Assembly: GCA_003313425.1 (NCBI GenBank)
Contig: NHZP01000010.1
Span: 1,178,001 to 1,242,000 of the forward strand
Source: Pseudopyrenochaeta lycopersici
Taxonomy: Eukaryota > Ascomycota > Dothideomycetes > Pleosporales > Pseudopyrenochaetaceae
Direction of reading: 5' to 3'
DNA: 64,000 nt
The notes under the pieces: generated by a model
What the model saw: only the letters and a program-made list of their open reading frames with translations
Database searches by the model: none
What the model was told of the DNA's origin: nothing
Shown: positions 1 through 64,000 of the stretch, in pieces
How the letters are laid out: each line of letters begins with the position of its first letter
Position numbering within the stretch: position 1 is the stretch's first letter
Position numbers and translations under genes: made by a program

Positions 1-924
1 GGTTAGGAACGTTTGATAAGCTCCAACTTACCGAACGTAAAAATTCGGCCCTTGCGTATAAACCTACTTCCTATATCTCCTCTAAATTTTACACCTCTAT
101 ACTTGTTCTCTTTATCCAGTACCTTACAATATACTTAAGATAGTATATAGTGTATTAATTAAGCGTCTACAGTAAGTCTGGGTTATCTCTGCTTAGATTA
201 TCTTACAAGAGTGTGTAGTTCAGTCTTACCCTGGAAGAGGGGAGCTAAAGACCAATACACGGCATGCGAAGGACCTAAGTCACAGGTCAGACTTCCGCTG
301 GAGCGGCGCGTTTAGTTCCGTGAATCTTACTCTGTGAATAAGCCTCAGCCGAAGTCGTACCGAGAAGTGCTGGTAATGCCATACGCCAAGGAGCTTGCTG
401 AGGCAATAAGTGGCTCGGTCTTGATCAAAAGGTGGGGTTACTGGGCATGCCAATGTCGGTCTGTCCCCGATTTCGGTTTTGCACCGATGCTTCGCAGATG
501 GACGAAGTTCATTTGGTCCACAGGTGCCATTGGACATTCTCATCCTCTCTAATTAATGAGCTTCCAAGAAAATGGGCTGGGGAACTAAGAGTCGTCTCCT
601 TGGTATTCTGACGTTTTGTGAGCGGGCCACCCCGTATCGAGGGGAAGATTCTGGGGTAGCTTGAGGGACCTTTTTCCCATATCGTTGCTCGAATAAAGTC
701 TTCCCTGAGCACCTCCAGCAATTCCATCGGGACAAGGTGTCGAGATGGGATACGTTTCTCTTGCCAAGGCTTGGAAGGGGAGGTGATTCTCTAGTATAGG
801 AGCCAACACAGCACCTATAAAAGACTACGATCGACCTGCCTTAATACTAATACACATCTCAGTGAGAACCGTCGTGCTGTTACCCGTGATCTTGATAATT
901 GATCCACCATACAGCCCAGGAAAT
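1..924 (+). promoter_or_regulatory. Upstream region of the MFS transporter gene
   Basis: No convincing gene was found here. The short ORFs on both strands between 280 and 809 overlap each other and show no recognisable protein. Base composition is near normal from about 230 onward, so this is probably promoter and 5' UTR of the gene starting at 925. A TATA-like TATAAAAG lies at 816-823, about 100 bp before the ATG. HGATAR-type GATA motifs lie at 15-20 (GATAAG) and, in reverse, at 183-188 and 198-203 (TTATCT). The left 200 bp are AT-rich and may be the edge of another decayed repeat. Confidence 0.4.
816..823 (+). promoter_or_regulatory. TATA-like box upstream of the MFS gene
   Basis: The sequence TATAAAAG lies 102 bp upstream of the chosen ATG at 925, a plausible distance for a fungal core promoter. 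No transcript data support it. Confidence 0.35.
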
Positions 925-2721
925 ATGACTTCTATTGATCATACTCCGGCACAATGCACAAACAGTAATCTCGACACCTTTGACAACAAGGATCGGTTTG
1001 TCGCAGATGCAAACTACGTTGAACGCCTCAATACGACTGAAAACGACAATACCTTAGCTAAACTGCCCGTTGATGCAAAGGTGGACAAGTTTGGTGCTCG
1101 CAGTAAGACGAACATCGAAGAAATCGCTCTGGTGAAGAAGCTAGATCGCACTATCCTAGTAAGCTCTCAGAATCTAGTGATAATCAATAGTGTTCTGACT
1201 CGAGTGTTAAGTAGCCCATGCTCTGGCTAATGTACTTGTAAGCCTCGAGCAAATTGCTTTATCAACAATAAATATTGATCTAACTGGGGCATAGCTTTAA
1301 CTTTCTGGACCGAAACGCCCTCGTCAACGCCAAACTCAATTCGCTTGATGAGGATCTAGGTCTTGTCGGCACCGAATATAATACACTTATTTCTATCTTA
1401 TTTGTTGGGTACATTGCGGGACAGATTCCCTCAAACATGATACTCAACCGTGTTAGACCTTCATGGTATTTAGGTGGTGCGTTCGAATCTCATTTTTGGT
1501 TTCATCCATGCTGATCCTCATTAGGCTTTTGTATGGCTTGGTCGATTGTCTGCCTTTTGACCTACTTGGCCAGCGACTTTGGAAGCATGTTGGCGTGTCG
1601 TTTCTTGCTCGGCGTCACTGAAGCTCCAGTAAGTACTTGCAGTGCCATTAGTAAGTCGAAGACCACCTAGCTGACAGGAACGCCAGTTCTACCCCGGTGC
1701 TCTTTTCCTTTTATCGCTTTTCTACACGAAGAAGGAGCTTGCCACAAGGATGGCTATCTTCTACACTGGTAACATGCTTGCTTCTAGCTTCGCTGGCCTA
1801 ATTGCCGCTGGTGTCTTTGCGGGACTCGATGGTGTCCGTGGGCTTGCTGGGTGGCGCCGGTACGTTGGGCGCAATACTGTCTCTCTTGCCTATGATTGAA
1901 CACTGATTGATTTACCTTACAGGCTCTTCATCATCCAAGGAGCTTTATCCATCATCGTTGCGATCTTCTCCTTCTTTCTGCTACCGGACCATCCCCTGCA
2001 TACTCGATGGCTTAGCCCTGAGCAGAGGCAACTGGCTTACGCTCGTGTAGCTGCTGACACTACGCAGCGCGAAGAAGCCACCAGCGTCTGGATAGGTCTT
2101 CGGCAAGCTCTCGCAGACTGGCGTACCTGGGTCTTCTGCTTGACGTATAACACACATATATCCTCTGTCAGCTTTCAGAGCTTCCTGCCTACCGTAGTAA
2201 GGACCCTTGGTTATAACACCACTACGACACTCGCCCTGACTTGTCCTCCCTACTTACTTGCTGCGATCATGGCTGTCGTTATGTCGTATACTTCGGGCCG
2301 CTATAACGAGCGCACATGGCACATCACTATCTTAAAAGGCATTATTATTGCGGGCTTCATCATCCCTGCCGTTACAACAAATATTGCCGCACGCATGGTC
2401 GCCATCTTCATGTTTGTCACATTCTCATTCGGAATTAACAACATCATGCTTGGATGGATCTCAGCCACCCTTGGTCAGACTCCTGAGAAGAAGTCTGTCG
2501 CACTGGCCCTTTGCAATTCCTTGGGCAACCTATCGAGCGTATATACGCCTTCCCTATGGCCTTCTACTGATGGGCCGCGGTACCTAAAGGCCTGGATGGC
2601 TAGCATCTCCTTTTCGCTGGTAGCCGTCGCGGGAGTTTGGATAATGAGGTTTGCCCTGCAACGCCGGAACCGGAAGCTTCGGCAAGAACATCCTGATATA
2701 ACAGTTTTCTATGTTTACTAG
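925..2721 (+). CDS. MFS transporter, Dal5/allantoate permease type (anion:cation symporter family), six exons, intact
   Basis: Probable plasma-membrane importer of a small organic anion, such as allantoate, a ureido acid or a vitamin-like acid; the substrate cannot be read from sequence. The exons I infer are 925-1158, 1215-1237, 1295-1476, 1525-1628, 1687-1859 and 1923-2721. They join in frame to 504 residues, a normal length for the family. Introns are 48-63 bp, with GT..AG ends and branch-like CTAAC or CTGAC sequences. Exon 2 is only 23 nt. Family hallmarks in order are KKLDRTILPMLWLMYF, LDRNALVNAKL, the motif-A-like AGQIPSNMILNRVRPS, EAPFYPGALFLLSLFYTKKE, GWRRLFIIQGA, LPDHPLHTRWLSPEQ, SFLPTVVRTLGY, GWISATLGQTPEKKSVALA and NSLGNLSSVYTPSLWP. 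I chose the ATG at 925; the frame also runs upstream to a GTG at 862. Codon use is normal with no RIP stops, in contrast to everything to its right. The three GATA motifs upstream would fit nitrogen control, which is inference. Confidence 0.9.
1159..1922 (+). other. Five spliceosomal introns of the MFS gene
   Basis: Introns are 1159-1214, 1238-1294, 1477-1524, 1629-1686 and 1860-1922. Donors are GTAAGC, GTAAGC, GTGCGT, GTAAGT and GTACGT; all end in AG. Each removal restores the family-conserved reading frame, for example YF|FNFLDRN across intron 2, LGG|FCMAW across intron 3 and GWR|RLFII across intron 5. They are inferred from protein conservation, not from cDNA. Confidence 0.85.
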
Positions 2722-3004
2722 GATATGAGTCTAAACGCTCCGTCCGCAACATCAAACTGGATGCCCTGAGTGGGTATCAAAAATATGCACGCGAAGCCGC
2801 CGCATATAGCTTGACCCAATTGCACATGTACACTTTAACGTTTCGCGCTGATCTGCACGTGTCAAATGCTTGGAGCACACTTCTACATTCGAAACTAGAG
2901 ACTTATTCATTCCAGCCAACACCTCCGAGCAGGAGACAAAGTCATTAGAAATTAGCATTTGGATTATAGTTCATAGTTTCTCCGCGAACGCCTGTGGCTT
3001 TATG
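2722..3004. other. 3' flank of the MFS gene, no gene seen
   Basis: Unmutated composition and presumably 3' UTR or intergenic. Short ORFs on both strands (2752-2958 minus, 2870-3055 plus) overlap and match nothing I recognise. Confidence 0.4.
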
Positions 3005-3454
3005 TTAGAGGCGCCGAACTTCCTCGCCATTGCCTATCAACGCTTGTGTGACTAGATTATCTTTTGCGCCGAGCAGTCTCGGTATTTCAAGCATTTCTGA
3101 AAGTGATGCCTGGAATTGGAGCAGGGCAGGGCTTTTCCCGAAACCCGTCACTTTCATCCAGACAGCATGGCTTTTCTGTACGACCATCACCTGAGGGATT
3201 CGGAAGCTTCCAATTGTGTCAATCGAAGCATTCACTGTTGTCTTCGTAGTACTCGCGATGACATCACAAATCTTCTGGGTAAAGTAGCCACAGAATTCGG
3301 GAGCGCTAGCCAAACTCAGTGTCAAATGGACGATTGAGGAGCTACTCAAAGTAAGCTGGTTCAACTGCAGCAGCTCCCCGTCCCAACACAATATTAGGAA
3401 TTGATTGAGAAGCTTGCCTGGGACAGCTGGAGGCGTCGCCAAGATCTTCTTCAC
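3005..3454 (-). CDS. Doubtful hypothetical ORF or fragment, 149 codons
   Basis: This open frame starts MKKILATPPAVPGKLLNQF and ends ALIGNGEEVRRL. It has normal composition, no RIP stops and no domain I recognise. It could be an old gene fragment, one exon of a longer gene or chance. Shorter frames on the plus strand at 3064-3249 and 3116-3337 cover the same DNA, which lowers confidence. The AT-rich repeat zone begins just beyond it, so a gene here may have been truncated. Confidence 0.2.
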   Translation of the reverse strand: MKKILATPPAVPGKLLNQFLILCWDGELLQLNQLTLSSSSIVHLTLSLASAPEFCGYFTQKICDVIASTTKTTVNASIDTIGSFRIPQVMVVQKSHAVWMKVTGFGKSPALLQFQASLSEMLEIPRLLGAKDNLVTQALIGNGEEVRRL

Positions 3455-3827
3455 TTCAGGCTTCCTAAGGAAAGCTCGTTAAGCCCAGCACTGTACTTTA
3501 CAGCCACAGGGTCTTTACAGCTCCTTCACTAAGATTGTTGACCTTTAAATAAATTTAGATAGCTTAATATACTACATTTTAAAATAAACACGCATAAGAA
3601 ATCTATAAAAAAAGATACTGTGCAGGAACAGAGGCCTTAGCTAACTTCTTTCCTTTAATAGTAGCCTTATGCGCAATAGAAGTAACTAAGTATCTTATAT
3701 CTATCAAAACTTAGAAGTATAAGAGATATAATAAAACAGATAAAAGTAGATAAGTAATAATAAACTAAAGAATTAAAACTTTAGTAAAGTAAGACTCCAT
3801 AATATATTATAGGTGTCCGGACACAGG
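3455..3827. other. Boundary between gene island and RIP-mutated block, no gene seen
   Basis: Composition turns sharply AT-rich from about 3535. No coding pattern is recognised. A perfect 12-bp palindrome, GTGTCCGGACAC, lies at 3813-3824 next to the insertion point of element A. Confidence 0.5.
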
Positions 3828-4058
3828 TGTAACGTATAGTTTCAGGCAATAGTACTTGCTTCACACCACAGATAATAGTAAAGGGATAGTTCTGTATTGC
3901 TGTTACTTAGCTATAGGAGAGAATAATACTTATCGTCCCCGCTCCGCGCAGCTAGCGCAGGTTTTAAGCAGGTCTGTTACGGTGCGCGCTAGCCCTTAAA
4001 AAGGTCTAGCGCAACTATACTATAACACTAAGATTTAGATTTATAATACTTTATTATA
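3828..4058 (-). repeat. 3' LTR of element A
   Basis: Pairs with 10211-10441 at the same length of 231 bp. It starts TGTAACGTATAG; the far end, CGTTACA in the other LTR, is mutated here to TATTATA. Confidence 0.92.
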
Positions 4059-4072
4059 GAGCCTTCCCCTCT
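4059..4072 (-). promoter_or_regulatory. Polypurine tract of element A
   Basis: On the minus strand this reads AGAGGGGAAGGCTC and directly abuts the LTR. This is the expected site of plus-strand priming and sets the element's orientation. Confidence 0.75.
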
Positions 4073-4479
4073 AGCTAGCATCTTAACAGTATTAATAGCC
4101 TTAATAAAAACCTAAAACTATGTAGGAAAATAGGAAAAGAGTGTCTATGTGTGTGTGTTTTAATCGCGCGTCTTAGACGCGTCCTATGCGCGTTATTGTT
4201 ATATATTGTAAGCGCCTTATATTGCGCTCCTGCCTCTAGAAAAAGTTAAGGTAATTAAGACTTTTATTCCCTAGTAATAAGGTATAGACCTACTTTATAA
4301 TAGCAGAGTTTTCTAGTATTATTGTAATATCGCGCTGCTCCTTTACCCTATTATAATAATACTATTAAATTACATATGTAATATATATAACTCGCTTAAC
4401 ACTATAGTCTATTACCTAAATCTAAAGTATATTAAGAAGTTATACCTTTGTAGTGCTAGACTGTACGCGTAGAGCGATA

Positions 4480-7400
4480 GTGATAAGCATGCGGATCGCG
4501 ACGCGACAGTTACGACGTGCCTACGCTGCGCGCAAAATATTACTAAGTAGAAAAAGAACTACAACAACCTAGACTATAAGCGCTGTAACTATTATATTTG
4601 TAGTAATTATAGTGCCTGCACTTCTGTAGGTTCTCTCTATAGCCTGCTTTAGGCGCGCTGTTACTAATAGATATAGGTCCCTCGTAAGCTAAATACTTAC
4701 TTAAACCGCCTATACGTTCTCTATAACTAATATAATATAGTAGTTACTACTACTACTACCCCTTAAACTAATACTATAGTTATTATAGCTAGCGTTAAGC
4801 TTACGCGCTGCTAGCGCTAGTTTAATCTAGAGCTTACTAACTGCTACTGCTACGCCGCCTATACTAGCACACCTATAGGTGTAGCTACCTAAGTGCTTAC
4901 TACCTCGCCCTAGTTCCTAGGGCTAATCCTAGTTAAATAACGCAGGATTACTGCTGCTCTAGAGCAGCTTGTAGGCTACGCAGCTTGTATAGTATATAGA
5001 TAGGTTACTTATATCTAGGGCGCAAGCTAATAACTTTACAGAATAACGCTAATAATAACCTAGACAGTAGTGACAGCGAGAGCAGCAATAGAGGAGAGGA
5101 TAGAGGAGAGAGTAGGAGGTAGGTTACTTAGCTTTAGAATAGTAGTAGTAGTAGTAGTAGTAGTAGTAAAGATAATAGTAGTAATAATAAGTAGGGGGTA
5201 CTAGTAGCGCCTTAAGCGCAGGTAAGGCTAAGAAAGAGATTAGGTACAGCGCGAGTAGTAAGGGTTAGGTAGTTTCAGCGTTTTTAGGGTCTTTTCTTTT
5301 ACTTTTTATAGATACTTATAAGCCTAAGGCTATAATAATAAGTTCTGCTTTTCTTTCTTAGACTTACTTCTTCTTAGCGCTTTAGTTACGTAGCTTATAC
5401 TTTCTTCCTCTTTCTTAAGCGCGTTACTCTTCTCTCTTATTTAAACTCTTAAACTAGGTTATCTATATTTTTAAAATCTAATGCTAAAGTCTAGGTATCC
5501 TAGGTCTTATTATAGCCTTTCTACCTTAGCTAGTACTATAGTTAGCCCTTCTTTATATGTTTGCCTAGGATCTTTTTAACTTCCTAGACTTCCTCTCCTT
5601 TAAGAGTAATATTAGGTAGCTAGGTATTTTCTTCTTCTTCTTACTAGGATTTCTAGCGTTTAAGGAGTAAGATATAGAATACGTTATAAATACAGTAGTA
5701 AGGTAGTAGAATTAAGCGATATACCTATGTTCTAACTACTTCTTATACTCTAAAGAGTCTAATAAACTTACTAGATAGCTTTTTATTTAGTTAGTAGGTT
5801 AAGTTAATATACTTAGTGCTAAGTAATATAAGATCTCCTTAGCAGAATACTTTATCTTTATACTTTTTATTATAATATTAGCTTTAATACTCTTATGCTT
5901 TTTCTAGGTATTCTATAAGCGCGGTCTTTACGTTATATATACGCTTAACTCTGTCTATTATATTAGGCATCTCCCCCTCTAGCCTGCTATCCCTAAGAGG
6001 TAAGGTAACTAGTAGGTGCTTACTATATACAGTATAGAAAGGAGTAGATTTTATTAACTTATAGACTAAATTATTATACGCAAATTAAGCTGTACTTAAA
6101 AGCTTAACCTAGTTATCTTAAGCTGCTAATGTAAAGACTTAAAGGTACTATTTAAGCGTTTAATTCTAGTATTCTGTTTACCTATCTGTCTATAGATAGA
6201 AAGCTGTGCTTAGCTTGCGCTTTACCTATAGTTAGTAGCAGATCTCTGCCTAAAAGTTAGAGGTGAAGACAGGGCCTCTGTCTAATATAATACCTTTCTG
6301 TACCCTAAACTTTAAAATTATATAGTTAAAGTAAGCTTTTATAAACTATTTTACGTCCTATATCTTTAAAGCAGGTATATAAAGTACTATCTTTAAGAAG
6401 TAATTAATATTATAAGGATTATATTAAACACGTAACCTAAACTATTCTTTGCTAGGTGTAACCTAGAAATAAAGTCTAGTATAACTTCTTTAAATATATC
6501 CCTAAGAACTAGTAGAGGTGCTAGCTTTCTATATTAACTATGCTTTAAAGCTTTACTCTTTTAGTAAATAGTATATATTCTTACGTACTTCTAAATATTA
6601 TAACTAAGCGTTAGCTAATAGTATAGCCTTCTAATTAGCTTAAGTATTCTACGTGCACTAAAGTAGCCTACTATACGCGTGTTATAGTTCTAGAATAAAA
6701 TCTCTTACTTAATAGCTAGTTCTTCTAGAATATATATTCTACTATTATATCTTAAGACTTTTCTTTTATTAAGACGCTAAACAGGCGCCTTTCTACTACT
6801 TTAAGTACGTTCTACGTGCATAGAGTCTGTAATCTACTATTAGGTAAAGGCGTCCCCTTACTATAGTTAGTATAAGGTCTCTATCTATGTTTTAGACTCT
6901 ACTGTCGCAGGTTCGCTACTAACTAACACCCTAGCTAGTAAGCGTAGCACGTATAGTATATATTCTATAGCGCTAGCAGTAGGGACCTTTATAGTTCTGT
7001 AAACTATAGTAACGTGCGTTTTACACGCGCCTACTAAGCTAAGCCTAGTTATAGATCCTCTTACTCTACTATACTCTACTCTTACTAGTAGTTTATTCTA
7101 TAAGGTAGGTAATAACTAGGTTAGTAATAGGTTCTCTTATACGTAATCTGCCCTTTATAAAGGGCTGTCTGTAAGGTTTATTTTCTCTAGGTAGTACTTT
7201 ACCTTAAAATTAAAAGCTCCTAGATAGATTACCTAACGTGCTTAACGTAGGTTTAACTTCTATACTACGTGTATAGAGCGCAGGTTATTATAGTTACTTA
7301 GGACCTATATAGTATGCTGCGTACCTTAAAGGTAATACTGCTACTGCTTAAAGCTGTATATAATTACTAAGAGCTCTAAATTATATATTTTATAATTTAG

Positions 7401-10190
7401 CTTAGCGCTCTAAAGCTTCCTTAACATAAAAGTAATTAGATACTATTTTTTATCTTTAAATAACTGTAACAGAATACCTAAAATAGTAAAAGTAGACGTA
7501 TCTGTCTCTACGCGTATTATAAGAGCAGGGTTAAAATAGCGCAGGATTAGCGCGCTTAGAAAGCGCTCTTTAAGCTTCTTAAATAATATATTTACTATAT
7601 TATTCTAATAAAAATCCTAATTACTCTTAAGTAAATTAGTAAGAGGAGCTATTTCGCGGGCGTATCTCTTAATAAAACGTTAGTAAAAGTTAGTAAACCT
7701 AAGAAAGGACTAGAGTTCCTTAATATTTATAGGCTATAGCTATTAAGTAATAGTCTTAACGCGCGCTAGATCTGTGTAGATTCCGCGCGTTATAATAATA
7801 AACCTAAAGAAGTAAACCTTACTTAATATAAAAGTATACTTTTTAAGGTTAGTAAAGAGCTCTACCTTTTGTAGAGCTTTAAGTATAGAGCGCACTACGC
7901 GCTAGTATATTATAATATCTTTACTGTAGGTATAGATAAGTATATTATTAAAGTAAACTACGTAAATATAGTCTAAATATTTACTAAGCGCCTTATTAAT
8001 ATATGCTTAAAAGCTTACTAGGGCGTTAGTTAGCCTAAATAGTATAACTAAGTACTTAAAGTAGCTATATTAAGTTTAAAAGGTAGTTTTCTACTTATCT
8101 CTTAATTAAATTCTTAGGCAGTAGTACGTATTACAAAGATCTAGGGTAGTATAATAACGTGCGCCTAATAGGTAATCTAGGGTCTCTCTAATTAACAGAA
8201 GCAGGTAATAATCCTTAATTATAACAGCGTTTAATCCTTAATAGTTAATATAGAGGCGAAGCTTTCTATCCTTCTTAGAGATAAATAGTATAGGAGCTCC
8301 TGTAGGACTTATACTATGCTAAATCTAGCTTTTTATAGCGCATCCTCTATATAGTTACGGAGTACCTTAAGCTTATGCGCAGAGAGGTTATATAGTAGAC
8401 TATATAGAGGTTCTTTATTAGCTATAAGTAGGATAGCATAGTCTAAAGTCTTAAAATTTAGTAGGGCTTTTACCTTTTTATTATTAAATATATTACTGTA
8501 GTTAGCTAATGCGTTAAGAATGCGCGCTTCTAGCGCGACACGCGCTCTAAAGATACAAGTATTACACTCTAAACCTTTACCTGTAACCTATAGTACTCCT
8601 AGAAGGTATATATTAGAGCTAGTTTACTTTATATCTTTATAAAGTTCTGTAGTAGTAATAAGCTTAATATTAGCTAAGGTATACCCCTAACGCTATATTT
8701 AAGAGCTATAGTTAATATAAATATTCTACTATTATAAAAAAGGGTTACTAAGTAGAAAGAGAACGCCCTCCTTATCTACTCTGTACGCTGTAACCTAAGC
8801 TTAGTAATTAACGCTGTTATTATCTATTAAACGCACCTAAAGCTTATATACTATATAAGTATTCTAATATTAGGCACTAATCTAACCTAGTCTTAGGAGC
8901 TCTACTCCTTTAAGTAGTAGTAGTCCTATCTTAATAGCTAGTTTCTAACTAATTAAGCTAACGTTAGCTTAGGAGTTAAGGATAACTTAGAGTTCCTTCT
9001 TAGGGCCTATCTCTACAGCTGCGCTGCACTTGCGCTTTATGCCTAGCAAAATATTAATAAGTATACGCCTTACTATTCCTAGATTACTAGTAAGGCTTAA
9101 CCTTTTCCTATCTAGTTAATACGTACTAGAAGGTAGTTTAGATTACTGCTTTAGTACTTATTAGCGTAGTATCTAACCTTCTTATAATTAAAGTAGGTAA
9201 CTTTACTTTTATCCTATAGTCTATAAGAAAGCTTATTTAGTTTATATTTTAGAGTGCTTTCTTAGGATTTTCCCTTAAATATATTACGCGTATACTAGTC
9301 TTACGTTAGTAGGGCTTAGCGTAAGTTCTACTTAAGTATAGAGCCTAATACTATTAAATCCTCTCTAATTATAGGAATCTAGTAGTAGTTAGTAATAGCC
9401 CTCTATAATTTAGGCCTTAACTTTAAGAAGAGATACTAAACTCTCTATACCTTAGTATAGGGCGTAAGTTAATCTTTAATAATATTAAGGTAGGTTATAA
9501 AGGACTAAATAGTCTAGTCTTTCTACTGCATAGCTTAAGCGTGCGCTGTAGCTACTTTAAGGCTGCGATTAATTAGGTTAGATAGTAAGTTAAGTATATA
9601 TTACTTAAAGTATTCCTAGGTAGGCATTACTCTATTTACTTTAAATACGCGCTCGTAGTGCGTGTACTAAAGGTCTCTTAGGTCTCCTCCTAGGTACTGT
9701 ATAGCCTAGATAACTTTATTATTATTAAGACAAAATTCCTATAGTAAGAGTTAAAATACTACTTTATATAAGTAAAAAAACTTATAATATTCCTTTAAGT
9801 TCCTTCCTTAGTATTTAGATAGATCTTTAAGTTTAAGCGTACGTTTTACGTGTAGAGGCGGGGACGCGTTAGGTGCGCTCCTCTTACACGCTTCTATAAC
9901 CTAAACTTTAGGGGTTCTATCTACTAATAGGGCTAGGGTAAGGTTACGTTTAATACTTTCTAGCTATATAATTTCCTTCTTAATTACGCGTAGGCGTAGA
10001 AGCGCTTAGAGCTTATCGCGTCTCTTTTTAGCAGCTAGGATGCGCTCTTTAAGAGTTAAAGGTGTGCTCGCGCTAAGAGTTAGTAGTTCTTCGTCTACCT
10101 GCGGGTTAACTTTAATAGGGGGGTCAGGTATCTTGCTAGCAGAGGCGGCCTATTTACTAGATCGCGTAGGGGGAACTATCCCTAGACTAT
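4480..10190 (-). pseudogene. Element A gag-pol, RIP-destroyed (gag, protease, RT, RNase H, integrase, chromodomain)
   Basis: Ty3/gypsy polyprotein of a reverse-transcribing element, read from about 10190 down. Gag and protease are only inferred, from position (about 10190-8600). RT lies near 8420-7850, with a recognisable palm sequence and the catalytic YxDD seen as VVYFNNILIY at about 7950-7920 (D to N by RIP). RNase H follows at about 7650-7000. The integrase zinc finger (HHCC type) is near 6700-6540 and the conserved HPQTDGQTER-type motif, mutated, is at 6220-6165. A GPF module lies at about 5950-5640 and a chromodomain near 5610-5425, with WYWLRWKGYNKTWDTW. Stops are TAG/TAA at Gln and Trp positions. 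The chromodomain suggests targeting to heterochromatin, as known for fungal chromoviruses. Confidence 0.85.
5139..5168. repeat. (TAG)n microsatellite inside element A
   Basis: About nine to ten tandem TAG triplets. On the coding (minus) strand the triplets can read as poly-Thr in the tail that follows the chromodomain. Confidence 0.8.
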
Positions 10191-10210
10191 TATATAGAGA
10201 AGTATTATTA

Positions 10211-10441
10211 TATAACGTATAGTTTTAGGTAATAGTACTTGCTTTACACTATAAATAATAGTGAAGGGATAGTTCTGTATTACTGTTACTTAGCTATAGG
10301 AGAGAATAATACTTATTATCTCTGCTCCGCGCAGCTAGCGCAGGTTTTAAGCAGGTCCGTCACGGTGCGCGCTAGCCCTTGAAAAGGTCTAGCGCAACCA
10401 TGCTGCAACACTAAGATTCAGATTCACGATACTTCGTTACA
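10211..10441 (-). repeat. 5' LTR of element A
   Basis: Mate of 3828-4058 with the same length. Its right part (about 10330-10441) is less mutated and shows the intact terminal CGTTACA, followed at once by the target duplication acagg. Confidence 0.92.
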
Positions 10442-10509
10442 ACAGGTCTGCTCCCAACTGCGCAAAACAACCAAAAGGTAACAATGATCTGCTATCTGCA
10501 GAATATGCT
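10442..10509. other. Short unmutated spacer between element A and a solo LTR
   Basis: Only the target duplication acagg and about 60 bp of normal-composition DNA. No gene seen. Confidence 0.5.
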
Positions 10510-10766
10510 TGTCAGGGTTCAATCCTTTCAGGTTACTAGACGCAGGTGAAAGGGTTCAATCCTTCCAAGTTACTAGACGCAGGTGAAAGGTAACTATTAC
10601 CTTCTACCTTTCACCTAGCTGGATCGGGACTAGCCTGATCTAGCTCATGTATTTAGGCAGCACCTCTCCCCCGAAGGTAAGAGGTATCTGCTATTTTGTC
10701 TATTTCCTTTTAAATTAAGTTACTTTAACTAAGACCGTCCCAACTGTACGTGTTGACTGCCTTACA
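10510..10766 (+). repeat. Solo LTR of family H
   Basis: This 257-bp copy of the element H LTR starts TGTCAGGG and ends GCCTTACA. It is flanked by atgct (10505-10509) and atact (10767-10771), a 5-bp target duplication with one RIP-type G-to-A change. No internal sequence is attached, so it is a solo LTR left by LTR-LTR recombination. It carries two units of the LTR minisatellite, where the full element has three and four. Confidence 0.9.
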
Positions 10767-10879
10767 ATACTAAACAGAATAGTACTTAACGTCGCACTGG
10801 TGACCAGCCAGCGGCTACCTTAGCTCTCCGCCTTGTAGCCTGACAATAAGCAATATTTAATAAATTTTATAAACTCTTA
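10767..10879. other. Spacer, no gene seen
   Basis: About 110 bp, partly normal in composition, between the solo LTR and an old family A remnant. Nothing recognised. Confidence 0.4.
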
Positions 10880-11390
10880 ATAAACATATAGTTTTAGGCA
10901 ATAGTACTTACTTTATACTATAGATAATAGTAAAGGGATAGCTCTATATTTTTATACTTTAGCTAGAAGGGAGAGTAATACTTATTTTCTCTACTTTATA
11001 TAGCTAGCATAATTTTAAGTAAGTCTTTTACTATATATACTCGTCCTTAGAATAGTTTAATATAATAATACTATAATACTAAGATTTAAACTAATAATAT
11101 CTTATTATAAAGCCTTTTTCTTTAGCTAGTATATTAATAGTATTAATTACTATAATATAAACTTAAAACTATGGAAGAAATAAGAAAGTAGTATTTATAT
11201 AATATATACTTTAACTATATACTTTTAATATATTCTATATATATTATTATAATTATATATTATAAGAGTATAATATTTATATAGTTACTTTTAATAAAGT
11301 TAAAGTAATAAAAACTTATAGCTTTTATAAACATAGAATAGGCTCTAGCTTTATAATAGTAGAGTATTTAGGTAAAAAAGTATTAGATCT
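10880..11390 (-). mobile_element. Old truncated remnant of family A (3' LTR plus adjoining internal sequence)
   Basis: 10880-11109 aligns along its whole length with the element A LTR. It is followed, as in A, by a polypurine-like stretch and sequence matching 4059 to about 4320. It is far more AT-rich than A (nearly every C is lost in places), so it is an older insertion. The mate LTR was not found. The right border is approximate. Confidence 0.75.
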
Positions 11391-11705
11391 ATATAAAGAT
11401 CTTAAAAGCTAATAGTAAGAATAGCTATGTAAAGAATCCTAAAAGCTATTAGTAAGGATAACTAATAAGATTGTAAGATTAGTTCTCTAGGATAGAGTAA
11501 GGGACTAGATAGAAGGGGGGTTTAATACTAAGATAGTAAGAGGGCGCTTCTGTAAAGAGTACTAAAGGTTAAGAATAATTAGTATTATTATTACTATACT
11601 GTAGAGTATAATATTAAGTTAAATATAATAAGCTATAAGGGTTTATTATAGTAGTCTATATACATAGAAGTTATGCATATTGCTTAGTGTGCTTAGTGTG
11701 CTTAG
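11390..11705. other. AT-rich stretch with a 9-bp triplicate, no gene seen
   Basis: Nothing is recognised to 11680; it may belong to the family A remnant. At 11681-11707 the 9-mer TGCTTAGTG is repeated three times in tandem, and its last copy overlaps the first two bases of the G LTR. Confidence 0.4.
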
Positions 11706-11816
11706 TGTTACTGATCAGACTAATTAACTGAGCACGTCACGTGACCTTGGTTGTTAGTCCAATACCTGTGAGGTCTAGTTGGGGCTACTGGGACGGGTTC
11801 TAGCAGGATCGTAACA
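11706..11816 (-). repeat. 3' LTR of element G, unusually short (111 bp)
   Basis: Begins TGTTAC and ends GTAACA, so it has TG..CA ends in a 6-bp inverted repeat. A polypurine tract abuts its inner side. The mate LTR is not in the window, so the length rests on the ends and the tract alone. It is GC-normal and hardly mutated. Confidence 0.65.
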
Positions 11817-11830
11817 CTATCCCCCTCCTG
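11817..11830 (-). promoter_or_regulatory. Polypurine tract of element G
   Basis: Read on the minus strand as GGACAGGAGGGGGATAG just before the LTR. It supports minus orientation of G. Confidence 0.65.
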
Positions 11831-11979
11831 TCCTAGCGCTGTCCTTAGTGCTTATTATATAACGCGGGCGTTTCCTACTTCTTACTGTATTATATCTTAT
11901 TATACCTAAACATCTATAAGTATCTAGCACTGTTTATTACTAACGTCTCTGTAATTTTATTAACTCCTTTAAAGAAGCT

Positions 11980-12483
11980 ATAGTTTAAAAGTGCGTAACG
12001 TGCGCGAAGTATAATTAGGTGTGTAAGGTCTATATTTGTTCTGGGAAATGTAGTAAGTATCTGCGTTAAGGGTAACGTTATAACGTGCGAGTTATAGAGT
12101 CTAAGTTTAAATAATTAGTAGATTAAAAGACGAAGCTTTAGGAATAGATAAAAGAATCTAGGAATGCGTAAGAAGTTATAATAAAGGCGCATAAAAAGGC
12201 TCTAGAAGAGCTGCGCGTTACTTAAGCTTATAAAGAGTAGTTATAATAGTAAATAGATTTAATTAATTAGCGCGCGGAGGAAGTAATAGCTGTAGAGGAG
12301 CGGGATATTAAAGAGTAAGAAGCGGCAGAAGCCTTATTACCTAAAAACGCTTCTAACGCCCTTAGGTTTAGTTTATTACCTAGTACTTAGGGTGCGTTTA
12401 AGGGCTTCTCCTTTAAGTACTAGGAGGTCCTAGTAGGCGATAGGCCGCTAGTAGCGGACCTAACAGTTTCTTCTAGCTCTTAA
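11980..12483 (+). pseudogene. Small antisense ORF in element G: Cys-rich plus coiled-coil protein, RIP-damaged
   Basis: A single frame runs from about 11980 (an ATA, probably a mutated ATG) to the TAA at 12481, about 167 codons, interrupted only by RIP-type TAG/TAA. It lies on the strand opposite to G's pol, between pol and the 3' LTR. The N-terminus has a zinc-cluster-like Cys pattern (KCVTCAKYN, then VC, then YICSGKCSKY). A charged helical middle follows with many Glu/Lys/Arg and Ala, then a tail rich in hydrophobic residues and Ser (LVADLTVSSSS). It could be a nucleic-acid-binding accessory protein of the element. Function is inference; the length and frame are seen. It ends within about 20 bp of the end of the pol frame coming from the right. 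Confidence 0.5.
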
Positions 12484-12499
12484 TGTTTCTTAAGGTTTA

Positions 12500-13310
12500 T
12501 TTACTTTTTTTTTTTCCTTTCTTCCCTTTTCTAGTATTCTCTAATTTTTTCTTAACAGTTCCTTAGGTTTTCTAGTAGTTCCTACGTACTTTCTATACTT
12601 AGGTATCCTTTCTATTTAACTAGGTAGCTGAAGCTTAACTCTAGGTTGTTAACTCTTCTATTTTATTAGTATCCCTAGATTTTCTTAACTTTAAACTTAC
12701 TTTCTTCCTCTAGTTTATATTAGAATATTCTTTATAATAGTGTTGCAGAGTTAGCTGGTTCTAACTTAGAGATATAAAAGTATAAGTAGATCTTTATATT
12801 TAGTAGTAGCTTAAGTATATAATTTATAGGTTTGTTTCGTTCTTTAATTAAAAATAGTTTAACTTTAATATAATTAAGTCTCTTGCTTAGTCGCTTATTA
12901 CGTAGATTCTTTGTAAGTAAGTATGCTTTATCCCCCTCTTTTAGCTAAGGTGCTATTTTTCTTTTCTTATTCTAGTATAAAATACTATTACGTTATGCTT
13001 TCTTAAGGTTCTCTTAGAGTTATTTATATACTTTCTTTATTTCTTTAGCTATCTTTATAGCTGCTTTAGCTTTTCTGCTAGGGTATAACTTTATAAAGAG
13101 ATTAGGGAGTCTTCTGTAGTTAGTAAAGAATAGTGTCTTTCTAGTTAATTCTAATAATTTGTTATTATAGGCTAGTTGTGCTATTAGTAGTAATAAGACC
13201 TAATTATTTTATTATTAATTACTGTAAATTCTTAGGTAGGTCTTTATTATTCTGTTCGTTCTTTCTGTCTGTCTATCTGTTTATAGGTAATAGGCTGTTA
13301 ATAATTTTCT
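12500..13310 (-). pseudogene. Element G integrase C-terminal half with chromodomain
   Basis: Read leftward from 13310. It begins with the conserved integrase motif, seen as TDRQTERTNRIIKTYLR (13290-13240). Then come AQLAYNNKL, TLFFTNYRRLPNLF and the GDKAYLLTKNLR region typical of the GPY/F module (about 12990-12830). KLEPANSATLL leads into a chromodomain with YLVK*KGYLSIEST near 12600-12560, and a Lys/Arg-rich tail ends the frame. Stops are TAG/TAA at Gln/Trp positions. Upstream coding continues at 21357 on the other side of element H. Confidence 0.85.
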
Positions 13311-13315
13311 CTTTA

Positions 13316-13617
13316 TGTTAGGGTTCAATCCTTTCAGGTTACTAGACGCAGGTGAAAGGGTTCAATCCTTCCAAGTTACTAGACGCAGGTGAAAGGTAAC
13401 GATCCTGCCAAGTTACTAGACGCAGGTGAAAGGTAACTGTTACCTCTTACCTTTCACCAAGCTAGGTAACTGAATCGGGACTAGCCTGCTCTAGCTCATG
13501 TATATAGGCAGCACCTCTCCCCCAAAGGTAAGAGGTATCTGCTATTTTATCCATTTCCTTTTAAATTAAGTTTCTTCAACTAAGACCGTCCTAACTATAC
13601 GTGTTAACTGCCTTACA
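13316..13617 (+). repeat. 5' LTR of element H
   Basis: Starts TGTTAGGG and ends GCCTTACA. It contains three minisatellite units and a 12-bp perfect stem GGTGAAAGGTAA (13425-13436) with TTACCTTTCACC (13447-13458), able to form a hairpin. Confidence 0.93.
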
Positions 13618-14249
13618 TAATAGCAGATTATACAGCGCTTTAGCTCCTCTCCGTAGTTAACACACAGTTACTTAAGCTGTTACCTCTTAGGTAAGTTTAA
13701 TAGTAAGGTGGTACTAACGTACTAGGACTAGATCCTATCCCCCCTTAGTTAAGCTTTAGGATAGCCCTCGCACGATAGTTAATTTACAGTGCTATCTTCT
13801 ACTGCTAGTGTAGCTAAAATTTTGTAAGCTATTCTCTCTTAGTTAAGCTTTAGGATAGCCTAGAATTTACTAGGTTTTCTTACTAGTAACCTGTTTCGCA
13901 CCTTAGTACCTACGCTTTACGCCACCTAAACGCTAGGATTATTATTAACAAGACACGTCCTATTATTCTCTTCCTTAAATAGAAACACTCTAGGGATTAT
14001 TCCTACTTTTATATACTATAGTCTATGCGTGTGTTTTAATTACGCGCACGTGCCGCCTTAAGTACGCATTTACCCTCTAAAACTTCCTAATTAGGTAATT
14101 CTCTAAACTTAGCCTATATATAACACTCCTAAGTATTTATCCTAGTCCTAGCAACCTTACCTAACTAACAACACTACTTAACTAACAGTTAAATCTTAAG
14201 TCTGCTTACTAAAGCTTAAGGATTCCCTCTAGTTTTACTTTAACTTTTA

Positions 14250-17200
14250 CTTTTACTGCTATAGCTACTCTTACTTCTATCTAACCTTCTTTATTTAGCC
14301 TAATAGTAGACAGCTCTTATAATAAAGGGTCCTCTAGCTAGCGGCCTAAATTTTAAGCTTATTAGAAAGACGACGCGTTAGCTAAAACACAGGCGGCTCG
14401 TAATTAACTTAGGGAAAAGGCTTATTAACGCTAGGAGAAGAATAAGAATAAGGCTATAGAAGATTTAGAACTAGTTATCTTAGAAAACCTTATTATTAAA
14501 GACGTAGAGTACCCTAAATTTACTCTAACAAGCTCCTGTGCTAACTTATTAACTAAGGAAGTTAACCTACATTCCTTCTCTCGCGATATAACACAGCGTG
14601 CTAAGAGAGCTTATTAGATACAGCTACGTAAGGAAGCTGCTAATCTAGGTCTCTCTAAGGACTTTAATAACTATCTTCCTCTAGGTAGCCTTCTAGGTTT
14701 GCTACTATCTGCGAGCTTAAGTCTACCTACTTCTATTTAGCGATTAGCACCTTTAGGCATCTAGCTTATAAAGAACTACCCTAGTAAGTTCTTAAGCCTT
14801 AAGCCTACGCAACTTACACGCCTAATAACACTATTTAGGTGTGCCTTATATACTCTTAATAAGGATAAGAAGTTATTAGAGACACACTACCTTAACGCTT
14901 CTACTCTAAAGTAGGAACTAACTAAATAATAATACAGCTTTACTTAATAAAAAGATAAGCTAGTTAAAGAATATAATAAGCTTAGTAAGTAGTAGAATAA
15001 GCTTGTTGCTAACTACAAGACCTTAGAAGGTTCGTTGCAAGAAATTAAGAATAAGCGTAACTCTGCGTTGCGCAACTAGCTATTATCTAGCTCTCCTAAG
15101 GTTTTAGGCCTTACTAGACTTACTCTATTATAGCTAGCCCTAGGAGCTATAAATAAGCCTCTGCTAGGAGGAATAAGTACGCCTACATAAATCCTCCTAT
15201 AAGGTAACACAGCAGGCAGTATTCTTAATAAGTTTAGTTCCCCTTAGCGTGTTCCGCTCTTAACTAACCTTCCTCTTACTCGCGAATACTAAATATCTCT
15301 AGGTAATATAGTAACACTAAGCCCTTATCTAACTAAGCTCTACTATAAGATTAAGGGGTTATATTAGTTCTTATCTATAAAGAATAAGTAAATTTAGGTG
15401 CCTCTAGTATACTCTAGGGGTCCTAATCTTTATAGGTAGATTATAAAGATGCTTAACTATTTTAAAAATAATAGGTTAGACTAGTAATATAATAACATGT
15501 GAGCATAATTTATCTTTTAAGCTACTAGCAGTTCTGCTTAAACTTTACTACAAAAGCCTAATAGGTTTTTATATTAATATAAGGACGACTTTAAGTATTT
15601 TTATATCCTTAACTCTATCTTTAGTAACTGTAACTACTACGTTACAGTAGAATAGTAATATAATGCTTTAGTCTTCCTAGAACGTAGCTCGCTAGAATAC
15701 CCTACTACAGTTAAAGCATAGGCTCTATTCTAGACAGAGTTTAACGCTATCGCTACTTAGCTTAGATAGATTACTGTAACTTAAGCGTATAAGCTTTGGG
15801 CTAAGCTTCTAGGCTATCTCTAATAGAGCCTTAGCAGCGCGCCCGCTGTCTATACTACTACTAACTTCTAATCTCTTTATAATATAATTAATAATGCATG
15901 TTAGAGCTACGACCTCTAGCAATTACCTCAGTATCTCGCTAATTGAACGAAGGGGCGTAACGCGCCAGCCAGACTAAGCCTGGCACTGCCTCGTAAATTT
16001 GTTCTAAGGACGGCAGCAGATAAGCCTATTAAGAAAGCTAGTAAGCCTACTCTAGGCCTACGTCTATTGTTTAAAGACAATAGAATAGGTAACTATAAGC
16101 TAGCTAACAGTCCTAAGCCTTACAACGCGGACTCTAGCCGTAACTAGTATTAAGGAAATCCGCGCAGTAACCTAGCTACTAATTATTACGTGCACGTAAG
16201 CCTAGAGACTAGTAACTCTAACTACAAAGAAGCCTCTAACAGCGATAGTAATAAAGCTAAGGTCGTTATTTATTTAGGGGAAGAGTAACCCTAGACAAAA
16301 GTCCTTTATCTAGGGTTAATAATCAGTCTTAGGAAACTGCGCTAGCTGCTACTTACTAGGGCGGCATACATAAGCCCGTAGCGCAGGCACTCCTGCAACG
16401 CACGCAAGCTATCTAGAAAGATAAGCTGTGTCTAGACAGCCCAGACTAGTTTACTTTTACAAGCATAATCAGACAATAAGAAAACGCCCCCTACGTCGCC
16501 TGGACATTAGCAGACAATAGGGCAGATGCGAACTTTATCTTACAGCAGTTCCTCCAGCTTACCTAGAGGTTCTAACTAATTCCTCTTATTACGCCTATTA
16601 TATGCAAAGGATATAAAAGCGTTACTTTAGAATCTATTACTTATAAGGTTAAATTCTATATAAAAATTAATTCCTACTTTAAGCACGCTTCCGCCTATAT
16701 TCTTAACTAGTATAGGGCCTTTAACCTAGTATTAGGATTCTACTAGAGGAAACTACACGCACTACGCTTTAACTACTGTTAGGGTATAATTAAATTCCCT
16801 AACGCATACTGCTAAACAGAATGCTAGCAATACTTACATACACTACAAGTAGTCTGCGAGTAAGCCACGCCTAACGCCTCTACACAGCCTAGTTCCTCTA
16901 CAGATAGCAGGAATAAAGGTAAGACTAGCTAACAACAGGCAAAGTTAGATACCGCAGCCCTAGCAAAGCTAGATAACAAACACTAAGTACTACACTAGCA
17001 AACTAAACCTACAGTAGGTATTAAGGTTGTCTCGCTAAGAGCTATTCGGGCGTTTACTAAATAAAAAAACTACCCTCTATTTATAATAGTTCGTTGCTTA
17101 CTACTAGGAGCGTTACAGAAAATCTGTCGCGCAGCAGCATAAAAGGACTATAATAAGTTCTTTAACCCTCCTAAAGAAGTCTTGTTAAAAGACATTCTAC

Positions 17201-20200
17201 CTCCGCACCTACTTAAGGAATATGCCTTAATTATTCCTGTATTTAATAAAGCAGCCGCAGCTAAGCTCCTAGATTACTTAGAATATAACTATAAGATTAA
17301 GCTTAAGCTAGGAGCTAAGGTGCCTAATTATTAAGTAAGACTATTTTCTAGTAAACAGTTTAAAGCTATTAAGCAATATATTTAGGAGATAGAGGCCTAG
17401 GATTTCATCTTCTAGGGACCCTCTACTGCACGAAATAACTTACTTATTGTTACTAAACCTAGCAGTAGCATCTAAGTCTACGTAGATTATTAAGACCTTA
17501 ATAAAGCCTCTATTAAAGATTAATACCTAATTCCTTTCTTCTATAAGACTTTAGCTAAGCTTAATAAAGCTGTTATCTTTTCTAAATTTAATGTCGTGCA
17601 CGCTTTTTATTAAATTCGCATAAAGCCTAGTTTAGAGTAGCTTACTACCTTCTCTACGCGTTAGGGCACTTATTAATACCGCGTAATGCCTATAAGCCTC
17701 TGTAATACTCTAGCTACGTTTTAAAGGGTAATTAACAGCGCTCTTTTTAAGTACCTTAACAAGTTTTATACCGCCTATCTAGACAATATCTTAGTTTTCT
17801 TAGAATTAGTAGAAGCCTACATAGAGTATGTAAAAAAGGTGCTTACGCGCCTTAAAGAAAAAGGGTTCTATATAGACCTGCGTAAATTAGAATTTTATAT
17901 AGACTATATTAAGTTCCTAGGTATAATAATTATAAATAAGGGTATTAAAATTAACCCTAAGAAGATTAAGGCTGTACAGAAATAGGAAACACTAAAGACT
18001 GCCTAAGATGTGCTCGCTTTCCTTAGGTACACTAGCTTCTCCCAGCGCTTTATTAAAGGCTACTTAAAGATAGCGTTACTACTTATACGCCTTATTAAGG
18101 CTACTATTATAGAAAAGAAAAGTAGTAATCCTAATAAACCTACCTATAAGAAGGTTTATTATAAGCTAATTATATAGGGGGAGGAGGAAGCAAAAGCTTT
18201 TAAGGCTCTTAAAGCAGTATTTTGTATAGGCGTAGTATTAAAGCATTTTAATCCTACTAAGCAAATCTACATCTTTACTGATATATTAGGATAGGTATTA
18301 GGTAGGGTTATAAAGCAATATAATAATAAGGACGTCTTACAACCTATTACTTTCTTTTTAAAGAAACACTCTCTAGCAGAGTATAACTATAATATCTATA
18401 ATCTTAAACTTATAGTAATTATATAGGTATTTAAGGAATAGGAGCCTAAACTTATAGGCTCTTCTTAACTAATATAGGTAATAACAGACTATAAGAACCT
18501 AGAATAGTTTATAATAACTAAAAAACTTAGCTAATAGCAAGTATAGTAGTCCTTGTTTCTTAGCTAGTTTAACTTTAAGATTATCTATACCCCTAGGGAA
18601 ACTAATAGTAAAGCAGACGCTTTAAGCTGTTAACCTTATAATACTCTAACAGACGCAGAAGACCCTTGTTACAGTACACGGGCTACTATTCTTAGACCCT
18701 AAGTGCTCTCCCTAGGCATGTAACTAGCAGTTGCAACAGCCTTGCGCGCCTTAGCCCTTAGTTAACCTAAGTCCCTAGACTAAATATCCTAAGAATAAGC
18801 TAAAGTAGTATAATTTTACTTTACCCGCGCTTGTAGAATAGACTTTCCCGCGGAATTTAATAATAATAATAACAATCCTACGCCTATTAATAGTATAATA
18901 GATCCTTCGCTGCCCTGTTACGAGGACGACTATTAGTTAACAGAAGAAATCCTAAACGCCGCGTACGCTAATAATGCTATAGCTAAAAAGGCCTTTAAAG
19001 CTATTAATATAGAAACTGCTAAATTGCTATTATAGTTTTATAAGAATAGCTACTACTTCTCTACTACAGACCTGTTAAGCACAGGTAAAGGAGCTTCCTA
19101 ACGCCTGTAGATAGATAAGACTAGGCTTTACGTGCCTCCTAACTTATAGTTACGCTAACGTATTATAGAGTTGTATTACGACTATTAAATTACTAGTTAT
19201 AAGGGCCCTCGCAACACGTTCTTCCTTATATACTCGTAGTATTACTAGCTAAAGATGCACCTATTAATTAAATAGTATTACGACGCGTGCGCTACTTATC
19301 GCCGAACAAAAAGCCCTTAGGACAGTAAGTATAGTTACTTATAGCTACTACTAGTGCCTTATAGACGCTAGACGGAAATTTTAGTTAATTTTATTTAAGA
19401 TTTACCTGCCTCTTAGCTAGATAGCTATACTTTTAAGAATATCCTCGTTATTATAGACTGCCTTACGAAAAGACAGTATTTTTTCCCTACGTATAGCTGT
19501 ACTACAGCTAAAGCTGCTAGGTACTTTATAGAGGTCTTTAAATTATATAGCATTCCCCTTAGTATTATCTCTAACCGCAGTTTAAATTTTATTAGTTAGT
19601 TTTAGAGGCGGGTCTGTAAGCAACTACGTATCTAACAGCGCTTATTAATAGCCTATTACCCTGAATTAGACAGGCAGACTAAGCAGGTAAATTAAGCCTT
19701 AGAAATTTATCTTCGTTAGTACATTAACTACGCGCAAACTAACTAGGCTGCCTAGCTTTACGTCGCTAAGTTTCAGGCTAATAATACAGTTAACGCCTCT
19801 ACAGGTATAACGCTATTCTTTGCGGATCTTAGATATTACCCTCGCAGTAGCATACACCTAGGGGAAAACTATAATAAAAAGCTTAGTAGCGCCGCAGCTA
19901 GTAATAAAATCTAGGTAGACGAGCTTATAAACACCTACGCGGACCTAGTTACTTATTTATAAGAATAAATACTATAGGCTTAATAAGAATAAGCTTACTA
20001 TACTAACACCTCTCGCTAATTAGTGCTAAAGTACGCTGTTAGAGACTAAGTTATAGTTAACACAATTAATTAGTCTACTAAACAGGAATTAAAGAAGCTA
20101 GACCTTAAGTAGGCAGGGCCTTACAGCGTTACAAGAGTCGTGTATAACAGCTAAGCGTATTAATTAGACCTTCTACCAGACATGTTAGGCAGCAGAGTTT

Positions 20201-20590
20201 TTCCTGTGTTTTACCCTAAGCTTCTTTAGCCTGCGCCCTTAAAAGAGCTTCTAGATTAAGCGCTAGCTTAGCTAGTAGCTATTAAGGTAATTAATCCTAA
20301 CAGTAAGGTTTAAGATAAGTAGCTTATTAATAATTTTCTTAATTACTAGTAAACTAGCGTTAAAGGCCGCTGAAAGCGCGAGTGGTAGTACCTAATTAAA
20401 TAGACTGGATACCTGAAACCTACCTAGCACCCGGCAACTGAGTACCCTAACAACTACGACGCTTATCTGTTTTATTAGCGACAGCCTAATAAGCCTAAGC
20501 TACCTACTTGTCGCATGCCTCTAAATTAGTTACTACTTAACGAGGATAGGCTAGCTGCAGAAGAGTATCTTAGCGGCGACGAAGGTATCT
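14250..20590 (+). pseudogene. Element H gag-pol, RIP-destroyed
   Basis: Ty3/gypsy polyprotein. Gag is inferred for about 14250-16500 from Lys/Glu-rich, stop-broken coding texture; no zinc knuckle was identified. RT spans about 17200-18000, with VYVDY*DLNKASIKD near 17480 and the catalytic site seen as TAYLDNILVF at 17770-17800 (D to N). RNase H starts at IYIFTDILG near 18270. Integrase has a zinc finger near 19160-19310 (YYDACATYRRTKS), the first catalytic Asp near 19455 (ILVIIDCLTKRQYFF) and the second region at SIISNRSLNF near 19570. A chromodomain at about 20340-20490 carries YLIK*TGYLKPT*HPA. Each stop is TAG/TAA where Gln or Trp is expected. Confidence 0.85.
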
Positions 20591-20998
20591 AAACAGTTTT
20601 ACTTAAGTTAGCGCGCCTTAATTTGCCTCGATTTGCGCGCCTCTAGCCTCAATTCGCGCATCTATAGCCTCAAGATTACTCGCCTTCGCCCTCACTCTAC
20701 GCAGTGCGCCTCGCTTTGCGCGCCACGTCTAGGGACCTTGCAACTAAACAAAAATTACAAAGGTTACTCCTATATGTATTATACGAAGGTCTTTAGGTTC
20801 TGTTTTCGCGTCGCGGGGTAGAAGTGTTAGAAAACACCTTAGAGCTCAGCGATTTTATATAGGAAACTGTTTAGACATGCGCAGCGCTATATAAAGCCTA
20901 TTACTAGATTTACTAAGTTAGAGAGACTTAGTAGTAAACAGTTTTCTTATATTTTATCTTAAATTTTTGTCTCTTAGTTTAGAGGCCCTCACTATTTT
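20590..20998 (+). other. 3' untranslated part of element H
   Basis: About 400 bp between the end of pol and the polypurine tract. A chance 62-codon ORF (20633-20821) with repeated CTCNATTYGCGC-like words looks non-coding. No other feature seen. Confidence 0.5.
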
Positions 20999-21009
20999 AA
21001 AGGGGGGGG
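20999..21009 (+). promoter_or_regulatory. Polypurine tract of element H
   Basis: AAAGGGGGGGG followed by T, three bases before the 3' LTR. Fixes the plus orientation. Confidence 0.8.
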
Positions 21010-21012
21010 TCG

Positions 21013-21351
21013 TGTTAGGGTTTAATCCTTTCAGGTTACTAGACGCAGGTGAAAGGGTTTAATCCTTCTAAGTTACTAGACGCAGGTGAAAGGTAACGAT
21101 CCTGCCAAGTTACTAGACGCAGGTGAAAGGTAACGATCCTGCCAAGTTACTAGACGCAGGTGAAAGGTAACTGTTACCTCTTACCTTTCACCAAGCTAGG
21201 TAACTGGATCAGGACTAGCCTGCTCTAGCTTATGTATATAGGCAGCACCTCTCCCCCGAAGGTGAGAGGTATCTGCTATTTTGTCTATTTCCTTTTAAAT
21301 TGAGTTTCTTTAACTAAGACCGTCCCAACTGTGCGTGTTGACTGCCTTACA
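21013..21351 (+). repeat. 3' LTR of element H
   Basis: 339 bp with four units of the 37-bp minisatellite, against three in the 5' LTR and two in the solo LTR. Followed directly by the target duplication cttta. Confidence 0.93.
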
Positions 21352-21356
21352 CTTTA

Positions 21357-23270
21357 TTCCTATCGCGGCTATTAATATAGACTAGAAGTTAGATATAAAG
21401 AGCTTATCTCTATTACTTATAATAGATTTAGGTATACTATAATATTATATTAGTTTGTCTAAGATAACAAATATTAGTTGTTCTATATTATAGTTGTTCT
21501 AAAATAGTATTATCTCTACTGCTTTTATAAACCTGCAGACTATGTTAAGGATAGCGTTATACTTAATCTCTGTTATAGGATCTTTAGATAGTAGTAACTC
21601 TGTTATAAAATCTATAGAAATGTCTACCTAAGGTTTGTTAGGTAGCTCTATAGCTTGCATTTCTATGTATAGTGCGTAAGTACTATGTTTGTTCTTGTAA
21701 TAGTCCGCGCATTTTTTAATAAACTGTTTAACTTTAACCTTTATATTCTTAAAGCTGTAGTGTCGCTATATAAGTTCTATTATTCTCTTAATTCCTAGGT
21801 AACTATGTACTAGGTTATTATAGTATTGTTAGATAATTGCCTCTTATAATTCTTTAAGTACTTTAGACGTAATTATTATAGTGTTGTTTAATAACTTATT
21901 AGGTCCTAAGCTTCTATCCTAGTTTACTTAAAGGATAGTATTACTAACTATTACCTTTGTCCTTATAATGTCTGATCTGCAGCTAAGAGCATTAGCTCTG
22001 CTGTTATCCTTTCCTAGCGTGTATATAATCTTAAACTTATATTATTCTAATATTTTAGCCTATCTAACCTATCTCTAATTTAAGGTCTTCGTAGTAGTAA
22101 AGTTAACTAAGTTCTTGTAGTCTGTAAATATTATAAGGTTTAAGCAGCTTTCTGCGTAGATTCGCTAGTAGTTAAGGGCGTCGACGACTGCTATGAGCTC
22201 TTTGTTATGCACGTTATAGCGTTCCTTAGGATCTGTAAATTTCTTTAAGTAGTACCCAATTAGGTGCTATTTCCTATTACGTTCTTATTTTACTATTATA
22301 CCTATTATAAGGTCTAAGGCATCTGTTTTAAACTGTAAGGGTTCTTCTATTTAGAATACAATTAATACTAGTAGTATAATATAGGCTTCCTTAAGCGTCT
22401 AGAATACTTTTCTTTATTTATTTCTCTATTCCTATTTTATCTCTTTTCTTATAAGCTTAGTAAGTAGAATAGATTTCTTAGAGAAGTCCTTAATAAACTA
22501 TTAGTTAAAGTTAATAAATCCTATAAATAACTATATATCTTTAACTATTTTAGGTTTAGGCTATTCCTTTACTATTCTTATTTTTTCTTTACTTATCTTT
22601 ACTCTATATATACCTACTATATATCTTAAGAATTTAACTTCTTTCTTATAGAACTTATATTTCTTAGGTTTAAGTAGTAAACTAAATCTTCCTAAGCAGG
22701 TAAGAACTATTTTAACGTACTTAATATATTCTTATAGATTATTAGAGTATATAAGGATATTATTAAGGTATATAATAATAAATATATCTAGGTATTCTCT
22801 TAACACGTTATTAATAAGTGCCTAGCATGTTGCTAGTGCGTTAGTAAGACTAAAAGGTATTACTGTATACTTGTAGTAGCTGTAGCGTGTTCTAAACACG
22901 GTCTTCTATTCTTTACCTTTTTTTATATAAATAAGGTTATACGCTTCTTTTAAGTCTAATACTATAAAGACTTTTATAAAGGCTAGTTAATCTTATAATT
23001 CTGCTATATTTAGTAGAGAGTATTAATTCTTTATCATAATATTATTAAGTTTCTAGTAGTTAATGCACAGTCTTAGCTTCCTATTCTTTTTTAGTATAAA
23101 TAGTATAGGGTATCTTACTAGTAACTGTAATTCTCTAATAAATCCCTTTTTTAAGTTTATCTTAATATATTCGCGTAAGGTTTTAAGTTCTTTCTCTAAT
23201 AAACTATAAATTAGGCTAAAAGTTAGTTACTTTCCTTCCTATAGGATAATCTTATAATCCTAGAGTTAAT
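21357..23270 (-). pseudogene. Element G RT, RNase H and N-terminal integrase, RIP-damaged
   Basis: Read leftward from 23270. RT contains KGFIRELQLLVRYPILFILKK (about 23180-23110), FIVLDLKEAYNLI near 22950 and the YxDD box seen as IIYLNNILIYSN near 22780-22745. RNase H shows LQFKTDALDLIIGIIV and KELIAVVDALN (about 22340-22170). The integrase zinc finger should lie near 21830-21700, and the core includes PQVDISIDFITELLLS near 21640 and the second-Asp region IISNRDKLFISNF near 21400. The frame stops at 21357, where H is inserted, and continues in phase at 13310. The right end is cut by the LTR of D1. Confidence 0.85.
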
Positions 23271-23276
23271 ACTTAG

Positions 23277-23654
23277 TGTGCCGTTGCATAGGGTACCTGG
23301 GCAATCAGGTGATGATAGGTTTCCTTTGTCAGCGAAATTTGATGATAAGACTTAGAGATGCGAGAGATCTTAACATCATGCACCAAACGTAATGCACTAT
23401 GCACTACACTCCACGAGAATTCACTTCAAAACTGAGATTTTGCAAAGTAGCTAGTGCATTAGCTACGTCAATTCATGAGATTTCAGACTATTTTGTTTAT
23501 TACTTTTAATTAGGCTCTATTCTTACCTTCGTTTCTAGCAGACTGCACAGGCAGGGCTGCTCCTGTTATTCACGCACGCTTAGATTCCAACGTTTCCTCT
23601 TATTCACAACACTAGAACTGCGGGATTATGCTAAACTACCTTATTAACTCCACA
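23277..23654 (+). repeat. 5' LTR of D1 (family D, 378 bp)
   Basis: Starts TGTGCCGTTGC and ends TTAACTCCACA. It aligns without length change to the LTRs at 28822-29199, 41273-41650 and, reversed, 44640-45017. It is preceded by acttag of element G; the matching duplication lies outside the window. Confidence 0.9.
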
Positions 23655-23837
23655 AATAATAGCGAAGCCTAAGGGGCGCAATAGTCTGTTCTGGTTAGGC
23701 TATAGCTAATAAGAGTAGAAAGAGCCTACATAGTATTGAACTATTAACGTTGAAAACACAAATATAAGAGCGCTATATTGCGATACAGAGATTATAGGAT
23801 CACCTAGAAAGAGCTGAGTGTCTGTTTAACCCTGAAA

Positions 23838-24030
23838 AACCTTTAAGAGGGATAGCGCTGTTGCGGCCAGCCTTCAGAACCTTTAAGAGGGATAGCGCTG
23901 TTGCGGCCAGCCTTCAGAACCTTTAAGAGGGATGGCGCTGTTGCGGCCAGCCTTCAGAACCTTTAAGAGGGATAGCGCTGTTGCGGCCAGCCTTCAGAAC
24001 CTTAGAGAGGGATAGCGCTGTTGCGGCTAC
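23838..24030 (+). repeat. 40-bp tandem repeats in the leader of D1 (5 units)
   Basis: Five units, the last partial, of a GC-rich 40-mer with the core GGGATAGCGCTGTTGCGGCC, starting at 23838, 23878, 23918, 23958 and 23998. It lies between the 5' LTR and gag. Confidence 0.9.
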
Positions 24031-24149
24031 CCCCTCTACATTTTTAGAGCTAAGAGTTGACAGGGACCAGCTCTGTTAAGGCTGTATCCTTGTTATCTTA
24101 CTATAATAAATTAAGACTTCCTATAATATAAGCGGAAGCTAACTTAGTA

Positions 24150-27100
24150 GTAGCAGGATAAGAAGACGAATAAGAATAAGATAACAGAAAATAAAAATAA
24201 GAATAACTATAAATAATTAGGAAATAATTTAGAAGTAGTATAGTATTAGATTTTAGTTAATTATTAGCGTTAGCAAGGAACTGCCTAGTAGTTACAGTCT
24301 CCTTATTTAGTTATACTAAAGGGCTGCAGCAGCCTATTTAGGATTTAGCCTTCAGCTATCCTTATAGCTAAATTAATACTAGATTTACTATTATTTAGAT
24401 CAGATCTTACGCTAGCTATTAAGGTTATTAAGAAACACACTATAGATACTAGTAAAGTACTTATACCTATAAGGCTAGTAAAGAAAGACTTTCTATTTAT
24501 AAGAAAAGACGTTACTAAGTTCCTAGATAACTTTAATTACTAGGCAGATAATAGCAGCTATAATAACTATTAAAAGATAAGAATCCTTCTAGATTTCTGT
24601 AATACTATGTATAGAAGCTTTATTAAGAAAATAAGGCTATATAGGGCACTAGACTAGAAGAAGCTTTAAGAAGTAATAAAAGAGTATTAGTACGATTAAG
24701 ATGTAGCTTAACGTATAGGAACGCGAGCGTTCCTAGAGACCTATGTTTCTAAGACGTTAAGAAAATTCCTAGGACTATCTAAGTATTTAACTAACTTCGC
24801 AGCGTATAGTAATACTTATATTAAGATAGGCTAGCTGTATAGGATAGAGGCTAGCTTCTTTTTCGCTAGAAGCCTTCTAAGAGAAGACTAGGACATAATC
24901 TTTATCTATATATATAAAGGGCTAATTCTAGATAAGCTAGAGAGTTTTAATATTAAGAAGATTTACACGTATCTTAAGCGCGTGTACTGCTAGAGAGAGG
25001 GGATAAAACAGATATCCCTTAGCTATATAGAAAGAGAGGCTAAGCTTACATACTAGATCTTAGGTTAAGAAAAGAAAATATTAATAGCTAAGCAGCTAAA
25101 AGATACGGTTAATAACTATAAGAAAAGTAAGGCTTAAGAAGAAGCTAGGCCTGCTCTTCTACCTAGTGTAGATCTAGAGGTTTAAGACCTTATTTTAGCC
25201 CTCGGCGACTAGAAGATTAGCCTAGCTAAGATTAACAGGATAATAGTTTATCCTAAACTAGGTTAGATTCTACGGAACCTAGCTACGTACGCGTACTTTA
25301 TTAGCTAAGTTATCTTAAGAGATAATACTAAGTAGCTACTATTAGAAAGGAATAATAGCTCGTATATAATAACAGCTCCTCGCAACTTAAATCCTTAGTA
25401 AGGCGTAATTACTATCTAAGGCCGTGAATATTAAAACACTTATAATATGTGTAACCTTCCTAGTTATATTACTAGAGAATATAAGCTATATTAGCTGCTT
25501 TTATATCTTAGCTAGATTAGCTTTAAGTAGAATAAGGAAGTTAGATATAAGACTTACTATTTTAGTCCTTTATATAAGAGGTTAGGGTAAATCTAAGGAA
25601 TAGCACCCTAAACGCTGCAGCTCTATTAGTTAAAACAGAAAATTTAGGAGTATTATAGAGTTACTAATAATATTCTAGATTAGCTAGCGTTAGTAGTATA
25701 TCTAGAGAAGTTTAATAGAGTAGACTTAAGGCCTACTTAATATTAAAAGCTTAGACTACTAGCTACGTAGTAACAGAAGGTAGTTAGTCCTAATATAAAT
25801 ACGATTACAGAAGATAGATATAGCAGGGCAGCTATAAGCCTAGCTAAGAATCTTCTAAACTTTTAGAACGTTAGGATATTACTAAGAGGCTTAACTAAGG
25901 CGTGTTTTACCCTTAATAAGGTTATATCTTAGGATATTATTCTTAGTACTTTTAAAGAAGGAGTAGTAAATGCTAGCTTAACTTATACAGTAACACGCTC
26001 TTAAACGCGTTAGAATGTTAGGAAAGATCTAGTTCTTAAGAAAGTTAGGCAAAGTAAAGTTTAGAAGTAAGCTCCTACTAAACCTCCTTATTCTAAGTAA
26101 CTAAAGCAAGTTATAGTTAAGGACTATTATATGCCTACTATAAGGGGTAATACTGTATTTAAACTAATAGATATTAAGGAGTTTAAATAAGTAGAGCTAA
26201 TTCTATTTACTAGCTAAGCCTATAATAAGCTATTCTCTCTTATATAGCCTCTAGATAATAATAGAAGCTTTTAGGATTTAAAAGCTAAGCCTAAATTTAT
26301 TAGTTAGAATAAGAAAAAGAAGAACTAGAATAACAGCCTTTCTAACACGGAGCTCTATTATTTGCTAGGCCCGCATCTAAACTATATTACTACTACTATA
26401 CTGCGTTAGGAGGTGCGTAGTATAACTTTTAGGGACCTTATAAGCTAATATTAGCTTTAAAAATAAGTTAGAAATATATTAAAAGTAATTAATAAGCCTG
26501 CTACGTTATTAGCTAGCGTGAACGCTGTAGAATTAAGTATTAGGCCGGCCAGCTAATTAGTAATCGCTAGGTTAGCTAAGCGAGACCTGTTAGAACCTAA
26601 TTAGCTAACACTACAGTGCCTTACCCTATATAACCCCGCGTCTGCCTATATTATTAGGGATGTTCAGAGGCATTTTTCTAATAAAGAAAAAGGTAAATTA
26701 AATTAAGTAGAGACAGTTAGTCTTAAAAAAGGACTAAATTTAGAGCTTAACTTAATATAATTTAGGACTTTTAATACATAAACTAGGTATAAAGTCTTAG
26801 GAATATATAACACTTAGTATAAAGCTTTAGTTAATCCTACTAAATAAGAAGCTATAATAATTTAAAAGAAGATAGGCATAGCCTACGTACAGTATAACCT
26901 TCTAACCTGCTAGGCCTTATTTAATAGGTATATAGTAAAGTATCTTATTAACACTAGCGCACAGATAAACCTTTTAAGATATAGTGCAGCTAAGGTATTA
27001 AAGCTTATATATAAAGACTATAAGTAAGGTAGCTCGCATTAAGATAGAGTAGTTACTACAAATAGAAGTACTAACCCTTTTATAGGAACTGCGTAGAGTG

Positions 27101-28821
27101 TCCTAGTTAAAGTAGGGGAGGTAACTATTATTAGTTACTTTAGGATCGTTCAAAACCTAACAAGATTAGCAATTTTAGGTAGACCTTAGTGCGCTTTAGT
27201 AAGGTTATTAATTTAGTATAACGTATATAGAAGGATTACGTGTAGGATTATTTCTAAGAATAGAGATAGAAACGCTATCTTTATAGCCTCTAATCCTGCT
27301 CCGCTGCATCTAAGAGACTATATACTAACTCTTAAAGATAAGGAAAATATATAGTAGATACCCTTTTTAGGGAGGAGTGTCTAGATTTAAGTAGAAAATA
27401 CTTAGGATCATATTTTAGTTTAGAATCTTATTTATCTTATACTTAGGTTAAGTATATTTAGGAGGCTAAGTTTATAAAAGCTTCTATTAGATTTAGTAAA
27501 TTTTTACCTATTTTTATAACTAATAATAAGTAGTAATTTAAAGAATAAGTAAAATAAGTAATAAGCTATAAAGTTAGAGCCTCTAAGGATCCTTTAGCTG
27601 TGCGAGAATTAGAGTCTTTTTTAGTTATATATAAACTTAACTATTAGGCGTAATAGGAAAAGAGAAGGAAGTATATAGGCAGTTAAGTTAATACCCTGTA
27701 TAAGAGGGTAGCTAATAAGGTGCGACCTATAGATATTCCTAAGGCATTAGATATTAAGGAGTTTAGGCGTGAGAATTAGAAGTAACATGCTGTTAAACTG
27801 TAACTCTTAAGAAAAAGTCTAAGACCTTCTAATATAGGGCCTTTTAATTACCTTTTTAAATATAAATATGTAGTATTCCTATAAGGTATAAGATTAATAC
27901 TAGAAAGGCTAGCCTTATAAAAGTTTAGATTTAAGTTAATAAAATTAGAAGTTTAGCTATTTATTAAAATATTAATAAACAGAGAAGGCGCGATCGCTTT
28001 TACTTTCTCTGAGATAGGATAAATTATTAAGGATGTATGTCCTCTATATAAGATACAGACTATTAAATATAAAGCTTAGTAAAAAAAATTATTCCTAATA
28101 GCGCGAGCTGTTAAAGAAGAGGTAGTTATAATATTTAATAACAGACTTAATTAAGGAGTACTAGAAAGATATGCTAGTTAGTACAGAAACTTATAGTTTC
28201 TAGTTAAAAGGAAAGATAAGAGTTATTAGATAATACTTAGGTTAATTAAGATGAACGTAGTATCTCTTAGGGATACTAATCTACCTCTAATAGTAGATAA
28301 ATTCTCTAAGTATTTTAGTAGATATTGTATTCTGTCTCTTATAGATCTATTCTTAGGATATAACTAGATTATACTTTATCTAGACAGTAGAGATATAACT
28401 ACCTTTTATACGCTAGTTAGTTTGCTTTAATACTATATAATAGTTTAAGGCGCAACTAACTTAGTTACAGTCTTTTAGCGAGTAGTTATAAAGATTATAA
28501 AGGATTATTAGCTATATACTATTCCTTTTATAGATAATATTACTACTAGCAGTCCTAAAACTAACTAGAGAGGAGAAGAAGCATTTCCTAGAGTAAGAAG
28601 ATATATGTTAGAATATATTTAGTAGCTAGATAGGGCTCTAGCTAATATAGAAAGAGCTAGAGCTATAGTTTTAAGTAAGAAGTATTATTAGGGAGTCTCT
28701 AGATTAGGGGTAGTTAGATATAAGGTTACTGCGCAAGGGAGATATCTAGATTAATAGAAAGTAGCTAAGATTCTAGATTAGCTAGAATGCAGAAATATAA
28801 AAGAAGTAAGGGCGTTTATAG
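24150..28821 (+). pseudogene. D1 gag, protease and RT, RIP-destroyed, cut by D2
   Basis: Same polyprotein as in D2 and F. The gag core shows TLAIKVIKKHTIDTSKVL near 24410-24460. The CCHC knuckle is at about 25441-25482 (YNMCNLPSYITREY; first and last Cys and the His altered by RIP). Protease has LINTSAQINLL near 26950. RT runs from about 27980, with LDSRDITTFYTLV near 28390 and the active site seen as PFIDNITTS near 28530. The frame ends in the connection motif KEVRAF.I at 28821, where D2 is inserted, and resumes at 41651. Confidence 0.8.
26550..26607. repeat. 58-bp inverted-repeat motif, site 1 in D1
   Basis: CAGCTAATTAG ... CTAATTAGCT arms (mutated CAGCTAATCAG/CTGATTAGCTG) around AATCGCTAGG...GCGAGACCTG. 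Same motif as at 32092, 55122 and the sites after pol. Confidence 0.7.
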
Positions 28822-29199
28822 TGTGCCGTTGCACAGGGTACCTGGGCAATCAGGTGATGATGGGTTTCCTTTGTCAGCGAAATTTGATGATAAGACTTGG
28901 AGATGCGAGAGATCTCAACGTCATGCACCAAACGTGATGCACCATGCACCACACACCACGAGAATTCACTTCAAAACTGAGATTTTGCGAAGTGGCTAGT
29001 GCATTAGCTACGTTAATTTAATAAGATTTCAGACTATTTTATTTATTACTTTTAATCAGGCTCCATACTTACTTTCGTTTCTGGCAGACTGCACAGGCAG
29101 GGCTGCTCCTGTTATTCACGCACGTTTAATTCTAACGTTACCTCTCATTCACAACACCAGAACTGCGGGATTATGCCAAACCACCTTATTAACTCCACA
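28822..29199 (+). repeat. 5' LTR of D2
   Basis: 378 bp, TGTGCCGTTG...TAACTCCACA. Contains imperfect repeats of GATGCACCA near its middle. Transition-only differences from 41273-41650. Confidence 0.94.
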
Positions 29200-29382
29200 T
29201 ATAATTGCGAAGCCTAAGGGGCATAACAGTCTGTTCTAGTTAGGCTATGGCTAATAAGAGCAGAAAAAGCCTACATGGCATTAAACTGTCAACGTTGAAA
29301 ACACAAATATAAGAGCGCTATATTGCGATACAGAGATCATAGGATTACCTAGAAAGAGCTGGGTGTCTGTTTGACCCTGACA

Positions 29383-29573
29383 AACCTTTGAGAGGGATGG
29401 TGCTGTTGCGGCCAGCCTTTAGAACCTTTGAGAGGGATGGCGCTGTTGCGGCCAGCCTTCGGAACCTTTGAGAGGGATGGCGCTGTTGCGGCCAGCCTTC
29501 GGAACCTTAGAGAGGGATGGCGCTGTTGCGGCCAGCCTTCGGAACCTTAGAGAGGGATGGCGCTGTTGCGGCC
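29383..29573 (+). repeat. 40-bp tandem repeats in the leader of D2 (5 units)
   Basis: Units start at 29383, 29423, 29463, 29503 and 29543. The core GGGATGGCGCTGTTGCGGCC is the unmutated form of the D1 repeat. Confidence 0.92.
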
Positions 29574-29689
29574 ACCCCCTCTACATTTTTAGAGCCAAGA
29601 GTTGACAGGGACCAGCTCTGTTGAGGCTGTATCCTTGTTATCTTACTATGACAAATTAAGACTTCCTATATGATAAGCGGAAGCTAACT

Positions 29690-32600
29690 TAGTAACAGAA
29701 TAACAACAAGAACAAGAATAAGACAACAGAAAACAGAAACGAGAACAGCTATGAACGATTAAGAAATAATTCAGAAGTAGTACAGTATTAGATTTTAGTT
29801 AATTATCAGCGTTAGCAAGGAACTGCCTAGTAGTTGTAGTCTCCTTATTTAGTTATACCGAAGGGCTGCAGCAGCCTATTCAGGATTCAGCCTTTAGCTA
29901 TCCTCATAGCTGAATTGACACCAGATTCGCTGTTATTCAGATCAGATCTTACGCCAGCTATTAAGGTTATTGAGAAACATACTATAGATACTAGCAAAGT
30001 ACTTATGCCTATGAGGCCGGCAAGGAAAGACTTTCTATTTACAGGAAAAGACGTTACTAAGTTCCTATATGACTTCAATCGCTAGGCAGATAATAGCGGC
30101 TATAATAACTATTAAAAGATAAGAATCCTTCTAGACTTCTGTAACACTATGTGCAGAAGCTTTATTAAGAAAATAAGGCTATATAGGGTACTAGACTAGA
30201 AGAAGCTTTAAGAAGTAATAAAAGAGTATTAGCACGATTAAGATATAGCTTAACGCATGGGAACGCGAGCGTTCCTAGAGACCTATATTTCTGAGACGTT
30301 AAGAAAATTCCTAGGGCTATCTAAGTATTTAACCAACTTCGCGGCGTACAGTAACGCTTGCATTGAGACAGGCCAGCTGCATAAGACAGAGGCTGGCTTC
30401 TTTTTCGCCAGAGGCCTTCCAAGAGAAGACTAGGACATAATCTTTATCCACATGCATAAAGGACTGATTCTAGACAAGCTAGAGAGTTTTAATATTAAGA
30501 AGATTTACATGTATCTTAAGCGCGTGTACCGCTAGAGAGAGGGGATAAAACAGATATCCCCTGGCTATGCAGAAAGAGAGGCTAAGCTTGCACACTAGAT
30601 CCTGGGTCAAGAAAAGAAAATATTAACAGCTAAGCAGCTAAAAGATGTAGTTAATAACTATAAGAAAAGTAAGGTTTAAGAGGAAGCTAGGCCTGCTCTT
30701 CTACCTAGTGTAGATCTAGAGGTTTAAGACCTTATTTCAGCCCTCGGCGACTGGAAGATTAGCCTAGCTGAGGTTAACGAGATAATGGTTTATCCCAAGC
30801 TTAGTCAGATTCTGAGGAACCTAGCTACGTACGCGTACTTTATCGGCCGAGTTGTCTCAAGAGATGATGCTAAGCAGTCACTATCGGAAAGGAATGATGG
30901 CTCGTACATAATAACGGCTCCTCGCAACTTGAATCCTCAGCAAGGCGCAATCACTATCTAAGGACGTGAATATTGAAACACTTGTAATATGTACAACCTC
31001 CCTGGTTACATTGCTAGAGAATATAAGCTATATTAGCTGCTTTTATATCTTAGCTAGATTAGCTTTAAGTAGAACAGGAAAGTTAGATATAAGACTTACT
31101 ATTTTAGTCCTTCGCATAAGAGGTTAGGGCAAATCTAAGGAACTGCACTCTAAACGTTGCAGCTCTATTAGTTAAAACAGAAAATTTAGAAGTATTATAG
31201 AGTTACTAACGATGTCTTAGATTAGCTAGTATTAGCAGTATGTCTAGAGAAGTTTAATAGAGTAGACTTAAGGCCTGCTTAATATCGAAAGCTTAGACTA
31301 CTAGCTGTGCAGCAACAGAAGGTAGTTAGTCCTAATACGAATACGATTGCAGAAGATAGATATAGCAGGATAGCCATAAGCCCGGCTAAGGACCTACTAA
31401 ACTTTTAGAATGTTAGGATATTACCAAGAGGCTCAACTAAAGCGTGTTTTGCCCTCGATAAGGTTACATCTTAGGACATTATTCTTAGTGCTTTTAAGGA
31501 AGGAGCAGTAAATGCTCGCTTAACTTATGCAGTAACACGCTCTTAAACGCGTTAGAATGTCGGGAAAGATCTAGTTCTTAAGAAAGTTAGGCAGAGCAAA
31601 GTTCAGAAGCAAGCTCCTGCTAAACCTCCTTATTCTAAACAACTAAAGCGAGTTATAGTTAAGGACCATCGTATGCCTGTTATAAGGGGCAACACTACAT
31701 TCAAACTAATAGATATTAAGGAGTTTGAACAAGTAGAGCTAATTCTATTCGCTAGCTAAGCCTATAATAAGCCATTCTCTCTTATACAGCCTCTAGACGA
31801 CAATAGAAGCTTTTAGGATTTAAAAGCTAAGCCTAAATTTATTAGTTAGAATAAGAAAAAGAAGAACTAGAATAACAGCCTTACTAATATAGAGCTCTGT
31901 TATTTGCTAGGCCTGTATCTAAACTGTATCACTACTACTATACTGCGTTAGGAGGTGCGTAGTGTAACTTTTAGGGACCTTATAAGCTAACATTAGCTTT
32001 AAAAATAAGTTGGAAATATATTGAAAGCGATTAATAAGCCTGCTGCGTTGTTAGCTAGCGTAAACGCTGTAGAATTGAGTATTGGGCCGGCCAGCTAATC
32101 AGCAATCGCCAGGTCAGCTAAGCAAGACCTGTTAGAACCTGATTAGCTGACACTGTAGTGCCTTACCCCGCACAACCCTACGTCTGCCTATGTCATTAGG
32201 GATATTCGGAGGCATTTTTCTAATAAAGAAAAGGTTAAATTAAATTAAGTAGAGATAGTTAGTCTTAAAAAAGGACCGAATTTAGAGCTTAACTTAATAT
32301 AATTTAGAACTTTTAATGCATAAACTAGGCATAAAGCCCCAGGAACATATAACACTTAGCATAAAGCTTTAGTTAATCCTACTAAATAAGAAGCCACGAT
32401 AATTTAAAAGAAGATAGGCATAGCCTACGTACAGTGTAACCTTCTAACCTGCTAGGCCTCATTTAATAGGCATACAGTAAAGTGTCTTATTAACACTAGC
32501 GCACAGATAAACCTTTTAAGATATAGTGCGGCCAAGGCATTAAAGCTTACATATAAAGACTATAAGCAAGGTAGCTCGCATTAAGATAGAGTAGTTACTG

Positions 32601-35600
32601 CAAATAGAAGCACTAATCCTTTTATAGGAACTGCGTGGAGTGTCCTAGTCAAAGTAGGAGAGGTGACTGTTATCAGTCACTTCAGGATCGTTCGAAACCT
32701 AACAAGATCAGCGATTTTAGGTAGACCTTAGTACGCTTTAGTAAGGTTATTAATTCAGTATAACGTATATAGAAGGATTACATGCAGGATTATTTCTAAG
32801 AATAGAGACAGGAACACCGTCTTTATAGCCTCTGATCCTGCTCTGCTACATCTAAGAGACTATATACTAACTCCTGAAGATAAGGAAAACACGTAGCAGA
32901 CACCCTTTCTAGGGAGGAGTGTCTAGATTTAAGTAGAAGATACCCAGGACAATATTTTAGTTCAGAATCTTATTTATCTTATGCTTAGGTTAAGTATATT
33001 CAGGAGGCTGAGTTTATTAAAGCTTCTGTTGGATTTAGCGAATTTTCACCTATTTTTACGACTAACAATAAGCAGCAATTTAAAGAATAGGCAAAGCAAG
33101 TAATAAGCTATGCGGTTAGAGCCTCTAAGGATCCTTTAGCTATGCGAGAATTAGAGTCTTTTTCAGTTATGTGTGAACTCAACCGTCAGGCGCAATAGGA
33201 AAAGAGAAGGAAGTGCACAGACAGTTAGGTCAATACCCTGCATAAGAGAGTAGCTGACAAGGTACGACCTGTAGATATTCCTGCGGCATCAGATATTAAG
33301 GAGTTTAGGCGTAAGGATTAGAAGTGACATACTGTTAAACTGCAACTCTTAAGAAAAAGTCTAAGACCTCCTAATATAGGGCCTTTTAATCACCTTTTTA
33401 AATGCAGACATACAGCATTCCTACAAGGCACAAGATTAACACTAGAAAGGCTAGCCTTACAAAAGTTTAGATCTAAGTTAACAAAATTAGAAGTTTAGCT
33501 ATTTATTAAAATATTAATAAACAGAGAAGGCGCGATCGCTTTCACTTTCTCTAAGACAGGACGAATTATTAAGGATATATATCCTCTATATAAGATACAG
33601 ACTATTAAACATAAAGCTTAGTAAGAAAAATCATTCCTAATAGCGCGAGCTGTTAAGGAAGAGGTAGTTACAATATTTAATAACAGACTTAATAGAGGGG
33701 TACTAGAAAGATGCGCCAGTTAGTACAGAAACTTATAGTTTCTAGTTAAAAAGAAGGATAAGAGTTATCAGATAATACTTAAGTTAATTAAGATAAACGC
33801 AGTATCTCTTAGGGATGCTAATCTGCCTCTAACAGCAGATAAATTCTCTAAGCGTTTTAGTAGATGTTGTATTCTATCTCTTATAGATCTATTCTTAGGA
33901 TATAACTAGATTACACTTTATCTAGACAGCAGAGATATAACTGCCTTTTATACGCTAGTTAGTTTGCTTTGATACTATACAATAGTTCAAGGCGCAACTA
34001 ACTTAGTTGCAGTCTTTTAGTAAGTAGTTACAAAGATTATAAAGGATTATTAGCTATATACTATTCCTTTTATAGACAACATTACTGCTAGCGGTCCTAA
34101 AACTAACTATAGAGGAGAAGAAGCATTTCTTAGAGTAAGAAGATATATATTAGAATATATTTAGCAGCTAGATAGGGCTCTAGCTAACGTAGAAAGAGCT
34201 GGAGCTACAGTTTCAGGCAAGAAGTATTATTAGGGAGTCTCTAGATTAGGGGTAGTTAGATATAAAGTTACTGCGCAAGGGAGATATCTAGATTAATAGA
34301 AAGTAGCTAAGATTCTAGATTAGCTAGAATGTAGAAATGTGAAAGAAGTAAGGGTGTTTATAGGTATCTGTGTCTACTACAGGATATAGGTGCCTAGCTT
34401 TGCTATTCGCGCGAAGCCCCTATTCTAGTTAATAAGGACTAGCGTTAAATAGACATAGCAGGGGGCTTAATAAGAGGCTATGCGTACCTTAAAGTAATAT
34501 ATTACTTTAGCCTTAGCGTTAGCGAGTCCTAATTATAAGAATAGAGGTATACTTTTTATAGTAGTAAACGCGAGTAAGGAAGGCGTAGGCGCGTCTCTTA
34601 AACAGATTAGAGCAGACGGAAAAAGACATCCGTGTTAATTTAAAAGTATAATATAGTTAAAAGCTAAGAGTCTCTAGTACTTAATAAAGCTTAAGTGTAA
34701 GGCAGTATTATAGGCGCTAAAGAAATTTAGAACCTAGCTATATAGACAACATTTTACTATTAAAACGGACGCTCAGACGCTTATTTATTAACTTAACAGA
34801 TTATCGCCTGACGTTCCTAGGTTAGTCCAAAACAGGTAGCTCGCAGCTATCCTTACTTAGGACTTTAACATTAAGTATGTTCCTAGAAAGAAGAATATCG
34901 TTCCTAATGTGTTGTTACGATATCTGAAGCTAGAAGGATAGGAACAGCCAGACGAGACTAAAGACAACCTTAAAGATTTCATTAAAAACCTAGTTACTAA
35001 CCTTAAGTTTGCCTCGCCTGCTAAGACGAGTAGGGTACTAAATAAGCAATACTCAGACGAGTTAGAAGCGATTGCTTAGTTCTTAATAAGATTTAAGAAG
35101 CCTGAAGGCCTTACGAGGGCATAACTTTAAGCGTAGAAAAAGAGGGCGATAAATTTCTTTGTGCGAGAAGGCTATCTGTTCTGAAAGTCTATAAGGAATA
35201 TAGCTATTTATTAAGTTGTAGATAATCCTAATCTAAAGACTGTAGCTATATAGGAAGTATATTAATAGATTAGTTACAGAGGAGTGAACAGCGTCTATTT
35301 AATACTTGCTTAATAATACTAGTAGGAAAGGATATATAAGGAGGTGCGACGCACAATTGTATTATGTAAACAGTGCCAGCGGAGATTATTAAGTCGCAAG
35401 TAAGAGATACTAATAAATACCTACTATTACGTATTATAGGAACGAGTTACTATAGACGTTGTTTACATGCCGCATTATTAAGGAAAGAAATTTATTATAA
35501 TTGCACAAGAATACTTAAGTAGATAGCTAGAGGCACAAGTAATAGCTAATAATAAGTTATCTACTGTTGCTAAGTTTTTATATAAGGAAATCTTGTGTTA

Positions 35601-36640
35601 CTAGAGTATAATAAGGACACTTACTATAGACAGCGGACCTAATTTTAGAAAGGTAGTTAAAGCCCTTACTAAGATTTATTGTATTAAGAGGATCTAGGTA
35701 TTAGTATATAACCCTTAGGCTATAGGAAAAATTAAGGGTAGTTACAAGCTAATATATAACGCACTGGCAAAGCTTCCTGGACCTTAGGTTAATAATCTTC
35801 TAATAGTATTGTAGGCAGACAGAATTTCTACTTAGAGTTAGACTAGATATTCTCCTTATTAGTTAGTTACTAGTTAGAATCTAGTACTTCCGATTAAGCT
35901 TGCTCTTCTAATATAGTAGATATTGCTATTTAGATAAGTAACATTAAGAGGCTAGTTATTAGCAGTGCGAGCTATGCAGTTAGATTTAAGAGATTAATTT
36001 CTTAAGGACGCAGTGTTGAGAACTAAGCGCCTACGACGCGAAAAGAAGGAATATTAGGACGATTACAGGGAGATTCGTTAAGAAGAAATTAAAGACAATA
36101 ACTTCGTACTAATGTAGAACTTAGCTAGAGATATTAATATGTTAAGAGATAAGAAGCTTACGAATAGATAGCTAGGACTATATAAAGTCTTTTATACTAA
36201 CTAGGATAGAGGCAACTATTAACTTATAGACCTTGACAGCACGTAATTTAGAAACACTACCCTAGGATAGAGACTTAAACTATAGGTACTTTAAGATAAA
36301 AGCGAGGTCGCTTAGGAGTATTAAGGTCGTGTAAAGTTATAGGATCCTTCGTTGTGGAATGCTGAAGCTAACTTTTTACTGCCGCCTGCTTAATCTAACA
36401 ACTCTTAAGACAATAAGTTTATAGTTATTAAGAATCCTAACTAAGACGCGATTTAGTCACAAGAGAAAGAGAATAATCCTCCTACAGACTTAGATTTATC
36501 TGAAGATATAATACAGCTAACTACGCGCAGCTATCCTATTATTATACTAAGATCTTTAACAGAGACTAAGAGATAATAATATGTTTAAATACCTAATTTA
36601 GAAATTAATTCTAACTTAGAAGATAAGCTTACTTAAGCCT
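29690..36640 (+). pseudogene. D2 gag-pol (gag, protease, RT, RNase H, integrase), RIP-damaged
   Basis: Ty3/gypsy polyprotein. Gag holds KVIEKHTIDTSKVLMPMRPA near 29965 and a CX2CX4HX4C knuckle at 30983-31024, read as CNMYNLPGYIAREY. Protease is at about 32480-32900 (LINTSAQINLL, then FRIVRNLTRSAILGRP). RT runs about 33520-34370, with LIDLFLGYN and PFIDNITAS (catalytic DD read as DN). The connection EVRVFIGICVYYR is near 34350. RNase H starts at ILFIVVNASKEGVGASLKQI (about 34550). Integrase has a zinc finger near 35270-35400 (VLCKQCQRR), the first Asp at RVTIDVVYMP, the second at TLTIDSGPNF and the third region at NPQAIGKIKGSYK. A GPY-like module follows (RQLGLYKVFYT). No chromodomain was found. 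Gag and protease share one frame; RT onward is in the -1 frame, as in copy F. The 5' limit is approximate. Confidence 0.85.
32092..32149. repeat. 58-bp inverted-repeat motif, site 1 in D2 (inside gag-protease)
   Basis: Perfect 11-bp arms CAGCTAATCAG (32092-32102) and CTGATTAGCTG (32139-32149) around a conserved core. The same motif recurs after pol and near the 3' LTR of the same element. Confidence 0.8.
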
Positions 36641-36642
36641 AG

Positions 36643-37377
36643 GGGACAGGCTTTTATCTTAAAGCAGGGGAGGGGCTGTATTTCCTTTATTAAATTTTCG
36701 CATATTTTTACACATTTAGTATTACACACACGCAGCGTAACCTCCTAGACACATAAAAATAAGTTAAAATTAAACAAAACATTATTTAGAGTCGCTGGGA
36801 GGTTAATCTCCTTACTGCGCGATTAAAAATAGTAGAGAAACTAGGGTATTAAAGAATCTAGCTAATTAGCAATCGCTAGGTAAGCTTAGCGAGACCTGCT
36901 GAAATCTGATTAGCTAGATAACTTAATATCTGCGCTAACAGCTGTAACGCAACCACGAGGCTACAGAGCGACAATTCAAAGATGCAGAATTAATTAAAGG
37001 AGGTAGAAGATAAGATAATTAATGTTTTAAAGTGTAAAGGTAAGTTTATAGCTGCGTTTAGCAGTAAGATAAGACCTGCTTAGGAAACGTTCCTAAGTAG
37101 CCAACTCTTAAGAGGACCCGCTATGCTAGCTAATTAGGTAATAGGAAGGAGTTAAAATAATAGTAACTTTACCTTTTACTACGTTAACGAGCCTTAGCAA
37201 AGCTTTTAAGTAAAGTTAGGGAGGGAAAGATACCCTCTACTGCTTAAACCCCCTCTAAATCTTAAGCCTGTAGTTGATCCTACAGGGCCTAAGTTTCTCT
37301 TTCTTACTTCCTGTTACTATCTATTAAAACTTTCTAAGGTAAACACACAAGTGCCTGTTAGGTACAAACTTTAAGCG
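36643..37377 (+). other. Spacer between pol and the third gene in D2
   Basis: About 735 bp without a convincing frame. It contains the second 58-bp inverted-repeat motif (36859-36916) and a GC-poor 3' part ending just before the ATG at 37378. A promoter or internal ribosome entry for the third gene could lie here, but no motif shows it. Confidence 0.5.
36859..36916. repeat. 58-bp inverted-repeat motif, site 2 in D2 (after pol)
   Basis: TAGCTAATTAG ... CTGATTAGCTA arms around AATCGCTAGGTAAGCTTAGC. Same length as site 1. Confidence 0.75.
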
Positions 37378-40300
37378 ATGTCACAGCCACCTCAGACACC
37401 CAAACAGCCTAGGAAGCGTCCACCCCTACTGTCAAACCCAAATCCTTAACTAACTACGACTATAATTAAGCCTGCGCTAACAGAGATCGTGCAATTTACT
37501 AGTAAAGAAGCTATTAAAGACTACAGAACTAAGCTTAAGCGTTATAGTAACGTTAAAGTCCCTTAGCACGCAGGGATTACAGTAGACACTTAGGTTTAAA
37601 ACTTACTATAAGCCTCGCCTGTTAAACAGAAGGGCATAGTAGATAATTAGATAGTAGCCTTAGCAACTTACTTTAATAAGACTTCAACCCTTATTATCGC
37701 GACTAGAGAATTTCTAAAAGGAAGACTAAGCCTAATGTCGCAGTATAGAGGTATCGCTGCTTTTAAGCAGTAATATCCTATACTTAAGGACATAGACACT
37801 TATAAGAAGAAGAGGAAAAAGGAGACAGAGAGCGCGTTTGCCTATCTGGACGAACACCATCAGCATATACTAAGGCAGGTCCTCATTCTATATTCTGTTC
37901 AGGTAGTGTACTCGCACTCTAGCGTGACGGCAGTCTAATAGTTATTACGCAGGACCTCGCTGGACAACCTCGCTCCCTTCCTTAACACAGCTCTTTACTA
38001 TTAACGATAATCTGCAAGGAGGAGACAGGATAGATTTATTAATATTACTAACTAGGAAGAAGTACGTTAGCAGATAGCTAACATGCCTGCTTAGATAAAG
38101 AAGCATTATAAGGACGGTAACGCCGAGTTGCGCAGTATCATTAATAAGTACAAGATACCTGCCTCTAAGATTACAGCTAACAATATAGACACGCGCTCTA
38201 GACAAGGGTACCTTAACTAGATATTCTAGACAGAGGCAATCAAATAGTATAGAAAGTAATTACATGTAGGGACGAAGCTTCCTCTAAATGTGCCTATTCC
38301 ACCTAAGTGGCTGCAGGAGAATTATTTCAGGTATTATAAGCAGACTAAGTTACTTCTTCCTACTGCTAGCAATAGTAAGAACGATTCTGCGACTAAGGCT
38401 AGCGTCTAGACGACAGCCTTAGCGATAACTGCCTCTAAACGTGCTAGAAGCTAAAGCCTAGCTACTTTATTAAACATTAGAGGGCGCACGCAAGTTATTA
38501 AGCCTTCTAGTCTTAGTTATTAACGCATAAGCAAAGAATTTAGAAGCGACATCTAGAATAAGCTAGAGAAGCTAGGCGAGCCTCAAACAGACAGGCTATC
38601 TGTTACAGCTGAAAGCATTCAAGAAATCTAGCCAGAAGAACAACGTTTAAGAGGAAACAGGCGCACTTAATAACAAGTTAAGGCAGTAGAGGCCCTTTAA
38701 GAGAAATTCCGTCTTAGGCGGCGTTAGAGATTTCCCTCTACGCAGCCTCTTACTCTAGATAAGATTCGCGTAAGAGACTTAGAGTTAGTAAGGCAGTTAC
38801 GCGAAGAGTTAGAAATACTACTAGTAACACTTAATAACAGTATTAACGTTTAAGACTCAATTAAAGAAGACATCTTGCTTAAAACTAGCATTGCAGTAAA
38901 ATCGCGTAAGGGATGTAACTGTATAAACAAACAGTCTGCTCTAGTTAAGATAACCGCGTCGCTTACGTCTAGGAAGTTGAATAATAGTAAGCGCGTCTAG
39001 CTAATTAATACCTAGTATCAAGAGTGTGTGAATTTCAGCACTCTTAAGGATAGGCAGGGTAGTTAGGTATTTAACTATCGCAGGGTGTGCTGGCAATATT
39101 ACTGTTACGTAGCTAGTAAGATAGGCCTGCTTACTTAAAGCCTTAGCATTTTAAACATAGTTTAGCTACTTAAGATACTATACTATCGTTAGGATTAATA
39201 GGGTCAGCTTTAATCAGACCTAGTAACTTAAGTTCTGTTCTTAGCCCCGTTTTAAGGAGACTATACGCATTAAGACCTAAAGAGCTATTGTTATCGCCCA
39301 GCAAAAGTTTGAGTCCAAATTAACTGGGACGAAGTTACTAAGGCTCTTGATTAGGGAGTATATGTTAAAGCATTTAAGGAGTACGGCAGTATTACCTACG
39401 ATGCCTTTAGCTGGATTTTTGAGGATCCTGAGCTGGTCTTAATCCTTGATTAGAGTTTTGACATGTACCTCTACTACACGCGGTTAATTGATGGTAAGAG
39501 TAACCTTAGCTAGTATTGGGTAATGTATTATTCGTTGATACAGTAGCTTGTGCGTAGTAACGTTAAGTATTGGCTGCTGTACGCAGTCTTGCGAAAAGAG
39601 CCTAACCTAATTTCTTACCCTTACTACACGAAATACACTAAGCCTAGGGATAGGACTTACTTCCGTCACATTAACTTGAATATCTCTGAGGCTGTGTACT
39701 CAGGCAGGGGTGTAGATATTATCTAAGGAAGCGTCTCTTTTAATAATAAAGATAAAGATAACTATACGTAGATACTACGTAGCTTTTATAATATTATCTA
39801 TAAGTACTAGAACTAGCGGGAAAACTCAGGACTTAAGAACTCTACTGGTTATATTAAGGGATAGGACGATAAGAGGGACTGGCTAGAGAATTATAGTGCG
39901 AAATTCCCTAACGTCGAATGGTTTAGTTAGCCTTACAAGGCTAGTCACGTCCGCATCTCTAATCCTAGGCTGCCTTATAGATCTACTAGGCCTGTAACTA
40001 AGCAACGACGAACTATCTTGCCTTAGTTTGTTAAGGTAGAAGAGGATATAACTACGATAAAGATTCCTGAGATGGGCTCCTATTAAGAGCTCGCTGCTGC
40101 CTTTTAAAGCTTAACTGCCGCGCTAAAGTTACCGTCTGGACACTTAAATTACTATAGCGGCGTTAAGTGGGCCTTTCCTGGAGATATTACACTAGTGTAC
40201 TTATTAAACATTGCTAAGGCTGTGAACTGTTAGCTAAGATAGGATTCTCCGCTAGTTTTAGAGGAACTGACTGACTTGTTTACAGATTAGCCTAACCCTG

Positions 40301-40839
40301 GTTTAATCTGTCAATTTATTAAGGATACTAGGAAGGCTATAGTAAAGATAATTAAAGAGTATTAGGTTATCTGCCAGCATTATAAGAAGCTTGCTTTTAG
40401 GGAAGACAAAGACATCAGCGTACCTAACAGGTCGTTCTTCTTAAATAAAGGTATAAATCCAGCTTAGGAAGCTGAGTGGTGGAAGCACGATAGGCAGGTT
40501 AAATAACGTACTGCCCTAGACAAGGTTCTTGAGGAGCTTTCTGATAATCCTGATAGTAAGGCTGCTAGGATGCTGGACAGGAAGGAGAAACCGAGGCGCC
40601 TGTCCATCCGAAGCGCAACTAAGTCTCCACAGACTTCAACTCATGCTAGTTTACAAAGGTCGTTATCGCAGCAACAGGCGCTAGGTCAGTATTCGCCTGG
40701 TCAGTCACCTATGGGACCTCCTCCTGCGCCTTCTCGTCCTGGGCAAGCGCAACCTGACATGAGCGCGTCAAATCTGCATGCACCGTCGCAGACTCCTCGT
40801 CGTAGCAAGAGGATTAAGGAGATCAAGAAGAAGAAGTGA
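37378..40839 (+). pseudogene. Third gene of family D in D2: 1153-codon accessory protein with possible HxD...H motif, RIP-damaged
   Basis: One frame runs from ATG 37378 to TGA 40837, 3462 nt, broken only by RIP-type TAG/TAA. The final 90 codons (40570-40839) are fully open. It lies downstream of pol on the same strand and is not part of gag-pol. Visible features are a Pro-rich N-terminus (MSQPPQTPKQPRKRPP) and a Lys/Arg-rich region near residue 150 (YKKKRKKETES). A Cys cluster follows (C513-x-C515, C550, C571, C576; RRVCWQYYCY). Next is TYFRHINLNIS at residues 761-771, where H764-x-N766 is probably HxD before mutation, then GRGVDIIQGSVSFN and LRSFYNIIY with Y804 probably His before RIP. The Pro/Gln/Ser-rich tail ends SKRIKEIKKKK, a likely nuclear localisation signal. 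The HxD...H spacing resembles 2-oxoglutarate/Fe(II) oxygenases, which is tentative. It is not an obvious envelope: no signal peptide or clear membrane helix. Function unknown. Confidence 0.7.
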
Positions 40840-41259
40840 GGATGATTTGGCTGCACTATCAAGAGCCTAGCTAATCAGCAATCGCTAGGTGAGGCTTGAC
40901 AGACTCTGATTGGCTGAGTGCCTCTAGGTCGTTCAAGGGATACTAGGACGATGGCATACTTGCCAGCGTCTTCAACAGTGAGGTTAAGGCGCGTTTTCTT
41001 TTGTTTTTCCTACTGTCTTTAAGAGATTTAACGATGAAGTGCGAGAGTTTATGAAGGAACCTGCACGATTACGAGGACTGCTCCTCCTGCAGAAATGCAG
41101 CTCATGCTGCCTTCCCTTTGTTCGTGGGGCAACGATTTCTTTCTTTCCTTTCTTTTTTGTGTGTCTTTTCTTAGCTCTCTTCTCCTCCTGCTAATAGTTC
41201 TGCTTATGAAGAGAAGGAATAATAAGCAGGATTTGTGAGCTCAATAGGACTGAGCTCGA
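40840..41259 (+). other. 3' untranslated region of D2
   Basis: Nearly free of RIP. Contains a shorter (49-bp) copy of the inverted-repeat motif at 40868-40916 and pyrimidine-rich runs near 41140-41190. No gene seen. Confidence 0.6.
40868..40916. repeat. Inverted-repeat motif, site 3 in D2 (before 3' LTR, 49 bp)
   Basis: TAGCTAATCAG ... CTGATTGGCTG arms around AATCGCTAGGTGAGGCTTG. Third occurrence of the motif in one element. Confidence 0.75.
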
Positions 41260-41272
41260 AGTAGGGGAGGTT
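41260..41272 (+). promoter_or_regulatory. Polypurine tract of D2
   Basis: AGTAGGGGAGGTT abuts the 3' LTR. The same sequence, reversed, abuts the E LTR at 45018-45030. Confidence 0.8.
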
Positions 41273-41650
41273 TGTGCCGTTGCACAGGGTACCTGGGCAA
41301 TTAGGTGATGATGGGTTTCCTTTGTCAGCGAAATTTGATGATAAGACTTGGAGATGCGAGAGATCTCAACGTTATGCACCAAACGTGATGCACCATGCAC
41401 CACACACCACGAGAATTCACTTTAAAACTGAGATTTTGCGAAGTGGCTAGTGCATTAGCTACGTCAATTTAATGAGATTTCAGACCATTTTGTTTATTAC
41501 TTTTAATCAGGCTTCATACTTACTTTCGTTTCTGGCAGACTGCACAGGCAGGGCTGCTCCTGTTATTCACGCACGTTTGATTCCAACGTTACCTCTCATT
41601 CACAACACCAGAACTGCGGGATTGTGCCGAACCACCTTGTTAACTCCACA
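41273..41650 (+). repeat. 3' LTR of D2
   Basis: 378 bp, mate of 28822-29199. Followed directly by atag and the interrupted RT/RNase H connection of D1. Confidence 0.94.
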
Positions 41651-43935
41651 ATAGGTATCTGTGTCTACTACAGGATATAGGTGCCTAGCTTTACTATTCG
41701 CGCGAAGCCCCTATTCTAGTTAATAAGGACTAGCATTAAATAGATATAGCAGGAGGCTTAATAAGAGGCTATGCGTACCTTAAAGTAATATATTACTTCA
41801 GCCTTAGCGTTAGTAAGTCCTAATTATAAGAATAGAGGTATACTTTTTATAGTAGTAGACGCAAGTAAAGAAGGCGCGGGCGCGTCTCTTAAATAGATTA
41901 GAGCAGACAGAAAAAGATATCTACGTTAATTTAAAAGTATAATATAGTTAAAAGCTAAGAGCCTCTAGTACTTAATAAAGCTTAAGTATAAGGCAGTGTT
42001 ATAGGCGCTAAAGAAATTCAGAACCTAGCTATATAGATAACATTTTACTATTAAAATAGACGCTTAAACGCTTATTTATTAACTTAATAGATTATTACCT
42101 AACGTTCCTAGGTTAGTCTAAAATAGGTAGCTCGCAGCTATCCTTACCTAGGACTTTAATATTAAGTATATTCCTAGAAAGAAGAATATTATTACTAATG
42201 CATTGTTACGTTACCTAAAGCTAGAAGGATAGGAACAGCTAGATAAGACTAAAGATAACCTTAAAGATTTTATTAAAAACCTAGTTACTAACCTTAAGTT
42301 TACCTTACCTGCTAAGATAAGTAGAGTACTAGATAAGTAATACTTAGACAAGTCTAAAGTAATTACTTAGTTCTTAATAAGATTTAAGAAGCCTAAAGGC
42401 CTTACAAGGGCATAACTTAGAGTATAGAAAAAGAGGGTAATAAATTTCTTTATACGAGAAGGGTATCTCTTCTAAAAGTCTATAAAGAATATAGCTATTT
42501 ATTAAGTTATAGATAATCCTAACCTTAAGACTATAGCTATATAGGAAATATATTAATAGATTAGTTATAGAGGAGTAAATAGCGTCTATTTAATACTTGC
42601 TTAATAATACTAGTAGGAAAGGATATATAAGGAGTTGCGACGCGCGATTGTATTATGTAAACAGTACTAGCAAAGATTATTAAGTTATAAGTAAGAGATA
42701 CTAATAAATACCTACTATTACGTATTATAGGAACAAGTTACTATAGACGTTGTTTATATACTGCATTATTAAAGAAAGAAATTTATTATAATTGCACGAG
42801 AATACCTTAGTAGATAGCTAGAGGCACGAGTAATAGTTAATAATAAGTTATCTACTATTACTAAGTTTTTATATAAGGAAATCTTATATTACTAGAGTAT
42901 AATAAGAACACTTACTATAGACGGCGGACCTAATTTTAGAAAGGTAGTTAAAGCCCTTACTAAGATTTATTATATTAGAAAGATCTAAGTATTAGTATAT
43001 AACCCTTAGGCTATAGGAAAAATTAAGGGTAGTTATAAGCTAATATATAACGCACTTATAAAGCTTCCTAGACCTTAGGTTAATAATCTTCTAATAGTAT
43101 TATAGGTAGATAGAATTTCTACGCAGAGTTAGACTAGATATTCTCTTTATTAGTTAGTTACTAGTTAGAATCTAGTACTTCTAATTAAGCTTACTCTTCT
43201 AACATAGCAGATATTACTATTTAGATAAGTAATATTAAAAAGCTAGTTGTTAGCAGTACGAGCTATACAGCTAGATTTAAGAGATTAATTTCTTAAGGAC
43301 GCAGTGTTAAGAACTAAGCGCCTATAACGCAAAAAGAAGGAATATTAGGATAATTATAGGGAGATTTATTAAGAAAAAATTAAAGATAATAACTTTATAC
43401 TAATATAAGACTTAGCTAGAGATATTAATATATTAAGAGATAAGAAGCTTACAAGCAGATAGCTAAGACTATATAAAGTCTTTTATACTAACTAGGATAA
43501 AGGTAACTATTAACTTATAGACTCTAATAGTACGCGATTTAGAAACACTACCCTAGAATAGAGACTTAAGCTATAGGTACCTTAAGATAAAAGCGAGGTC
43601 GCTTAGGAGCATTAAGGTCGTGTAAAGCTATAAGATCCTTTGTTATAGGATGCTAAAGCTAACTTTTTACTGCCGCCTACTTAATTTAATAACTCTTAAG
43701 ATAATAAGTTTACAGTTATTAAGAATCCTAACTAAGACGCGATTTAGTCACAAGAGAAAGAGAATAATCCTCCTATAGACTTAGATTTATCTAAAGATAT
43801 AATACAGCTAACTACGCGCAGCTATCCTATTATTATACTAAGATCTTTAATAGAGACTAAGAGATAATAATATATTTAAATACCTAATTTAGAAATTAAT
43901 TCTAACTTAGAAGATAAGCTTACTTAAGCCTAGGG
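41651..43935 (+). pseudogene. D1 RNase H and integrase (continuation of the D1 pol after D2)
   Basis: Resumes at the connection motif GICVYYR next to the duplicated atag. RNase H is at about 41790-42230 (ILFIVVDASKEGAGASLK). The integrase zinc finger is near 42560-42690, the catalytic region about 42730-43060 (TIDGGPNFRKVVKALTK near 42920) and the GPY-like module near 43460-43590. Pol ends near 43935. Heavily RIP-mutated. Confidence 0.82.
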
Positions 43936-44639
43936 GACGGGCTTTTATCTTAAAGCAGGGGAGGGGCTGTATTTCCTTTATTAAATTTTCGCATATTTTT
44001 ACACATTTAGTATTACACACATGCAGCGTAACCCCCTAGACACATAAAAATAAGTTAAAATTAAACGAAATATTATTTAGAGTTACTAGGAGGTTAATCT
44101 CCTTGCTGCGCGATTAAAAATAGTAGAGAAACTAGGGTGTTAAAGAGTCTGGCTAATTAGCAATCGCTAGGTAAGCTTAGTAAGACCTGCTGAAAGCTAA
44201 TTAGCTGGATAACTTAATATCTGCGCTAACAGGAATAACGCAACCACGAGATCACAGAGTAATAATTCGAAGATACAGAACTAATTAAAGGAGGTAGAAG
44301 ATAAGATAATTAATGTTTTAAAGTGTAAAAGTAAGTTTATAGCTGCGTTTAGGAGTAAGATAAGACCTGCTTAAGAAACGTTCCTAAGTAGCTAACTCTT
44401 AAGAGGACCTGCTATACTAGCTAATTAGGTAACAGGAAAGAGTTAAAATAATAGTAACTTTACCTTTTACTACGTTAACGAGCCTTAGCAGGGCTTTTAA
44501 GTAAAGTTAAGGAGGGGAAGATACCCTCCGCCGCTTAAACCCCCTCTAAATCTTAAGCCTGTAGTTAATCTTACAAGGCCTAAGTTTCTCTTTCTTACTT
44601 CCTATTACTATCTATTAAAACTTTCTAAGGTAGATACAC
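43936..44639 (+). other. D1 spacer after pol, cut by copy E
   Basis: Matches 36643-37350 of D2, including the inverted-repeat motif at 44150-44207. It ends at acac (44636-44639), about 20 bp before the expected ATG of the third gene, where E is inserted. Confidence 0.75.
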
Positions 44640-45017
44640 TGTAGAGTTAACAAGGTGGTTCAGCACAATCCCGCAGTTCTGGTGTTGTGAATGAGAGGTA
44701 ACGATGGAATCCAAACGTGCGTGAATAACAGGAGCAGCTCTACCTGTGCAGTCTGCCAGAAACGAAGGTAAGTATAGAGCCTGATTAAAAGTAATAAACA
44801 AAATGGTCTGAAATCTCATGAATTAACGTAGCTAATGCACTAGCTACTTTGCAAAATCTCAGTTTTGAAGTGAATTCTCGTGGAGTGTGGTGCATAGTGC
44901 ATCACGTTTGGTGCATGAGGTTGAGATCTCTCGCATCTCTAAGTTTTATCACTAAATTTCGCTAACAAAGGAAACCTATCATCACCTAATTGCCTAGGTA
45001 CCTTGTGTAACGGCACA
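44640..45017 (-). repeat. 3' LTR of copy E
   Basis: 378 bp, reverse of the family D LTR: begins TGTAGAGTTAAC (mutated TGTGGAGTTAAC) and ends AACGGCACA. The reverse polypurine tract follows at 45018. Confidence 0.92.
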
Positions 45018-45452
45018 AACCTCCCCTACTTCGAGCTTAGTCCTATTAAGCTTATAAATCCTACTTATTATTCCTTCTCTTTATAAGCAGAACTATTAGC
45101 AGGAGGAGAAGAGAGCTAAGAAAAGACACATAAAAAAAAGAAAGGAAAGAAAGAAATCGTTACCCTACGAACAAAGAGAAGGCAGCATAAGCTGCATTTC
45201 TGCAGGAGGAGTAGTCCTCGTAATCGTGCAGGTTCCTTTATAAACTCTCGCACTTTATTATTAAATCTCTTAAAGACAGTAGGAAAAATAAAGGAAAACG
45301 CGCCTTAACCTTACTGTTAACGACGCTAGTAAGTATGCTATCGTCCTAGTATCCTTCGAACAACTAGAAGGCACTTAGCCAATCAGAGTCTGTTAAGCCT
45401 CACCTAGCGATTGCTGATTAGCTAGGCTCTTGATAGTGCAGCTAAATCATCC
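45018..45452 (-). other. Polypurine tract and 3' UTR of copy E
   Basis: Reverse match to 40840-41272 of D2, including the short inverted-repeat motif near 45375-45427. It keeps the full UTR that copy F has partly lost. Confidence 0.75.
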
Positions 45453-48400
45453 TTACTTCTTCTTCTTAATCTCCTTAATCCTCTTGCTACGACGAGGAGT
45501 CTGCGACGGTATATACAGATTTAACGCGCTTATATCAGGTTGCGCTTGCCCAGGATAAGAAGGCGCAAGAGGAGGTCCTATAGGTAACTAACCAGGCGAA
45601 TATTAACTCAGCACCTGTTACTGTAATAATAACCTTCGTAAACCAGCATAAGTTAAAGTCTATAGAGACTTAGTTACGCTTTAGATAGACAGGCGCCTTA
45701 GTTTCTCCTTCCTGTCCAGCATCCTAGCAGCCTTACTATTAGGATTATTAGAAAGCTCCTTAAAAACCTTGTCTAGGGCAGTGCGTTATTCAACCTGCCT
45801 ATCGTGCTTCTACTACTTAGCTTCCTAAGCTAGATTTATACCTTTATTTAAGAAGAACAACCTGTTAGGTACGCCGAGGTCTCTATCTTTACTAAAAGTA
45901 AGCTTCTTATAATACTAGTAGACAACCTAATACTCTTTAATTATCTTTACTATAGCCTTCCTAGTATCCTTAATAAATTAATAGATTAAACTAGGATTAG
46001 GCTAATCCGTAAACAAGTCTATTAGTTCCTCTAAAACTAGCAAAGAGTCCTATCTTAGCTAACAGTTTACAGCCTTAGTAATGTTTAACGAGTATACTAG
46101 TGTAACATCTCTAGGAAAGGCCTACTTAACGCCTCTATAGTAATTTAAGTATCTAGAAGGTAACTTTAGCGCGGCAGTTAAGCTTTAAAAGGCAGTAGCA
46201 AGCTCTTAATAGGAGCCTATCTTAGGAATCTCTATCGTAGTTATGTCCTCTTCTACCTTAACAAACTAAGGCAAGATAGTTTATCGTTACTTAGTTACAG
46301 GTCTAGTAGATCCATAAGGCAGCCTAGGATTAGAGATGCAGACGTGACCAGCCTTACAAGGCTGACTAAACTATTTAACGTCAGGGAATTTCGCACTGCA
46401 ACTCTCTAGCCAGTCCCTCTTATTATCCTATCCCTTAATATAACTAGTAGAGTTCTTAAGTCCTAAGTTTTCTCGCTAGTTTTAGTACTTATAGATAATA
46501 TTATAAAAGCTACGTAGTATCTGCGTATAGTTATCTTTATCTTTATTATTAAAAGAGACGCTTCCTTAGATAATATCTACACCCCTGCCTAAGTACACAG
46601 CCTTAGAGATGTTTAAGTTAATATAACAGAAGTAAGTCCTATCCCTAGGCTTAGTGTATTTCGTGTAATAAGGGTAAGAAATTAGGTTAGGCTCTTTTCG
46701 CAAGACTGCGTACATTAGCTAATACTTAACGTTACCACGCACAAGCTGCTGTATTAACAAATAATACATTACCCGACACTAGCTAAGGTTACTCTTACTA
46801 TTAATTAGCCGCGTGTAGTAGAGGTATATATTAAAACTTTAATTAAGGATTAAGACTAGCTTAGGATCCTTAAAAATCTAGCTAAAGGCGTTGTAGGTAA
46901 TACTGCTGTACTCCTTAAATGCTTTAATATATACTCCCTAATTAAGAGCCTTAGCAACTTTGTCCTAGTTAATTTAGACTTAAACTTTTACTAGGTAATA
47001 ATAATAGCTCTTTAGGTCTTAATGCGTATAGTCTCCTTAAAACAGGGCTGAGAATAGAACTTAAGTTACTAGGTCCGATTAAAGCTAACCCTATTAATCC
47101 TAACAATAGTATAGTATCTTAAGCAGCTAAACTATGTTTAAAATACTAAGGCTTTAAGTAAGTAGGCCTATCTTACTAGCTACGTAACGGTAATATTACT
47201 AGCACACCCTGCGATAGTCGAATACCTAACTACTCTACCTATCCTTAAGAGTGCTGAAATTCACACACTCTCAATACTAGGTATTAATCAGCTAGACACG
47301 CTTACTATTATTTAACTTCCTAGACGTAAGCGACATAGTTATCTTAACTAGAGCAGACTGTTTATTTATACAGTTACATCCCTTACGCGATTTTACTGTA
47401 ATGCTAGTTTTAAGCGAGATGTCTTCTTTAATTAAGTCTTAAACGTTAATACTATTATTAAGTATTACTAGTAGTATTTCTAACTCTTCGCGTAACTACC
47501 TTACTAACTCTAAGTCTCTTACGCGAATCTTATCTAGAGCGAGAGGCTATGTAGAAGGAAATCTCTAACGCTGCCTAAGACAGAATTTCTCTTAAAGGGC
47601 CTCTACTGCCTTAACCTATTATTAAGTACGCCTATTCCCTCTTAAACATTATTCTTCTAGCTAGATTTCTTGAATGCTTTTAGCTGTAACAGACAGCCTG
47701 TCTGTTTAAGGCTTACCTAGCTTCTCTAGCTTATTCTAGATGTCGCTTCTAAATTCTTTACTTATACGTTAATAACTAAGACTAGAAGGCTTAATAACTT
47801 ACGTACGCCCTCTAATATTTAATAAAGTAGCGGGGCTTTAGCTTCTAGTACGTTTAGAGGTAGTTATCGCTAAGGCTGTTATCTAGACGCTAGCCTTAGT
47901 CGCAGAATTATTCTTACTATCGCTAGCAGTAGGAAGAAGTAACTTAGTCTGCTTATAATACCTAAAATAATTCTCCTATAGCTACTTAGGTAGAATAGGC
48001 ACATTTAGAGGAAGCTTCGTCCCTGCATGTAATTACTTTCTATACTATTTGATTGCCTCTATCTAGAATATCTAGTTAAGGTACTCTTATCTAGAGCGCG
48101 TGTCTATATTATTAGCTGTAATCTTAGAGGCAGGCATCTTATGCTTGTTAATAATGCCGCGTAACTTAGCGTTACTATCCTTATAATACTTCTTTATCTA
48201 AGTAGGTATATTAGCTATCTACTAACATACTTCTTCCTAGTTAGTAATATTAATAAATCTATCCTGCCTCCTCCTTACAGATTATTGTTAATAGTAAAGA
48301 GCTGTGTTAAGGAAGGGAGTAAGGTTATCTAGCGAGGTCCTGCGCAGTAACTATTAGACTGCTGTTACGCTAGAGTGTAAGTATACTACCTAAATAGAAT

Positions 48401-48914
48401 ATAGAATAAGAACTTACCTTAGTACATGCTAATAGTATTTGTCCAGATAGGTAAACGCGCTCTCTATCTCCTTTTTCTTCTTCTTCTTATAAGTATCTAT
48501 GTCCTTAAGTATAAGATATTACTGCTTAAAAGCAGCGACGCCTCTATACTATAATATTAGGCTTAGTCTTCCTTTTAGAAATTCTCTAGTTACGATAATA
48601 AGGGTTAAAGTCTTATTAAAGTAAGTCGCTAAGGCTACTATCTAATTATCTACTATACCCTTCTATTTAACAGGCGAGACTTACAGCAAGCTTTAAACCT
48701 AAGTATCTACTATAATCCCTACGTACTAAGGGACTTTAACGTTACTATAACGCTTAAGCTCAGTTCTGTAGTCTTTAATAGCTTCTTTACTAGTAAATCG
48801 CATAATCTCTATTAGCGTAGGCTTAATTATAGTCGTAGTTAGTTAAGGATTTAGGTTTAATAGTAGGGGTAGACGCTTCCTAGGCTGTTTAGGTGTCTAA
48901 GGCAGCTGTAACAT
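45453..48914 (-). pseudogene. Third gene of family D in copy E, RIP-damaged
   Basis: Start codon at 48914-48912 and stop at 45455-45453 give 3462 nt, exactly the length in D2 and F. The frame is broken only by TAG/TAA. The metal-site region near 46620 reads FCYINL, so the Arg-His of D2 is mutated to Cys-Tyr by C-to-T changes. Same domain layout as the D2 copy. Inactive as it stands. Confidence 0.7.
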
Positions 48915-49650
48915 CACTTAAAGTTTATACCTAACAGGCACTTATGTATCTACCTTAGAAGGTTTTAATAGATAGTAATAAGAAGTAAGAAAGAGAAACT
49001 TAGGCCCTGTAGGATCAACTACAGGCTTAAGATTTAGAGGGGGTTTAAGTAGTAGAGGGTATCTTTCTCTCTCTAACTTTACTTAAAAGCCCTGCTAAGG
49101 CTTATTAACGTAGTAAAAGGTAAAGTTACTATTATTTTAACTCCTTCCTGTTACCTAATTAGCTAGCATAGCAGGTCCTCTTAAGAGTTAGCTACTTAAG
49201 AACGTTTCCTAAGCAGGTCTTATCTTACTACTAAACGCAGCTATAAACTTACCTTCACACTTTAAAATATTAATTATCTTATCTTCTACCTCCTTTAATT
49301 AATTCTACATCTTCAAATTGTCGCTCTGTAGCCTCGTGGTTACGTTGCAGCTATTAGCGCAGATATCAAGTTATCCAGCCAATCAGATTTCAGCAGGTCT
49401 CGCTAAGCTCACCTAGTAATTACTAATTAGCTAGATTCTTCAACACCCTAGTTTCTCTACTATTTTTAATCGCGCAGTAAGGAGATTAACCTCCCAGCGA
49501 CTCTAAATAATATTTCGTTTAATTTTAACTTATTTTTATATATCTAGGAGGTTACGCTGCGTGTATGTAATACTAAATATGTAAAAATATGCGAAAATTT
49601 AATAAAAGAAATACAGCCCCTCCCCTACTTTAAGATAAAAGCCCGTTTCT
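48915..49650 (-). other. Spacer between pol and third gene in copy E
   Basis: Reverse match to 36643-37377 of D2, including the 58-bp inverted-repeat motif at about 49376-49433. No gene seen. Confidence 0.65.
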
Positions 49651-51932
49651 TAGGCTTAAGTAAGCTTATCTTCTAAGTTAGAATTAATTTCTAAATTAGG
49701 TATTTAAACATATTATTGTCTCTTAGTCTCTGTTAAAGATCTTAGTATAATAATAGGATAGCTGCGTATAGTTAGCTATATTATATCTTTAGATAAATCC
49801 AAGTCTATAGGAGGATTATTCTCTGTCTCTTGTAACTAAATCACGTCTTAGTTAGGATTTTTAATAACTATAAACTTATTATCTTAAGAGTTATTAGATT
49901 AAGCAGGCGGTAGTAAAAAGTTAGCTTTAGCATCCTATAATAAAGGATCCTATAGCTTTACACAACCTTAATACTTCTAAGCGACCTTACTTTTATCTTA
50001 AAGTACCTACAGCTTAAGTCTCTATCCTAAGGTAGTATTTCTAAATCGCGTGCTGTTAAAGTCTATAAGTTAATAGTTACCTTTATCCTAATTAGTATAA
50101 AAGACTTTATATAGTCCTAGCTATCTACTCGTAAGCTTCTTATCTCTTAATATGTTAATATCTCTAGCTAAGTCCTATATTAGTACGAAGTTATCTTCTT
50201 TAATTTCCTCTTAACAAATCTCTCTATAATTATCCTAATATTCCTTCTTTTTGCGTCGCAGGCGCTTAGTTCTTAACACTACGTCCTTAAGAAATTAATC
50301 TCTTAAATCTAGCTGTATAGCTTGCACCGCTAATAACTAGCCTCTTAATATTACTTATCTAAATAGTAATATCTGCTATATTAGAAGAGTAAGCTTAATT
50401 AGAAGTACTAGATTCTAACTAGTAACTAACTAATAAAGAGAATATCTAGTCTAACTCTAAGTAGAAATTCTGTCTACCTATAATACTATTAGAAGATTAT
50501 TAACCTAAGGTCTAGGAAGCTTTACTAGTGCGTTACATATTAGCTTGTAACTACCCTTAATTTTTCCTATAGCCTAAGGGTTATATACTAATACCTAGAT
50601 CCTCCTAATACAATAAATCTTAGTAAGGGCTTTAACTACCTTTCTAAAATTAGGTCCGCTGTCTACAGTAAGTGTCCTTATTATACTCTAGCAATACAAG
50701 ATTTCCTTATATAAAAACTTAGCGACAGTAGATAACTTATTATTAGCTATTACTCGTGCCTCTAGCTATCTACTAAGGTATTCTTATATAATTATAATAA
50801 ATTTCTTTTCTTAATAATACGGCATGTAAACAACGTCTATAGTAACTCGTTCCTATAATATATAATAGTAGGTATTTATTAGTATCTCTTACTTATAACT
50901 TAATAATCTCCGCTAGCACTGTTTACATAATATAATCGTGCGTTGCACCTCCTTATGCATCCTTTCCTACTAGTATTGTTAAGCAAGCATTAAATAGACG
51001 CCGTTTACTCTTCTATAACTAATCTATTAATATACTTTCTATATAGCTACAGTCTTTAGATTAGGATTATCTATAACTTAATAAATAGCTATATTCCTTA
51101 TAGACTTTTAGAATAGATAGCCTTCTCGCATAAAGAAATTCATCGCCCTCTTTTTTTACACTTAAAGTTGTGCCTTTGTAAGGCCTTTAAGCTTCTTAAA
51201 TCTTATTAAGAACTAAGTAATTACTTCTAACTTGTCTAAGTATTGCTTATTTAGTATCCTATTTATCTTAGTAGGCGAGGCAAACTTAAGGTTAGCGACT
51301 AGGTTTTTAATAAAATCTTTAAGGTCGTCTTTAGTCTCGTCTAGCTGTTTCTATCCTTCTAGCTTCAGATATCGTAACAACGTATTAGGAATAATATTCT
51401 TCTTTCTAGGAATATACTTAATATTAAAGTCCTAAGTAAGGATAGCTGCGAGCTACCTGTTTTAGACTAACCCAGGAACGTTAGGCGATAATCTATTAAG
51501 TTAATAAATAAGCGTCTAAGCGTCTGTTTTAATAGTAAAATATTATCTATATAGCTAGGTTCTGAATTTCTTTAGCGCCTATAATACTGCCTTGCACTTA
51601 AGCTTTATTAAGTGCTAGAGACTCTCAGCTTTTAACTATATTGTACTTTTAAATTAACACGGATGTCTTTTTCTGTCTGCTCTAATCTGTTTAAGAGACG
51701 CGCCTGCGCCTTCCTTACTCGCGTCTACTACTATAAAAAGTATACCTCTATTCTTATAATTAAGACTTACTAACGCTGGGGCTAAAGTAATGTATTACTT
51801 TAAGGTACGCATAGCCTCTTATTAAGCCCCCTGCTATGTCTATTTAACGCTAGTCCTTATTAACTAGAACAGGAGCTTCGCGCGAATAGCAAAGCTAGGC
51901 ACCTATATCTTGTAGTAGACACAGATACCTAT
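49651..51932 (-). pseudogene. Copy E RNase H and integrase half of pol, RIP-damaged
   Basis: Reverse match to 41651-43935 and to 34362-36640. Read leftward it starts at the connection motif GICVYYRI (51932) and gives RNase H (about 51790-51350), the integrase zinc finger (about 51050-50890), the catalytic region (about 50860-50530) and the GPY-like module. The upstream half is displaced by insertion of F at the atag site. Confidence 0.8.
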
Positions 51933-52305
51933 TGTGCCGTTGCATAGGGTACCTAGGCAATCAGGTGATGATGGGTTTCCTTTGTCAGCGAGATTTGATG
52001 ATAAGACTTGGAGATGCGAGAGATCTCAACGTTATGCACCAAAACCTCATGCACCACACACTACGAGAATTCACTTCAAAACTGAGATTTTGCAAAGTAG
52101 CTAGTGCATTAGTTACGTCAATTCAATAAGATTTCAGACCATTTTGTTTATTACTTTTAATCAGGCTCTATACTTACCTTCGTTTCTAGCAGACTGCACA
52201 GGCAGGGCTGCTCCTGTTATTTACGCACGCTTGGATTCTAACGTTACCTCTTATTTACAACACCAGAACTGCGGGATTGTGCTGAACTACCTTGTTAACT
52301 CCACA
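51933..52305 (+). repeat. 5' LTR of copy F (373 bp)
   Basis: Family D LTR with a small net 5-bp loss in the GATGCACCA-type repeat region near 52035. Preceded by ctat (51929-51932), the reverse of atag. Confidence 0.9.
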
Positions 52306-52488
52306 TATAATAGTGAAGCCTAAGGGGCACAACGGTCTGTTCTGGTTAGGCTACAGCTAATAAGAGCAGAAAAAGCCTACATGGTATTGAACTGTTAACG
52401 TCGAAAACATAAATATAAGAGCGCTATATTGCGATACAGAGATCATAGGATTACCTAGAAAGAGCTGGGTGTCTGTTTGACCCTGACA

Positions 52489-52599
52489 AACCTTTGAGAG
52501 GGATGGCGCTGTTGCGGCCAGCCTTCGGAACCTTTGAGAGGGATGGCGCTGTTGCGGCCAGCCTTCGGAACCTTAGAGAGGGATGGCGCTGTTACGGCC
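52489..52599 (+). repeat. 40-bp tandem repeats in the leader of F (3 units)
   Basis: Units start at 52489, 52529 and 52569. Only three units, against five in D1 and D2. Confidence 0.9.
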
Positions 52600-52729
52600 A
52601 CCCCCTCTACATTTTTAGAGCTAAGAGTTGACAGGGACCAGCTCTGTTGAGGCTGTATCCTTATTATCTTGCTATAACAAATTAAGACTTCCTATAATAT
52701 AAGCGGAAGCTAACTTAGTAGTAGTAGGA

Positions 52730-55700
52730 CAAGAAGACGAACAAGAATAAGATAACAGAAAACAAAAAACAAGAATAACTATAAATAATTAGGAAATAAT
52801 TTAGAAGTAGTACAGTATTAGATTTTAGTTAATTATTAGCGTTAGCAAGGAACTACCTAGTAGTTGCAGTCTCCTTATTCAGTTATACTGAAGGGCTGCA
52901 GCAGCCTATTCAGGATTCAGCCTTCAGCTATCCTTATAGCTGAATTGATACCAAATTCGCTGTTATTTAGATTAGATCTTACGCTAGCTATTAAGGTTAT
53001 TAAGAAACATACTATAGATACTAGTAAAGTACTTGTGCCTATAAGGCTGGCAAGAAAAGACTTTCTATTTACAGGAAAAGACGTTACTAAGTTCCTAGAT
53101 AACTTTAATTGCTAGGCAGATAATAGTGGCTATAACAACTATTAAAAGATAAGAATCCTTCTAGACTTCTGTAATACTATGTGCAGAAGCTTTATTAAGA
53201 AAATAAGGCTATACAGGGTACTAGACTGGAAGAAGCTTTAAGAAGTAATAAAAGAGTATTAGCACGATTAAGATGTAGCTTAACGCATAGGAACGCGAGC
53301 GTTCCTAGAGACCTATGTTTCTAAAACGTTAAGAAAATTCCTAGGACTATCTAAGTATTTAACTAACTTCGCAGCGTATAGTAACGCTTGCATTAAGATA
53401 GGCCAGCTATATAGGATAGAGGCTGGCTTCTTTTTCGCTAGAGGCCTTCTAAGAGAAGACTAAGATATAATCTTTATCTACATATATAAAGGGCTGATTC
53501 TAGATAAGCTAGAGAGTTTTAATATTAAGAAGATTTACACGTATCTTAAGCGCGTGTACTGCTAGAGAGAGGAGATAAAATAGATATCCCCTAGTTATAT
53601 AGAAAGAGAGGCTAAGCTTACACACTAGATCCTTAATTAAGAAAAGAAAACATTAACAGCTAAGCAGCTAAAAGACGCAGTTAATAAGTATAAGAAAAGT
53701 AAAGTTTAAGAGGAAGCTAGGCCTGCTCTTCTACCTAGTATAGATCTAGAGGTTTAAGACCTTATTTTAGCCCTTAGCGACTAGAAGATTAGCCTAGCTA
53801 AGGTTAACGAGATAATAGTTTATCCTAAGCTTAGTTAGATTCTGAGGAACCCAGCTACGTACGCGTACTTTATTAGCTGAGTTGTCTTAAGAGATGATGC
53901 TAAGCAGTTACTATTAGAAAGGAATAATAGCTCGTACATAATAACGGCTCCTCGCAACTTGAATCCTCAGCAAGGCGCAATCACTATCTAAGGACGTGAA
54001 TATTGAAACACTTGTAATATGTGCAACCTCCCTAGTTACATTGCTAGAGAATATAAGCTATATTAGCTACTTTTGCATCTTAGCTAGATTAGCTTTAAGT
54101 AGAATAGGGAAGTTAGATATAAGACTTACTATTTTAGTCCTTCGCATAAGAGGTTAGGGCAAATCTAAGGAACTGCACCCTAAACGTTGTAGCTTTATTA
54201 GTTAAAATAGAAAATTTGGGAGTATTATAGAGTTACTAATAATGTCTTAGATTAGCTAGCATTAGTAGTATGTCCGGAGAAGTTTAATAGAGTAGACTTA
54301 AGGCCTACTTAATATTAAAAGCTTAGACTACTAGCTATGCAGTAATAGAAGGTAGTTAGTCCTAATATAAATACGATTGTAGAAGATAGATATAGCAGGA
54401 TAGCTATAAGCCTAGCTAAGAACCTACTAAACTTTCAGAACGTTAGGATATTGCTAAGAGGCTTGACTGAAGCGTATTTTGCCCTTAATAAGGTTACATC
54501 TTAGGACATTATTCTTAGTACTTTTAAGGAAGGAGCAGTAAATACTAGCTTAACTTATACAGTAACACGCTCTTAAACGCGTTAGAATGTCGGGAAAGAT
54601 CTAGTTCTTAAGAAAGTTAGGCAGAGTAAAGTTTAGAAGCAAGCTCCTGCTAAACCTCCTTATTCTAAATAACTAAAGCGAGTTATAGTTAAGGACTATT
54701 ATATGCCTGTTATAAGGGGCAACACTGCATTTAAACTAATAGATATTAAGAAGTTTAAACAAGTAGAGCTAATTCTATTCGCTAGCTAAGCCTATAATAA
54801 GCTATTCTCTCTTATACAGCCTCTAGATAATAATAGAAGCTTTTAGGATTTGAAAGCTAAGCCTAAATTTATTAGTTAAAATAAGAAAAAGAAGAACTAG
54901 AATAACGGCCTTACTAATATAGAGCTCCGTTATTTACTAGGCCTGCATCTAAACTGTATCGCTACTACTATACTACGTTAGGAGGTGCGTGGTGTAACTT
55001 TTAGGGACCTTATAAGCTAACATTAGCTTTAAAAACAAGTTAGAAATATATTAAAAGCAATTAATAAGCCTACCGCGTCGTTAGCTAGCGTGAACGCTGT
55101 AGAATTAAGTATTAGGCCGGCTAGCTAATCAGCAATCGCCAGGTCAGCTAAGCGAGACCTGTTAGAACCTAATTAGCTGACACTACAGTGCCTTACCCCG
55201 CACAACCCCGCGTCCGCCTATGTTATTAGGGATGTTCAGAGGCATTTTTCTAATAAAGAAAAGGTTAAATTAAATTAAGTAGAGACAGTTAGTCTTAAAA
55301 AAAGACTAAATTTAGAGCTTAACTTAATATAATTTAGGACTTTTAATGCACAAACCAGGTATAAAGCCTCAGGAACATATAACACTTAGCATAAAGCTTT
55401 AGTTAATCCTACTAAATAAGAAGCTATAATAATTTAAAAGAAGATAGGCATAGCCTACGTGCAGTGTAACCTTCTAACCTGCTAGGCCTTATTTAATAGG
55501 CATGCAGTAAAGTGTCTTATTAATACTAGCGCACAGATAAACCTTTTAAGATATAGTGCAGCTAAGGCATTAAAGCTTATATATAAAGACTATAAGCAAG
55601 ATAGCTTATATTAAGATAGAGTAGTTACTGCGAATAGAAGCACTAATCCTTTTGTAGGAACTGCGTAGAGTGTCCTAGTTAAAGTAGGAGAGGTAACTGT

Positions 55701-58700
55701 TATTAGTTACTTTAGGATTGTTTAAAACCTAACAAGATTAGTAATTTTAGGTAGACCTTAGTGCGCTTTAGTAAAGTTATTAATTTAGTATAACGTATAT
55801 AGAAGGATTACATGCAGGATTATTTCTAAGAATAGAGACAGAAACGCCGTCTTTATAGCCTCTGATCCTGCTCCGCTGCATCTAAGAGACTATATACTAA
55901 CTCTTAAAGATAAAGAAAATATATAGCAGACACCCTTTTTAGGGAGGAGTGTCTAGATTTAAGTAGAAGATACCTAGGGTAATATTTTAGTTTAGAATCT
56001 TATTTATCTTATGCTTAGGTTAAGTATATTTAGGAGGCTAAGTTTGTAAAAGCTTCTGTTAGATTTAGCGAATTTTTACCTATTTTTACGACTAATAATA
56101 AGCAGCAATTTAAAGAATAGGTAAAGTAAGTAATAAGCTATAGAGTTAGAGCCTCTAAAGATCCTTTAGCTGTGTAAGAATTAGAGTCTTTTTTAGTTAT
56201 GTGTGAACTTAACTGTCAGGCGTAATAGGAAAAGAGAAGGAAGTACACAGGCAGTTAGGTTAATACCCTGTATAAGAGGGTAGCTAATAAGGTGTAACCT
56301 GTAGATATTCCTGCAGTATTAGATATTAAGGAGTTTAGGCGTAAGGATTAGAAGCGATATGCTGTTAAAGTGCAACTCTTAAGAAAAAGTCTAAGACCTC
56401 CTAATATAGGGCCTTTTAATTACCTTTTTAAATACAGATATACAGTATTCCTATAGGGCATAAGATTAATACTAGAAAGGCTAGCCTTATAAAAGTTTAG
56501 ATCTAAGTTAATAAAATTAGAAGTTTAGCTATTTATTAAAATGTTGATAAACAGAGAAGGCGCGATTACTTTCACTTTCTCTAAGACAGGATAAATTATT
56601 GAGGATGTATATCCTCTATATAAGGTACGGACTATTAAATATAAAGCTTAGTAAGAAAAATCGTTCCTAATAGCGCGAGCTGTTAAGGAAGAGGTAGTTA
56701 CAATATTTAATAATAGACTTAATAGAGGGGTACTAGAAAGATGCGCCAGTTAGTACAGAAACTTATAGTTTCTAGTTAAAAAGAAGGATAAGAGTTATCG
56801 GATAATACTTAGGTTAATTAAGATAAACGCAGTGTCTCTTAGGGATACTAATCTGCCTCTAATAGCAGATGAATTCTCTAAGCGTTTTAGTAGATGTTGT
56901 ATTCTATCTCTTATAGATCTATTCTTAGGATATAACTAGATTACACTTCATCCAGACAGCAGAGATATAACTGCCTTTTATACGCTAGTTAGTTTGCTTC
57001 GATACTGTACAATAGTTTAAGGCGTAACTAACTTAGTTACAGTCTTTTAGCGAGTAGTTATAAAGATTATAAAGGATTATTAGCTATATACTATTCCTTT
57101 TATAGATAACATTACTGCTAGCGGTCCTAAAACTAACTATAGAGGAGAAGAAGCATTTCCTAGAGTAAGAAGATATGTGTTAGAACATATTTAGCAGCTA
57201 GACAGGGCTCTAGCTAACGTAGAAAGAGCTAGAGCTATAATTTTAGGTAAGAAGTATTATTAGGGAGTCTCTAGATTAGGGGTAGTTAGATATAAGGTTA
57301 CTGCGTAAGGAAGATATCTAGATTAATAGAAAGTAGCTAAGATTCTAGATTAGCTAGAATGCAGAAACGTAAAAGAAGTAAGGGCGTTTATAGGTATCTA
57401 TGTCTACTACAGGATATAGGTGCCTAGCTTTGCTATTCGCGCGAAGCCCCTGTTCTAGTTAATAAGGACTAGCATTAAATAGATATGGCAGGGGGCTTAA
57501 TAAGAGGCTATGCGTACCTTAAAGCAATATATTACTTTAGCCCTAGTGTTAGTAAGTCCTAATTATAAGAATAGAGGTATACTTTTTATAGCAGTAGACG
57601 CGAGTAAGGAAGGCGTAGGCGCGTCTCTTAAACAGATTAGAGCAGACAGAAAAAAACATCTATATTAATTTAAAAGTATAATATAGTTAAAAGCTAAGAG
57701 TCTCTAGCACTTAATAAAGCTTAAGTGTAAGGCAGTATTATAGGCGCTAAAGAAATTCAGAACCTAGCTATATAGATAACATTTTACTATTAAAACGGAC
57801 GCTTAGACGCTTATTCATCAACTTAATAGATTATTACCTAACGTTCCTAGGTTAGTCTAAAATAGGTAGCTCGCAGCTATCCTTACCTAAGACTTTAATA
57901 TTAAGTATGTTCCTAGAAAGAAGAATATTATTCCTAATGCGTTGTCACGATATCTAAAGCTAGAAGGATAGGAATAGCTAGACAAGACTAAAGACGACCT
58001 CAAAGATTTTATTAAAAACCTAGTTGCTAACCTTAAGTTTACCTCGCCTACTAAGACAAGTAGGATACTAAATAAGCAATACTCAGACAAGTTAAAAGTA
58101 ATTACTTAGTTCTTAACAAGATTTAAGAAGCCTAAAGGCCTTACAAGGGCACAACTTTAAGCGTAGAAAAAGAGGGCGATAAATTTCTTTATATAAGAAG
58201 GCTATCTATTCTAAAAGTCTATAAGGAATATAGCTATTTATTAAGTTATAGATAATCCTAATCTAAAGACTGTAGCTATATAGGAAGTATATTAATAGAT
58301 TAGTTACAGAAGAGTAAACAGCGTCTATTTAATGCTTACTTAATAATACTAGTAGGAAAGGATATATAAGGAGGTGCGACGCACGATTATATTATGTAAA
58401 CAGTGCTAGCGGAGATCATTAAGTCGCAAGCAAGAGATACTAATAAATACCTACTGTTACGTATTATAGGAACGAGTTACTATAGATGTTATTTACATGC
58501 CGCATTATTAAGGAAAGAAATTTATTATAATTATATAAGAATACCTTAGTAGATAGCCAGAGGCACGAGCAATAGCTAATAATAAGTTATCTACTGTCGC
58601 TAAGTTTTTATATAAGGAAATCTTATGTTACTAGAGTATAATAAGGACACTTACTATAGACAGCAGACCTAATTTTAGAAAAGTAGTTAAAGCCCTTACT

Positions 58701-59670
58701 AAGATTTATTATATTAGGAGGATCTAGGTATTAGTATATAACTCTTAGGCTATAGGAAAAATTAAGGGTAGTTATAAGCTAATATGCAACGCACTAGTAA
58801 AGCTTCCTAGACCTTAGGTTAATAATCTTCTAACAGTATTATAGGCAGACAGAATTTCTACTTAGAGTTAGACTAGATATTCTCCTTATTAGTTAGTTAC
58901 TAGTTAGAATCTAGTACTTCTAATTAAGCTTACTCTTCTAACATAGCAGATATTGCTATTTAGACAAGTAATATTAAGAGGCTAGTTATTAGCGGTGCGA
59001 GCTATACAGCTAGATTTAAGAGATTAATTTCTTAAGGACGCAGTGTTAAGAACTAAGCGCCTGCGACGTAAAAAGAAGGAATATTAGGATAACTATAGAG
59101 AGATTTATTAAGAGGAAATTAAAGAAGATAACTTCGTACTAATGTAGGACTTAGCTAGAGATATTAATATATTAAGAGATAAGAAGCTTGCGAGCAGATA
59201 GCTAGAACTATATAAAGTCTTTTATACTAATTAGGATAAAGGTAACTATTAACTTATAGACCTTAACAGCACGTAATTTAGAAACACTACCTTAGGATAG
59301 AGACTTAAGCTGTAGGTACCTTAAGATAAAAGCAAGGTTACTTAGGAGTATTAAGGTCGTGTAAAGCTATAGGATCCTTTATTATAAGATGCTAAAGCTA
59401 ACTTTTTACTACTGCCTGCTTAATCTAACAACTCTTAAGATAATAAGTTTATAGTTATTAAAAATCCTAACTAAGACGCGATTTAGTTACAAGAGACAGA
59501 GAATAATCCTCCTATAAACTTAGATTTATCTAAAGATATAATATAGCTAACTGCACGCAGCTATCCTATTATTATACTAAGATCTTTAACAGAGACTAAG
59601 AGACAATAATATGTTTAAATACTTAATTTAGAAATTAATTCTAACTTAGAAGATAAGCTTGCTTAAGCCT
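52730..59670 (+). pseudogene. Copy F gag-pol, RIP-damaged
   Basis: Same polyprotein as D2. An open 83-codon stretch of gag survives at 52864-53115 (TIDTSKVLVPIRLARKDFLF). The CCHC knuckle is at 54013-54054 (CNMCNLPSYIAREY: both leading Cys intact, His and last Cys changed to Tyr). Protease is near 55516 (LINTSAQINLL). RT is about 56560-57400 with PFIDNITAS at 57096. RNase H is near 57570-57960 and integrase about 58250-59100, with a GPY-like module near 59190-59320. Gag and protease share one frame and RT lies in -1, as in D2. Pol is not interrupted by any insertion here. Confidence 0.83.
55122..55179. repeat. 58-bp inverted-repeat motif, site 1 in F
   Basis: TAGCTAATCAG ... TAATTAGCTG arms, same position in gag-protease as 32092-32149 of D2. 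Confidence 0.72.
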
Positions 59671-59672
59671 AG

Positions 59673-60407
59673 GGGACAGGCTTTTATCTTAAAGCAGGGG
59701 AGGGGCTGTATTTCCTTTATTAAATTTTCGCATATTTTTACACATTTAGCATTACACACACGCAGCACAACCTCCTAGACACATAAAAATAAGTTAAAAT
59801 TAAACGAAATATTATTTAGAGTTGCTAGGAGGTTAATCTCCTTACTGCGCGATTAAAAATAGTGGAGAAACTAGGGTGTTAAAGAATCTAGCTAATTAGT
59901 AATCGCTAGGTGAGCTTAGCGAGACCTGCTGAAATCTGATTAGCTAGATAACTTAATATCTGCGCTAACAGCTGCAACGCAACCACGAGGCCACAGAGCG
60001 ACAATTCAAAGATGCAGAATTAATTAAAGGAGGTGGAAGATAAGATAATTAATGTTTTAAAGTGTAAAGGTAAGTTTATAGCTGCGTTTAGCAGTAAGAT
60101 AAGACCTGCTTAGAAAACGTTCCTAAGTAGCTAACTCTTAAAAGGACCTGCTATGCTAGCTAATTAGGTAATAGGAAGGAGTTAAAATAATAGCAACTTT
60201 ACCTTTTACTACGTTAATGAGCCTTAGTAGGGCTTTTAAGTAAAGTTAGGAAGGGAAAGATACCCTCCGCCGCTTAAACCCCCTCTAAATCTTAAGCCTG
60301 TAGTTAATCCTACAGGGCCTAAGTTTCTCTTTCTTACTTCCTATTACTATCTATTAAAACTTTCTAAGGTAGACATACGAGTGCCTGTTAGGTACAAACT
60401 TTAAGCG
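59673..60407 (+). other. Spacer between pol and third gene in F
   Basis: Matches 36643-37377 of D2 and includes the 58-bp inverted-repeat motif at 59889-59946. No gene seen. Confidence 0.65.
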
Positions 60408-63400
60408 ATGTTACAGCCGCCTTAGACACCTAAACAGCCTGGGAAGCGTCCACCCCTACTGTTAAACCTAAATCCTTAACTAACTATAACTATAATTAAG
60501 CCTGCGCTAATAGAGATTGTATAATTTACTAGTAAAGAAGCTATTAAAGACTACAGAACTAAGCTTAAGCGTTATAGTAACGTTAAAGTCCTTTAGCACG
60601 CAGGGATTACAGTAGACACTTAGGTTCAAAGCTTACTGTAAGTCTCGCCTGTTAAATAGAAGGGTATAGTAGATAATTAGATAGTAGCCTTAGCAACTTA
60701 CTTTAATAAGACTTTAACCCTTATTATCGCGACTAAAGAATTTCTAAAAGGAAGACTAAGCCTAATATTGTAGTATAGAGGCGTTACTGCTTTTAAGTAG
60801 TAATATCCTATACTTAAGGACATAGACACTTATAAGAAGAAGAGGAAAAAGGAGACAGAGAGCGCGTTTGCCTATCTAGACAAACACTATTAGTATATAC
60901 TAAGGTAGGTTCTTATTCTATATTCTGTTTAGGTAGTGTACTTGCACTCTAGCGTAATAGTAGTCTAATAGTTACTGCGCAGGACCTTACTAGATAACCT
61001 TACTCCCTTCCTTAACATAGCTCTTTACTATTAATAATAATCTGCGAGGAGGAGGTAGAATAGATTTGTTAATATTACTAACTAGGAAGAAGTATATTAG
61101 TAGATAGCTAACATGCCTGCTTAAATAAAGAAGTATTATAAGGACAGTAACGCTAAGTTACGCGGCATTATTAACAAGCACAAGATGCCTACCTCTAAGA
61201 TTATAGCTAATAATATAGACACGCGCTCTAGATAAGGGTACCTTAACTAGATATTCTAGACAGAGGTAATTAAATAGTATAGAAAGTAATTACATGCAGG
61301 GATAAAGCTTCCTCTAAATGTGCCTATTCTACCTAAGTAGCTGCAGGAGAATTATTTTAAGTATTATAAGTAGACTAAGTTACTTCTTCCTGCTGCTAGT
61401 AATAGCAAGAATAATTCTGCGACTGAGGCTGGCGTCTAGACGACAGCCTTAGCAATAACTACCTCTAAACGTGCTAGAAGCTAAAGCCTAGCTACTTTAT
61501 TAAATATTAGAGGGCGCACGCAAGTTATTAAGCCTTCTAGTCTTAGTTATTAACGCATAAGTAAAGAGTTTAGAAGTAATATCTAGAATAAGCTAGAGAA
61601 GCTAGGCGAGCCTTAAATGGACAGGCTGTCTGTTACAGCTAAAAGCATTTAAGAAATCTAGCTGGAAGAATAACGTTTAAGATAAAATAGGCGCACTTAA
61701 TAATAAGTTAAGGCAGTAGAGGCCCTTTAAGAGAAATTCCGTCTTAGGCGGCGTTAGAGATTTCCCTCTACGCAGCCTCTTGCTCTAGATAAGATTTGCG
61801 TGAGAGACTTAGAGTTAGTAAGGTAGTTACGCGAAGAGTTAGAAATACTGCTAGTAATACTTAACGACAGTATTAACGTTTAAGACTTAATTAAAGAAGA
61901 CATCTCGCTCAAAACTAGCATCGCAGTGAAATTGCGTAAGGGATGTAACTATATAAATAAACAGTCTGCTCTAGTTAAGATAACCGCGTTACTTACGTCT
62001 AGGAAGTTAAATAATAGTAAGCGCGTCTAGCTAATTAATACCTAGTATTAAGAGTGTGTGAATTTCAGCACTCTTAAGGATAGGCAAGGTAGTTAGGTAT
62101 TTGACTATCGCAGGGTGTGCTAGCAACATTACTATTACGTAGCTAGCAAGATAGGCCTACTTACTTAAAGCCTTAGTATTTTAAACATAGTTTAGCTACT
62201 TAAGATACTATACTATCGTCAGGATTAATAGGGTTAGCTTTAATTAGACCTAGTAACTCAAGTTCTGTTCTCAGCCCTGTTTCAAGGAGACTATACGTAT
62301 CAAGACCTAAAGAGCTATTATTATCGCCTAGTAAAAGTTTAAGTCCAAATTAACTAGGATGAAGTTGCTAAGGCTCTTAATTAGGGAGTATATATTAAAG
62401 CATTTAAGGAATACGGCAGCATTACCTACGACGCCTTTAGCTAGATTTTTAAGGATCCTGAGCTAGTCTTAATCCTTAATTAAAGTTTTAACATATACCT
62501 CTACTACACGCAGCTAATTAATAGTAAAAGCAACCTTAGCTAGTGTTAGGTAATATATTATTCGTTAATACAGCAGCTTGTGCGAGGTAATATTAAATAC
62601 TAGCTGCTGTACGCAGTCTTGCGAAAAGAGCCTAACCTAATTTCTTACCCCTACTACACGAAATACACTAAGCCTAGGGATAGGACTTACTTCTGTTACG
62701 TTAACTTAAATATCTCTAAGGCTGTATACTTAGGCAGAGGCGTAGATATTATCTAAGGAAGCGTCTCTTTTAATAATGAAGATAAAGATAACTGCACGCA
62801 GATACTACGTAGCTTTTATAATATTATCTATAAGTACTAGAACTAGCAAGAAAACTTAGGACTTAAGAACTCTACTAGTTACATTAAGGGATAGGATAAT
62901 AAAAGGGACTGGCTAGAGAGTTGCAGTGCGAAATTCCCTAACGTTAAATAGTTCAGTCAGCCTTGCAAGGCTGGTTACGTCCGCATCTCTAATCCTAGGC
63001 TGCCTTATAGATCTACTAGGCCTGTAACTAAGTAACGACGAACTATCTTGCCTTAGTTTATTAAGGTAGAAGAGGATATAACTATGATGGAGATTCCTGA
63101 GATGGGCTCCTATTAAGAGCTCGCTGCTGCCTTTTAAAGCTTAACTGCTGCGCCAAAGTTACTGTCTGGACACTTAAATTACTATAGCAGCGTTAAGTAG
63201 GCCTTTCCTAGAGATATTATACTAGTGTACTTGTTAAATATTGCTAAGGCTGTGAACTGTTAGCTGAGATAGGATTCTCCGCTAGTTTTAGAGGAACTAA
63301 CTAACTTATTCACGGATTAGCCTAACCCTAGTTTAATCTGTTAATTTATTAAGGATACTAGGAAGGCTATAGTAAAGATAATTAAAGAGTATTAGGTTAT

Positions 63401-63869
63401 CTGCTAGCATTATAAGAAGCTTACTTTTAGGGAAGATAAAGATATTAGCGTACCTAACAGGTCGTTCTTCTTAAATAAAGGTATAAATCTAGCTTAGGAA
63501 GCTAAGTAGTAGAAGCACGATAGGTAGGTTAAATAACGCACTGCCCTAGACAAGGTTCTTAAGGAGCTTTCTAATAATCCTAATAGCAAGGCTGCTAGGA
63601 TGCTGGACAGGAAGGAGAAACTGAGGCGCCTGTCCATCCGAAGCGCAACTAAGTCTCTACAGACTTTAACTTATGCTAGTTCACGAAGGTCGTTATCGTA
63701 GCAACAGGCGCTAGGTTAGTATTCGCCTGGTCAGTTACCTATAGGACCTCCTCCTGCGCCTTCTCGTCCTGGGCAAGCGCAACCTAACATAAGCGCGTTA
63801 AATCTGCATGCACCGTCGCAGACTCCTCGTCGTAGCAAGAGGATTAAGGAGATTAAGAAGAAGAAGTAA
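60408..63869 (+). pseudogene. Third gene of family D in copy F, RIP-damaged
   Basis: ATG 60408 to TAA 63867, 3462 nt with no net length change against D2 and E. The TGA stop of D2 is TAA here. At the putative metal site the sequence reads CYVNLN near 62694, so the His of D2 is Tyr. The basic tail KRIKEIKKKK is kept. Stops at Gln/Trp positions show it is inactive. Confidence 0.7.
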
Positions 63870-64000
63870 GGCTTAACAGACTCTAATTAGCTAAGTGCCT
63901 CCAGGTCGTTTAAGGGATACTAGGACAATAGCATACTTACTAGCGTCTTCAACAGTAAGGTTAAGGCGCATTTTCTTTTATTTTTCCTATTGTCTTTAGG
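63870..64000 (+). other. Start of the 3' UTR of F, with a 53-bp deletion
   Basis: Compared with D2 and E, F lacks 53 bp right after the stop codon. The lost piece lies between two GTGAGG direct repeats (40836-40841 and 40889-40894 in D2) and includes the left arm of the third inverted-repeat motif. The window ends about 290 bp before the expected 3' LTR. Confidence 0.75.

What the first reader, a model, noticed from the sequence alone, without database searches (positions are those of the whole stretch)
37378..40839. LTR retrotransposon with a conserved 3.46-kb third gene between pol and the 3' LTR
Seen directly: three independent copies (37378-40839, 45453-48914 reversed, 60408-63869) keep a frame of exactly 3462 nt although each carries dozens of RIP changes. 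Stops occur only as TAG/TAA at Gln/Trp-type codons and no length change is visible, so the frame was a real gene when the copies inserted. Ty3/gypsy elements normally end with integrase. An extra sense-strand gene of about 1150 residues in this position is usually an envelope, but this one shows no signal peptide or clear membrane helix. It has a Cys cluster, a possible metal site and a basic tail, so it looks like a nuclear, nucleic-acid-linked protein. Such a protein could help the element evade silencing or guide integration; that is inference.
Basis: partly seen in the sequence, partly recalled or inferred. Interest (0 to 1): 0.9.

Follow-up and report, generated by a model that had tools for sequence, protein, structure and literature searches.

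The report
Fungal retrotransposon carrying dioxygenase-like gene
A family of jumping genes in a fungus carries, besides its usual copying machinery, a conserved extra gene predicted to make an iron-dependent oxygenase, a class of enzyme that some other jumping genes use against chemical silencing marks.

Summary
Three window copies, and all 30 genomic copies aligned, keep one 3.46-kb frame between pol and the 3' LTR of a 12.8-kb Ty3/gypsy-type element. It is a real gene: 1 codon column is a stop in all 30 copies in that frame, against 32-72 in the other five. Non-RIP changes (transversions) are depleted for amino-acid replacements (p = 0.002).

So a fungal gypsy lineage appears to have captured a dioxygenase and kept it. 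My best guess is that it removes a silencing or RIP-related mark from nucleic acid or chromatin; its substrate is untested. Orchid Gypsy elements (AlkB) and fungal DNA transposons (TET/JBP) are parallels. [quoted passage not shown] My nine literature searches found no fungal LTR element with such a gene.

The parts
28822..29199 (+). 5' LTR of the element that holds the finding's copy (starts TGTGCC, ends CCACA)
   Evidence: self-comparison; junctions
29999..32929 (+). gag and protease frame (degraded by RIP); aspartyl-protease-like stretch at about 32456-32722
   Evidence: Pfam gag-asp_proteas E 0.002, below its cut-off; 31% identity to the same region of the second family
32983..36633 (+). 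pol frame: RT/RNase H and integrase zinc domain; first stop shared by all 30 copies at 36634
   Evidence: Pfam RT_RNaseH E 1.3e-13, Integrase_H2C2 E 0.033; stops per frame; pol relatives
36634..37377 (+). gap between pol and the third gene, with stops in all three + frames shared by all 30 copies, so the third gene is a separate frame
37378..40839 (+). third gene: predicted Fe(II)/2-oxoglutarate dioxygenase, copy 1
38914..39099 (+). CxC...CxxH cluster (codons at 38914, 38920, 39088, 39097), zinc-site-like
   Evidence: column mapping; conserved in 43 of 45 relatives
39331..40344 (+). dioxygenase (double-stranded beta-helix) domain, limits approximate (carried over from relative P0002, residues 661-998)
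   Evidence: offset
39667..39675 (+). iron-binding HxD motif columns (H at 39667, D at 39673)
   Evidence: H in 45 of 45 and D in 44 of 45 relatives
39976..40008 (+). distal iron-binding His (39976) and 2OG-binding Arg (40006) columns
   Evidence: 44 of 45 relatives each, the other has a gap there
41272..41650 (+). 3' LTR
45453..48914 (-). third gene, copy 2 (element inserted in the opposite direction)
60408..63869 (+). third gene, copy 3

Best explanation
The third gene encodes a Fe(II)/2-oxoglutarate-dependent dioxygenase of about 1,150 residues: a helical N-terminal domain without a recognised fold, a CxC...CxxH cluster, a PhyH/DUF1479-like double-stranded beta-helix with HxD...H...R, and in the window copies a basic tail. 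An ancestor of this Ty3/gypsy clade captured it and the clade inherits it together with gag-pol. Shown by sequence: real gene, place after pol, conservation, family signature. Strongly supported by prediction: dioxygenase fold. Inferred: it is an active enzyme, acts in the nucleus, and helps the element by oxidising a mark that silences or marks it for mutation (methylated DNA, methylated RNA or a chromatin protein), as a counter-defence against RNA- or methylation-based silencing or RIP. Confidence by step: dioxygenase fold and metal site about 0.93; long-kept element gene about 0.9; counter-silencing role about 0.45; the number below is for the whole chain.
Against: No substrate evidence. 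PhyH-type enzymes recalled to be mostly small-molecule oxygenases, and the PDB matches seen are mostly of that kind. The gene did not keep the copies from being heavily RIPped. Many Copia copies of the genome, which were not examined for a dioxygenase, have no stops in the RT, so other elements do well without it here, as far as seen. The profile search of solved structures gave no dioxygenase at E <= 1. The first protein search, with words from residues 1-500 only, found no relative. The N-terminal domain resembles no known nucleic-acid-binding fold in the search made.
Confidence: 0.5

Rival explanations
1. It is a dioxygenase, but acts on a protein: it hydroxylates or demethylates a histone, Gag or integrase and so steers integration or chromatin state of the new copy.
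For: Same fold and motif evidence as above; element copies are found nested in each other, two of them joined at the same 4-bp site; its place next to integrase.
Against: No histone- or integrase-binding domain recognised in the Pfam hits shown (25 of 29 families); two insertions are too few to prove site choice, and the pattern search for that site gave 8 places, of which the window's own is the one I placed inside a copy of the element.
Confidence: 0.2
2. It is a dioxygenase for a small metabolite, giving the host or the element an indirect benefit (captured cargo).
For: Closest solved structures are DUF1479/PhyH proteins and antibiotic or amino-acid hydroxylases.
Against: Long linked inheritance with pol and multi-copy presence; extra helical domain and CxC...CxxH kept in 43 of 45 relatives, which the matched small enzymes (mostly 240-450 residues) would not need.
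Confidence: 0.2
3. The protein keeps the fold but works without catalysis, as a binding or structural protein.
Against: HxD, distal His and Arg complete in 43 of 45 relatives.
Confidence: 0.07
4. It is an envelope or other surface protein, as such third genes often are.
For: Position after pol on the sense strand.
Against: Dioxygenase fold and motif. No signal-peptide or membrane-helix test was run.
Confidence: 0.01
5. Not a gene of the element: a host gene carried along once by this copy lineage.
For: Relatives in Penicillium, Aspergillus and Sclerotinia borealis with no pol partner among the 120 listed pol hits; some could be host genes.
Against: Second family in the same genome with pol 47% and third gene 35% identical; linked contigs; co-divergence.
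Confidence: 0.02

Closest known systems
Orchid (Phalaenopsis) Ty3/Gypsy elements with an AlkB-type 2OG dioxygenase (PMC9289625; passages seen)
   Same: A Gypsy element with an additional ORF for a 2-oxoglutarate/Fe(II) dioxygenase; the orchid protein demethylates m6A in ssRNA in vitro.
   Different: Plant, about 25-kb elements, ALKBH5-like domain with RxxxxxR. Here fungal, 12.8 kb, PhyH/DUF1479-like; the position six after the 2OG-type Arg is a nearly invariant Trp, so the second AlkB Arg is missing; an extra helical domain and CxC...CxxH.
TET/JBP dioxygenases carried by fungal DNA transposons (PMC12730594; passages seen)
   Same: Fungal mobile elements carrying a 2OG dioxygenase, discussed there as escape from methylation-based silencing and RIP-like mutation.
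   Different: DNA transposons and Helitrons, not retrotransposons; [quoted passage not shown] Here the nearest fold is PhyH/DUF1479.
DUF1479/PhyH dioxygenases (YbiU, GIG2; PDB 4rgk, 7twe, 6akz)
   Different: Only 10-13% identity; stand-alone enzymes of 409-451 residues without the N-terminal domain.
Boty retrotransposon gene brtn in Botrytis (Zhao et al. 2011, not read; cited in PMC7264820 and PMC4227169, passages seen)
   Same: A fungal gypsy-type element with an additional gene between pol and the 3' LTR.
   Different: brtn is antisense; this gene is sense. No sequence comparison was made.
Fungal Gypsy elements with dUTPase or an additional ORF of unknown function (PMC2864245; passages seen)
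   Same: Fungal gypsy elements with extra enzyme or ORF.
   Different: Other enzyme; chromodomain lineages; no dioxygenase mentioned in that paper's text (0 occurrences).

Membership tests
Fe(II)/2-oxoglutarate dioxygenase superfamily | HxD/E...H iron triad | tested here: met
   H, D and distal H plus Arg complete in 43 of 45 relatives; window-family columns carry H/Y, D/N, H/Y states, i.e. the motif or its RIP product
Fe(II)/2-oxoglutarate dioxygenase superfamily | 2OG-binding Arg shortly after the distal His | tested here: met
   R886 (P0002 numbering), ten after H876, in 44 of 45, gap in 1
Fe(II)/2-oxoglutarate dioxygenase superfamily | double-stranded beta-helix fold | tested here: met
Fe(II)/2-oxoglutarate dioxygenase superfamily | oxygenase activity | not testable with these tools
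   needs purified protein
PhyH (PF05721) | match to the Pfam model above its cut-off | tested here: inconclusive
   20 of 45 relatives at E <= 1, best 3e-5, scores of these not shown; own-genome copies 12.6-14.5 bits, below the 22-bit cut-off
DUF1479 | sequence match to the family model | tested here: inconclusive
   top structural matches, but not among the 25 of 29 Pfam families shown
TET/JBP | match to Pfam Tet_JBP or TET/JBP structures | tested here: inconclusive
   not among the 25 of 29 families shown for 45 relatives; not among the structural rows shown; own-genome search with PF12851 found nothing, but its control rang nowhere
AlkB | RxxxxxR after the distal His | tested here: not met
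   R886 present, but position 892 is a nearly invariant Trp in 45 relatives
Ty3/gypsy LTR retrotransposon | LTR pair with TG...CA ends and target-site duplication | tested here: met
   LTRs 28822-29199 and 41272-41650; 4-bp ATAG on both sides
Ty3/gypsy LTR retrotransposon | gag-PR, then RT-RNase H before integrase | tested here: met
   Pfam order RT_RNaseH, then H2C2 in the window (H2C2 below cut-off); best pol relatives carry RVT_1, RNase H-like and H2C2 domains
Envelope-bearing LTR element | signal peptide and transmembrane segment in the third ORF | not tested
   no tool run for it; fold result speaks against

The most novel reading that the evidence does not exclude
A whole clade of fungal Ty3/gypsy retrotransposons carries its own nucleic-acid or chromatin mark eraser from a dioxygenase branch outside TET/JBP and AlkB, kept because it counters methylation-dependent silencing or RIP: a retrotransposon-borne counter to RIP, and a new class of nucleic-acid-modifying 2OG enzyme.
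Probability: 0.3. Interest if true: 0.92.

Novelty: new variant of a known kind. Interest (0 to 1): 0.78.

Why it matters
RIP and cytosine methylation are the main genome defences of filamentous ascomycetes, and how elements escape them is open. DNA transposons of fungi were shown to carry TET/JBP genes, with the explicit remark that no retrotransposon does (PMC12730594, passages). A gypsy clade with a conserved, differently built dioxygenase gives that question a testable protein with natural uninterrupted relatives, shows that capture of 2OG oxygenases by mobile elements is wider than TET and AlkB, and could add a new substrate class to a large enzyme superfamily. It also explains a class of long fungal 'hypothetical proteins' as element genes.

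Tried and rejected

Considered and rejected: lack of indels as proof of coding (one search shows that the whole element is nearly free of indels); an envelope; a one-off host gene; AlkB membership (Arg missing).

Results against the reading: on the 57-row pol tree the label 'linked third gene' is not clustered better than chance by its own test (7 changes, 128 of 500 shuffles as low), because most rows have no known state; I use only that all 8 linked rows lie in one 18-row clade. In the 8-row trees the third-gene tree has only 2 starred branches and long branches for two rows. LTR sparing from RIP, a tempting extra, is seen in 30 of 30 copies, but the 5' LTRs of two window copies differ as much as the interior (0.073 against 0.054-0.089 transitions per site) and the second family shows only a weak effect, so it is left out of the main claim.

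Dropped rows: alignment A1 had 4 of 8 rows out of frame and was not used; one search had 18 of 30 copies in the wrong orientation and was replaced. Of 40 scored genomic copies, 30 were handed out and used.

Full report
What is there. The window lies in an unnamed 62.7-Mb genome of 188 contigs. From about 23.3 kb to the window's end it holds nested copies of one LTR element. The copy with the finding runs from 28822 to 41650, 12.8 kb: LTR, gag-protease frame, pol frame, a gap of about 740 nt with shared stops in all three forward frames, the third gene 37378-40839, about 430 nt, LTR. It is inserted in another copy of itself with a 4-bp duplication ATAG. The fungal nature and likely Pleosporales kinship are inferred from RIP and from the named pol relatives (Stemphylium, Alternaria, Periconia, Pyrenophora); the order name is recalled.

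Is the gene real? Thirty copies of the third gene were aligned. None has an indel inside the frame. There are 122 codon columns with a stop in at least one copy in frame +1, but only 1 with a stop in all 30 (TAG 28, TAA 2); the other five frames have 42, 72, 32, 55 and 60 such columns. C/T columns are followed by A in 291 of 417 cases, and G/A columns preceded by T in 259 of 428, the CpA pattern of RIP. Transversions, which RIP does not make, give 43 replacements and 20 silent changes where 84% replacements are expected, p = 0.0019 (each change counted once, direction by majority, expectation from ten copies). So the gene was under purifying selection while the family spread. All 30 copies have the pol end upstream and an LTR downstream.

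What it encodes. The first protein search used words from residues 1-500 and found nothing at E <= 1. A search with residues 620-1040 of one own-genome copy, X at stops, found 45 proteins with E from 2.7e-174 to 5.4e-34: many unnamed metagenome proteins, and named ones from Alternaria tenuissima, Periconia digitata, Sclerotinia borealis, Aspergillus granulosus and several Penicillium species; one carries a source's name Phytanoyl-CoA dioxygenase (PhyH). Their alignment has invariant or nearly invariant H773, D775, H876 and R886 (numbering of P0002): the iron triad HxD...H and the 2OG Arg. All four are complete in 43 of 45; one has N for D and one has a gap at H and R. C524, C526, C580 and H583 are complete in 43 of 45. 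In the 30 own copies the corresponding columns show only H/Y, D/N, R/Q/stop and C/Y states, the changes RIP makes. Pfam PhyH is met at E <= 1 by 20 of 45, best 3e-5; own copies score 14.5 and 12.6 bits in 2 of 5 scanned, below cut-off.

Is it an element gene beyond this family? In the own genome, a second family has the same order: at contig C74, LTRs of 328 bp at 84418-84745 and 95893-96220 (identical), gag 31%, pol 47% and third gene 35% identical to the window's; a sister copy on C23 has LTRs 97.9% identical; two more places (C60, C23:506-516 kb) show pol followed by the third gene, without LTRs seen in the stretch fetched. Outside, the pol search (224 proteins at E <= 1e-100, 120 listed) and the third-gene search (45) share five exact contig lengths: 14013 (8 contigs on both sides), 13150, 12508, 88587 and 218926. 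The last is Alternaria tenuissima with adjacent tags AA0114_g10630 (pol) and AA0114_g10631 (third gene). Equal contig length is indirect evidence; the DNA was not seen. For the Penicillium, Aspergillus and Sclerotinia relatives no pol partner was found in the listed hits. With eight pol/third-gene pairs, identities correlate at r 0.90 (Mantel p 0.0016) and, without the near-duplicate C23, at r 0.78 (exact p 0.011). Mean identity of the seven is 63% in pol and 38% in the third gene: the third gene changes faster. On a 57-row pol tree all eight linked rows fall into one clade of 18 rows (SH-aLRT 99), though the label as such is not significantly clustered, most rows being of unknown state. The simplest reading is one capture at or before the base of that clade.

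How it may work. Shown: a conserved gene with the complete signature of a 2OG oxygenase in its relatives. Inferred: catalysis, nuclear action, substrate. The host genome has C5-DNA-methyltransferase matches in three regions and its old copies are full of RIP. A dioxygenase that removes or changes methyl marks would let the element escape methylation-linked silencing or RIP, as is argued for transposon-borne TET/JBP (PMC12730594, passages), or demethylate its RNA, as shown in vitro for the orchid Gypsy AlkB protein (PMC9289625, passages). Against: the copies were RIPped all the same; the fold neighbours mostly act on small molecules; nothing ties the protein to nucleic acid directly.

Novelty. 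Nine literature searches in the held open-access library and passages of ten papers gave no fungal LTR element with a 2OG or PhyH-like gene; the combined search for phytanoyl-CoA dioxygenase, retrotransposon and Ascomycota found 0 papers. [quoted passage not shown] Subscription papers and TE databases could not be searched. Hence: a new variant of a known kind, namely mobile elements that carry a 2OG dioxygenase.

A side observation: RIP state at CpA/TpG sites is 0.55 in the gene (9134 of 16746 cells), 0.46 in the 3' noncoding part and 0.16 in the 3' LTR (321 of 2060), lower in the LTR in 30 of 30 copies. A gypsy element without this gene in the same window has LTRs with RIP indices like its interior. 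But two window copies differ as much in the 5' LTR as inside, and the second family shows a weak effect.

Noticed in passing
28822-41650 in 23274-44639; 51933 onward in the minus copy 44640-51932: Copies are nested. Two insertions, in opposite orientation to their targets' strands, sit at the same ATAG site of the element (position 34360 in the first copy); a third sits about 30 bp before the third gene (position 37348). A pattern search for the first junction gave 8 places, mostly different flanks..
   Followed up: partly
41272-41650 and the 30 genomic copies: The 3' LTR shows far less RIP than the interior in 30 of 30 copies (0.16 against 0.55), while 5' LTRs of two window copies differ as much as the interior.
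   Followed up: partly
13320-21351: Another Ty3/gypsy-type element with about 298-bp LTRs (93% identical) and a heavily RIPped gag-pol reading to near the 3' LTR, without a comparable third gene; its LTRs show RIP like its interior.
   Followed up: partly
40839-40891: An indel of about 53 nt at the third gene's stop codon splits 30 copies 15/15; the stop stays TAA in the 15 shorter ones; among the 15 longer it is TAA 9, TGA 5, CGA 1.
   Followed up: partly
own genome, outside the window: Many Copia-type RT matches have no stop at all and long open frames, in contrast to the heavily RIPped gypsy family; RIP may be weak now or selective by age.
   Followed up: no
23838-24027 and 29383-29577: A direct repeat of 80-bp spacing just inside the 5' end of the element.
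   Followed up: no
relatives P0017-P0045: A second, more distant group of relatives (33-50% identity over part) from Penicillium, Aspergillus, Sclerotinia borealis and metagenomes; one cluster stands for 30 sequences, so some may be multi-copy; no pol partner seen.
   Followed up: no
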